Assembly (NCBI RefSeq): GCF_036711975.1
Contig: NC_091975.1
Coordinates: 2,172,501 to 2,236,500, forward strand
DNA: 64,000 nt
Source of the DNA: Onthophagus taurus
Lineage: Eukaryota; Arthropoda; Insecta; Coleoptera; Scarabaeidae
Direction of reading: 5' to 3'
How positions within the stretch are numbered: position 1 is the stretch's first letter; each line of letters starts with the position of its first letter. Under the pieces are notes generated by a model. That model worked only from the letters and a program-made list of their open reading frames with translations, was not told where the DNA came from and ran no database searches. Both the position numbers and the translations under genes were made by a program. Below, piece after piece: positions 1 to 64,000 of this stretch.

Positions 1-3000
1 TCAAGAACTAATTGAGATATATCGATGAAACAACGAGCATTTTACAGCAAATTTAATGAAGATTTAATGTGCCATAAAGAATTTCTTATTTCCCATAATC
101 AGGGTTGCTATGATTTTTTCAACCCAACTCTGCACATTTGGTTAATGTAGATTTTAAGAACAAAAATTTAAAATATCGTATCTCTAGAACTAATTGAGAT
201 ATATCGATGAAACAACGAGCATTTTAAAGCAAATTTAATGAAGATTTAATGTGCCATAAAGAATTTCTTATTTCCCATAATCAGGGTTGTTATGATCTTT
301 TCAACCCAACTCTGCACATTTGACTATTGCAGATTTTAAGAACAAAAATTTTAAAAATCGTATCTCAAGAACTAATTGAGATATATCGATGAAACAACGA
401 GCATTTTAAAGCAAATTTAATGAAGATTTAATGTGCCATAAAGAATTTCTTATTTCCCATAATCAGGGGTGTTATGATTTTTTCAACCCAAGTCTGCACA
501 TTTGGTTAATGTAGATTTTAAGAACAAAAATTTAAAATATCGTATCTCAAGAACTAATTGAGATATATCGATGAAACAACGAGCATTTTAAAGCAAATTT
601 AATGAAGATTTAATGTGCCATAAAGAATTTCTTATTTCCCATAATCAGGGTTGTTATGATTTTTTCAACCCAAGTCTGCACATTTGGTTAATGTAGATTT
701 TAAGAACAAAAATTTAAAATATCGTATCTCAAGAACTAATTGAGATATATCGATGAAACAACGAGCATTTTAAAGCAAATTTAATGAAGATTTAATGTGC
801 CATAAAGAATTTCTTATTTCCCATAATCAGGGTTGTTATGATCTTTTCAACCCAACTCTGCACATTTGACTATTGCAGATTTTAAGAACAAAAATTTTAA
901 AAATCGTATCTCAAGAACTAATTGAGATATATCGATGAAACAACGAGCATTTTAAAGCAAATTTAATGAAGATTTAATGTGCCATAAAGAATTTCTTATT
1001 TCCCATAATCAGGGTTGTTATGATCTTTTCAACCCAACTCTGCACATTTGACTATTGCAGATTTTAAGAACAAAAATTTTAAAAATCGTATCTCAAGAAC
1101 TAATTGAGATATATCGATGAAACAACGAGCATTTTAAAGCAAATTTAATGAAGATTTAATGTGCCATAAAGAATTTCTTATTTCCCATAACCAGGGTTGT
1201 TATGATTTTTTCAACCCAAGTCTGCACATTTGGTTAATGTAGATTTTAAGAACAAAAATTTAAAATATCGTATCTCAAGAACTAATTGAGATATATCGAT
1301 GAAACAACGAGCATTTTACAGCAAATTTAATGAAGATTTAATGTGCCATAAAGAATTTCTTATTTCCCATAATCAGGGTTGCTATGATTTTTTCAACCCA
1401 ACTCTGCACATTTGGTTAATGTAGATTTTAAGAACAAAAATTTAAAATATCGTATCTCTAGAACTAATTGAGATATATCGATGAAACAACGAGCATTTTA
1501 AAGCAAATTTAATGAAGATTTAATGTGCCATAAAGAATTTCTTATTTCCCATAATCAGGGTTGTTATGATCTTTTCAACCCAACTCTGCACATTTGACTA
1601 TTGCAGATTTTAAGAACAAAAATTTTAAAAATCGTATCTCAAGAACTAATTGAGATATATCGATGAAACAACGAGCATTTTAAAGCAAATTTAATGAAGA
1701 TTTAATGTGCCATAAAGAATTTCTTATTTCCCATAATCAGGGGTGTTATGATTTTTTCAACCCAAGTCTGCACATTTGGTTAATGTAGATTTTAAGAACA
1801 AAAATTTAAAATATCGTATCTCAAGAACTAATTGAGATATATCGATGAAACAACGAGCATTTTAAAGCAAATTTAATGAAGATTTAATGTGCCATAAAGA
1901 ATTTCTTATTTCCCATAATCAGGGTTGTTATGATTTTTTCAACCCAAGTCTGCACATTTGGTTAATGTAGATTTTAAGAACAAAAATTTAAAATATCGTA
2001 TCTCAAGAACTAATTGAGATATATCGATGAAACAACGAGCATTTTAAAGCAAATTTAATGAAGATTTAATGTGCCATAAAGAATTTCTTATTTCCCATAA
2101 TCAGGGTTGTTATGATCTTTTCAACCCAACTCTGCACATTTGACTATTGCAGATTTTAAGAACAAAAATTTTAAAAATCGTATCTCAAGAACTAATTGAG
2201 ATATATCGATGAAACAACGAGCATTTTAAAGCAAATTTAATGAAGATTTAATGTGCCATAAAGAATTTCTTATTTCCCATAATCAGGGTTGTTATGATCT
2301 TTTCAACCCAACTCTGCACATTTGACTATTGCAGATTTTAAGAACAAAAATTTTAAAAATCGTATCTCAAGAACTAATTGAGATATATCGATGAAACAAC
2401 GAGCATTTTAAAGCAAATTTAATGAAGATTTAATGTGCCATAAAGAATTTCTTATTTCCCATAACCAAGGTTGTTATGATTTTTTCAACCCAACTCTGCA
2501 CATTTGGCTGTTGTAGATTTTAAAATCAAAAATTTTAAAAATCGTATCTCAAGAACAAATTGAGATAAATTTATGAAACAAAGAGCATTTTAAAGCATAT
2601 TTAATGAAGATTGGGTGTGCCATAAAGAATTTCTTATTTTCCATAACCAGAGTTGCTATGATTTTTTTAACCCAAGTCTGCACATTTGGTTAATGTAGAT
2701 TTTAAGAACAAAAATTTAAAATATCGTATCTCAAGAACTAATTGAGATATATCGATGAAACAACGAGCATTTTAAAGCAAATTTAATGAAGATTTAATGT
2801 GCCATAAAGAATTTCTTATTTCCCATAATCAGGGTTGTTATGATTTTTTCAACCCAAGTCTGCACATTTGGTTAATGTAGATTTTAAGAACAAAAATTTA
2901 AAATATCGTATCTCAAGAACTAATTGAGATATATCGATGAAACAACGAGCATTTTAAAGCAAATTTAATGAAGATTTAATGTGCCATAAAGAATTTCTTA

Positions 3001-5030
3001 TTTCCCATAATCAGGGTTGTTATGATCTTTTCAACCCAACTCTGCACATTTGACTATTGCAGATTTTAAGAACAAAAATTTTAAAAATCGTATCTCAAGA
3101 ACTAATTGAGATATATCGATGAAACAACGAGCATTTTAAAGCAAATTTAATGAAGATTTAATGTGCCATAAAGAATTTCTTATTTCCCATAATCAGGGTT
3201 GTTATGATCTTTTCAACCCAACTCTGCACATTTGACTATTGCAGATTTTAAGAACAAAAATTTTAAAAATCGTATCTCAAGAACTAATTGAGATATATCG
3301 ATGAAACAACGAGCATTTTAAAGCAAATTTAATGAAGATTTAATGTGCCATAAAGAATTTCTTATTTCCCATAACCAAGGTTGTTATGATTTTTTCAACC
3401 CAACTCTGCACATTTGGCTGTTGTAGATTTTAAAATCAAAAATTTTAAAAATCGTATCTCAAGAACAAATTGAGATAAATTTATGAAACAAAGAGCATTT
3501 TAAAGCATATTTAATGAAGATTGGGTGTGCCATAAAGAATTTCTTATTTTCCATAACCAGAGTTGCTATGATTTTTTTAACCCAAGTCTGCACATTTGGT
3601 TAATGTAGATTTTAAGAACAAAAATTTAAAATATCGTATCTCAAGAACTAATTGAGATATATCGATGAAACAACGAGCATTTTAAAGCAAATTTAATGAA
3701 GATTTAATGTGCCATAAAGAATTTCTTATTTCCCATAACCAGGGTTGTTATGATTTTTTCAACCCAAGTCTGCACATTTGGCTGTTGTAGATTTTAAAAT
3801 CAAAAATTAAAAAAATCATATCTTAAGAACAAATTGAGATAAATTTATGAAACAAAGAGCATTTTAAAGCAAATTTAATGAAGACTTAATGTGCCATAAA
3901 GAATTTCTTATTTCCCATAATCAGGGTTGTTATGATCTTTTCAACCCAACTCTGCACATTTGACTATTGCAGATTTTAAGAACAAAAATTTTAAAAATCG
4001 TATCTCAAGAACAAATTGAGAGATATCGATGAAACAACGAGCATTTTAAAGCAAATTTAATGAAGATTTAATGTGCCATAAAGAATTTCTTATTTCCCAT
4101 AATCAGGGTTGTTATGATCTTTTCAACCCAACTCTGCACATTTGACTATTGCAGATTTTAAGAACAAAAATTTTAAAAATCGTATTTCAAGAACAAATTG
4201 AGAGATATTTATGAACCAAAGAGCATTTTAAAACAAATATAATGAAGATTTAATGTGCCATAAAGAATTTCTTATTTTCCATAACCAGGGTTGTTATGAT
4301 TTTTTCAACCCAAGTCTGCACATTTGGCTGTTGTAGATTTTAAAATCAAAAATTTAAAAAATCATATCTTAAGAACAAATTGAGATAAATTTATGAAACA
4401 AAGAGCATTTTAAAGCAAATTTAATGAAGACTTAATGTGCCATAAAGAATTTCTTATTTCCCATAATCAGGGTTGTTATGATCTTTTCAACCCAACTCTG
4501 CACATTTGACTATTGCAGATTTTAAGAACAAAAATTTTAAAAATCGTATCTCAAGAACAAATTGAGAGATATCGATGAAACAACGAGCATTTTAAAGCAA
4601 ATTTAATGAAGATTTAATGTGCCATAAAGAATTTCTTATTTCCCATAATCAGGGTTGTTATGATCTTTTCAACCCAACTCTGCACATTTGACTATTGCAG
4701 ATTTTAAGAACAAAAATTTTAAAAATCGTATTTCAAGAACAAATTGAGAGATATTTATGAACCAAAGAGCATTTTAAAACAAATATAATGAAGATTTAAT
4801 GTGCCATAAAGAATTTCTTATTTTCCATAACCAGGGTTGTTATGATTTTTTCAACCCAAGTCTGCACATTTGGCTGTTGTAGATTTTAAAATCAAAAATT
4901 TAAAAAATCATATCTTAAGAACAAATTGAGATAAATTTATGAAACAAAGAGCATTTTAAAGCAAATTTAATGAAGACTTAATGTGCCATAAAAATTTCTT
5001 ATTTTCCATAAACCGTGTTGTTTAAGACCA
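1..5030. repeat. Satellite family A, 182-bp monomer array
   Basis: About 27 head-to-tail copies of a 181-183 bp AT-rich monomer, recognisable by the recurring segment TCAAGAACTAATTGAGATAT at 1, 183, 364, 547 and so on. The array is already running at base 1, so the left end lies outside. Variants are not random: blocks of 7 monomers (1274 bp; position 1 matches 1275), 5 monomers (910 bp; the TTGGGTGTGC variant at 2611 and 3521) and 3 monomers (546 bp; the ATGAACCAAA variant at 4211 and 4757) are repeated nearly exactly, so these are higher-order repeats. The last monomer decays at about 4990-5030. No open reading frame of note. Diverged copies of the same unit sit at 36215-36712 and 58427-58690. 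Confidence 0.97.
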
Positions 5031-8000
5031 ATTTACCAAGGAAACTTCAAAATTTCTCGAATATCTCTAGATATTCGTAGGATTCTTTTAATGACCCAAT
5101 TTTTTATTTAAATATCTTCATCGAAAAAAATCTGGCTCACTAAATTCTTTTTCTTTTAATTCATCCCATTCTCGACGTGTTTCTTTGGTCTTCTTTCTTT
5201 GTTTGGACCCAGTTTATGTTACGTAACACGCATCCCGGAGTAGTTCTTATATAACGAGATGCCAGTAGCTTCAGGCCCAACCCACGTTTAGGCGCTGTTT
5301 GTAAACCAAAAACCAGTTAGTTCGTTGGATGCAGTAAACGAGATCTCCTCTCGATCGGAGATTAAAGAAAAACTCCTCGCAATGCCCGAGAGAAAAAAAA
5401 CCGCCAAAAAGAAAAAATGAAAAACCAGTTAGTGGTCGATGGTCAGGTTTTATTTGGGCCAATTTCTTTCTGGTTCAAAAATAACAGTTGATGGCATTAA
5501 AGACGAGAACCGAGAGTTTTGCGAAATGAGATTAATCGGGCCAAAGAAAAGTTCTCTTTTTCGCGTGTGTGGTAACTCTTATGTAATTTACGAATTAAAA
5601 AAGAAATATCGAAGAAGATGAAATTAAAACGTGTTATGGGGAAATTAAAATGTTAAGAAACATTTGTAAAAAAATAATTAGTTAGTTAGGTCAGGTTATG
5701 CTAATAATGCATTATCATATTCTTATTAATCGGTTTATGACACTATTAAATGCAATGAATATCAATAACGTGACTTGGTTTTATGAAAAATCCTACGTGA
5801 TTGTTATCACGATGTTTATTTCTAATTGAATCATAAACATTTTTGACCAAGAAAGCGTTTTAAGCAGACTCAAATTTTGCAGAAAATATATCAATAAAAA
5901 ATATAGATTAATGATTCTTGCCGAAATTTTTCCAATGTCCTCTTTGCCCTTGTGACCCAGCTAAAGTCAAACCGATTACGTAACCGCCAAGGACACTTCG
6001 AGGAGGAATCCAGCACGAGGAGGGCCCCTTTTCGCAGCAACAGCCCTCCTCTCTTCCTTTGACATTGGTCCGACTTTGTCCCCCCAAAAGAACTAGTATT
6101 ATGTAACGTGTAACTTTTTTTTAAAGTTATTTTTAAGTTGTTTGTTTGATTTTTTTGGGAAGGAAGAGATAGCAGGTGCTAAAAATCCCAAAAAGAGAAA
6201 CTAAATTTAAAACAGAATTAAAATAAATTTAAAAACTTAAAACGTTGGATCGAAAGAGTGAATGCAGCGCCTTCATGCGGTTGCTGAGCGCATAAACAAA
6301 ACGTCGCCATATGTTCGCTCTTTGCCAAAAATACAACCAAGGTCAAGGCTAACTGCCCAAAACAGCAACTCCGCGACTACGACTGTTTTGCAAAACAATC
6401 GAAATCGCATAACGTTGTTACTTAACTGTTTTTTATTTTTCTTTCGCCTCGTTTTATTTATTTAACGTTTCTCAAAAAAACTCGTTTCTTTTAGATTCCC
6501 TTAAACGACACTTTTTTGTTAAGGAGCTTACAACTGGCAATTATCCTACAAAAGATAACGTTATCCTTAGCTTCCAAAACCTCCCCCTCCTACCTTCTTA
6601 AACCCAAAGTTATTGGGAGCATTAAGAGAAGAGCTAACGCCGGTATTTATGGGAAAGTACATGTGCGCGACCCGCGAGATGGAGCTAATAAATACTGAGC
6701 GCGGGAAATACACAAAGCTTGGATCCGGCTCTGCTTCGGGGTGCGACATTTACATAGATAGGGATGCCAAAATCCAGGCAAAAAGGGTCCCGCGGAATAG
6801 AGTTCCACTTAAAGTTATGTTTATGGGGTGCCTAAGTGTGAATAGAGGAGACCCGAAGACAATGAGCGAATTGGGTAATTTTGTGTGCACTAGGAAATTG
6901 CGCCAAGGAATATCCCCGAAAGGTTTAATTGAATATAAATCATTATTTTATGGTTTTAGGGTATGTTATGTTAAAGTCTTCATTCCATTCATATTATAAA
7001 ATTAATGTATCCCTATATCTTTAGATATTCTTTGAAACAGGAAGATATTTAGCTTGCAAAATGGTTCTAATCAAAATGGGATTGTATCATTACATGGCTG
7101 AGATCAACCTGGTCTACGCAAGAATTGCTAATTACACCAACTGATTATGAAATGAGATGAGAAAATACTCTGTACTAAGATTTTATCCATCTCAGCCATA
7201 AATGTCATCACCAATAATCTGTAAACAATGATTTTTTAACGAAGGAAGCTTGCCGTAACAATTTGTTATATTCATCTTCTGCAGTATGATAACAATATGA
7301 TAATAGTATGGAACAGCTAATAATTGGTAGAAAACCGCGGTTTAACCAGTTGCCTGACTTTGAAAGAGGATGAATTTGGTATTGCAGAAATAGTTAGTCA
7401 GGTTCACCATTAGTCAGACCACTAACGAAGCCATCCACAATACGCTCGGTCCTACGCTGCTGCACTCTTCTATGCACTCTTACAAAGTACAAAGTGACCT
7501 ACTTTTAGTGTTTTTTTATCAAGTCTTATCTGCAGTTGGGCAACTTTTTACAATATCATCTCGCCGGAGCATTAGCGTTGCCTAAACACTCACCCAACGT
7601 TAAAAGCATACCAGTTTGTTCACTAAAATTGTAATTATTTGCCATTTTAAACAACTATTAGCCACTAACCTAATTATACCTAACTACATATATGGTGGGT
7701 AATAATTTGACAGTTGCATTTCCGTTTCAGTTAGTTCTGACTTTATGTTTAAACCTACCGATTTTTTACCATTGATTCTGCCAATATTCGGCCGGCATAG
7801 TTTGACAACGGTGAATACTATATTCATGTATTTTTTTATTTTAACCCCTATCAAAAGAAGTGTTTAAAAATTTAGGTCACGTGTATGACCCATATTTTTC
7901 AAGGATAACCTTGAAAGATCCTGGCAAACCAGTAGCCTCGCGACTCTCGCAACCCGTTCTTATTGAAACGCCTCTCCTCCAACAAAAAGAACTCCAAACG

Positions 8001-10255
8001 AAACCAAAAAAAAAAAAGAAAAAGAGAGAGAGAATGGGGGAACCAGGTGGGCTTGTTCCTCTCTTATTTTTATTTTGTTCTTTTTCTCTTTCCTTCTTTA
8101 TTTATTTTTTTTTCATTGCATCGTAAGCCCGCAACGTTTTCCTCTCGACTTCATTCACATTGCTCGGGACGAAAAAGGAAGGACTTCGGGAATTATTAGG
8201 GGTTCGTTTAAGGGTGTTTATAGGGGGATCGGTTTTGTACTACGTTTTGAAAATGTAGGTCAACCGGAACGGGGCCTCTAATAGACAAAACTGTAGGACA
8301 AAGGGTCGTAAATTTGATCGATGTTTCACTTGGCACCTTATAATTTAAGTTATTTTCTCGAAAACTTCCGCTCGGCTTGTATTAATTAAGATTAAGAAAA
8401 CAAGGTGAGAAGTAAATTTTAACTTTTCAAATTTTAACCTTGACAATTTAAATAAACAACAACAACAGTATTTAGAATACCCGACTATTATTTTAGAAAG
8501 AAAAACAAAATTTATTCATAATTTCGTTTAAATGAATTAATTTATTTTTTTTAATAAGTTTAGTACATCAGGCGGATTTAATTCAGTTGCTAAAACTGAA
8601 GAGAGTTTGAGTTGTGGGCAACGAAGCGTTCACTTTGCGTTTTCAAGGAAAGCAAACAATGTAGACCGATTAGTCACGGTTGTAGGGTTTTTCGTCACAG
8701 ACAAAACACGTCTTAAAATGGCCTCAACATTAAAATTTTCAATTGAAAAATTGGCTAAAAATCTTTTTATTTCTCCCCATCATTGGTATCGAGTTTTTAC
8801 CCTTAGGGGTGACCTTTTTAGTTCTTTATCCGACGTCACCTGCGGCATCGCAAGGATCGGATGGATTCTTTATGTTTCCCGGCTGGAGAATTCCGTTTCC
8901 GACACGTGCTGAAGTCTCGTGTAGAGGGGAAACCGCCGAGTTGAGAATTGGGAGACGCAAATAAACCCGGAGAACCAGAGGGGGAAGATGGGGACGTCGA
9001 AATCTGGCTACCTCCTCGGTTTCTTTGTTCCATGATCGCGTGACATCATCGCGTTCTCGTTTCTTTCTGTCCGTCAAAATTAACGACGCGAACTCAAAGA
9101 GCAAGAAGTAGTAGTAAAAATAATTTTCGCCAATGGAAAACGATTTCTAGTGCCCTACATGTTTTTAAGTTAATTCCCCCTTTAAATGTTTTAGTTCTTT
9201 TATGAGATCCCCCCAAAGGGTAATCCTTTTTAACTTTTTTGTAACTTGGGGGTTTTCTGTACAACCCCTTCGGGGGAGTTGAATTTAGGAAAATTGAATT
9301 AGATCGGTCGGCTATTAGCGTAATTGCAACGGACACAAAAATATTTCCGTCACCCTTTCTGTGATGATTTAATACCATGATATGTATTCTGTTTCATTAT
9401 TATGTAAGATTGTTACTGATCGCAGATATAAATTGAAACACATTACATCGTCGCAAGAGAGAGTTGTTTGTGTAGTCGTCGGGTTTGGTTAAATTTAAAT
9501 GAACTTAACCTTGCGATATACGAATTCCGAATCGAATGACCTATACGTGTCAGAGGGCTCATATTTTCGGATAACGTTTTCGCGCTGCCAAAAACGCCCA
9601 GTCCAACAGATTAAGGAATTTCCACGTTTATCTGAACGAGAAAAAAATGTATCAATCTTTAAATCGTTTCATTCTCCTAAAATTAATCCCAAAATTATTC
9701 AACTTTTAATATTAGACTTTCTACAAGGTTATTTTTTATTAAATTCTTTAAATATGTAAATTTATTAAGCAGGATATTTTTGTTACATTTATTTATTAGC
9801 ATCAAAAAAATTTATGTTTGCCGACATCACATTCCCGTTAAAATTAAATTAACTTAAATAATTTAAAAATCATGTTTTTATAAATTAAAATTTACACACA
9901 ATGTAAAATTTTCTTTATAACTTTACCCTCGCTACACGAACCCAAAAGATGACGTATGGGTAACAATCGCTCAAAAGAATGTTTACTTATTGCGCGCATG
10001 AATAGAATAATAAATGTATAGGGCGTATCGCTTTGTATAACTGACTCAATATCCCGGTATAAATCAAGCTTGGAATTGATACGATTTAAAGCAAAAAAAA
10101 TGTTCAGATATTTGTTTTGGTATTGATCCAAAAAGTTATCTACAATATATACAATACTTAGGATGCAATATACAAAAATATATTTCCATAGAAACCAGGG
10201 CGAGCTATTTACTTTGTTCCACATAAAATGCAACATGTCCATATAATTGACATTA
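5031..10255. other. Gene-poor stretch, nothing recognised
   Basis: Mixed AT-rich sequence with more complex GC-rich islands at about 5930-6080, 6240-6900, 8590-9100 and 9180-9380. Open frames here are short, overlap on both strands and lack splice-site support or a protein pattern I can place. The complex islands could be conserved regulatory DNA or exons of an unrecognised gene, but nothing in the sequence decides this. Confidence 0.5.
9892..10242 (-). CDS. Unrecognised 116-codon open frame, doubtful
   Basis: An ATG-started open frame of 116 codons on the minus strand. The N-terminal third holds a hydrophobic segment (about residues 17-37, containing WKYIFVYCILSIVYIVD) that could be a single membrane span. 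The rest is mildly charged with no motif I recognise. It ends 14 bp short of the pogo-like terminus at 10256, so it lies outside that element as oriented. No promoter or splice site was found that supports it. It may be a remnant of a host or element gene, or chance; no function is proposed. Confidence 0.2.
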   Translation of the reverse strand: MDMLHFMWNKVNSSPWFLWKYIFVYCILSIVYIVDNFLDQYQNKYLNIFFALNRINSKLDLYRDIESVIQSDTPYTFIILFMRAISKHSFERLLPIRHLLGSCSEGKVIKKILHCV

Positions 10256-10330
10256 CAGTAATACCTCGATATAACGGATCAATACGGGCAACGAAGTGTC
10301 TGTTATAGCTCAGTAAGAATATACAACAAT
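10256..10330 (+). mobile_element. pogo/Tigger-like (Tc1/mariner) terminal repeat
   Basis: The segment starting CAGTAATACCTCGATATAAC, followed about 45 bases later by CTGTTATAGC, matches the well-known terminal pattern of pogo/Tigger-type Tc1/mariner transposons (CAGT..ACCTCG.TATAACG). It is preceded by TA, as expected for this superfamily's target site. No matching opposite end was found to the right before the next element, so this is a solo or truncated terminus. Confidence 0.55.
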
Positions 10331-10343
10331 CTAGCGCTGATTA

Positions 10344-10525
10344 ACAAATAAAACTAGATAAACACTAGTTCTAGTTTTAATTGTTATGCAGCACTAGACC
10401 AAGAACTAGAATCATTCGGGTTTTTTGGAATCAGCCGTCTTTAGAGACGTGCGACTAAATCCGAATATTTCTAGTTCTCGGTCTGGTGTTAGTTCTAGTT
10501 TTACACTAACACTAGCTGTTATGCA
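10344..10525. repeat. Small hairpin repeat rich in CTAG motifs
   Basis: Two diverged inverted halves face each other: AGACCAAGAACTAGAA at about 10397 pairs with the reverse complement of TTCTAGTTCTCGGTCT at about 10469. Multiple ACTAGTTCTAG-like words lie on both sides, and an inner ATTCGG/CCGAAT pair lies near the loop. The fold resembles a short non-autonomous hairpin element (MITE), but I see no clear target duplication. Confidence 0.45.
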
Positions 10526-10707
10526 AGTGCATAGTAGTTTCGTAACTATGGTTACTGCATTCATATATTGCGAGTTATAGTAGACGCCACGAGAGCTAGC
10601 AGTAAATCATCATTTTCCGCTCTTACAAATGCCATACGTAGTTCACAAACCGCTAGAGAGTAATGTGTGTTAGATAGAGATAGCATTAGTTTAATATGTC
10701 TGCTGTA

Positions 10708-11352
10708 CAGGTGTCCCGTTAAGCGTACGGAGCGGCTGTATCTCTAGAACGGTAAGGCCAAGAGGTTTGGGAAAAAATCCTTATAAGCAAAGTGACCAAG
10801 AGAAATAGCTGGAAATTATTTTGAAGTTCGTAATTCGACCGCTAGGGGGCGTAACTGCCATTGAGAAACATGAAGTTGCCGCTATCTCAGAAACTTAGAC
10901 GATGAGCTATAACTTTGACACCATCATTTAATAGCTTGGATAATACCGCGTCGCTTTTGTTTTGCGATATTTCTCATATCTGTCATAATAAGGGAGGGGG
11001 AGGCCAATGCGTTTTCATATGTTTACATTTTAATATCTCCTAGACCATTCAACCGATTTGAATGTTTTCGGTGTTGTTTGAAAGAGCATTTTATGCTCTT
11101 TTTAAAGATATTTTCAGTAAGACCGTCTGCTTTAAAACAAATGAGCTAGAGGACGTTATCTGCAGCGATTACATATTTTTGTGATTTTTGAAGAAAAGTT
11201 AAATGGAACGATACTATTTACTTCACAGACCCTTAGTCACCTTAAAATTTGCTAAATTTTAGTGAAAACCGCATCTCGATATCGCCACCCGTTCTCGAGT
11301 TATAGAAGAAAATGTTAAAAACTCGAGTGCCATCAATCGGATCCAGTTACCT
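10708..11352 (+). repeat. Left inverted arm of the DNA transposon
   Basis: Runs from the CAGG terminus to the AATCGGATCCAGTTACCT segment, whose inverted partner AGGTAACTTGATCCGATT lies at about 12273. Conserved internal landmarks include CGACCGCTAGGGGGCGTAAC and TGACAGATATGA-type blocks, found inverted in the right arm. Confidence 0.85.
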
Positions 11353-12271
11353 CATCGAGAAAAACAAATCACATTATCATGGTAACTGTAAACATGTCAT
11401 TTACTAACGAAGAAGCGTATGATAGAGCGTATGATGATTTATTTTCAATGTCGAATACGATGCAACTGCATGGCAAAAATGTGCAATGCAATTACGACAA
11501 AGAAAGACATTTTTCTCTAGAAGTGTTTTTAAGATTGACTTAGCGATTACAGAAAACTGGCAACGTGTAGCCCATTCAGACGTCTCTATGAATTCGTAAA
11601 TCATATTGGTGCGCAATGTGATCCCACATAATCTGGGAACTCCGAAAACAATTGTCCACAAGAGTTCTCAAGAGAATAATATCTCCACCACGTTGTTTTA
11701 CATCAGGCCTTAACAGATACCGATTATGATAACAGACTGAACTATTACCATTGACTTTTAAATATGATTTGGGCAAATCCAAACCTTTTATCACAAATGC
11801 TATGGATGCATGAAGCATCTGTCCACAAGCTGATGTAAACTTGCATAATATGCATTCTTGGTTCGAGCAAAACCCACATTGCTTTCACCCCTTTATCTAT
11901 TGGGTAGACTAAACGACCTGACTTTTCAAGAAAAACCAATAACCAGGGAAAATATGACAAAACACTAAATACCAGTAAAAACGTGTCCAGGGAAGAGACT
12001 TAGCAGCGCTTTTTTTTCGTCAAAACTAGATTAAATAAATGCATCGAGGTTTATGTAAGACATTTCGAACATTAGTGAGCTATTTTTGCCAAAAATTTAA
12101 CTTATTCTAAGTGTTTCGGTTTATTTTGTTTTATTATCATTGTTGATGTTTCATTGATCCGTTGGCTTTTCAACACGCCTTAAAAGTAGTTTTGAAGCAG
12201 TTCTAAGCTTGGATAAAGTGTGAAGGAAGGTTCTAGATAATAAAATTTTTGTTATCTCTTATTTGTTTCCT
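11353..12271 (-). pseudogene. Core of the DNA transposon, decayed minus-strand frames
   Basis: Three overlapping minus-strand frames of 71-86 codons (11745-11960, 11576-11818, 11404-11661) partly continue one another in different phases, as in a decayed transposase gene. One contains WDHIAHQYDL, another YPIDKGVKAMWVLLEPR. I could not place these with confidence in any transposase family. The core may also be unrelated filler captured between the arms. Confidence 0.35.
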
Positions 12272-12918
12272 AAGGTAACTTGATCCGATTAAGATATACG
12301 AATTTTTAACATTTTCTTTTATAATTCGAGAATGGATGGAGATATCGAGATGCGGTTTTCACTAATATTTAGCAAATTTTATGGTGATTAACGGTCTGTG
12401 AAGTAAATAGTACCGTTCCATTTAACTTTTTTTCAAAAATCATAAAAATATGTAACCGCTGCAGATAACGCCCTCTAGCTTATTTGTTTTAAACCAAGCG
12501 GTCTTACTGAAAATATCTTTTAAAAGAGCATGAAATGCTCTTTCAAACAAGACCAAAAATATTCAAATCGGTTGAATGGTCCAGGAGATATTCAAATGTA
12601 AACATTTGAAAACGCATTGGCCTCCCCCTCCCTTATTATGACAGATATGAAAAATATTGCAAAACAAAAGCGATGCGGTATTATCCCAGCTACTAAATGA
12701 TGTTGTCAAAGTTATAGCTCATCGTCTAACTTTCTGAGATAGCGGGAATTTTATGTTTCTCTATGGCAGTTACGCCCCCTAGCGGTCGAATTACGAACTT
12801 CAAAATAATTTCCAGCTATTTCTCTTGCCCACTTTGCTTATAAAGATTTTTTTCCCAAACCTCTAGGCCTTACCGTTGTTGAGATACAGCCGCTCCGTAC
12901 GTTTAACGGGACACCCTG
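12272..12918 (-). repeat. Right inverted arm of the DNA transposon
   Basis: Inverted partner of 10708-11352. It contains GTTACGCCCCCTAGCGGTCG at about 12769, the complement of the left-arm block, and ends in AACGGGACACCCTG next to TA. Confidence 0.85.
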
Positions 12919-12920
12919 TA

Positions 12921-15240
12921 CAATTCAAATGGCCACGTCGAAAAAGTACGTCTGTTCTTCTAAGGGATGTAACTCTATAATTATAACCTCAAATCGAAAC
13001 GTCTTGTGAGCGTTGTCATGAATCTGTCAGTGTTTTCACAAGCCGAAAATGTTTTCTATGAAAGGAACATTAAATAATATTTTTGACAATCTTTGACATA
13101 TAACCTCCATTACTAACATAACCTACATTTAAATGTATGTGATGAAATAATCTAAGTCGTACGTCCATATCTTGATTCATACCATTTTTAAGCGATCTTT
13201 CACTGCCAGCTCTCGTGGTTTCTACTATATATGAAATTCCCGGTATAATATTGGAGAGGATTTTTGTGGGGACGCACAATTTAATGTTTTTTGAGTCGAT
13301 TCGCAAGGTGGGTTGAAAAAATTAGTATTCATTAGAAAATTTCAGGGACGAGGCGCATACATGCAAATTTTATGCAAATCCGCAATTGATTTTGAACGTT
13401 TGCAAAATGAATGTTTTATGTATGGAAAATATTCATTAAATGGGATGGGTTTATTTTTGAAATTTCCATAAAAATTTTTCAAGAATAATTTCAAAATAAT
13501 TTTAAGAAATTTCCCTAAACATTTTCAAAAAAAGGGATTTTTTGCAGATTTTTAAACTTATCCGAAAAAAATTAGTAAACTTTGTGTAGAATTTTTTACT
13601 ACTTCATCTTGCTTAGGTTGTTATTAACGTTTTTTGGTTTTATTTAATAATAAAAATGTAAATCCTAGAGATCAGTAACATTTTGACACACCAACAAGCT
13701 TTCTTTGTTTCTTAATATCTTTGGAACACTTTCAAAAAACATCAAAATAATTTTTTTTAGTTTTTTCATCTCGCTGAAATATCTTGAGAGTGTTTTTAAT
13801 CGATTAGAACCATTTTGACTCATACCAATCAGCTTTTTGTCATACCATGACTTGTTGAGTACTGTTTAATTTAGTTTTAACAAACTTTTGTGTTGGTTGG
13901 AACAGAATTCGACCTTGACCACTCATTCAGTTCCAAGGTATTTAACGCCATTTTAGAGCTAAGTATTCAGACGATGATGAAAAAAAAACTTTTTCCTTAA
14001 TACCAATAATCTTTTTTTAATCGATACTTTTGTCTAGGGCATTAATTACGGTATCCCCAGAAGGAAACGGATTGATGCCATCAAAAGGGAAGAAAATCAC
14101 GGGAAAAACTAACGACGCCAATAACGTCTTAATCGCGCCGGGAAAAGTTTCCCAGGAGCTATTAACAATAACCCGGGGGATTTTCACCTATACACGTCGG
14201 TGAACGTCTGGTTTTCTACGTCTTTTATGACGGATCTTTTGTTGCGCTGGTGGAAAATGTACGGACGAAGGGAAAAGGGGTTGGGAAAACCTGGGTTACG
14301 TCCGAAAAAAAGGACAATTTGCAAGCGGCAGACGTCACCGCGTTTTCCAGACGCAGACAAGAGAACGAAAACAGTGAATTGTTTGGGTTTTGTAAGAGTA
14401 ATGGTAGGAAAGAGAGATAAAAGAAATGAGGGGGTTGCTAAAAAAACGGGTTTTAATTAAAACGGAGAAATAATATTGTCTGACTGTTGTCTGAAATTCT
14501 TTCCTTTTTTTATAGTTTTACTTGAAGTGGCAATTTTAAATGATAAAGAAAATCGATTTTTTTCTCGTTTCCGATCACTCCCTCGTTCAATTTCTTAACA
14601 CCTCATGCCCTAATTTCCCAATAAACTTTAATTATTTCCTGTGCCAAGCAGGGGTGGTTTCTTCCTTATCTCTTCGGCGCACAATAAGAACCCGACAGGA
14701 AACAACTTCGCTCAAGGTTTTGGATCTCAACATCCCCTTTTTGTCAGCAAAAGAATAAAAAGATTTTTTTGCAAAAAGAAAACTTTTCTATTCCCAAATT
14801 ACTTTTCAGCATTATTATTATTATCACTTGCCACAGAACGATTTACATCGAACGTTTTGGGGGTGGCTGCAGAATCGCGTCGGGGCGATAAAGTCGCTAA
14901 TAATTTGCCGCCTCCGGGAATTATTACGAGTAATCTTGTTACCTATGGTGCGAGAGAACCAACCCCCGAATTTATGTAGCCTTAAAACGCCCCGTGGCAC
15001 TAAAACTTTTTTTTAGTGTTTTCTGGTAGAAAGGGTGAGAGGAACCGCCCACACTTCGATCTTTCAACCCCCTCCCAACGTAAACGTACAGTTTTTTAAA
15101 GTCGGTTTAATGACGGTTGCTCGCAATGTGCAGCTTTAAAAATGAAATAGCATCCCTTTTTATGTTATTTTCTTTCCATATAATAAAGAAATGTATAAAA
15201 ACGAGTTAAATAAAAATAAAAACAACTTTAAGGGTTGACC
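12921..15240. other. Gene-poor stretch with an inverted copy of family C
   Basis: AT-rich sequence without a convincing gene. Positions about 13680-13860 are a reverse-complement copy of the family C tandem repeat at 15351-15897: the complement of CTTAATATCTTTGGAACACT corresponds to the 15755 region. A complex island at 14040-14460 and another at 14640-15010 have open frames on the + strand, but no splice context or recognisable protein. Confidence 0.5.
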
Positions 15241-15350
15241 ATTTTAATTTTAAATTAAAGGATTAATTGTTTTATTTATTTTATTACAAAAGGGTTAAAA
15301 AGACGGGATTTCGTTTCTTTATGGCATTTTTAATAAAGTTTTATCAAATC
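15241..15350 (+). repeat. Left direct repeat flanking family C array
   Basis: Contains TTTATTTATTTTATTACAAA followed by a GGGTT...GGGATTT run and ends TAAAGTTTTATCAA. The same order of landmarks recurs at 15898-16022, on the other side of the small tandem array. Confidence 0.7.
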
Positions 15351-15897
15351 TTCAGATAATATATAGTGCTTTGAAGATATTAGGAAACAAAAAAGCCGTT
15401 GGTGTACGTCAAAATCGACTGGAAACACCTCGAAATTATTTGATTATGCATAAAATAGTTGATAACATTAAATTGTGTCTTCTCCAATAAATACAAAAAC
15501 ATTATTGTATCGAAAAGGCTGATTGGTATGAATCAAAATGGTGCTAACCTACTGGAAATACCTTAACGTTACTTAATAAGGCTAAAAATAGGTGATTACA
15601 TTAAATGAGGTGATTTCCAGAAAATTCAAACACTTTAGTAGTTGGAAAAAGCTGATTGGTGTGAGTCAAAATGGTTCTAATACATTAAAAACATTCTTAA
15701 GACACTACACGAAGATGAAAAAATTAGAAACAATAATTTTAATGTTTTTTGAAAGTGTTTTAAAGATATTAGGAAGTAGAAAAAACTTATTGGTGTATGT
15801 TGAAGTGATGCTAACCTACTGGAAATATCTTGAGATTATTTGATGAGGTTAAAACAAATTCCGTAAGGGCTAAAATTACTTTGATATTTTTAGAAAG
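15351..15897 (+). repeat. Family C tandem repeat, about 130-bp unit
   Basis: Four diverged copies at 125-134 bp spacing. Each has a landmark of the type AAGCTGATTGGTGTGAGTCA followed by AAAATGG.GCTAACCTACTGGAAATA.CTT (near 15391, 15517, 15648 and 15782). An inverted copy lies at about 13680-13860. Open frames in this stretch are a by-product of the repeat. Confidence 0.75.
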
Positions 15898-16022
15898 AGT
15901 TAATTTTAATTTAAAAGATTAATTTCGAATTGATTTTATTTATTTTATTATGAAAGGGTTTGAAAAGGAGGGATTTTGTTTTTTTAAATTTTTGTAGGGG
16001 ATTTTGTATAAAGTTTTATCAA
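15898..16022 (+). repeat. Right direct repeat flanking family C array
   Basis: Contains TTTATTTATTTTATTATGAA, a GGGTTTGAAAAGGAGGGATTTT run and ends AAAGTTTTATCAACGAG, paralleling 15241-15350 in order and spacing with a short insertion. Confidence 0.7.
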
Positions 16023-18420
16023 CGAGTCGACAAAACGGCATATACACGTTAATCCCGAAAATCCCATGGGATTTTGTGACGTCCTCGGTTTGGGGAAAAA
16101 TTCTCATATTTCCCCTAGTTATCGCGACAATTATCGAAATTAACCCTTGAGGCTTATGACCAACCGTATGGCGGGAACTTTTATCTCAAATGAACAAACT
16201 TTTAGAGACTTTTTAATGTCTCTTTTCTACGAACAACTTTTTTACTACTCCAACTACTCAACAAAAGATTTCATATTTAAATTTAATATATTGAATATTT
16301 CTGCGTGAATAATTTCAAAAAGTTCCCTTAAGTGTAAATAGATTCTCTATCGTCATAATAACAATAAAATGTTTACACTTTCGAGTAGACCCAACAAAAT
16401 ACTCCACCCTATGCAGTAATAGCCTGTCGATGGAGAGAGAAGAGGACAAGACCCCCAACGGAGCTTCGAAATCGCTGTCAGGGACAGCGGGAAATACGTT
16501 TTTAGGGTGCCCCAACCCCAAAATCCCGTATATGGGACAATGAGCCCCTCTCTCTTCCCACTGTGTTTCCATTTATTCTTCTCGTTTCCCGTCGTATTGC
16601 AAATTTTCCGCTCGGTCTGACCGAGAGAGAGATATTCAGGTCCTTCGAATCATGGACGAATTAATAGAGGGAAATTAATTGGGAATAGAAGACTCAGGGT
16701 AACTGGGATAATACCGCGGGATGGTATCGTAATTCGTAACCCCACAAAATGGGAACGATGATAAAAAGACTTCCTTTGTGAACGTTATAGCCTATATTTG
16801 CCGAATCGTCCCAAGTCTGCAAGTGACAGTCTTCGGTATTATAAACGATTGCCTTTTTCAAGATGAATAACCGGAAGATTTTTGTTAAAAAGTTTTTTTA
16901 GAAAAAATTAATACAAAACAACGTGCTTTTTATATCATCCCTTTAATTCTAATTCTGGTCTGTTGGGCATAAAGGATTTTTTTTAATTAAATTTCGTGAA
17001 TTCTTTGCGTAAATGGAATGCAACCAACCGTTTTATTATTTGTGACCCATTTCCACTAATTATTTTTTTAATTTCAACGTAAACACGCAACTTAATAATA
17101 TTCCAAGTTAAACTAGTTGTCTAACTTTAATTTAATTTGAAGTTATTTTAATAAAATTAATTTTATTGACTGGTTATTTTCAACCCTCCCTTTTTTAAAT
17201 ACGAACTCGATTTGGAGAATTCTAAACTGGAGAGAAACCAACCCCCCTATGACATTTTTGCGCCAATTTGACATGCAAAGCCGCCGCCCTGGACGCCTCC
17301 CTGGTCACCTCCCCATTCGCCGCCCCTTTAAAAAAAGGGGGTAGTAATGATTTCGACGGAGGGGGGCAGTTTTAGCAGCAGCTGGCCACCGGTCTCCTTT
17401 GTTTCATAAATGAGACCCCCTCGAAAATCCGTTTGATTTTTATACAAGTGGCACCAAACTCACGTGGCGTTGACGAATTTGTTTCTAATTTCAACACGTG
17501 TTTGGACACGTTTTTAGGGTGACTTCTCACCCCAAAAATTTGCCAAAAAAAAATTGATTTCGCTGACCCAAACGTTAAGAGTGCACAAGAATTTTTTTAT
17601 TCATATGAGATATTTTTCAAATAAGATTTAGAAATATTTTTTCATAAACGATTTTTCTTTTGACACGTGGGGTGGAAAAGAATGTGATTCGCGAGGTAAA
17701 TAAAGAGATTTTCACCCGTGAGGGATGCCGGATTTGATCGGATTCCTAGAATTCCGATCGCGAGGGTTCGAATTCGAGAGAGACTTATTAAAAGATCGCT
17801 CTATCAGCAGCCGAGACAATGCGGGGAGAGCGGAACGAAGCAACAGTGAGGGGGACAAGGGGCTAGATGACTGATGGCGTCCTCTTAATTAAACTGGGAG
17901 AATTAATCGCGGTCCTTGACTCACTAATTAATAAACCAAAGCGAGGTTTTCCCCTTCCATTTTCAACCTTCGAGGATCGCGATTTTTTATCTTAATTCTT
18001 AGATACTTTCTTTTTAGATGAACTTTTTGTGATCGTAATAGAAAATACACAAGATTGAGCTTGGATTATATAAATTGCGAGGGGGTGGGACCTTATATGG
18101 ATACGCGAGAGAGCTTTGAAAATAGCTACCGAAGCAGTATATCTCGCTCAGGACAGGGTTTACACAGGACTTATTGCCGCCGGTGCCAACAATGCGATAT
18201 AACACGTAAAAAATATTACGCCGGACGGAATGCGAAACGTGAAATGGAGTCGTTTATCTTTTATTGGGGAGAAAAAATAAAAAAATATCTCCTATCAAAG
18301 CTTCTAAAAACTTCCTTTGTTCAGAGTTTCAATATTGTGAGTAACAAAAAAATATGGGGTTAATTAAAAATATTTTAGAGTTGTGCTTGAACAAGAAAAC
18401 AGTTTTTTAAAGGTAATTTT
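16023..18420. other. Gene-poor stretch, nothing recognised
   Basis: Complex GC-richer islands at about 16320-16830, 17230-17480 and 17690-18000 alternate with AT-rich runs. I find no open frame with a recognisable protein, no convincing exon and no RNA gene. A GGTTCGAATTC word near 17765 resembles a tRNA T-loop, but no tRNA fold surrounds it. Confidence 0.5.
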
Positions 18421-21400
18421 TTAATCTTTATGAAAAATCCTTTAAAATGAATCCAAACACGACCTATTTTGCTAATAAACATTCTGAGATATCTTTATTA
18501 TTATATTTTTATAAAATCAAAGATGGCCGAAAACAAATGATTCGCAAATATTGTGATTAAGGATTACAAAACGCATGAAATGAGTCCAAACTCGACGTAT
18601 CTAAGTGTTATAACACCCAAGATTTCGTTGTTTTTATAAATTCAAGATGGCCGAAAACAAAACACTAATTAATTGTGTCAAAAATACTTTCAAAAGTCAA
18701 TTTTATGGTAAATATATTGTGTGATACATCAAATTAGGTTAAAATTATCTGGTCTTTACGAAAATCTTATTTTTGATGTAGTATTTAAAAATTTTAACAC
18801 ATTTTGAAGGTTTTTTAAGTTACATTATTAACCTTTATGAAAAATTCTTTAAAACGAATACAAACACAACCTATTTAGTTATTAAATTTTCCGAGATATC
18901 TTTATTTTTATATTTTTTATAAAATTCAAGATGGCCGAAAACAAAACACTAATTAATTGTGTCAAAAATACTTTCAAAAGTCAATTTTATTATAAATATA
19001 TTGTGTGATACATCAAATTAGGTTAAAATTATCTGGTCTTTACGAAAATCTTATTTTTGATGTAGTATTTAAAAATTTTAACACATTTTGGAGGTTTTTT
19101 AAGTTACATTATTAACCTTTATGAAAAATTCTTTAAAACGAATACAAACACAACCTATTTAGTTATTAAATTTTCCGAGATATCTTTATTTTTATATTTT
19201 TTATAAAATTCAAGATGGCCGAAAACAAAACACTAATTAATTGTGTCAAAAATACTTTCAAAAGTCAATTTTATTATAAATATATTGTGTGATACATCAA
19301 ATTAGGTTAAAATTATCTGGTCTTTACGAAAATCTTATTTTTGATGTAGTATTTAAAAATTTTAACACATTTTGGAGGTTTTTTAAGTTACATTATTAAA
19401 CTTTATGAAAAATTCTTTAAAACGAATACAAACACAACCTATTTAGTTATTAAATTTTCCGAGATATCTCTATTTTTATATTTTTTATAAAATTCAAGAT
19501 GGCCGAAAACAAAACACTAATTAATTGTGTCAAAAATACTTTCAAAAGTCAATTTTATGATAAATATATTGTGTGATACATCAAATTAGGTTAAAATTAC
19601 CTGGTCTTTACGAAAATCTTATTTTTGATGTAGTATTTAAAAATTTTAACACATTTTGGAGGTTTTTTAAGTCACATTATTAAACTTTATGAAAAATTCT
19701 TTAAAACGAATACAAACACAACCTATTTAGTTATTAAATTTTCCGAGATATCTTTATTTTTATATTTTTTATAAAATTCAAGATGGCCGAAAACAAAACA
19801 CTTTCAAAAGTCAATTTTATGATAAATATATTGTGTGATACATCAGATTAGGTTAAAATTATCTGGTCTTTACGAAAATCTTATTTTTGATGTAGTATTT
19901 AAAAATTTTAACACATTTTGGAGGTTTTTTAAGTTACATTATTAACCTTTATGAAAAATTCTTTAAAGCGAATACAAACACAACCTATTTAGTTATTAAA
20001 TTTTCCGAGATATCTTTATTTTTATATTTTTTATGAAATTCAAGATGGCCGAAAACAAAACACTAATTAATTGTGTCAAAAATACTTTTAAAAGTCAATT
20101 TTATGATAAATATATTGTGTGATACATCAAATTAGGTTAAAATTATCTGGTCTTTACGAAAATCTTATTTTTGATGTAGTATTTAAAAATTTTAACATAT
20201 TTTGGAGGTTTTTTAAGTTACATTATTAACCTTTATGAAAAATTCTTTAAAACGAATACAAACACAACCTATTTAGTTATTAAATTTTCCGAAATATCTT
20301 TATTTTTATATTTTTTACAAAATTCAATATGGCCGAAAACAAAACACTAATTAATTGTGTCAAAAATACTTTCAAAAGTCAATTTTATGATAAATATATT
20401 GTGTGATACATCAAATTAGGTTAAAATTATCTGGTCTTTACGAAAATCTTATTTTTGATGTAGTATTTAAAAGTTTTAACACATTTTGGAGGTTTTTTAA
20501 GTTACATTATTAACGTTTATGAAAAATTCTTTAAAACGAATACAAACACAACCTATTTAGTTATTAAATTTTCCGAGATATCTTTATTTTTATATTTTTT
20601 ATAAAATTCAAGATGGCCGAAAACAAAACACTAATTAATTGTGTCAAAAATACTTTCAAAAGTCAATTTTATTATAAATATATTGTGTGATACATCAAAT
20701 TAGGTTAAAATTATCTGGTCTTTACGAAAATCTTATTTTTGATGTAGTATTTAAAAATTTTAACACATTTTGGAGGTTTTTTAAGTTACATTATTAACCT
20801 TTATGAAAAATTCTTTAAAACGAATACAAACACAACCTATTTAGTTATTAAATTTTCCGAGATATCTTTATTTTTATATTTTTTATAAAATTCAATATGG
20901 CCGAAAACAAAACACTAATTAATTGTGTCAAAAATACTTTCAAAAGTCAATTTTATTATAAATATATTGTGTGATACATCAAATTAGGTTAAAATTATCT
21001 GGTCTTTACGAAAATCTTATTTTTGATGTAGTATTTAAAAATTTTAACACATTTTGGAGGTTTTTTAAGTTACATTATTAACCTTTATGAAAAATTCTTT
21101 AAAACGAATACAAACACAACCTATTTAGTTATTAAATTTTCCGAGATATCTCTATTTTTATATTTTTTATAAAATTCAAGATGGCCGAAAACAAAACACT
21201 AATTAATTGTGTCAAAAATACTTTTAAAAGTCAATTTTATTATAAATATATTGTGTGATACATCAAATTAGGTTAAAATTATCTAGTCTTTACGAAAATC
21301 TTATTTTTGATGTAGTATTTAAAAATTTTAACACATTTTGGAGTTTTTTTAAGTTACCTTATTAACGTTTATGAAAAATTCTTTAAAACGAATACAAACA

Positions 21401-24400
21401 CAACCTATTTAGTTATAAAATTTTCCGAGATATCTTTATTTTTATATTTTTTATAAAATTCAAGATGGCCGAAAACAAAACACTAATTAATTGTGTCAAA
21501 AATACTTTCAAAAGTCAATTTTATTATAAATATATTGTGTGATACATCAAATTAGGTTAAAATTATCTGGTCTTTACGAAAATCTTATTTTTGATGTAGT
21601 ATTTAAAAATTTTAACACATTTTGGAGGTTTTTTAAGTTACATTATTAACCTTTATGAAAAATTCTTTAAAACGAATACAAACACAACCTATTTAGTTAT
21701 TAAATTTTCCGAGATATCTTTATTTTTATATTTTTTATAAAATTCAATATGGCCGAAAACAAAACACTAATTAATTGTGTCAAAAATACTTTCAAAAGTC
21801 AATTTTATTATAAATATATTGTGTGATACATCAAATTAGGTTAAAATTATCTGGTCTTTACGAAAATCTTATTTTTGATGTAGTATTTAAAAATTTTAAC
21901 ACATTTTGGAGGTTTTTTAAGTTACATTATTAAACTTTATGAAAAATTCTTTAAAACGAATACAAACACAACCTATTTAGTTATTAAATTTTCCGAGATA
22001 TCTCTATTTTTATATTTTTTATAAAATTCAAGATGGCCGAAAACAAAACACTAATTAATTGTGTCAAAAATACTTTTAAAAGTGAATTTTATGATAAATA
22101 TATTGTGTGATACATCAAATTAGGTTAAAATTATCTGGTCTTTACGAAAATCTTATTTTTGATGTAGTATTTAAAAATTTTAACACATTTTGGAGGTTTT
22201 TTAAGTTACATTATTAACCTTTATGAAAAATTCTTTAAAACGAATACAAACACAACCTATTTAGTTATTAAATTTTCCGAGATATCTTTATTTTTATATT
22301 TTTTATAAAATTCAAGATGGCCGAAAACAAAACACTAATTAATTGTGTCAAAATACTTTCAAAAGTCAATTTTATGATAAATATATTGTGTGATACATCA
22401 AATTAGGTTAAAATTATCTGGTCTTTACGAAAATCTTATTTTTGATGTAGTATTTAAAAATTTTAACACATTTTGGAGGTTTTTTAAGTTACATTATTAA
22501 CCTTTATGAAAAATTCTTTAAAACGAATACAAACACAACCTATTTAGTTATTAAATTTTCCGAGATATCTTTATTTTTATATTTTTTATAAAATTCAAGA
22601 TGGCCGAAAACAAAACACTTTCAAAAGTCAATTTTATGATAAATATATTGTGTGATACATCAGATTAGGTTAAAATTATCTGGTCTTTACGAAAATCTTA
22701 TTTTTGATGTAGTATTTAAAAATTTTAACACATTTTGGAGGTTTTTTAAGTTACATTATTAACCTTTATGAAAAATTCTTTAAAACGAATACAAACACAA
22801 CCTATTTAGTTATTAAATTTTCCGAAATATCTTTATTTTTATATTTTTTATAAAATTCAATATGGCCGAAAACAAAACACTAATTAATTGTGTCAAAAAT
22901 ACTTTCAAAAGTCAATTTTATTATAAATATATTGTGTGATACATCAAATTAGGTTAAAATTATCTGGTCTTTACGAAAATCTTATTTTTGATGTAGTATT
23001 TAAAAATTTTAACACATTTTGGAGGTTTTTTAAGTTACATTATTAACCTTTATGAAAAATTCTTTAAAGCGAATACAAACACAACCTATTTAGTTATTAA
23101 ATTTTCCGAGATATCTTTATTTTTATATTTTTTATGAAATTCAAGATGGCCGAAAACAAAACACTAATTAATTGTGTCAAAAATACTTTTAAAAGTCAAT
23201 TTTATGATAAATATATTGTGTGATACATCAAATTAGGTTAAAATTATCTGGTCTTTACGAAAATCTTATTTTTGATGTAGTATTTAAAAATTTTAACACA
23301 TTTTGGAGGTTTTTTAAGTTACATTATTAACCTTTATGAAAAATTCTTTAAAACGAATACAAACACAACCTATTTAGTTATTAAATTTTCCGAGATATCT
23401 TTATTTTTATATTTTTTATAAAATTCAAGATGGCCGAAAACAAAACACTTTCAAAAGTCAATTTTATGATAAATATATTGTGTGATACATCAAATTAGGT
23501 TAAAATTATCTGGTCTTTACGAAAATCTTATTTTTGATGTAGTATTTAAAAATTTTAACACATTTTGGAGGTTTTTTAAGTTACATTATTAACCTTTATG
23601 AAAAATTCTTTAAAACGAATACAAACACAACCTATTTAGTTATTAAATTTTCCGAAATATCTTTATTTTTATATTTTTTATAAAATTCAATATGGCCGAA
23701 AACAAAACACTAATTAATTGTGTCAAAAATACTTTCAAAAGTCAATTTTATTATAAATATATTGTGTGATACATCAAATTAGGTTAAAATTATCTGGTCT
23801 TTACGAAAATCTTATTTTTGATGTAGTATTTAAAAATTTTAACACATTTTGGAGGTTTTTTAAGTTACATTATTAACCTTTATGAAAAATTCTTTAAAGC
23901 GAATACAAACACAACCTATTTAGTTATTAAATTTTCCGAGATATCTTTATTTTTATATTTTTTATGAAATTCAAGATGGCCGAAAACAAAACACTAATTA
24001 ATTGTGTCAAAAATACTTTTAAAAGTCAATTTTATGATAAATATATTGTGTGATACATCAAATTAGGTTAAAATTATCTGGTCTTTACGAAAATCTTATT
24101 TTTGATGTAGTATTTAAAAATTTTAACACATTTTGGAGGTTTTTTAAGTTACATTATTAACCTTTATGAAAAATTCTTTAAAGCGAATACAAACACAACC
24201 TATTTTGTTATTAAATTTTCCGAAATATCTTTATTTTTATATTTTTTATAAAATTCAATATGGCCGAAAACAAAACACTAATTAATTGTGTCAAAAATAC
24301 TTTCAAAAGTCAATTTTATGATAAATATATTGTGTGATACATCAAATTAGGGTAAAATTATCTGGTCTTTACGAAAATCTTATTTTTGATGTATTATTTA

Positions 24401-26360
24401 AAAATTTTAACACATTTTGGAGGTTTTTTAAGTTACATTATTAACCTTTATGAAAAATTCTTTAAAACGAATACTAACACAACCTATTTAGTTATTAAAT
24501 TTTCCGAGATATCTTTATTTTTATATTTTTTATAAAATTCAAGATGGCCGAAAACAAAACACTTTCAAAAGTCAATTTTATGATAAATATATTGTGTGAT
24601 ACATCAAATTAGGTTAAAATTATCTGGTCTTTACGAAAATCTTATTTTTGATGTAGTATTTAAAAATTTTAACACATTTTGGAGGTTTTTTAAGTTACAT
24701 TATTAACCTTTATGAAAAATTCTTTAAAACGAATACAAACACAACCTATTTAGTTATTAAATTTTCCGAAATATCTTTATTTTTATATTTTTTATAAAAT
24801 TCAATATGGCCGAAAACAAAACACTAATTAATTGTGTCAAAAATACTTTCAAAAGTCAATTTTATTATAAATATATTGTGTGATACATCAAATTAGGTTA
24901 AAATTATCTGGTCTTTACGAAAATCTTATTTTTGATGTAGTATTTAAAAATTTTAACACATTTTGGAGGTTTTTTAAGTTACATTATTAACCTTTATGAA
25001 AAATTCTTTAAAGCGAATACAAACACAACCTATTTAGTTATTAAATTTTCCGAGATATCTTTATTTTTATATTTTTTATGAAATTCAAGATGGCCGAAAA
25101 CAAAACACTAATTAATTGTGTCAAAAATACTTTTAAAAGTCAATTTTATGATAAATATATTGTGTGATACATCAAATTAGGTTAAAATTATCTGGTCTTT
25201 ACGAAAATCTTATTTTTGATGTAGTATTTAAAAATTTTAACACATTTTGGAGGTTTTTTAAGTTACATTATTAACCTTTATGAAAAATTCTTTAAAGCGA
25301 ATACAAACACAACCTATTTTGTTATTAAATTTTCCGAAATATCTTTATTTTTATATTTTTTATAAAATTCAATATGGCCGAAAACAAAACACTAATTAAT
25401 TGTGTCAAAAATACTTTCAAAAGTCAATTTTATGATAAATATATTGTGTGATACATCAAATTAGGGTAAAATTATCTGGTCTTTACGAAAATCTTATATT
25501 TGATGTATTATTTAAAAATTTTAACACATTTTGGAGGTTTTTTAAGTTACATTATTAACCTTTATGAAAAATTCTTTAAAACGAATACTAACACAACCTA
25601 TTTAGTTATTAAATTTTCCGAGATATCTTTATTTTTATATTTTTTATAAAATTCAAGATGGCCGAAAACAAAACACTAATTAATTGTGTCAAAAATACTT
25701 TTAAAAGTCAATTTTATGATAAATATATTGTGTGATACATCAAATTAGGTTAAAATTATCTGGTCTTTACGAAAATCTTATTTTTGATGTAGTATTTAAA
25801 AATTTTAACACATTTTGGAGGTTTTTTAAGTTACATTATTAACCTTTATGAAAAATTCTTTAAAACGAATACAAACACAACCTATTTAGTTATTAAATTT
25901 TCCGAGATATCTTTATTTTTATATTTTTTATAAAATTCAAGATGGCCGAAAACAAAACACTAATTAATTGTGTCAAAAACACTTTCAAAAGTCAATTTTA
26001 TGATAAATATATTGTGTGATACATCAAGTTAGGTTAAAATTATCTGGTCTTTACGAAAATCTTATTTTTGATGTAGTATTTAAAAATTTTAACACATTTT
26101 GGAGGTTTTTTAAGTTACATTATTAACCTTTATGAAAAATTCTTTAAAACGAATACAAACACAACCTATTTAGTTATTAAATTTTCCGAGATATCTTTAT
26201 TTTTATATTTTTTATAAAATTCAAGATGGCCGAAAACAAAACACTAATTAAGAGTGTCAAAAATACTTTTAAAAGTGAATTTTGTGGTAGATGTAGAGTG
26301 TGATACATGAAATCAGGTTAAAATTTTCTGATCTTTACGAAAATCTTATTCTTTATGAAA
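18421..26360. repeat. Satellite family B, 284-bp monomer array
   Basis: About 28 head-to-tail copies of a 284-bp monomer, marked by AAGATGGCCGAAAACAAAAC (at about 18645, 18929, 19213, 19497 and so on). A shorter 262-bp variant lacks about 22 bp after AAAACAAAACAC and recurs at 19799, 22616, 23446 and 24560. The spacings of 830 and 1114 bp equal one short plus two or three full monomers, which shows higher-order blocks. The first two monomers (18421-18700) and the last (26250-26360) are diverged, as expected at array edges. Each monomer carries ATGGCC in the context of the PHO/YY1 core. There is no coding content. Confidence 0.96.
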
Positions 26361-26462
26361 TATTTAAATTGTTTATACATAATTTTTTTATTCCCGTTCA
26401 AGATAAAGCAACAATCCATGAAATTAAGTAACTTTACTTTACGATTCGTAAAATTAGTTGCC

Positions 26463-26494
26463 TATATAAGCATTATTTCTTAATCGTTTCAGTT
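26463..26494 (+). promoter_or_regulatory. Candidate core promoter at the satellite B edge
   Basis: TATATAAG at 26463-26470 is followed by the initiator TTTCAGTTTC with its A at 26491. The 28-bp spacing equals that in front of the first protease gene. It would start a transcript whose first 32 bases end in CTCAG|GTAATC, a plausible 5' splice site at 26523. No coding sequence follows directly, so this could be an upstream non-coding exon of the protease gene or a non-coding transcript. Confidence 0.4.
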
Positions 26495-26618
26495 TCATTT
26501 AAAAAAGAAGAAAACCACTCAGGTAATCGACATCACAACGAAAAGAAAAAAAAACTTTTTACAACCTATGCCATAAAGGGTGTGTTTTTCTGTAGCAATA
26601 AAGAACAGTATCGCGACG

Positions 26619-26670
26619 TTTCCCGGAGCAAACGGCGGTCGTCAAACTTTTACGACCGCGCTCCGGGAAA
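26619..26670. repeat. Near-perfect GC-rich hairpin
   Basis: TTTCCCGGAGC (26619-26629) and GCGGTCGT (26635-26642) pair exactly with ACGACCGC (26652-26659) and GCTCCGGGAAA (26660-26670). This leaves a 9-nt loop and one 5-nt bulge. A second small palindrome, CCTCCGGAGG, follows at about 26675. The purpose is unknown. Confidence 0.85.
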
Positions 26671-27566
26671 TCCTCCTCCGGAGGTCTTTGTCACCTTCTC
26701 GACTCGTGCCGTTTGTTATTGCCGTAAAAGACAGAAGGGAGACGACGACGACGACAACGACCGGCGTTAATAACCGCCGAAAACGAGGCGCGATTCTCTA
26801 AACGCCCGATAATTCGGTCCGGGAGGATTAATTTTGAGGCCGAAAAGGGGTTGGAAACGCCGCCACCCCTAAGCCTTTCGCAGCCCCACCCGAAAATGAT
26901 CGCGTTTTTATTGTCCGCTCTAATGAAGTTAAAGTCGGGGAGTAATTAGTGAGATTGAACGTAAAATTAGGAATTTTCCTCGTTACGGTCCTGGTGGTGT
27001 GATGGTGCTTGGGGAAAATCTTCCGGGAATTCTAATGAGTCCGATATGACGTGTAAGAGGAAAAGGGTGGGATACTCAAAAGGATTTAATCGAAAGAAAT
27101 TTCTTCACTTCTATTAATAAATAATAATTTTATATCAAAGTCCACATCCTATCCTATTGTAATAAAAGAAAAAATGAGATCTTAACTTTAACATTTTGGA
27201 TTTTCCCAGATAAACCAGAGTCGGACTTAGGTTATATTTTGTTTTATAAATTATTGTATAACATTTTTATTAAAAAATTCCACACTACTCGTTTAAAATA
27301 ATTCAGAAAAATCGCCATGTTTATATTCAATAATTAATCTAAAACGCACTTTGACGTCAGGCAAGGTCAAGGATCAACTGAATGCGGTTCTGTTCTCATG
27401 GCTCGAGGCGATGAAAAAGAACTAACTATATCGAGAGATACGCGATATTTTCTGAATTTCTAGTTTGTTTTACGGACTCGGCGAGAGAGAACGTCATTTC
27501 CATTCGATTATTAGCGGTTTTACCAAAGTTGTTTAACCGGATCGTAACATTTATTTGTAAAGAGAA

Positions 27567-27597
27567 TATATACGTATCTCCTTGGTTAGTTTTCAGT
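27567..27597 (+). promoter_or_regulatory. Core promoter of protease gene 1
   Basis: TATATA at 27567 and the arthropod initiator TTTTCAGTTTG with its A at 27595, 28 bp apart. The ATG at 27770 is about 175 bp downstream. Confidence 0.6.
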
Positions 27598-27769
27598 TTG
27601 TTTAATACGATGGCAGCACTGGAACGTGCCAGCGATCTTCACCCAAGGTTATAAAAAATTTTCGATTTCACCGACCCATAGTTCCTAAAATTAAAGTATG
27701 ACAAGGATACAACGACATCATTGTAGATAACATTTTTGAACAGAACGAAAATAAGCTTACAATAACAAA

Positions 27770-30449
27770 ATGTTGAAGTTGGGATATGTTTGGTTTTTAT
27801 TTTTGTGTGCAAGTGAATTGGAAATCGTACTGACTCAAAATGTGACTAATGAAGATGTTCACGAAAGTAAGTTTTAAACTAATTAAAAACGATTAGTAAT
27901 TATTTATTAAACGATTAGGATTCGTTACACCGTGTACCACTCCGAACGGCCGAACAGGATTATGCATTGAAATTCAAAAATGCAAAATTTTCATGAAAGT
28001 CATCGAAGAGCGCAAACAAGATTCATTTTCCTTCATAAAAGCATCCAAGTGTGGGCCATCAAATGAAGATCCATTGAAACCTAGGGTTTGTTGTGGAGAT
28101 GATATCCATTTTGTTAACCAAGGTATACAATTTTTTTTTCACTTTGTGGTTTCAATCATTTTCCTCATTTCAAAAAATTATTAATGGTCTATTCTGGTTA
28201 GTTAGGCGAAAAATGTTTTTATGTTTTATAGATACCGATAAAATAATAATCTATTCCACAGATAATTTTAATATATGCTTGAAAAGTCCGGATATGATTC
28301 GTTGAAAATTGTGTAAGTTGAAAAAGTGGTTTCGGGAAAATCCAATTAATGTTTCAAGATAATATTCTTGTTGACATAAATTTTTATTTCTTATATATTG
28401 AATAATTAATTATTTGGGTGATTCCAGCTTCATCGATATTGTGCAATCTATTATTGACTTGAAAATCTTTATTTGTTTTTGAGATAATAATTATTAAATT
28501 TGACCAATTTTTTATGATATCATAAAGTGAACAATCTTGTTTTGAAAAATCACGAAAAATCGAATTCTTAAGATATATTAATGAAACACTCATGATTTGT
28601 AAAGGAAAGTGCCTACTTTCGTATGATCAAAACCGAATTTGAAAATCTCTACTCGTTTTTGAGATAATAATTATTGAGCTCAACCTGATTTTTATGATTT
28701 CATAAAGTTAACAATCTTGTTTTAAAAAATCACGAAAAATCGAATTCTTAAGATATCTTAATGAAGTATTTATGATTTATAGAGGAAAATGTCTACTTTC
28801 TTATGATAAAAACAAAACTTGAAAATCTTTATTCGTTTGTGAGATACTCTGCGTATAACACAGATGTCACCATTTGTGACACTGTGTACCAGGCTGACAT
28901 GGATCGTTGTGCAGCAACCTTAGTTGACTCGGAAGACCAAATCCTAATGCAAGTGGGACAAGAATGGAGGTGGATCTTTATCGTCAAGCTGGTCGTGGGT
29001 CATGGGTCAAGCTTTCACCCGTGAAATAGAATGAACGTAAATATTTGGAAAAAAATCTTTACCAAGAATGAATTTAATCTACTTGTACTGCTTAGTCTAT
29101 TGACTTGCTAATTACTTCGTGGAAGAAAAAGATGCATGAAGCTCTTATAAAATTAGAAAAGTTGGCAAACCTCGTTGCCCTACAAGGTTTTTAGGGAATT
29201 ATGTTAAATTTAGGGAGATATTTATGCTATACTTTTTTTGACCTAACTAACCAAAATTGAACGAAAAAAATGAAAATGTTTCGATATTAATTTTGAAAAT
29301 TGTGCATTAAAAGTGTCTTTTACCACATACTTGATATAAAAAAAGTAAGTAGACATGAAAATATATTTCAAGGATATGGTATAAAGATACTGATTGACAT
29401 TTATAATTTTTAGATCATTTTTTCTTTGATTTTAGATGCAAACGCAGTACAATCAAACAGCCAGGAATACATCCCAGCTAAAGATATAACAACCCCATTA
29501 CCCCTTCACTTAAGAGATCCCCTCCCAACTATGTGCGGCACTCAGAGGGTGGTTATTAATAATAGGATTGTTGGTGGGCAAGAAGCTAGCATTGGGGAGT
29601 TTCCTTGGATGGCCAGAATCATTCATAGAAACTCTTATAATTACACCTCTTTGGGATGTTCCGCGTTTGTCATTCACCGAAAATTTGCTTTAACAGCGGC
29701 TCATTGTGTGAAGGGACTTGGTGTTCAAGCTCTTGGTGGAATGTAAGACTTATTTTCTTGTTACAAAATTAACAATTAATTGATTTAATTAATTATTTTA
29801 GTGTCGGAGTTATTTTAGGTTCTCATAACTCAACGCGCGAAGGAACTTGCGTTAAATCAGAACTCGAAGTGATATGTTCCCCAACTCCGAAATATATTGA
29901 ATCTTTAACACCGATAGTTCATTTAGATTATGAGCTTAAAGAACATACTAATGATATCGCTTTAATTCCTTTTAAAGAAAAAATAGTGTTTACTGATTTT
30001 ATCAAGGCAATTTGTTTGCCGAAGTTTGAATCAAACGTCCCTGATTTTACGATTTCTGGATGGGGGAAAACTGAGTCAGGTAAGATTTTATTAATTCTTT
30101 TTTGTTATAATTATTGTATTAATTACTAGATACTGGGAGTCCTGTTAAATTAAAAGTAACTCTTCCTCGAGTTGATCGGGGTTATTGTGATAAAAGATAT
30201 AGAACGATTGGGAGAAGTATTTTGGAGAATCAACTTTGTGCTGGCGGTGTTAGTGGACAAGATTCTTGTGCTGGGGATAGTGGGGGGCCTTTAATGGCTT
30301 TTAATGTGCAGGATCAAAAATGGTACGCTGAAGGAATTGTTAGTTATGGGTTAGGATGTGGAAGAGAAGAATGGCCGGGAGTTTACACCAACATCCCTAA
30401 ATATTATAATTGGATCGTTGACACCATCAGAAGGAATAAACCCGAATAA
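27770..30449 (+). CDS. CLIP-domain serine protease 1 (five exons)
   Basis: Secreted trypsin-like zymogen, 401 residues. Exons: 27770-27866, 27919-28122, 29436-29742, 29802-30079, 30130-30449, with intron phases 1, 1, 2, 1. Exon 1 encodes a signal peptide. Exon 2 is a complete CLIP domain with six cysteines (CTTPNGRTGLC, C-x5-C, KCG, VCC). A linker with CGT leads to the activation site NNR|IVGGQ, so a protease cutting after Arg would activate it. The triad is His in TAAHC, Asp in NDIALI and Ser in GDSGGP; the Asp six residues before the Ser (QDSCAGDSGGP) predicts cleavage after Lys/Arg. The family acts in haemolymph cascades (Toll activation, prophenoloxidase activation); the specific role is inferred. 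Intron 2 (1.3 kb) is unusually long and holds a 180-bp tandem repeat. AATAAA lies at about 30464. First of four tandem paralogues. Confidence 0.93.
28457..28848 (+). repeat. 180-bp tandem repeat in protease 1 intron
   Basis: Two full units and a partial third, with CTTGAAAATCTTTATT-type starts at 28461, 28641 and 28821 (exactly 180 bp apart). Each unit contains ACAATCTTGTTTT and AAAAATCGAATTCTTAAGATA. The unit length and the AAAATCG...AAGATAT theme recall satellite A, but similarity is too weak to claim homology by eye. Confidence 0.8.
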
Positions 30450-30870
30450 AAATTAAATTGAAAATAAACTGGGGAATTAAAGAGACTTTTTCGAATTATG
30501 TTATATTAAGTATTTTTGTATTTTTGCTGTATTACGACGTTTTTAATTTCATATTATTTTTAAGAAAAATAAATTTATATTGAACTCAAAATATTTTTCT
30601 CTTCCTAATCTTACTAACTATACGTTAATTAATATTTTTAACAAAAAAAGAGAAAATACCAGTCACGCAACAAAGTTTCAAACACGTTTTAACATAATTT
30701 AAATCAATCCTTGAGAATTCCAATTTAACCAAGATTTAAAAAGTCTTTCATAAATATTAATCGAACCTAATAAAACAGGTTTTCAACTTTTCGAAAAAAG
30801 AATAAAATCCTCTTCTTATTAAAACTCGTCGGCGAACGTCACCGCTGCGTCAACGCAGCAACCAAGCAAA

Positions 30871-30906
30871 ATAAAAGGACCCTAGCAGGTTCTTAAGCGA
30901 CTCATA
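30871..30906 (+). promoter_or_regulatory. Core promoter of protease gene 2
   Basis: ATAAAAGG at 30871 with a TCATA initiator-like word at 30902, about 33 bp downstream. The ATG at 30973 follows a short leader. Confidence 0.4.
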
Positions 30907-30972
30907 ATAATATCACGACTCACGTTCATAAGCAGTCGACCCAGTCGACGTTCGACCTTCGTAGCGACGATC

Positions 30973-32219
30973 ATGGTGCCACTTTTCGTTTCATTTCTTT
31001 TCATTCTTTGTATCTCCATAATTGGGGCACGTAAGTTTTAGATCTAAAAACCTTTCAACTTTCAACTGATAACCTAATTTAATAAAATTTGTTTTCTTCT
31101 AGAACAAAGATGTACAACTCCAAATGGAGAAGTAGCACGTTGTGTACCAATACATAGTTGTTCCATTTTTTTGAAAGCTTTAGACTCTGCCGATGCTACA
31201 AGTCGAGCTTTTTTAAAGGCTTCAGTTTGTCCGGGAATATCGCCTTTAGCGGTATGTTGTGGGAGTTATACAACTTATCAAAGTTTAGACGATTCATCTT
31301 CTCTTCCTGATAGAAATTCATGTGGGATTCAGGTAAATTAAATAATCTTTTTTAAATCATCATCACAATACAGTTTTTAGGAAGACACAGATAAAGTTTT
31401 TGGTGGGACAAACGCAGGCATCGTTGAATACCCATGGTTAGCAACACTCCAATACAAAAATCAATTAGGACATTTATCGTTTAAATGTGGAGGAGCCCTC
31501 ATCAGCAATAAATATGTATTAACAGCAGCTCATTGTGTTACAAACCCAAAACTTACTCTGTATGTCAATCTAATTTCACCTCAATTAATTATTAAAATAA
31601 TAACATTTTTAGTCACCGTGTAAGATTAGGAGAATGGAATTTAGACTCGCCAGAAGACTGTTTTGGCACCGCACCTTTTAAACAATGCATTTCAAAACCA
31701 ATAGACGCCGAAGTTGAAGATATCATAACACACGAGAAATACTCTAAATCCACGGGAGGTGTTTTCTTCGATATTGCATTATTAAGACTTAAAACTCCAG
31801 TTTCTTACTCGATATCAATCAGACCCATTTGTCTCCCAAAACCGGATGAAAAAAGTTCTGCTGGGGAATTAGTTTACGTCGCCGGATGGGGTAACACTGA
31901 ATATTCAAGTTATTCGCCTATTAAACAAAAACTTGGACTTCCAATTATGGATCCAAATAAATGCCAAGATTTGTTTGGGCGAAGTGGGGTTACGGTTAAT
32001 AATGACCACATTTGCGCGGGGGGTGAAAACTTGAAAGATTCTTGTAAAGGTGATAGTGGTGGGCCGTTAATGGCAAGGATTCGAGAAAACCCGAATCAAT
32101 TTTATTTAGAAGGAATCGTTTCTTATGGTGTGAGAATGTGTGGATCTCCAGGGATACCAGGAATTTACACAAGAGTTAATAAATACTTGGAGTGGATCAA
32201 TTCCAAAATAACTCCCTAA
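30973..32219 (+). CDS. CLIP-domain serine protease 2 (four exons)
   Basis: Secreted trypsin-like zymogen, 357 residues. Exons: 30973-31030, 31103-31332, 31381-31559, 31613-32219; intron phases 1, 0, 2. The signal peptide is in exon 1. The CLIP domain in exon 2 has six cysteines (CTTPNGEVARC, C-x5-C, SVCPG, VCC). An intron cuts at CGIQ|EDTDK, just before the activation site DK|VFGG, which predicts activation after Lys. The triad is His in TAAHC, Asp in FDIALL and Ser in KDSCKGDSGGP, with the trypsin-type specificity Asp present. It lacks the intron that splits WGKTE in proteases 1 and 4 (here WGNTE is uninterrupted). Most like protease 3 in layout; probable role in a haemolymph cascade. Confidence 0.93.
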
Positions 32220-32499
32220 ATAATTTCGATTTTCTTTATAGATATGGTTAGAGTATTTATTTTTTTAAGATTTTATAACTTTGAGGATTTGTATTTTTTA
32301 AATTAATTTGTGTTACTTAAAAAAATGACAAAATAATGACAATAAAGATTTTTTTGAATCGCATTTGTTTGTTACTTTTTAATCATAAGCAATAAAAAAA
32401 GTTAATGGGAACGTTTGAAACGATAATCACTTTAATAGCTAACAATCAATAATCATTATGCAAAAATGTTGTTCTAGTAAAAAGAATTTAAATTGAATC

Positions 32500-33790
32500 A
32501 ATTGCGATTTTCTTCTCTCAAGAATCAAAAAGCTAGAAACTTGCAATTTTTACCAAGTTAAAGAAGAATCCTTCCTTTATAACCTCAAAAAGTTTCGCTT
32601 TTCCAATTCAATTAATTAACAAGAAATTAATTTGTTTGTAAACCATGATATTACAAATTTTTATTATTTCAATTTTAGGTTAGGTTAAGTTCACTTAAAG
32701 TTTTCTCAAGAATCAAAAATGTTAGAAACTTGCAATTTTCACCAAATTAAAGAAGAATCCTTTCTTTATAACCCCAAAAAGTTTCGCTTTTCCAATCCAA
32801 TTATTTAATGAGAAATTAATTTTTATATAAACCATAAAATTACAAATTTTTGATTATTTCAATTTCAGTTTAGATTAAGTTCACTTAAAGTTTTTTCAAG
32901 AATCAAAAATGCTAGAAACTTGCAATATTCACCAAATTAAAGAAGAATCCTTTCTTTATAACCCCAAAAAGTTTCGCTTTTCCAATCCAATAATTTAATG
33001 AGAAATTAATTTTTATATAAACCATAAAATTACAAATTTTTGATTATTTCAATTTCAGTTTAGATTAAGTTCAGTTAAAGTTTTCTCAAGAATCAAAAAT
33101 GTTACAAACTTGTAATTTTCACCAAATTAAAGAAGAATTCTTCCTTTATAACCTCAATTAATTAACAAGAAATTAATTTGTTTGTAAACTATGATATTAC
33201 AAATTTTTATTATTTCAATTTCAGTTAAGGTTAAGTTCAGTTAAAGTTTTCTCAAGAATCAAAAATGTTAGAAACTTGCAATTTTCACCAAATTAAAGAA
33301 GAATCCTTTCTTTATAACCCCAAAAAGTTTCGCTTTTCCAATCCAATCATTTAATGAGAAATTAATTTTTATGTAAACCATAAAATTCCAAATTTTTGAT
33401 TATTTCAATTTCAATTTAGTTAAGTTCACTTAAAGTTTTTTCAAGAATCAAAAATGTTAGAAACTTGCAATTTTCACCAAATTAAAGAAGAATCCTTTCT
33501 TTATAACCCCAAAAAGTTTCGCTTTTCCAATCCAATTATTTAATGAGAAATTAATTTTTATATAAACCATAAAATTACAAATTTTTGATTATTTCAATTT
33601 CAGTTTAGTTAAGTTCACTGAAAGTTTTTTCAAGAATCAAAAATGCTAGAAACTTGCAATTTTCACCAAATTAAAGAAGAATCCTTCCTTTATAACCTCA
33701 AAAAGTTTTGTTTTTCCAACCCAATTAATTTCCAAGAAAATATTTTTTTTGTTAATCGCAAATTTAGAAATCTTAGTAAAAAATTAAAAT
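32500..33790 (+). repeat. 189-bp tandem repeat between proteases 2 and 3
   Basis: Seven units marked by TCAAGAATCAAAAATG.TAGAAACTTGCAATTTTCACC at 32518, 32706, 32896, 33086, 33252, 33441 and 33630. Spacing is 188-190 bp, except one 166-bp unit with an internal deletion. The sequence has no coding content. It lies between the 3' end of protease 2 and the promoter of protease 3. Confidence 0.92.
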
Positions 33791-34211
33791 ATTAATAAAA
33801 TTCTAAAAATATCTGCAGAAAGATCTTAATTTATTCTGACGTATTAATATCTGTATGTAAACTAATTTTTGATTATATTAAAATCCTTACACAACCATTG
33901 ATGACGTCTTAAACGTTCTTAGTATAACGTCTGAAATGAAGTTGCATCAAAACATACGATACATAAATGAATAATCAACGGGATTTTATAAAAGAAAATC
34001 ATATACAGATAAAGAAAATTACAAGGTAACAATTATTAACCATTTGTCATCGTCATTATTACCGAAGTTGTTTCGATCTTGTGCAATTAACTCCTGCGGT
34101 TATACGAAAAACCAGAAGCTACGCACGCACGAAACGTTTTCTTTCTTCAATTTGTAATTTAAATGACGCCATCTATTCTGGTTTCTCGCAAAAGATATCC
34201 AAGTTAAAGCA
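33791..34211. other. Upstream region of protease 3
   Basis: AT-rich, unique sequence between the 189-bp array and the TATA box. No recognisable feature, though any regulatory sites of protease 3 would be expected here. Confidence 0.4.
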
Positions 34212-34248
34212 TATATAAGAAATCGTCCCGATCTGTTTTAGGAGCAGT
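34212..34248 (+). promoter_or_regulatory. Core promoter of protease gene 3
   Basis: TATATAAG at 34212 and GCAGTTTGTG with the likely start A at 34246, 32-34 bp apart. The ATG at 34284 follows after a short leader. Confidence 0.5.
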
Positions 34249-34283
34249 TTGTGTTTAACAGTGTTCGTGCGAAGAACCTTGCA

Positions 34284-35604
34284 ATGAAGGTTTCGACAAC
34301 CATCGTGTTTTTCGCCTTGTTATTGGTTCTTGGAATAACGAATATAACAGCTCGTAAGTATTAATTAAAAAAAAAGATAATGTTATCTTGTCACTGTTGA
34401 ACTTTGAAAACCGGTTCATTAAAATCGATGACCTTCAGAGCTTGGTTGTTGTTTTTGTTTTCGTTTTCTTTCTTTCTGGTTATGTTTTGGGTTTTATTTT
34501 TTTTTTAGAATCTGGTTCTGCCTGCATTACCCCTAACAAAGAAAACGCAAGATGCATCTCAATTTATTCATGTCCAGTTTTATATGATGCAGTATCAACT
34601 ACAGATCCTCAAATTATTCAATTTTTAAAGCAATCACAATGCGGGTTTTCTAGCACTCCTTTGGTGTGTTGTGGAAAACAGGCTAATTATGTTACCAGAA
34701 CATCTTTTAGTGATAATGGTGGTGCCGCAGCTGGAAACTTATTACCTCCAGAAGATCAATGTGGGGTACAAATAAATGATAAAGTTTTAAATGGTGAAAC
34801 AGCAGGTCTTCGTGAATTCCCATGGATGGCTTTATTAAGATATAGAAACGCATCTGGTTTTGAAAGTAATTCTTGTGGAGGAACCTTAATCAGCGATAGA
34901 TATGTTATAACAGCCGCTCATTGTTTAATTGGCGCCATAAGAACTTTTATTGGAGATTTGTAAGTTTAATTATTTGATTAAGTTTCGAATTAATATTTTT
35001 TTTTAGGATTTCAGTGCGTTTAGGAGAATTTAATACGCAAACTGCAAAAGATTGCGTTTTAACTCAAGGTTTTAATCTTTGTGCTGATGATCCCGTAAAT
35101 GTGGGCGTTTCAGGGACCATCCCCCATCCTCAATACGATGATACCTCAAGAGATAGACTGTTCGATATTGGGTTAGTTCGATTACAAAGAAGTGTAACTT
35201 ATTCAGATTATATCAGACCGATTTGTCTTCCATCGCCGAATGAAAGAGCAACCGTTGGAAATTTCCTAACGGTCGTGGGATGGGGAAGAACCGAAACTGG
35301 AAGATACAGCCCCACCAAACAAAAATTATTAGTACCAGTTGTTGAACCAAATCGATGTGCGGCCACGTTTAGAACACAAAGAGTGACATTGAGAGATTCC
35401 CAATTATGTGCTGGAGGTGAAAAGGATAAAGATTCTTGTAAAGGAGATAGTGGAGGTCCTTTACTTAATTTAAGAAATAATGGGCAATATTTTATTGAGG
35501 GGGTTGTTTCATTTGGTGCTACTTGTGGTACTGAAGGTTGGCCGGGAATTTATACACGAGTTTCGTCTTATTTGAGTTGGATCAAACAGAATTTGAAACC
35601 ATAA
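34284..35604 (+). CDS. CLIP-domain serine protease 3 (three exons)
   Basis: Secreted trypsin-like zymogen, 372 residues. Exons: 34284-34353, 34509-34959, 35007-35604; intron phases 1 and 2. The signal peptide is in exon 1. The CLIP domain has six cysteines (CITPNKENARC, C-x5-C, SQCG, VCC), followed by a Gly/Ala-rich linker. The activation site is NDK|VLNGETAG, cut after Lys. The triad is His in TAAHC, Asp in FDIGLVRL (where ALI/ALL is usual) and Ser in KDSCKGDSGGP. The organisation resembles easter/SPE-type CLIPB proteases that activate Spaetzle or prophenoloxidase; this is family-level inference only. It has the fewest introns of the cluster. Poly(A) signal AATAAA at about 35655. Confidence 0.93.
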
Positions 35605-35639
35605 TTTCTTTTTTATTAAGGCGTTTAATTTATAATGTG

Positions 35640-36214
35640 AAATTTTTGTAATCAATAAATTATTTTTTATAAAAATTGCGTTTGGTTGAATTAAAAAAAT
35701 TAAAAAAATCGTATCGGAGTTATAGAAACGAAGAAATAATATTTAGTGTGTTAAACTAGATTAAATTTACTATAAAATGATTTTTAAATCATCTCGATAT
35801 CTTAATTACTTTCCGAGATATGATTATTTAAATATTGGTATTTATAAAATGTGAACTTTATGAAATTGATATCTCATAAACTAATTATAACTCAAAAAGT
35901 AAAAGTGATTTAAAAAAACGAGTTTAACCACCAAAAAGGTGAATATTTTCTTTATAAAATTCCCTAATTACAAAATAATTGAGATAAAAATCGATTTTTA
36001 ACGATTTTTGCTCAAAGCTTTGTGATAATTATGAATTATTGCGATTAAAAATTTTTATCTTTAAATGTAAACGAGATTGTCAAAATCGGATTTCACCACG
36101 ATAAAATAGATAATTATCTTCTTATATACTGAAAATATCAAAACAATATTCCAAAAAATGGATTTTTCGCGAAGTTATAAATGCCAGGAAAAAAAATGTT
36201 TCAATAAATTTTTT
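35640..36214. other. AT-rich spacer between proteases 3 and 4
   Basis: Low-complexity sequence with repeated words of the AGATATGA and AAAATCG type, as in many spacers of this window. No gene, no clear repeat unit. Confidence 0.4.
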
Positions 36215-36712
36215 TTAAACGATCATATCTCAAGAACGAATTGACATATCATTATGAAATAAAGAGCGTTTTAAAGCAAATTTAATGTAGATTTAATATA
36301 CCAAAAATAATTTCTTAGTTTCCATAAACTTGGATGTTATGATTTTTTTAAACCTACATCTACACATATGATTTAAATTTTGGGTATAAAACTTAAAAAA
36401 AATCATATCTCAAGAACGAATTGTGATATCATGATGAAATAATAAACATTTGAAAGCAAATTTGTTAAGGATTTAGTCTGCTAGAAATAATTTCTTACTT
36501 TTCATGAATTTGGATGTTATGATTTTTTTAAACCTACATCTACACATTTGATTTAGATTTTTAGTATAAAACTTAAAAAAAATCATATCTCAAGAACGAA
36601 TTGTAATATCATAATGATATAACAAACATTTTAAAGCAAATTTATTACCGATTTAGTGTGCTAGAAATAATTTCTTATTTACCATAAACTTGGATGTTAT
36701 GATTTTTTATAG
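36215..36712 (+). repeat. Diverged satellite A monomers, 180-bp spacing
   Basis: Almost three copies related to the satellite at the left end. They share ATCATATCTCAAGAACGAA (ending at 36240, 36420 and 36600, exactly 180 bp apart), AGCAAATTTA, AATAATTTCTTA and GGATGTTATGATTTTTT in the same order as family A. The copies differ from the array by much more than array copies differ from each other. The tract ends in a run of nine C at 36713. Confidence 0.85.
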
Positions 36713-37051
36713 CCCCCCCCCTGCCAATTATTTGTCGTTGACTTCAAATTAAATCGTAGAAACTATTTATTGAAATTAATCTTTAGCAATTAAAAATAAT
36801 TTTAATAAATCGTTCCGTAAACAAAACTATTTATCACCCATTAATTTTCTTCTCAAAATAAGTCGTGTTTATTGGTATCATTTCTAAGTAAAAAAGATAG
36901 CGATTATGATATTTTTAATCGTTTGCGTAAAACCCACAATTTCAACCAAGAATTTGTAATTTATTTGTAATTTCTTTGCACGAAGGACTCGCTAGAAAGA
37001 CTCATAGTAGCTGAACAGGTATGTGGAGACGAGTCACGACGTCAAAATCGA
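36713..37051. other. Upstream region of protease 4
   Basis: AT-rich sequence with no recognisable feature other than the C run at its left edge; it leads into the TATA box of protease 4. Confidence 0.35.
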
Positions 37052-37086
37052 TATAAAAGCGGCGAAACCGTTTTTATTCTCTCAGA
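37052..37086 (+). promoter_or_regulatory. Core promoter of protease gene 4
   Basis: TATAAAAG at 37052 and CTCTCAGAAAA with the initiator A at 37084, 32 bp apart. The ATG is at 37211. Confidence 0.55.
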
Positions 37087-37210
37087 AAATTGTAATTATC
37101 AAAACGGTAATCACATGCACGCGTAGTGAATTCAGTGAACCGAATTAAATAATCTTAAACGTTATTAAAACAGTGTGATTGTGTGAATCCCGGAGTTTAT
37201 GTGAATCATA

Positions 37211-38807
37211 ATGGGTTTCTTCCTAAGATGTTATCTATCACTGACGTTATTGTTTAGTTGTGGAGGTCACGCGCAAAAAGTTTGTGTTTATATGAAAGAT
37301 TGTCCGTTGATTTATGAATTATTAAAAGCTGATGATGGACAAAAACAAATTGAGGAAATAGTTTGTGAGAAACATCTGAGATATCCTAAAGTGTGGTGTA
37401 AAATTCCTTGCGAATTAAATTCGAATGAAAAAGGTTAAAATTAATTAATATAATTGTTTAAAAAATAAAATAATTAATTTCTTAAACAGGTTTTTGTAGT
37501 TTACCATCAGATTGTGAAACCACAACTGAAAGCAATAATTTTTGTAACATTAATGATTCATTAAATCAGTATTTGTGTTGCCATAAAAAATCTGACACTA
37601 ATTCAACTTTAACAAGAAATTTAATTGAAACTACAACAATACAAGAAGATACAACGATTAATTTTACAACTAATAGAGTGATTAATTTAAGGGTTTCGCA
37701 GCCTGATTTAGATATTTGCGGTACACAAGTTGACACGGTTAAAGTTGCAAATGGGAAAATAGCTACGATGTTTGACCATCCTTGGTCGGTTTTGTTGCAA
37801 TATCTCGAAAAAGGAAAGTTGGTGATTAAATGTGGAGGAGTTTTAGTTAGTGATCGATTTGTTTTAACCGCTGCTCATTGTCTTGATATTTCTAGAGCCG
37901 AATTGTAGGTTAAATTAGTATGTATTTCAAATATTTATTATTAATATTTTTTCTTGTAGATTGTTTGCAATTTTGGGGGAATACAACGTAACTAACGCAA
38001 CAGATTGTTTTAGGGGATTTTGTATGCCCCAACCGCTTAAAATCAGTATTAAAAACACTGCAATTCATCCGGATTGGTTCACTTTTGAACGACCGTTTTA
38101 TAATGATATAGCGTTAATCGAACTTGAACGAAAAGTTGAATATAACGGTATTTTAATATTATATTTTACCAACCTCCCAGCAACAAACTTTTACACGTAA
38201 TTTCCTAATTTACACCGGTTTTAGATAGAGAAAGAAGTTAGTTTTTCGCTATCTTTAATAATAATGAAGATATTAGCTAAGAAAGTAGATAGGAAATTAC
38301 GGGGAAAAGTTAGTTGCTGGGGTTTATATTTCATAATTATTTTAATTATTAATTTTTTTTAATAGAATTTATTCGCCCTATTTGTTTGAATCAAATTTAC
38401 GAGAAATCGCCGAATCCTTTAGTTGTGGTTGGTTGGGGAAAAACGGAATTTGGTAAATATGAATGTAATTAAACTTACCTTAAATAATAAATCTTTAATT
38501 TCCAGATGAATTAAGCGACGTTAAACGCGTAGCTAATCTTGATCTTCAACCCAAATCATCCTGTTTGAACACAGTTAAAATCCCACTAATTGAATCTCAA
38601 TTATGCGTTGGTGGTGGATTGCAAGATTCTTGTGATGGCGATTCAGGTGGGCCATTGGTTCAAGTAGACCACTCAAAAAGCCAACCGATATGGAAATTAA
38701 TCGGTTTGGTATCTTTAGGAACCGGAAAATGTGGTACCATCGGGAAACCTGGAATTTACACGAACGTTTCTTATTATTACGATTGGATTATTAATAAAAT
38801 TACATGA
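37211..38807 (+). CDS. CLIP-domain serine protease 4, degenerate double CLIP (five exons)
   Basis: Secreted trypsin-like zymogen, 404 residues. Exons: 37211-37433, 37490-37904, 37960-38147, 38366-38452, 38506-38807; intron phases 1, 2, 1, 1. After the signal peptide come two short cysteine modules, each opening with the C-x5-C of a CLIP domain (CVYMKDC, CSLPSDC). The first ends in WCK rather than CC; the second ends in LCC. Both lack the usual first cysteine. A Thr/Asn-rich linker follows. The activation site is DTVK|VANG, cut after Lys. The triad is His in TAAHC, Asp in NDIALI and Ser in QDSCDGDSGGP. It shares with protease 1 an intron directly after WGKTE, and has one extra intron (after VEYN) that contains an inverted repeat. 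The most diverged of the cluster; a role in the same kind of cascade is inferred. Confidence 0.9.
38176..38322. repeat. Inverted repeat inside protease 4 intron
   Basis: CCCAGCAACAAACTTTTACA (38176 onward, arm to 38206) pairs with the complement of the 38291-38322 segment, which ends AGTTAGTTGCTGGGG. About 29 of 32 positions match. The loop of about 84 nt contains its own shorter stem (GATAG.../...CTATC). This intron is 218 bp against 45-60 bp for most others in the cluster, so the hairpin is likely an insertion (MITE) or a structured RNA. Confidence 0.8.
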
Positions 38808-38829
38808 TAAAAGATTTTTGTTGATGTAT

Positions 38830-41745
38830 ATTTATTTGTTTTTGTACTTTTTTGTCAATAAAATGTATGATGAAAAATGGTGAGATTGAAAAAGGAACCC
38901 TCGTTTTGATATATAGGCTTTATGTTGTGGTGCCTTACTGTCATCCCGCAGACTTAATTGCTCGTTTGTCCGAACCGTTCCAAGGACATAAAAGGAAAAA
39001 TAATGGCTCCTACAGATTTATACGATCATCTCTACGGGGTCACTATTTGTTACACGTTAATCTCTTCGTATATTTACGACTACCATTCAACTTGTAATAA
39101 AAACAAAAGGGACAAAGTCGCGTTATACAACAATAATATTTCCATCTTCTTGTCATAATCCCATCAAAATCTATAAAAAAAATAATAACAAAAAAAACTA
39201 AAGTAATAAATTAGGGAATATATTACATTTTGAAAGAGATGGGGAAATACGTTGATAGAGGGGGATTTTAGATTGCTTTATCCCTTTGAGAGACGCGGTT
39301 ACATCGGTTTTAATGAAACCATGTAAGGTATATGCCGGTGAAAGTCATATCTGGACATTCGATAGGTGCTTTGGACATTAAATTGGGGCGCGTTCTCATC
39401 ATCAATGAAAGTTATGTCCCCTACGTGTATCCTTTTCCTCTTTGATAAACCCTCTTTTGACCATTTCTAAAAGGTTACCATGTTAACATCTAACGTTACG
39501 TATTCAATATAATCTACGTTTTTCCAAAAAAATCATTAAAAATCGATTTTTAAACGAATCTACTAGGAAATAAAAAGAAAATTATCAACTTTTTGATGAC
39601 AAAAACATTTATAAAAATATCTTACCAAGTATTATTTTTAAAAATTCATTAAAAATCGACTATTTATGGAAATGTTGTACAATTATCAGGAATTATAGAG
39701 GAATTTATAAACTTTTTGATAAAGAAACTTGCTTCACAAAATATCTTTTAGTTTTTGGGATATTAATTTTCGAATTTTAATCGCATTAACAATTTTCTTA
39801 TTAACATCGTTAATAACCGATTTTTAAACGAATCAACAAAATGAACACAGCTTACAATCGACTAGTTACTATTAACAGAAAGTTGGATACTGCTGACAGA
39901 AGACTACTCGCTGCTTGCAGAAGACTACGACACACTGTAAACAGAAGAGAGATCTAGCAAGCTAGCTAATGGTGGCAGACGACCTGATATTATTTGATGC
40001 CTATGTACTATTGGCAGAAACTTATATACCGCTAATGTGTAACCAAATAAAGTGAACATTTAAAACCGGAAAATTTGAAATCCCGGTTATTTTTAAAATC
40101 GACTATGTCTATAAGTTGAAGTGAATACATGAATTTATTTCAAAGATCAATACCCCTAATCTGAGTTTTTTGTTACCTTTGTTACATCAGACATTCAAAA
40201 TGAACGTTGAGGATTTGCAAATAAACGACGTAGTGAAAAAGTTTGGGTGACGTATGAGTTGATTTAAATCCATCTAAATCTCGCTTGCGAACTTTCGCCG
40301 AGGAGTTCGATGTCATCAAGCGTCGTCGACGACAAAGAACTGAGTATCGCGAGCGAGAAGAGATTTGAGTATGTCGTCTGGGTTGAAAGCCAGAAAAAAT
40401 GGGTTCATTTCGCATCCATCTCCATCAATACTTTAAACGGGACTTTTATCTTATATAACTTTGATATTTTTAAAAAATTCAAGTTTGTGTTATTTTATTT
40501 ATTATTTTTTTTTGAAGTCGAAAATACACAATAGAAGTCCCTTGATAAAAAGGGAAAAAGGAGGGCGTCAACGAACCCAACACCGAACAATGCCAAATAC
40601 GGCATCAAGGAAAAGAAAAAAGAGAAATACGAACAGGGGTGTATACAGACGAAATCCTCGATAATCCGGCCATTATGTAGAGACCCGAGGGCATGTCCAG
40701 ATATTATATTCATACATGTAACGTGAGCACAGTGACGTCGGGTAATCTCTAGGCCGAAATTCGTACTCGAGGGGGCCCAAAACAGAAAACGTCAAAGAGA
40801 GAAAAGCAAAAATCGATTTCGGTCTTTCCGCTGAATGCGCTGCAACCCTTAAAAACGACTCAACGACGCTCGTTAAGCGTTGATTACGAGAGGATTTGAT
40901 TACTATTGCCTTTCCCTCCAAGTACTAGGAAACGCTTAGGTGACACTTATTTTATCCCCATCAAATAATTATCAATGAAAAAGAAAATAAATAAATTCCT
41001 TTCTTTTCATTTCCTCCCTCTTATGTTGCCTGTCACTTTTTACGTCCTCGATTTAATATGGGACGACGTCGAAAGAAAATGGCACACGACCGGGGAATTC
41101 CGCGATATGACGATGTGACCATCATAAGAGTACAATAAAAGAACCCGTACGTCCCCGGTAGTAGCAAGCAAAATGACGCTAATTCCCCCCGCTACGGGCA
41201 TTGTGCTCGAATCTCGACGACAACGAACAATGCGAAGTATAACGATGATTGTTGAGGAGAACCTGGGGGTCCTCGAGAGCGTCTTTGGGAACCGTTAATG
41301 ACAGCGGTTCTAGGTCATTTCGTCAACTCAATGTTAACCGTAAACGCCTATTGTTGGTAAATTCGCGACCGCTGACCGTCCCATTAAGTCTGTGTGGGTC
41401 TACGTTAGAAGGAGGTTTTCATGGTAACTCAAGATGTTTAAAGGAGCACTTAATCACCAACTATGACCAAGATATTGAGTTAGAAAACCTCAAATACACA
41501 ATAATCAGAAGACACCAATGAATTTCTTTTTTTTTGTCAATTTTCTAAGTAGTCAAATTAATTACAATCTGCCAAAAAAAATTATTGTATCATTTTGACG
41601 TGACGTAATAAACAAAATCGTCTAAATGAAGGCATGAGGTGCGGTGATATTGTTCATTTTATGCCAGCGAAAACCGCCATCATTTACGCGTTGCAACTCT
41701 TTGAAAATTGTTAAAAAGAAGAAATGTTCGTCTGCCGATTCCGTG
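38830..41745. other. Spacer between protease 4 and the TTLL gene
   Basis: AT-rich DNA at 39160-39840 with the common degenerate AAAATCG / TAGTTTTTGGGATAT words, and complex islands at 38870-39110, 39840-40030, 40180-40440 and 40560-41500. Short overlapping open frames exist on both strands. None has a recognisable domain or splice context. Confidence 0.45.
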
Positions 41746-43796
41746 ATGGTTAATCATTCGCATACGTCACTGCCCGTGGTGCATAGCGACAGTTCGGAGT
41801 GGTCAAGTGGCGAGGAGGAATCGGCACCAATCTCAAAAAATGTTCCTGCTAAAATTGAAACAAAGAAAAAGGGTAAAAATTTAACGAAAGCAACGGAAAC
41901 GGAATCGGCTTCTCAACAGAAAAAAAAATTTAAAAAGAATGTGACTGTTTGTCTCACTAATTGCAGGTTGTTTAATTCATTTTTCGATTTTATTTTTTAA
42001 GATTGTATTTTATTTTTCTTTTGTATTTTAGATATGATGTTGTTAGAAGGATTGCGTCTAAATTTGGGTATAAAGAGGTAGGAGAGCAAGATAACTGGAA
42101 TTTATATTGGACTGATTTATCGATATCAATAGAAAGATGTAAAGAAATGAAAAGATTTCAAAAAATTAATCATTTCCCGGGAATGTTGGAGATATGCAGA
42201 AAGGATTTGTTGGCGAGGAATCTTAACAGAATGAAACGACTTTTTCCAAAAGATTACAATTTTTTCCCAAAAACTTGGAGCTTACCGGCGGATTTAGGCG
42301 ACGCTTTAACTTACAGCAGATTAAGAAAAAATAAAACATACATACTCAAACCGGACGCGGGGAGTCAAGGAAGAGGAATCGTCATCACTAAAAATTTAAA
42401 AGATATTAAACCATCCGATCGAGTCATTTGTCAAGTTTACATAACCCGACCCTATTTAATTGATGGCTTTAAATTCGATTTAAGGGTTTACACTTTAATT
42501 ACTTCTTGTGATCCATTAAGAATTTACATCTACAGAGAAGGATTAGTAAGATTCGCAACAAGTCGATATAAAGAACCAACCGGTGTTAACATCACCAACG
42601 TTTTCATGCATCTAACTAATTACGCTGTTAACAAACACAGCAGAACTTACACCGTCGATAATGAAGCCGGATCGAAAAGAAAATTAACTTGGTTAAATTG
42701 TTATTTAAGAAGTTTAGGTCATGATGTGGAAAAACTTTGGCGCAACATCGACGATGTTATTATTAAAACGATTTTAAGCGCATGGCCGGTTTTGAAGCAT
42801 AGTTATATGGCTTGTTTTCCCAGCCACGATGTGATTCCGGCTTGCTGCGAACTTTTAGGGACCGATATTATTTTAGATAAACGTCTTAATCCGCAAATTT
42901 TAGAAGTAAATCACTCACCGAGTTTCCACACGGACACGGAATTAGATTGCGAGGTAAAAGAAGGTTTATTAACCGATATGTGCGCAATGTTAAATTTGGA
43001 GCAATGCGATAAGAGAAAAGTTTTGAGGGAAGATCGCAAAAGAGTCCGAGAACGATTACTTCAAGGCGTTAACAATTTAAATTCAAACGAACAAAAAAAC
43101 TTTTCCGAATGTTATCGTAACGAAATGAAATATCGTGGTGGATTTCGCTTGGTTTTTCCGACGATGAACGGAGATCATTCTTACGATAAATTTTTTCATC
43201 AGGGACAAGCCTCATTGTATTGTGATACCGCTTCGAGCAGAGCTCGAGAAAATGCTCAAGCAGCGTTCAGAGATGAAATGCAACTTAAAGCTAAAATGGA
43301 AGCTGCAAAACGAGTACCATCATTAAAACCACCGGGAAAACCACCAAAAACCGATTCTTTCCAGACTGTTCAAGTTCCAAATTTAAAATTGCAACCATCA
43401 CCACGTTTCACAATAAACTCATTCGAGCCTCAAATGATTGTTGAAGCTGAAGAGAAAGAACGATTGATGAGATTATCGCAAAGGGATTATTTGGTAAGAA
43501 GCAACGGGTTGTTGGAGTATGTTTATTTTTCGATGAAGGTAAATGGGACCTTGAGACCTCAAGATGAACGAAAATACGCGATTTATGATAAAATTAAAAC
43601 GATGAGTGACAGCACTATTAAGTCTCAAGGTCCGGCAATAACCGATTTATTAGAAGGTATTCGAAAAGACGATGGATTATCCCATGCTGCTCCTGCAACG
43701 TGGAACTTTTTATCCTCAGATCGACTTCCTCCAGTAAAGGATCATAATAACAAGAGGAAAAAAGTTAATAAGTTGACGAACGTAAAAGTGGCGTAA
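41746..43796 (+). CDS. Tubulin polyglutamylase, TTLL6/TTLL13 type
   Basis: Adds glutamate chains to tubulin side chains, mainly on axonemal and other stable microtubules. Two exons (41746-41966 and 42032-43796) joined in phase 2 give 661 residues. I chose the ATG at 41746: the open frame extends upstream without another ATG, so an unseen 5' exon is possible. Residues 1-68 are Ser/Glu/Lys-rich and disordered. The TTL domain starts at VTVCLTNCRY and holds FPGMLEICRKDLLARN, the ATP-loop KPDAGSQGRGI (about residue 180), CQVYITRPYLIDGFKFDLRV, MHLTNYAVNKHS and the metal-binding LEVNHSPSFHTD (about 364-375), all as in active TTLL6/13 proteins. The C-terminal part (about 430-661) is basic, consistent with microtubule binding. 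AATAAA at about 43838. Confidence 0.93.
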
Positions 43797-43859
43797 TTTG
43801 TTTTTTTATGGAATTTAGAATCTTGTGAACACGCTCAATAAATATTTTGATTTCTTGAA

Positions 43860-46800
43860 AACTTAAAGGTATTTTTAAAAACGGTTTTTGGTATTAATTT
43901 AAGATTTGAGATATATTACATTATCAATTTTACAAAATCCCGTGTAAAAACAATATCTTTAATCTTTACCATTTCTTTTCTTATATTTTCACCAATAAAT
44001 CCCGTAGAAGAGACAATTTGAGCTACATAATCCACATCGATTGACCTAAATCACGAACACAGTTATCCCTTGCAAATACAAGGGGTGGCTATAATGTCGT
44101 GACACTCCCAATATTTCAGCCGATTAGAATACATAAATCCCATCCCACGCCGGAATCTAGAATGATTTCGAAATCGGCAATTTCAAACGGGTAGGCAATA
44201 ACATACTTAAGACCAATCCCACCCAAAAGATAACGATTTCTACTCTTACGCGTTTTAGGGGCGCGATTTACAATTGTGTGTGATTTTATATAATAAAATA
44301 CACTCTCGCGAGTTTCCGGGTCTCCCTACGTTCGTTATTCGATTCAATCAAACGTGTATCGAATTTCGTCGACGACGAGATGGTAGCACACGTTGCTGCC
44401 TCTCGAATTGCTTATTCAGCGTGCTCACGCCCTGGTAATCTGGCATTATCCCGTCATTGTCTGGGGGGAAGGAACCGAAGACGTTGGGAATATGCGCGAG
44501 GAGTTCCATGGAAAATCGCGAGAAAAGTGGCAGACAGCCCGTCAGCACGCCATAACCGACACTTGTAACGTCTTCTTATGAAACGTTGAGAAATTTATTG
44601 AGACTTTCAAAATCTCATTCAAAGTCAGAATGAATCTTGAAAAGTTGTCTATTTATAAAAGGAGTTTTCCAATTTTCCACTAGAACTACTTGCCTATACA
44701 CATTGGCGTCTATTAAACGATGAAGCAATAAATTCATATTTCGGTCAGCGCCGCTTGAGAACAATTTCCCGGTACGGTGAACGCCAAAAGGAACATCTCC
44801 GAGCAATTTAATTACTGCGGCCCGCCTCGTATATATATGTTATAATTATAGCAGGGAATTTATAAAGATTTACCACGACCCAGACTTCGGTTATTAAAGC
44901 TGCTGGCAGCCCTTCTCTAACATGGTGGCTTCCAGCTTTCCGCACGCCTCGTTTGATGTTTATCGCTCGCCACAACTCTCCAAAAAGGGAGAAAAAGAAA
45001 TCCTTTTTAATTATAAACAAATATAACTCACTCAAATAAATCCAACACCATCATTATCGCTAACTATACCCGTAACCGTGGTGACATCTTAAGATATTAG
45101 TGCCAGGCAATTATCAAATTGAAGTGGGAGCTATTCTCCGCCCACTTAAACCTCCGGAGAAACCCCCGGACCGCTAACTAATGGCTACGGGGAAAAGTGC
45201 AGGGTCTTCAAAGGAAGGGGGAAGGATGGCTTCCGTTTGCGGTTACACAACCAGTTGTGTAGCGATAAATTTGTTTAACAGGTTCCACCGGAGAAACTGG
45301 GAATCTTAAGCAACTAAATATTATTCCCCCAAAAGCCTGCTTTAACGGGTTCCTTTCTCTGGGGTTTCCCCGAGATGCGAAATTCTTTCTAAAGAGGAAA
45401 GGAAAAGCGGGCTAAAAATAAACAAATACCGTAGATTTCGTTACATCATTTATTACGGCTAATGGAAGCGACGCCCGGAACGTCTCCCCGTTGCGGCTAA
45501 GTGAAAGAGCAAAAAGTCTCCGATTCTTATTTTTCACTCACTGCTGTACCAATTATATTTTATCCCGGATGACAGCCGTCGTAGACTCGGGGAAACCCCG
45601 AAGGAAGTGGCCTTAACGCTAAGCGGATTAGCTGATCTCTCTCCCTCTGTTCCGGTTCGAACCTTTCCCCCCATCCACCTTAATAGATTTCCGAAAGTCC
45701 GGATTTTGTGTCAATGAAACGGAAATCGAAAAATAATAATCATAATAAGTGTAATTAAAATAAATTTTAGTGGTAAAACGAGATGAAGATTCATTAAATC
45801 CTAAGAAAGTTTTTTAAATCCTCCATGTTTGTCAAATAAAAAACAGACTTCCACGGAGGATGCGAGATACTTCACCGGGGGCCGCAATCGGTTTTAATAC
45901 CGGGCACCCATCCGGTTCGGGCCTACTTATATTTGTTCTGGGTCATCGAGAGGAGGATGGAGCTGCTGGTAAGATTGCGGGACCGCGGCTTTGCAAACAC
46001 TCATCTATGGGGGGGCTGGTTCCATCAGCTATCGTTGGGGGCCCCATCAGCGACGAGAGCTTCGCAAACAACTCCTCCGCAGCAAGCAAGAGTGCGTCCA
46101 GCGTTAAGTAATTGACTACCGTCGACACTGGATTTTGTCGAACAAGAGTGTTTTAATAAATTGCGAAAAAGGGGCTTGGATGGGAAAGTTCTCTGTTTAC
46201 TGGGAGAAGAATTTTTTTTTGATGGAGAAAATGTTAGATTTAAATTGTGGAAAAATAAATTGTTTGCGCATGGTAAACTTTAACAGATTGTAAACCCAAC
46301 TACCAACTGAGATGATTTAAAATCACAAACATTTCAACCAAACTATTATTGTTACCAACCTAGAGGACTTGAAATTTCATATTTGACGCATTTAACAACA
46401 GAATGGTCTATAACTGCCAAATTAAAAATTGCTGATGAGAATGATATTAATAAAAATTGTTCATAATAAATCAAAAAAACATAATCCATAAATTATTTGG
46501 AATTTTGATTTCAAAGGTACTCAAAACAAAATCATCACCGATTGTAGGAAAAATTTTTTTAATCCAAATAGAATCACATAAATCTTTCGAAAATTGAAAT
46601 TTTCCACATTGAAATGAATATCCATTAGTTGTTAATAAAGTCCCATTGTGGCCGCGGATAACATTCGATTACCAGAACGGAATTTCAATCGGGAATTTGT
46701 GTTCCAGGGGCTGGTTATCGTTCGACAGCTGTCCAACGAAAACGCCTCCATGCATTTCCCCCCAACTACCCCCCGAACCGGCGAATATCAAATTAAGTGG

Positions 46801-49800
46801 ACAACAGTGCCAGTTGGTGTTCACGCCAAAACCGACGTCGAACGGGCAAATATTTACCCGAAATCAGAGTAGACCGTTGTGTTTTTGGGGATGATAAAAT
46901 CGAGAGCAGATGGACATGTGACCAAAACGAAATCAATTTAATCTAATTCTCATTTAGAATCAAAAACAATTTAATTTCATTAATCTCTTTTTTGGCATAC
47001 ATGATGAAATGAAAATAATTAAGTAGAAATTCGTGTTCTAATTGAGACGCTAATCTCGTAAACGGCTAAAAGGTCCTTGGTTTGGATCCGTTGCTAATGA
47101 GACGTGAAAATTCCAACTCAACTTTCCCAACAAATACGTGATTTGATTGCGGGTAAATTCCACCGCGCTGCAATTTTCTAGACGTCCCTCTTTCTCTCCA
47201 CCCCCCACCCCTTTTTTGTGCTGTCCGTTTCGTTTCCATTTTCCTCTATATCCAATGCGACCGGCATAGAATTCTGGAAAGCGTACTCGTATTCATACGT
47301 CCGAAAGGCTAATTTCATCCCATTGTATTATTTTTGAAGTTTAATTAAAAGCTATGGCTGGTGAAATTTCCAACTCGCTCAACCTCGGCAAATTGGCTAA
47401 AGTTCGTTAGACTACAAAAACTACCTCCGGATTAACTGTGAGAAAGCGTTACAGTGTAGTACGTTTTAATATCTTCTCTAATTACCCATTCGAACTTTTA
47501 GTTTAACAAGAGGTTTAACATTGCTGTTTCATGTCTTTTAGAACAATCCTCGTCTTTGGCTAGCTCATTTATTTGATCAAATTTAAGTTGTACGAGTAAA
47601 ACGAGTGGAATATAAAAAAGAGATGTATTCATACTTTTGAAAATACGAGGAATTAATTCAGTCAAAGTTAGAGTGCGCCTGAAGCCGGAGAAACAAAGGA
47701 TTCGCTCATAAATTTTTCATAAATATCTCACCGTAGGTGTGTTTGAGCATTGTTATCGATGGAAATGCGAATGCAGATTGCGATAAAAGGAAAAGAAAAA
47801 AAGGATCTCTTTTTTGCGTCGAAGAACCACCTTTATTTGATACAGTTGTCCGATACGAAGCGGGTTCTCCATCTGTTCCGCCCTTTGATCATCAACTAAC
47901 AGCGTTATGTAAAGTTAAGGGAACTAAAGGGAAACGGCTCTTCGGCGAATTATTATTTGGAATTATGTAAAAGGGAAATTGCGTCGTCGAACTTAGGGAC
48001 CTCGACTTAAGTATACATTTATTCTTATTTATCTGTTGAAGAAAAAAATCTGTTTTGCCGTTAGCCTTTCCCCACTTACTATTCATCGTTTGCGTTATGG
48101 GGTTGCCCGAAGATAGTTCCCTCTTCATATTTATTGTTATTTCTCTCGCTCTACTTCGCTTTATCATTTAGATTTCACACTATCGCGCGATACCGTAACG
48201 ACGCTCGGAATTTACAACCCGGACGAAGGGCGTTTCTGAGACCGATCTATAGAAATAATAATAAAAACCCACCCCCTATAGGTTTTACGCCCGGAAAATG
48301 CAAATATTTACGACTTATAACCTATACACAGCCGTAAAACATCGCGTACAGATCCCTGACGTGCCAAAGAGGTCTGTCGTTGAGCTTCCACTCGATTTAT
48401 AGCTGTCATAGAAAAAAATGCCAACTCCTTTTGTCTTTCTCGACCACCCTAACATCGCCAGAGGATGGGGACGATCCCCGAAAATTAATTATCCAATTAT
48501 TTCCGAACTGAGAACGTCGCTTAAGACTTATTCGACCATATGACATCACATAAAACAACCAGAACTGATCCAAAAACTTATTTACGAAGCCCAAAGAAAG
48601 TTGAACTAATAAAAAGGATTACGATACTAAGTAATCAGGTCGTTTATATTCAAGTCGGTATTTTAAGCGTTTCATAACCACGACAATTTTCACTCTCAAT
48701 AGCATCTTTATCCCCGACATTATCCGTGTGACATTAAAAGTCCTTTCGTAAATTTTCTAAAATGAGATAACAACCCCTAGTATAAATTAACTTGGCTCCC
48801 TTGGCGGACACGCTGAAAACTTAGCAAATCCTTCAAGGATTCAAGAAGGGATCAGCAGGACGCGCGAGACAATCGAGTTTAAGATCGATCCCCTTGCTCC
48901 AACGGTGGCCCTTTCGACCAAATTGGATCGCCTTCAGGTCGGAATAAACAATTACCGACCGCTGCATCCAGTTTGACCCCCGGAAGGACGAAGGTCCTTT
49001 CGATCGGAAGTTATTGGAGCAAATTCGCGCTCGATGCTTTGTAGACTTACGTCCCGCGGGATTTCCCCAGCCCAACCCCCCCAATTACCGGCAACAACTC
49101 GATAAGTTATAATCAACGGCCTTGTATATTAAGCAGATTACATGTTGGACTCAGTTTGAGCCTCAGGGTTTCCTTTGAATAATAATTCATAGTGTCTAGA
49201 AAGGCGACTATTACTAAGAGAGGAAATCTTCATTAATCCTCACAGATAAACAAAGAATAAGTATTTAATATAATTCTAAAACTACTTAACATTGCATCAA
49301 TTTTGTTTTAAAGTCAAATCAGTATAATAATTTTGTCATACTTGCGTTAAACTAATCAGCAAAGTCTCCTAAAATCTGCATTAAGGTTCCTGTGAATTCA
49401 CATCAAATCTGTGTCAAAGCTCCATTAAGTCTGCATAAAGATCACAAAGTTGTATCAAGATTTTAGGTTTGCCTTGGATTTCGGTGAAATTGTGTCCGAT
49501 TAGGAATCCATCGAATTTAAAAAAATCGTAAAAAATCGATTTCTTAAGATATCGCCTTGCAATTTTGTGAAATTATACAAAAAAGAAACCGTTTTTAAAA
49601 ATAACTTAGTTTTTCAGAAAATGTTATATCAATAATTAAATGTAACTCAAATACCTATTAGATCAAAACAAATTGAGAACCTTGTAATCAGAACACAACG
49701 TTCACGCTAACAATAAATGACCGGCATTAATCTAAATTGCACCCTCGAACGTGAAAAGGGATGAGACTCGGACTTCACGGGGGTTCGTTTGGACCCCTCT

Positions 49801-50768
49801 TAAATTATTAGAGCGATCAAACGCGCGTTTACGCACGTATTTTATTCCGGCGTTAATTGCGGGCATTTTGAATTTTGCCGGTAGCGTGGCCGGGGGCGGT
49901 AACAAATCGTTCTGTAATATTTTCGGCTGTAAATTAACCCCCAACAACAACGACGCGGGGTCGCGGATGATCTACTGGTTCAGTTCGACGCGCCTAATGG
50001 AAAATTTGCTCTCCAATTTATGGCCGTTTACGTGCAAAGACCATTAACGGAATTGAAAAACGAAAAATGAAACGTCACTAAAGATAATTTACTATGAAAA
50101 AAATGTAACTTTTTAGTTTATACATAAATATAAGGAAAAAAATTTAATTTTGCCTACTCAAGGGGGGGTTCTTATTCATCAAGGATCTCTACTTAAGACG
50201 TCTTAAGAAAAAAAAGTAATTAATTACTAATTGGAGGGTCCGAGATCGAGGGAAGTGAACTAAGGGATGTAAATCAAGGCCAGGAGATCAGATTAGATCT
50301 AATTTAAACATTTAATCGCAAGGGTGGAATTTTAAAACCCACTTCGCCAACTTCTCAATTCAAATTAAAATTAAAACTTCTCTTCGCCGGAACATATCGG
50401 GTCGTTATTGCGGCTATGGCTGAGATGCAAATTGAAATATGTAAATTTTTCGTATTAAAATACGCTAACAGATGTATACTAACTGCAACCCTTCCGGAGC
50501 CCAATAACAAGTGTTTCACTGTAGAACAACGTCGCTTCGTTATTAAAGAGGAAAGTTGGGCCCCTTTATTAGTAATCGGGCGCTTATGGTGGGGTTAATA
50601 TCGGTCTCGAAGACAACTCAAGTGGTCCTCGTACGATGTAATATTACGTTTTGACTGCCACTTCACAAAACAAAAACTTCTTATGTCAATTTCGATTAAT
50701 AACGTAAATGTCAAAATTCCTCGTTTCATTTTCATATTTAATTTTTTTCTCTTGGATTCATTTACAAA
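43860..50768. other. Gene-poor stretch with complex islands
   Basis: Nearly 7 kb without a supported gene. Higher-complexity islands alternate with AT-rich DNA, including about 44340-45700, 45850-46110, 46640-46870, 47680-48100, 48810-49090 and 49740-50050. Frames in the islands are open on both strands at once (for example 45860-46128), which fits non-coding conserved or GC-richer DNA better than exons. Positions 49500-49640 carry one copy of the degenerate AAGATATCG...AAACCGTTTTTAAAAATA repeat seen again near 52000 and 62800. Confidence 0.45.
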
Positions 50769-51794
50769 ATGTTTGCAAAAATAAACCTGAATAAAATTTC
50801 AAAGTTGACGTCTTTCACGCAACTACGTACAATGAAAGTTTCGGTCGTTGGGGCTTCTGGGGCGATCGGCGCCCCAACTATGATGTTATTGAAGATGAAT
50901 CCCCTCATAACTAAATTGGTTGGAATCGATAAAAATCAATCGGTTTTAAATATGGCAAACGATTTGTCCCAGTTAAATTTTCCCGCTAAAGTCACCGCTT
51001 ACGTTGCGCCTGAAGGAATCGACGAAGCCCTTTGGGGATCGAGTTTGGTGATTCAAACTGCAAATAGCGTACGGATTACACCTGAAACGACTACAAAACA
51101 AATTATGGACGGAAATTATGAAATAATAAAAAATTTAGCTGAGTTATCTTCGTCTATTTGTCCAAATGCTTGTTTTATAATCGCTACGAATCCTGTTAAT
51201 TCTATGGTTCCTTTGTTTTGTAAAGTCTTGGAGAACCAAGGAACGTTAAATCCAAGCAAAGTTTTTGGTGTATGTAATTTGAGTTCAATTAGAGCATCCT
51301 CATATATTGCGGAGTGGACGGGTTTGGACCCTCAACAAGTTAAGGTTCCGGTTATAGGAGGAGCATCCCCTACAACAATCGTTCCAATTTTATCTTTGGC
51401 AACACCCAAACTTGATTTTGCCGAAGAATCCATAGAAATTATTTCAAATCATATCCAAAAAGATAAATTTCAAGATATTAAGCAACCAACACAACCTACG
51501 TCAATGGCAACTGCTTATGCAATCACATCTCTAGCATCATCAATTCTAAAAGGATTGACAGGAGAACTTCAAATAGGAGACTGTGCATTCATCAAATCTG
51601 ATATTTGCGGAACCAAATTCTTTTCGTCTCCTTTAATTCTCGGCAAAGCCGGTGTCGAAAGAAATTTAGGTTTACCATCATTAAGTGAATTCGAAGAGAA
51701 ACTTTTAAAAACATGCATAATCGATTTAAAAAAAGAAGTTGAACAAGGTGAAAATTACATCTATAGCACAATTCCACCCGATTCTGATTATTGA
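50769..51794 (+). CDS. Malate dehydrogenase-like pseudoenzyme, intronless
   Basis: 341 residues, one exon, over the full length of the mitochondrial MDH family. The N-terminus (basic, Ser/Thr-rich, no acids before residue 25) could be a mitochondrial targeting peptide. The NAD-binding loop GASGAIG (28-34), the following GID (52-54) and the TNP motif (140-142) are kept. The catalytic machinery is not: the His of GGH is Ala199 (VIGGASPTT), the Asp of LD-x2-R is Ser172 (NLSSIRA), and the second substrate Arg is Thr108, while the first (Arg102) and Arg175 remain. Normal MDH chemistry is therefore unlikely. The frame is fully open, so it is not a simple pseudogene. Its paralogue lies 2.4 kb away in opposite orientation. 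Intronless structure suggests retroposition. Confidence 0.9.
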   Translation: MFAKINLNKISKLTSFTQLRTMKVSVVGASGAIGAPTMMLLKMNPLITKLVGIDKNQSVLNMANDLSQLNFPAKVTAYVAPEGIDEALWGSSLVIQTANSVRITPETTTKQIMDGNYEIIKNLAELSSSICPNACFIIATNPVNSMVPLFCKVLENQGTLNPSKVFGVCNLSSIRASSYIAEWTGLDPQQVKVPVIGGASPTTIVPILSLATPKLDFAEESIEIISNHIQKDKFQDIKQPTQPTSMATAYAITSLASSILKGLTGELQIGDCAFIKSDICGTKFFSSPLILGKAGVERNLGLPSLSEFEEKLLKTCIIDLKKEVEQGENYIYSTIPPDSDY

Positions 51795-51809
51795 AGTTTG
51801 TAATAAAAT

Positions 51810-54185
51810 TACATCTAGTAAACGTTGTTAAACGAAATGTATATTTATTAATTAAATAACAGTGGGTCGTCAATTATTCTTTGGTTTCGGGTTCCTTCTC
51901 AAAGAAGGAACCTATAGCATAGTTGTAGATCCATTATTGTTAATAAATATGTTTTTGTTCGCTGCTTTTTAAAGTTAAGTTAATATCCGATTTAAAAAGA
52001 TATCGCCTTGTAATCCTCAATATTCTTTAAAAAATCGTAATAAATCGGCGTTTTAATAAATCGTTATGAAATTATCAGCATTTACAAATAAAATCATAAT
52101 CTTTTCAACGAAAAAGACCGCTTTTCAAAATATCTTTTAGTTTTTGAGATATCAACTTTTAAAATCAATCAATTCCTTTTTAAAGGTGAAATTAATCTTC
52201 AATTAAAAAAGAAATCAATTTTTAAGATGTAGCTTTGCAATTTTCAATCAATTTCTTTTGCAATAATTATACTAAGCTTTTTAATAGAAGAAACCGTTTT
52301 TAAAAATAAGTACATTTTTAAGCACAAATACTTGAGAAGAAAGTGTGGAGAAATTTTCAGTGTGCTAGTGGATCCAAATGAATGTCTTTGATCTCTAATT
52401 TCATGGTTAAAAAGATCTTCTTTGTTTAAAACTAGTCTTGAAATTGTCCCTTCGCGACCAGAAATCCCTCAAGCTTCCAAGGAACTTTCCTATGCCGGTT
52501 AATTTCGAAATGCGAAATGGAACGCAAGAAGACATTGATTGGCACGTTTTGGCCCCGGGCGGGCAGCCACATCAAGAGACTCCCGAAATTAGTTTTGTTA
52601 ATAGATGTATAGGAAATCCCGTAGTAGTACCTCATTCGCCCAGCACCCACCGAATTAAATCCCGAATTATATTGGTTTCTAACTAATTCCCCGTTACGTC
52701 GCGTCGTCACCCTCCTTACACGAAGGGTTTTAGATTAGAAAGAGGCCCTACAGGTGTCCTCAATATCATTTAGGTCCAATTTTCATGATGATATATTTTA
52801 TTTACGGTTTTAATGAGATAAAAGTTTCAGGAAAAAAAAAATAAAGTAAAACTAACGAGCTTTACGTAAAAAGCTAATCTAGAACTGCTAGGTTTAGGAT
52901 GAAAAGGGTGGGATAATGGAGAATTATATTGCAGGGATGTGGATCCCCGACGGTACTATTACGAGTTTTTAATTTCGTTCTTTTATTGCTTTTCCGCTGT
53001 GTGGAAATACATATGATCATTAATAAAAGTCAAAGGGGGTCCCCGTCTATATAGAAATGAATGAGTTTTCAATAAAAGCGAAATGAATTTTTTTTTGGAG
53101 GGGACATTATTGCGTGTTTTTATTAAGTGTATCCCAAAAACAATTTTTAACCAAACAATTTTGTATGGCACAACAAAAGAACTCCCCGGTATTAACGCGG
53201 CAATAAGCCCCAATTAGAGTAGCGAAAACAAATCCTATTTAAAGCGGCTGCGGGCGAGGGTTTTCCGTTAAAAACTTTTACAATAATTTAAGCTCAGCGC
53301 CTCTCCTTCTTATTATTACGGGTAATTATCGTGCGCTGGGCGCCGGCGACCCGAGATGAGAGGGAAAAACAGCCTCGGAACCGGGGGGATAAAATCCCAA
53401 CTTAAATTTACGATAAAAGTAAGTTTCTACCCCCCCTTCCCACTGATCCTAGGATCCAATCTCGGCACCGACCTAAGCTGACCGAAGGCCCCCGTTCAGG
53501 TCCGCAAATTGTTTTCATACAGGATTTATTTGTTTATTATGGAATCCCTACGAAATCCGATACTCGACCCTTTTCGTTCCATTTCAATCAAATAATATAT
53601 GTACCTTTAAAACGAAATTTAAAAATTATAAATATTAAAATTTTTTATTAATCGGTACGAAATTGTACAAGGAAATTGCAGCTTTTCAATAAAAGAAACT
53701 AACTTTTAGTTCCTTTATACATTTCAATACTGATACTTGAAATTCTAAATTAAACCCACCTCTTGTAAAATTTTATGTAAAGAAATAAAGATTTATTAAC
53801 TTGACAACAATAGATCTTCCCCTTTCCAAAAAAAAATTTAAATGACTTTACAGTTCGCTTGACGATCCTCCCCCCAAATACTCCCGTTGGTTTCACCTCG
53901 TGCCATTCAAAAAAGGTCCTTTTCATTTTCATTTTATACAGAAGGGCGAAGGGCCATTGTAACTCGACCACATTCCCAGTACCTGTGTCGAAAAATCGAG
54001 TGGGTGCTTTCAGTTCCTAGTGGCAACCTTTGATTTTCCACCGATCTTTTTCTAATTGTGTTTGGAATTTAATCACAACCGATGTAAATTGGAAACATTT
54101 CGAATCAACGAAAAATTTAATTAAAAAAATTAATTAATTAACAATACCGTTGTTTATTAATAAATACAAAAATCAAATTATTTTA
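51810..54185. other. Spacer between the two MDH paralogues
   Basis: AT-rich, with two degenerate repeat copies at about 51980-52330 (AGATATCGCCTTG, AAACCGTTTTTAAAAATAAG, TAGTTTTTGAGATATCAA). A complex island at 52430-52690 is open on both strands, and others lie at 53280-53540 and 53820-54000. No supported gene. Confidence 0.45.
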
Positions 54186-55232
54186 TTACTTTACATATGC
54201 TTCTCCTTTTTCGATACTTTTCTTTAACGACTCGATTCCTTTCTCCAAGAGGCATTTTTCATAAGTTGATAAATCGGGGATTCCTAAGTTTTTTTGAACA
54301 CCGCATGGTCCTAAAATTAACGGCGTTGCAAAATATTTACAACCAGCGATGTCGGCTTTAACGTAAGCGCATTCAACGACATCCGTTTCGCCTTTCATTG
54401 CTTTTAAGATACTATTAGTGAATCGTGCCGCTGAGAATGCCATAGATAACGTTGCTGATCCTCCTCCAGCTTTAGCTTTGACAATTTCGGTACCTGCATC
54501 TTGGACGTGTTTAGTTAATTCGGCTACTTCGTTTGGTTTTAGTTCAATTTTGATTTTTCCTTTGGTTTGGGAAAAAATTGGGACGATGGTTTCTCCGGAA
54601 TGACCACACACAACGGGGACACAAATTTCTCTGGGATCTATATTTTTTAATTGACCAACAAATGTGCTTGCTCTAACGTTATCTAAAGTGGTGCATCCAA
54701 AGATTTTGTTAGGATTTAGTTTTTTTTGTTTTTCCATAACTTTGCAAAAAATTGGGACGACTGAATTTAATGGATTGGTAACGATTACGACAAAAGCATC
54801 TGGGCACACTTCCGCGCAACATTCCGCTGTACTTTTTATTATATCAGCGTTAACTTTGAAGAGATCATCCCGCGACATCCCAGGTTTTCTTGGCACACCC
54901 GCTGTTATAACAACAATATCGGCATTACAAAGACCCTCTTGTAATCCTTCGGGAGAAACGAATCCTCTAGTTTTTGCAGGAAAATTCATATGAGAAGCAT
55001 CCATTCCAACTCCTGGAATCACTTTATTCATATCAACAGCATTCAATTCTTTAATCATCGTATTCATTTTTAACAGCATAAGGCACGGGGCTCCTATTCC
55101 TCCAGCAGCTCCAATCAACGTTACTTTTCGGCATCGTTGTTTAGTCGTCGAAATGTTTCTGCATCGAATCCAGGATAATTTTAGAACGTTTTTAGATAGT
55201 GCTAGCGACATTTTATAAGATTTAGATGACAT
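54186..55232 (-). CDS. Mitochondrial malate dehydrogenase, intronless paralogue
   Basis: Interconverts malate and oxaloacetate with NAD in the mitochondrial matrix. 348 residues in one exon. All catalytic positions are present: GAAGGIG (41-47), Arg115 and Arg121 in PRKPGMSRDDL, Asp184 and Arg187 in TLDNVRAST, and His211 in VCGHSGETIVP. The targeting peptide is best read from Met8 (codon at 55211), giving a basic Ser/Leu-rich start; Met1 at 55232 adds seven residues. The sequence is more diverged than a housekeeping Mdh2 would be, and together with the lack of introns this suggests a retro-duplicated, tissue-restricted copy, as known for testis MDH paralogues in flies. It converges on the pseudoenzyme at 50769. 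Confidence 0.92.
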   Translation of the reverse strand: MSSKSYKMSLALSKNVLKLSWIRCRNISTTKQRCRKVTLIGAAGGIGAPCLMLLKMNTMIKELNAVDMNKVIPGVGMDASHMNFPAKTRGFVSPEGLQEGLCNADIVVITAGVPRKPGMSRDDLFKVNADIIKSTAECCAEVCPDAFVVIVTNPLNSVVPIFCKVMEKQKKLNPNKIFGCTTLDNVRASTFVGQLKNIDPREICVPVVCGHSGETIVPIFSQTKGKIKIELKPNEVAELTKHVQDAGTEIVKAKAGGGSATLSMAFSAARFTNSILKAMKGETDVVECAYVKADIAGCKYFATPLILGPCGVQKNLGIPDLSTYEKCLLEKGIESLKKSIEKGEAYVK

Positions 55233-55239
55233 AAACTAA

Positions 55240-55562
55240 AATTTGACGTCTTTTTGACAAATACATAAATAGAATCCTTTGCCTTATTAAATAATTATAA
55301 CGCGTTAAAAGCTTTCCACGAAATCCGTTTAAAGGTTTCATGAAATATTGATTCAATGAGTGGACAGTGGACTCCCCCTAAAACTTCTAGAACAGTCCGA
55401 ATTTGGGGAAGGGATGAAATTGTGAAAGTCCATTCGTTCCTAATTTACAAGAACCCCATGGACGATTATAGGGAAATCGCAACCCCTCGGATGAATCGTC
55501 GAATTGGGATTTATTAAAAACAACTTGTCCCGAACACGTTGGGGCGTGGTAGACTTCTTGCT
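55240..55562. other. Spacer upstream of the MDH gene
   Basis: Contains the 5' flank of the minus-strand MDH gene and then a moderately complex unique sequence. No feature recognised. Confidence 0.35.
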
Positions 55563-55640
55563 TCAACCCCAGACGTCGTCCTCGTCGTAGCCGTCGTCGT
55601 AGTCGTTGTCCCGCAAATAAGTGTCCCTAACAAGTGGGTC
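55563..55640 (-). CDS. Candidate terminal exon of an unseen gene
   Basis: On the minus strand a long pyrimidine tract (CTCTCTCTTTCCCCCTTTAAG) runs into a 78-bp segment that reads, in phase 0, 25 codons ending in DNDYDDGYDEDDVWG and a TGA. An acidic, Tyr/Asp-rich tail followed at once by a stop, and the strong acceptor, are what a last coding exon looks like. The candidate exon at 57781-57851 ends in phase 0 and could splice directly to it. I do not recognise the protein; such a tail would suit a cytoplasmic or secreted C-terminus. The acceptor is AAG rather than the commoner CAG/TAG. Confidence 0.5.
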   Translation of the reverse strand, partial: DPLVRDTYLRDNDYDDGYDEDDVWG

Positions 55641-57780
55641 CTTAAAGGGGGAAAGAGAGAGACAAGTTAGAATTGTGTGTCGGTGACGTTTCAGGACGAA
55701 ATCACTAATTGCAAATGGTGGCAAAGACACCTCCCGAAATCTTCTAGTTTCTCCACGCCGACTTGTTGGCACCTCTTTAAGTGAACGTGTGGAGAAGGGG
55801 TGACGTTTCCATTAGGTCCACATCCAAGACACTAAAACCGTTTTAACTTCTTCCTAGTTAACAACAGTACTTCTCACCCCTTCTGTCGTAGAAGACAACG
55901 TGCCGGAAGCCCCGGAAGCGAATCGGAGTAACTCAAGCGCAATCACTTTACAGACATAACCCTCAACGTTCCTAGATTTAGATAACTTGAGGTACTCGGA
56001 GGTACTTAAAGTTGCCGATGTAAGTAGAGGCAAAGATTAATGCGAAATAACGAGGGTTTCGAGGCCGATTTTATTGGTATTAATGAATCTGCTATTTCCT
56101 CGAAATAATCGAAAATAAATTGGAATTTCGAATTAAAGGGGAAAAAATAAGCAGCAAGGGATCGTGTGTCTCACTTAGGTTCTTAATAAAAACGAAACGC
56201 GAGATTCTTTAACTTTTTTTATTGGGTGATTAATGAAGGAAAACTAATCTTGTTAAATTTAATCTTAGCAAACTCAGCTTTTCCACCATCTTTTCTTTCT
56301 TGATTAAATTATTGGAGAATTTGTAATTTTTCTTCATCAAATTTTAAGTTTATATAATATAAAGCAAATTAAATCCTATTAGATACTTTAAAAAAATCGT
56401 ATAAGATATTTTTTGAAATTATTTCGTTCTTGAGTCGAAATTTAAATGCTGCTTTGTTTTATCTCAAAACGTTCTTGAGATAGGAGTTTTTAAACTTTTA
56501 TTCTTAAAATGCAGATTTGGGGATAAAAAGTTATATACACTTATGTATAACTAGGTGAGTCTGTAATATTTTAAATGTTTGTAGAACTTCATTTTTAAGT
56601 TAAATAGTAGCAGGAATTTTGCAAAGTTTTAATTAATGAAATAACGAAAATAAAATCAGGTGGATGATTCAAATAACCGACAATTTCGTTTTCAATTTCC
56701 TTATAATAATTCAATATTCTCATTGAAAACGGGGTTTTAAAAGGGGAGGGGAGGAAAAGTTTAGGAAGCCTTTGGGGTGCACACGTGGTATATATCGTAG
56801 AACTGAAATTTAATAATCCCACCGTGTCCTCAAAATAACGAAGTCTAAAAGGTCATTTATGATTTTGACGGATCCGGAAAGTGTATTAGGGAAGTCCTAA
56901 TTACGGCGCTGTTCCCCTCATATTAGGAGCGGATTTTGGGCATCGAATGACCTTCCGAGTTCTCGAAAAATCCTCGTGAAGGGTGGTTTTAGAAGCCTTC
57001 AAGTACGCAGATTGTTAGGGTTTCCTAAGTCTCTCTTGGACATTGTGTATAACGTATCCAAAATAAGGCTCGTTATTCCTGAGACGTCGTTATAAACCGC
57101 GGAAAAAAAATATTGATTGTCGTTAAAACCCCTATTTTTGAATTCTTAACGGGGGAGATCCGTAAAGTAAGGGGGTTGTAAAATTTTTTACAACTGGATT
57201 ATTAGCAACATATTTTGTAAGCGATAAATTTTGATCGCCCGTTATCTTGTGCCGATTTTTTTATGGGCGTACGCGAATAAAAAGAGGAAAAAGTTTTATT
57301 GATCATCAAAAACGTCGCAACATTGTTACCGGGTATAATAATAATAATATAATCCTCTTTAACGAGAGAGAAATTTTCGACTTCCCTCTTACCATGGATT
57401 AGTTAAATTAATTTTATTTTCCTCGTCGCGCTCAGTCGTTATGGTTACTTCGGGACTCAGGTCGTCACTAAGGTCTTTGGGACAATGGGGACCACTCGGC
57501 CCTCAACGGAGTTTGCCCGCAGAGGAAATACGATGAGACAATTGGTGATTGACCAGCAGAAATGAGGGAAGACAGCTTTCGTTATGCTCTGAGTACTCTC
57601 CGAGAAAGCAAAAGGGACCTTTTGCCCCTGAAGAGGTTACCTCACCCCAACAGATGAAATTGTTTTTCACTGTTTATTGATTTTGGGAAAAGTTAAAGAA
57701 CAACTTTGTAGATTTTTGCTATTTTTAAATATAAATAAAAAAGAAATCGGCCCAACAAAAGACGTTTTTTGAGAACTTAC
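55641..57780. other. Probable intron between two candidate exons
   Basis: Complex sequence at 55650-56110 and 56750-57640, with AT-rich DNA between. A TCTTAC near 57386 would be a minus-strand donor right after an ATG, but no matching acceptor is clear. No other gene supported. Confidence 0.35.
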
Positions 57781-57851
57781 CGGAGTTTCACCCCCTTTGA
57801 TGAAAGTAACCCCCTCAGGCAAAACCCACATTGTGTCCGTACCCGGTCGAG
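57781..57851 (-). CDS. Candidate internal exon of an unseen gene
   Basis: On the minus strand, TTTCTTTCTTTTCAG is followed by 71 bp and then GTAAGT, so both splice sites are close to consensus. One frame only is open in a protein-like way: 23 codons including TMWVLPEGVTFIKGG, entered in phase 1 (one base from the previous exon) and left in phase 0. The next candidate exon on this strand (55640-55563) begins in phase 0. The product is unknown. Upstream exons must lie at higher coordinates, possibly outside the window with the 59-64 kb genes nested in an intron. Confidence 0.5.
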
Positions 57852-59293
57852 CTGAAAAGAAAGAAATTCACTTGTTAGATTCTGCCCTACTTATATTTCC
57901 GGGTCGTAATCCATCCACCCCCTTTGCAATTTCTCCCTTATTCATTGTACCAGCCTTTATTCAAAATGCGTCCTCCTCGTTAGGTCTTCTAGAAATCCAC
58001 AGCCGGATACGCGATATTTGCAGATTTCGATTTAGATATACCAAAGCATCTTTGTTTTGGGTAGTTTTTCAATGTGTTCAACGTTTTCAACGTTAGAAGG
58101 GGGTGAAGTATGGGGATTCGTTTTCGGTATGGGGCGAACGTTTGCGGTTTATGGCGGGTCGTTAAGCGGTGCGAGAATTTTATTAACGGACGGTTTTACA
58201 GTCGCGTAAAAACACAACGGAAACTGCACTTTAATTTATTCTGTGGTAGGGGTGAGAGGTTTAAACGAAATTGGACGCAGGAGTAATGGATGACTCAAAT
58301 TAACGAGCTCAGAGAAAGTAAGATCTTGTTTTAGACGCTTAAAAACTAAAACAAAAATAAATAATCGTTAAATTTCTGACATTTCATCGAAAACGCCTCA
58401 ATTCTGTTTCACCAAGTTTCGACTTTATATATTTCTTAAATGTAAAGAGATACAACGATGAAATTAGAAGCATTTTAAAATAAATTTAATGTAGATTCAA
58501 TACACCAAAAATAATTTCTTACATTCCAAAAAGTTGGGTGTTATGATTTTTTAACTTAAACTCTGTATGCGACATTGTCATAAATTTTAAGAAAAAAATT
58601 ATAAAAGTCGCATCTCAAGAACGTTTTAAGATGTAATAATGAAATAAAAAGTATTTTGAAGTAAATTTAATCAAGATTTAGTAATCTTTTTGCCTCCTCC
58701 ACAATTTGTCACCAACTCCAACGTGTTCGAATAGAGAAGGAGGAGTCCACATTGATTAGTAAATCCGTGACATCCCTCTCGGGGAAACCTCGAGGTTTGT
58801 CATTCAACATCCCTTGATGAAGAGCTCTTTGATTAACACCCAAACCAGTAACTGTCATCACTCGCGTTTAAGCCGGAAAGTAAAACGTCCTAAAATTTGC
58901 GAGAGTTACAACGTGTGTCTGCACGTGTTAATTAATCGCACCTAATTAAAATCCTGCGTTGATTGGGGCGGTCTGTTTGACTACTTGTTAGGAAACGGAT
59001 GAGTCCAAGTAATTTCATTAAGGAACTAGGAGCATGGAAGCGAAAAGGATACGGAAAGCTCTCCGGTGTGGATGTAATGAGAAAGTTAAATATTATACGA
59101 TTTTCTAACAAATAAGAATAAATCAATTTCAACGCAAATTATTGCATTATTTAAAAAATAAAAAGATAAGGAAAATCCGCAAGAACCACAAAAAAAAATA
59201 AAACAAAGATTAATAAATTAAAATTGAAAAACAACACTTTTTTTCCTTATTCCATCAAAACTCTTCGACGCCTCAACATTAATTCTTTTAAAA
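57852..59293. other. Spacer with diverged satellite A tract
   Basis: Unique complex DNA at 57900-58320, the satellite-related tract at 58427-58690, then complex DNA to 59110 and AT-rich DNA. A minus-strand frame at about 58700-58845 is open for some 47 codons but has no convincing splice sites. Confidence 0.4.
58427..58690 (+). repeat. Diverged satellite A monomers
   Basis: About one and a half units with the family A order of landmarks: GATGAAATTAGAAGCATTTT, AATTTAATGTAGATT, ATAATTTCTTA, GGGTGTTATGATTTTTT, then CATCTCAAGAACG, GAAATAAAAAGTATTTTGAAG and AATCAAGATTTAG. Clearly older than the array at the left end. Confidence 0.75.
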
Positions 59294-59761
59294 ATGTTGT
59301 TTAAAACCTTTTATTTTCTCATCTTTATTATTTATTTCACCAAATCCTCTGAATCACGAGATTTGGGTTTCGATCAAAGAATAAGAAGTGATGTTATCGT
59401 AACGAAATACGAACAACCAAAAGATGAAATCGATGATGAAGCAACGAGTGAAAGACCAGGAGTTTTGGTAATTTTATTATAAATTTTTAATTTTTTATCT
59501 ATTTCTGTTGTATTTTAGAGAAGAACTTTATTGAAGTTTGGTCAAGTAGCAAGTAACATCGGAACAACTTTAGGTAAACACTCCGTAAAAGTGACGAGTG
59601 CCATCGAAAAAATTTGCGAAATAATAAAAACAATAATTCCCGTTATTTCTGCTGTTTGCGGAGTGGGCCAATTTAAATTTTGTGCCGCAACCGAAGGCGT
59701 TTCCGGCGATTTTGAAAATGCGATGCATCCAAACCCGGGTGATTTAAACATCCAAGATTAA
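59294..59761 (+). CDS. Small secreted protein, unknown function (two exons)
   Basis: 138 residues. Exons 59294-59467 and 59519-59761 join in phase 0 through a 51-bp intron (TTG|GTAATT ... TTTTAG|AGA). Residues 1-18 are a signal peptide (LFKTFYFLIFIIYF). The next 40 are charged, with the acidic stretch PKDEIDDEATSE. An RR doublet at the exon junction is followed by an amphipathic, Ile/Val/Lys-rich segment (KVTSAIEKICEIIKTIIPVI) with three cysteines in all. The layout (signal, acidic pro-part, dibasic site, helical part) is that of some insect prepropeptides, including antimicrobial ones; this is inference. I do not recognise the family. Tail to tail with another small secreted gene. Confidence 0.75.
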
Positions 59762-59836
59762 AAATTAATTAATAAAAGTTATCTTACTTATTTCAATTTC
59801 TTTAATTAAATAAAAAATAATTTTTCTTATTTTAAC

Positions 59837-60119
59837 TTATTCTTTCTCATCTTCCTCGTCATTTAATCCTTCTTTAATCGCGTCTAAAACAACATGCATG
59901 AATGGTAAAGCTCTATTTGCAGATTTAACCACGGAATCAGCCACATTTCTCTTTAAAAATAAAATAAAATAAAAAATAATTTTTTATCGGTATTAGTTTA
60001 CTTACAAGTTTATCTAAAATCATTTCTTTTTTATCTTCGTCATCGTCATTGTTTTGCGCAAATACATCAAAAATCATAAAAAATAATATTATAAACAAAA
60101 ATTTTTTGGATAGAACCAT
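59837..60119 (-). CDS. Small acidic secreted protein, unknown function (two exons)
   Basis: 75 residues. Exon 1 60006-60119 and exon 2 59837-59950, 114 bp each, join in phase 0 (CTT|GTAAGT ... TTAAAG|AGA), intron 55 bp. A strong signal peptide (KKFLFIILFFMIFDVFAQ) is followed by NNDDDEDKKE, a helix-prone middle (VADSVVKSANRALPFMHVVL) and an acidic tail (NDEEDEKE). A TATAAA lies upstream at about 60193-60188. The gene has the same two-exon plan, intron phase and acceptor context as its neighbour at 59294, ends about 75 bp from it, and may be a distant paralogue. No family recognised. Confidence 0.7.
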
Positions 60120-60363
60120 TTCGTTAAGAAATGAGAAAGAAAAAAGTTAACTAAAAGAAAAAACGTTAATAACTGTTTGATTTTTGTTTTATACGGTCCC
60201 AGTTAATTTCATGGCCTACAAACAATGTTTAATGAATCAATTAAGATTATTTATGATTATATACGATTTTAATAAATCAAAATAATTTAATTTAACCATT
60301 ATTATGACATCTCAATTCTCTCTTGAGACATCACCAAGAACATATTGTTTAATTTTCTCAAAA

Positions 60364-62600
60364 CTATTTTAATTCCTCAAATATAATTTCATCCTCAAAG
60401 TGAGAATCGCCAATTGAAGATTCAATATCGTTTTCTTTTATCATTGATAAGGGCTAAAAAATTTTAATAATAAACTTTTAATAATTATTAAATGAATTAC
60501 TTTGCTGCCGAGTAAACAGCGGTGTTTGCAGAGTTGATTTCTTCTTCTACATCTAGTTTCTGTTCTTGGATTAAATAATCGTCTTAGTTCTCGTTCTTTG
60601 TAATCAGGTGGGCCGAATCTTTCATGGGGTTGAAATAACCCAATTAAATTCTATAAAGAAACTTACAAAAAGAAGTAATTTGAGTAATTTTTAATTATTC
60701 ACTCTCGCTTTGATGAATTTAAACGTTTCAACGATCGCAACTATTGGTACCGGGCAGGTGAATATTCCTAATAAAACGATTTGTAAGAGACTAACACTGT
60801 CGTAGGTGTATCTGCGAAGTTTAAATTGAACGAATGTGATCTAAAAAGAAATTTGGTTATTTGAAATTAATTTGATAATTTTTAAAATTACGATTAAAGT
60901 AAATGGTAAGATGTACCAACAAATTCTCCATATCATAGCTGGTGGTTGCCCAGTTATAAAGTGGATATCATCGCAAAATCTTTGCACGCCGTAAACCCAA
61001 CACACAAAAAATGTCATTAAAATTACACTCATCGCGGTGGAATCGTGAGGTAAATATCTAACAGTTACAACAAAAACTGCGTAAGACTCCTAAAAAGATA
61101 ATGATATTAAAATAAAAATCGAAACAATTTTTTTCATTACAGGTGCTAAAAGTAGGCAACTTAAAAGTCCACTGCTCATACTAAAAAGAATCACTCCATA
61201 TTTCTTATACCTCACCATTCCCGGATAAATATCATTCAACGACATTTGTATAAAAGTTAAATGGGCTAATTGTTGGCTAATATTAATCATGATAATAATG
61301 GCAAAAAATAAGCAACTCCACATTTGAGGGATTCCCATTGACCCAATCGCTTGAGGTATTGCAACAAAAAGTACTTGACTTCCATGATTAAAAAAAAGAT
61401 GTCGATGTTCATCATCAATTTGTGCATATTTAGATACATTTTGTATGCAACTTGTTGTAAAAAGACAACAAGCCACTAAAGATCCAAAATGTAAAATCAC
61501 CACGATGATTGCATACATTGTCCAAGACTCGCTAGGTTTTAAATAAGAACCGTGAATGACATGGAAAGCTCTTCCCACCGCTAAAACTTCAAATGATGCA
61601 GGAATTGCTGTTAACCACGCATCGATATTCGTTAAAGATTCCGGTTTGATCGCGAAAAGATCAGATATAGTTTCACCTAAATTTGGAACGGTGACCGCCA
61701 GTATTAACACTAAAAGCAATATCATTGTGGTTACACGAAGAATTTTGATCACCTAAAAATTATAAATTTAAAATATTATTAATAAAACTAAATTTTTTTA
61801 CCTTGATGTAATGGTTAATTGTACAAATTAATATAACGCAAGTACAAAACCAACAAATACCGTGAATAGCAATTTTTTGAAACTCAGGCATTACCACCGT
61901 AACAGTACTAATATCTCTTGCCATATTACTTTTATAATGGGAGCTTAAAAAAATTATTAATACAAAAAGAATTAATCATTTTAAATCATTACTAATAAAA
62001 AATTTCGGCTGATAAATGCAACTTAGTTCCATTACCACAAAGCAAATTAGAACAATTAACAACTCCATCGTAACAAGGTACTTTTTGGCATCCCTCCCTA
62101 TCATTTTTTGGTGGGCACATCAACCATTGCAACTCACTTTGCATGCTAGTGATGAAATACACTATCGCATCATCTAAAAGAATACTTTGCCTTATCGTCC
62201 TGAGAAATAAGTTCATAATAAAAACGATTGCAACGCCGTGCGCAATCGGGCTCAAATATTTAAGGGATATAACCCCAAGTTGGGTGTACTGTCCCAATAA
62301 CAGTTGCATATAATAAACTGGAAGTGCAAAGAAACAAACTGCTATAATAAAATGATACACTCCGGGATCGAGAGGATTCAGTTGGATGAGAATGTCGAAT
62401 GCATCCACGGAAAAAATACACGTTAATGCGGACCAAATAAAATCCAATTTTGATGCCCAACTGTATCTGATACTATCAATAAATGCCAAGCGTTCATCGT
62501 CAGATTTTTTATCAAAACTTTGAAATGATACAAGACTTCCATCGGCATCAACTGCTTGATTTGAAGATGTCGGTCTTTTTAAACGAGAAGTTCTCTTCAT
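60364..62600 (-). CDS. Divergent SLC6-family transporter-like protein (seven exons)
   Basis: Resembles sodium:neurotransmitter symporters (SLC6). Exons: 61993-62600, 61802-61943, 61141-61752, 60892-61089, 60703-60840, 60501-60650, 60364-60453; every junction keeps frame, giving 645 residues, the usual SLC6 length. Family marks: WASKLDFIWS before TM1, LPVYYMQLLLGQYTQLG (TM2 region), a cysteine-rich, N-glycosylatable extracellular loop (VNCSNLLCGNGT), about twelve hydrophobic spans, and FKFIKARN...ERFGPP after the last span. The unwound, substrate- and sodium-binding part of TM1 (GLGNVWRFPY in active members) reads FSVDAFDILI, and the TM6 and TM8 motifs are also replaced. Either it carries something different or it no longer transports. 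The ORF is intact, with an Arg-rich, then acidic, cytoplasmic tail. Confidence 0.85.
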
Positions 62601-62619
62601 TGTAAATTTAAAATTGAGA

Positions 62620-63250
62620 TCTTTAGCAACACTTTTTGACGGTTGTGATGGTTTTTTTTTGTGTCAAGGATTTTGACATTATTGCATACAGATTTCTAAG
62701 ATATAAAGTTTTAAACTTAACCATACATTTAGGGACAACATTTATTTAAAAAAATCGATTTCTTACCAAATCATTCTAAAACTTGGAAGATTTATAAAAG
62801 AAAGTGTCATCTTTTCGATGGTGAAACCCGTTTTTGAAAATCGTTTTTAGTTTTTGAGTTATATTTTTAAATTAATCAAAATTTTGTCGAATAACTATTC
62901 TTTTCCATAAAATATAAAAATTCGTTCAAAATCCATTTCTTAGAATATAGTTGTGATAATTTCAGGATACATAAAGAAAATTGTTTGTTCTATCGTGGTA
63001 AAATCCGTCTTGAGCGTTAGTCTCTTCTATGTCAAAGACATAAAAAAAGGAACATGTGAAGATCTTTTAAAAAAGTCTCGTAATGACCTGGCTATATTTT
63101 AAAAGCTTGATTTCATATTTGTTGCGATATGATTTTTGAAAATTTGAGAACAAAATTCGACAAAAATTTCAAAACAAGTTTTTATTTATCAAAAGTGGTT
63201 GAAATAAATCACATTCTATTAACTAATTGGCACAACTTATCAAAGAAGCC
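62620..63250. other. AT-rich spacer with degenerate repeat copies
   Basis: Contains AAAATCGATTTCTTACC, AAACCCGTTTTTGAAAATCG and TAGTTTTTGAGTTATA in the order found near 49500 and 52000. This suggests one to two copies of the same degenerate interspersed repeat. Confidence 0.4.
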
Positions 63251-64000
63251 TTATATTTGAGCAACATTACAATAATAAATCAACAAGTTGTCCACAATCA
63301 TTCCCTTGAGAACTGCTTTATTAAGTTTAACATACGAATCTCTATCAATAAATTCTTCGCCAATCGTAATCGGGGGATTACATTTTTTCTTATAATAAAC
63401 TCTTTCGAAATTAACAGCAGATTTAATATCTAGTTCCAAAACGAACATGGATGGATCAACATCCGGTCCGATTAATTGTAAACACCATTTATAACAATCT
63501 TGGTCTTCTTTAAAAACAACCTTAAAAATATTTCCAAATTTACTAATCACATAATTGTAGGGTTCTTCAGTTTGAAGATCAACAAAATATGTTATTGTTG
63601 TTACATCTAAGAATTCATCGTGGTGAGACGTTTTTAAATGTTCTAAAAGATGGGGGAAAGTGTTGTTCCAATCGCAATCGTTTAAAATACACGAAGTCGG
63701 TTGATAAGAACAGATCTTTTCATGATGGTGTATTTTATCGACGCTCCCGTAAAATTGGCAATTAAATTGTTGAAATTTACATGGATAATCAATTTTTAAG
63801 GTAAGATTTTCTAATAAAAAGTTTTGAGTATCCGACATTGATTGGCGACAAATTGGACAAATTTCCAATTTCGCATGACAAGGTTTACAAAAACTATGTC
63901 CTCTCGTGCATTGTAAAATAGGTGGAGTCATATGGCAAAAACAAACCGGACATTCAATAGCTAACAATAAATTTGACTCAATTTGTGAGACTACTCGTTG
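63251..64000 (-). CDS. SINA/SIAH-like RING E3 ligase, 5' end cut off
   Basis: Partial: the frame is still open at base 64000, so the start lies outside the window (no in-frame ATG is needed in the visible part). The visible 249 codons begin with a C3HC4 RING finger (CPVCFCHM, CTRGHSFCKPC, CPICRQ). Next comes a SIAH-type double zinc finger (CKFQQFNCQF...HHHEKIC and C...CDWNN...HLLEHLKTSHH), then the beta-rich substrate-binding domain to the stop at 63251. SIAH proteins pair with E2 enzymes to ubiquitinate substrates for the proteasome. The sequence is diverged from classical sina, as in the lineage-expanded SINA-like copies common in beetles. The exon has no visible intron. Confidence 0.88.
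   Translation of the reverse strand, partial: QRVVSQIESNLLLAIECPVCFCHMTPPILQCTRGHSFCKPCHAKLEICPICRQSMSDTQNFLLENLTLKIDYPCKFQQFNCQFYGSVDKIHHHEKICSYQPTSCILNDCDWNNTFPHLLEHLKTSHHDEFLDVTTITYFVDLQTEEPYNYVISKFGNIFKVVFKEDQDCYKWCLQLIGPDVDPSMFVLELDIKSAVNFERVYYKKKCNPPITIGEEFIDRDSYVKLNKAVLKGMIVDNLLIYYCNVAQI

Follow-up and report, generated by a model that had tools for sequence, protein, structure and literature searches.

Three exact tandem duplications in a short 182-bp satellite array of the beetle Onthophagus taurus

Previous studies indicate that satellite DNA can grow by unequal exchange, and in the model of Smith (1976), as it is outlined in a passage of PMC8997354, such an exchange duplicates sets of monomers. 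In beetles, higher-order repeats (HORs) are mentioned in passages on the TCAST satellite of Tribolium castaneum (PMC7598501, citing Vlahovic et al. 2017), the dimers of TCsat38 (PMC10218199), the dimers and trimers of Chrysolina carnifex (PMC8122249) and Tribolium madens (PMC13081366), and the grasshopper Pyrgomorpha conica also has HORs according to the title of a paper in reference lists. With Tribolium, Chrysolina and a grasshopper thus in print, at least in these extracts and titles, the premise of the original prediction that HORs are scarce in insects is not supported.

Here we describe a 182-bp satellite array at one edge of a 64,000-nucleotide stretch of the Onthophagus taurus genome (the window, C10:2172501-2236500 in the assembly). 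The array shares with the Smith model, in the outline cited, the joint duplication of distinct monomers by out-of-register exchange, and nothing essential differs; it is short (31 monomers), and a centromeric role is only hypothetical. With TCAST, TCsat38 and the Chrysolina carnifex repeats, it shares units of several monomers within an insect satellite. However, those HORs are described in the passages concerned as repeated units, whereas the 182-bp array has about two copies per block and three block lengths in one array. Satellite arrays are also described in beetle euchromatin in parts of PMC11049206 and PMC5844308, and the present family would likewise be dispersed outside heterochromatin.

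Extent and setting of the array

Tandem Repeats Finder (TRF) reports the window part of the satellite as one array of 182-bp monomers with 94% matches (Table 1). The array is cut by the window and extends in the assembly to ~-670, that is, ~670 bp left of the window; the whole array, from ~-670 to 5022 (2830-8522 of locus L011, C10:2171830-2177522), comprises 5693 bp and 31.3 monomers. Both ends are diverged partial monomers. The 500-bp flanks on the left and right match only themselves in the genome, in a search that skips very common words, and a mobile element carrying the array was rejected on this ground.

A headcase-type open frame with a Headcase N-terminal domain (PF15353, E 2.9e-49) lies on the minus strand ~2.4 kb left of the array, and on the right side two open frames, 31596-32216 and 34978-35601, match trypsin (PF00089). 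With the Headcase frame on its left and the trypsin frames on its right, the 182-bp array is a short array in gene-bearing DNA, and its length of 5.7 kb together with the closeness of the headcase-type frame to its left end argues against a centromeric satellite.

The segment 27900-35601 apparently holds tandem trypsin-like serine protease genes, with three frame sets recognized by eye and two frames matched by the profile; further protease-like frames, seen by eye only, start from ~28 kb, and small satellite arrays (28457-28846 and 32516-33727) are located between the trypsin-like genes. Two long open frames that look malate dehydrogenase-like by eye, at 50769-51794 on the plus strand and 54186-55232 on the minus strand, are in opposite orientation, each uninterrupted across ~1 kb.

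Table 1. Features of the 182-bp satellite array in window coordinates
Feature	Position	Strand	Basis or remark
182-bp satellite array, window part, ~27.6 monomers	1..5022	.	TRF
7-monomer block, 2.0 copies, exact	1..2467	.	lag 1274; first copy starts 83 bp before base 1 of the window
5-monomer block, ~2.2 copies, exact	1759..3738	.	lag 910
3-monomer block, ~2.2 copies, exact	3810..4992	.	lag 546
Last monomer at right edge, truncated and diverged	4915..5022	.	monomer comparison

Three duplicated blocks

We scanned the array for exact matches of at least 60 bp at lags 20-5599. The 7-monomer block corresponds to an exact match of 1276 bp (-82..1193 vs 1192..2467), the 5-monomer block to one of 1070 bp (1759..2828 vs 2669..3738) and the 3-monomer block to one of 637 bp (3810..4446 vs 4356..4992). 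At lags that are not a multiple of 182, the scan found no exact match of this minimum length. These tracts confirm the original prediction that variant monomers recur at 1274, 910 and 546 bp (7, 5 and 3 units), and the switch points that it placed at about 2463 and 3738 deviate by no more than 4 bp from the ends of the tracts. The repeats had also been called nested, which does not fit their arrangement: the second copy of the 7-block and the 5-block overlap at 1759-2467, the shared 709 bp recurring at lag 2184 (485..1193 vs 2669..3377), and the 3-block is separate.

Comparison of the monomers reveals the same structure beyond single monomers that had been predicted, as monomers 1-6 equal 8-13, 11-15 equal 16-20, and 22-24 equal 25-27, with 0 differences each. 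In contrast, monomers inside a block differ from each other at up to 10 of 182 sites in the 7-block (monomers 1-7), 22 in the 5-block (monomers 11-15) and 18 in the 3-block (monomers 22-24), although some are identical (5 and 6, 12 and 13). The block copies are therefore far more alike than their monomers, as in a HOR, but a HOR also has many tandem copies of its unit, and here the copies per block number 2.0 to 2.2. The three unit lengths within one 5.7-kb array leave no single dominant HOR length. With about two copies each, the blocks are single tandem duplications rather than multi-copy HORs; what stands of the HORs predicted earlier is the exactness of block copies that are alike beyond their monomers, and the classic sense of the term does not apply.

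As a null, the order of 30 whole monomers was shuffled 2000 times. The longest exact match reached at least 1276 bp in 0/2000 shuffles, at least 1070 bp in 1/2000 and at least 637 bp in 102/2000; one or more complete exact blocks arose in 377/2000, with at least two lags represented in 1/2000 and three in 0/2000. A single block, or the length of the 3-block alone, is thus not rare under this null, but the 7-block, the 5-block and the set of three are.

Exact block copies could come from assembly or polishing error. None of the three block pairs shows a single difference, which suits the possibility that the blocks are artefacts of false expansion, collapse or over-polishing, but we regard such artefacts as unlikely: the window contains no N, the genome of 290.8 Mb is assembled in 33 contigs, and an erroneous duplication would hardly be expected to keep the monomer register and to form a hybrid monomer at its junction. 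An array of 5.7 kb is also shorter than typical modern long reads.

Growth of the array and its readable history

The array is very probably a short, locally homogenised one in gene-bearing DNA that grew by three recent homology-directed tandem duplications, most simply by unequal exchange. A precursor of 16.1 monomers would have gained 15 monomers (2730 bp) through such duplications of 7, 5 and 3 monomers, and the exchanges would most simply have taken place between misaligned sister chromatids or homologues. The junctions of the 5-block and the 3-block lie in matching runs of 160 and 91 bp, respectively. The matching run at the 7-block junction measures 2 bp; beyond a single mismatch (at -83), exact matching continues at lag 1274 for another 288 bp. 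Monomer 7 is a hybrid, as expected of a crossover product: its left variant is that of monomer 14 and its right variants are those of monomer 0. The in-register lags, the junctions in matching runs and the hybrid monomer 7 fit homologous exchange between misaligned monomers. Since the 7-block junction lies between two mismatches 3 bp apart, either a crossover right there or a small conversion would be needed. From the successive unequal exchanges that had been proposed, the in-register duplication between misaligned monomers is retained, all lags being multiples of 182, and the successive series of events is not.

Nothing in the evidence separates unequal crossing-over from slippage, break-induced replication and long-tract conversion; we infer exchange to be the origin of the blocks, in preference to replication slippage, break-induced replication or gene conversion. 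Reinsertion of rolling-circle copies from extrachromosomal circles, or break-induced replication, in place of unequal crossing-over, is a rather unlikely origin. Both routes are published for satellite growth, as stated in passages of PMC8122249 and PMC8997354, but reinserted circles would usually produce blocks in more than two copies, and about two are present here.

For one query monomer, the matches within the 182-bp array are 90-100% identical and those elsewhere at most 87%, among the matches listed, which points to local homogenisation. We built a core consensus from monomers 1-20 (flanking DNA is part of the end rows, -3 and 28). Differences from this consensus number 17 in monomer -2, 8-16 in monomers 22-27 and 3-8 in monomers -1 to 14, 16-19 and 21; two inner monomers, 15 and 20, have 17 as well. 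The increase in divergence that would be expected toward the edges is therefore only partly present. In human arrays, disordered monomers are located at the edges, according to a part of PMC8997354. The 182-bp array probably has no function of its own.

Removal of the second copies was possible in all six orders (6/6) and yielded the same 2933-bp (16.1-monomer) array each time; 15 monomers, about half of the ~31, stem from the three duplications. There are zero differences across the 1274 + 910 + 546 = 2730 bp of duplicated units, which sets a 95% upper bound of ~0.11% (3/2730) on the divergence of the block copies, and the three duplications hence look recent. The array had been read as a history of successive growth. 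Block overlaps were rejected as a guide to the order of events because every order of undoing leads to the same ancestor, and divergence was rejected because the copies do not differ; the order of the three duplications cannot be read from a single assembly sequence.

The same reading had the exchange register shrinking toward the array edge. Of the two edges of the array, 5.7 kb apart, the left one is ~590 bp from the start of the 7-block and the right one 30 bp from the end of the 3-block; a gradient from a deep interior to an edge was rejected, since the assembly contains the entire 5.7-kb array. We also simulated random histories in which three duplications of different sizes (2 to 8 monomers) enlarged an array of 16 monomers to 31 and all remained visible; the sizes were monotonic along the array, in either direction, in 621 of 1777. 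A directional process, in which the register shrinks as the available partner sequence drops, would account for the sizes 7, 5 and 3 from left to right, but it is hardly credible for three events whose order is not recoverable, given how often random histories are monotonic and how close the 7-block is to the left edge. The sizes in a second, 284-bp array of the window moreover run the opposite way, although the tracts there are less than one full unit.

Other arrays in the window and the genome

The 284-bp satellite array, unrelated to the 182-bp one, occupies 18681-26245 with 27 copies and 95% matches. It has recent blocks of its own: the longest exact tracts start at 20566 (lag 852, 516 bp), 22664 (lag 830, 689 bp) and 23362 (lag 1114, 1022 bp), the first two with a lag of 3 units and the last with one of 4. 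As some units measure 262 bp, lags 830 and 1114 are no integer multiples of 284. These tracts cover 0.61 to 0.92 of one unit and are less clean than the 182-bp blocks. In a 189-bp array of the window, no exact tracts of at least 200 bp were found at lags above 300. Short diverged relatives (73-80%) of the 182-bp satellite are located at 36214-36708 and 58447-58680 in the window. A 25-bp pattern of the TCAGG telomere repeat gave 0 matches.

The satellite family has at least 348 matches in the genome, which lie, among the matches listed, on contigs C1, C2, C3, C5, C6, C7, C10 and C11. It behaves as a dispersed short-array family, with many loci on several chromosomes and an array that is not inside a repeated mobile element. 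For comparison we took 17 other family loci (L012-L028) from among the matches listed, a sample that is not random, and defined an ungapped tandem block by a lag of 300-2599, a length of at least 0.8 of the lag and an identity of at least 97%. Such blocks occur in 8/17 loci and are absent from the other 9/17. In 6/17 (L015, L020, L021, L022, L026 and L027), at least one is inside a mapped family array, and in L023 and L028 they are in other tandem repeats. With the length threshold set at 0.7 of the lag, exact blocks number one in L020 (outside the family array), two in L026 and two in the 284-bp array. Among the 18 loci, an exact block of more than three monomers occurs only in the 182-bp array of the window, the clearest array examined. 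In L026, the family array region 2721-7913 contains several 2- and 3-monomer blocks with an identity of at least 99%, and this region is a second candidate for the study of recent growth.

When 52 array flanks of loci L011-L028 (18 loci) were compared, 31 match rows resulted: 21 lie within a single locus, some of them from neighbouring arrays whose flanks overlap, and 10, of 25 to 90 bp, connect different loci; the flanks of the 182-bp array appear in none of these rows.

It is very doubtful that short euchromatic arrays in this genome grow in general by rare jumps of 3-7 monomers instead of single-monomer steps, so that a handful of very recent events could double an array, and that the distance to the edge sets a limit on block size. 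The blocks of the 182-bp array are most simply explained by ordinary unequal exchange; similar blocks occur in other arrays, and insect HORs are mentioned in the literature extracts cited above. The 182-bp array leaves existing knowledge of satellites or insects unchanged. It nearly doubled in length by three duplications, a usual growth route for such arrays, and can serve for teaching or as a locus for copy-number typing: a clean small case of satellite growth, in which three exact duplications make up 15 of ~31 monomers and can be reduced to one precursor.
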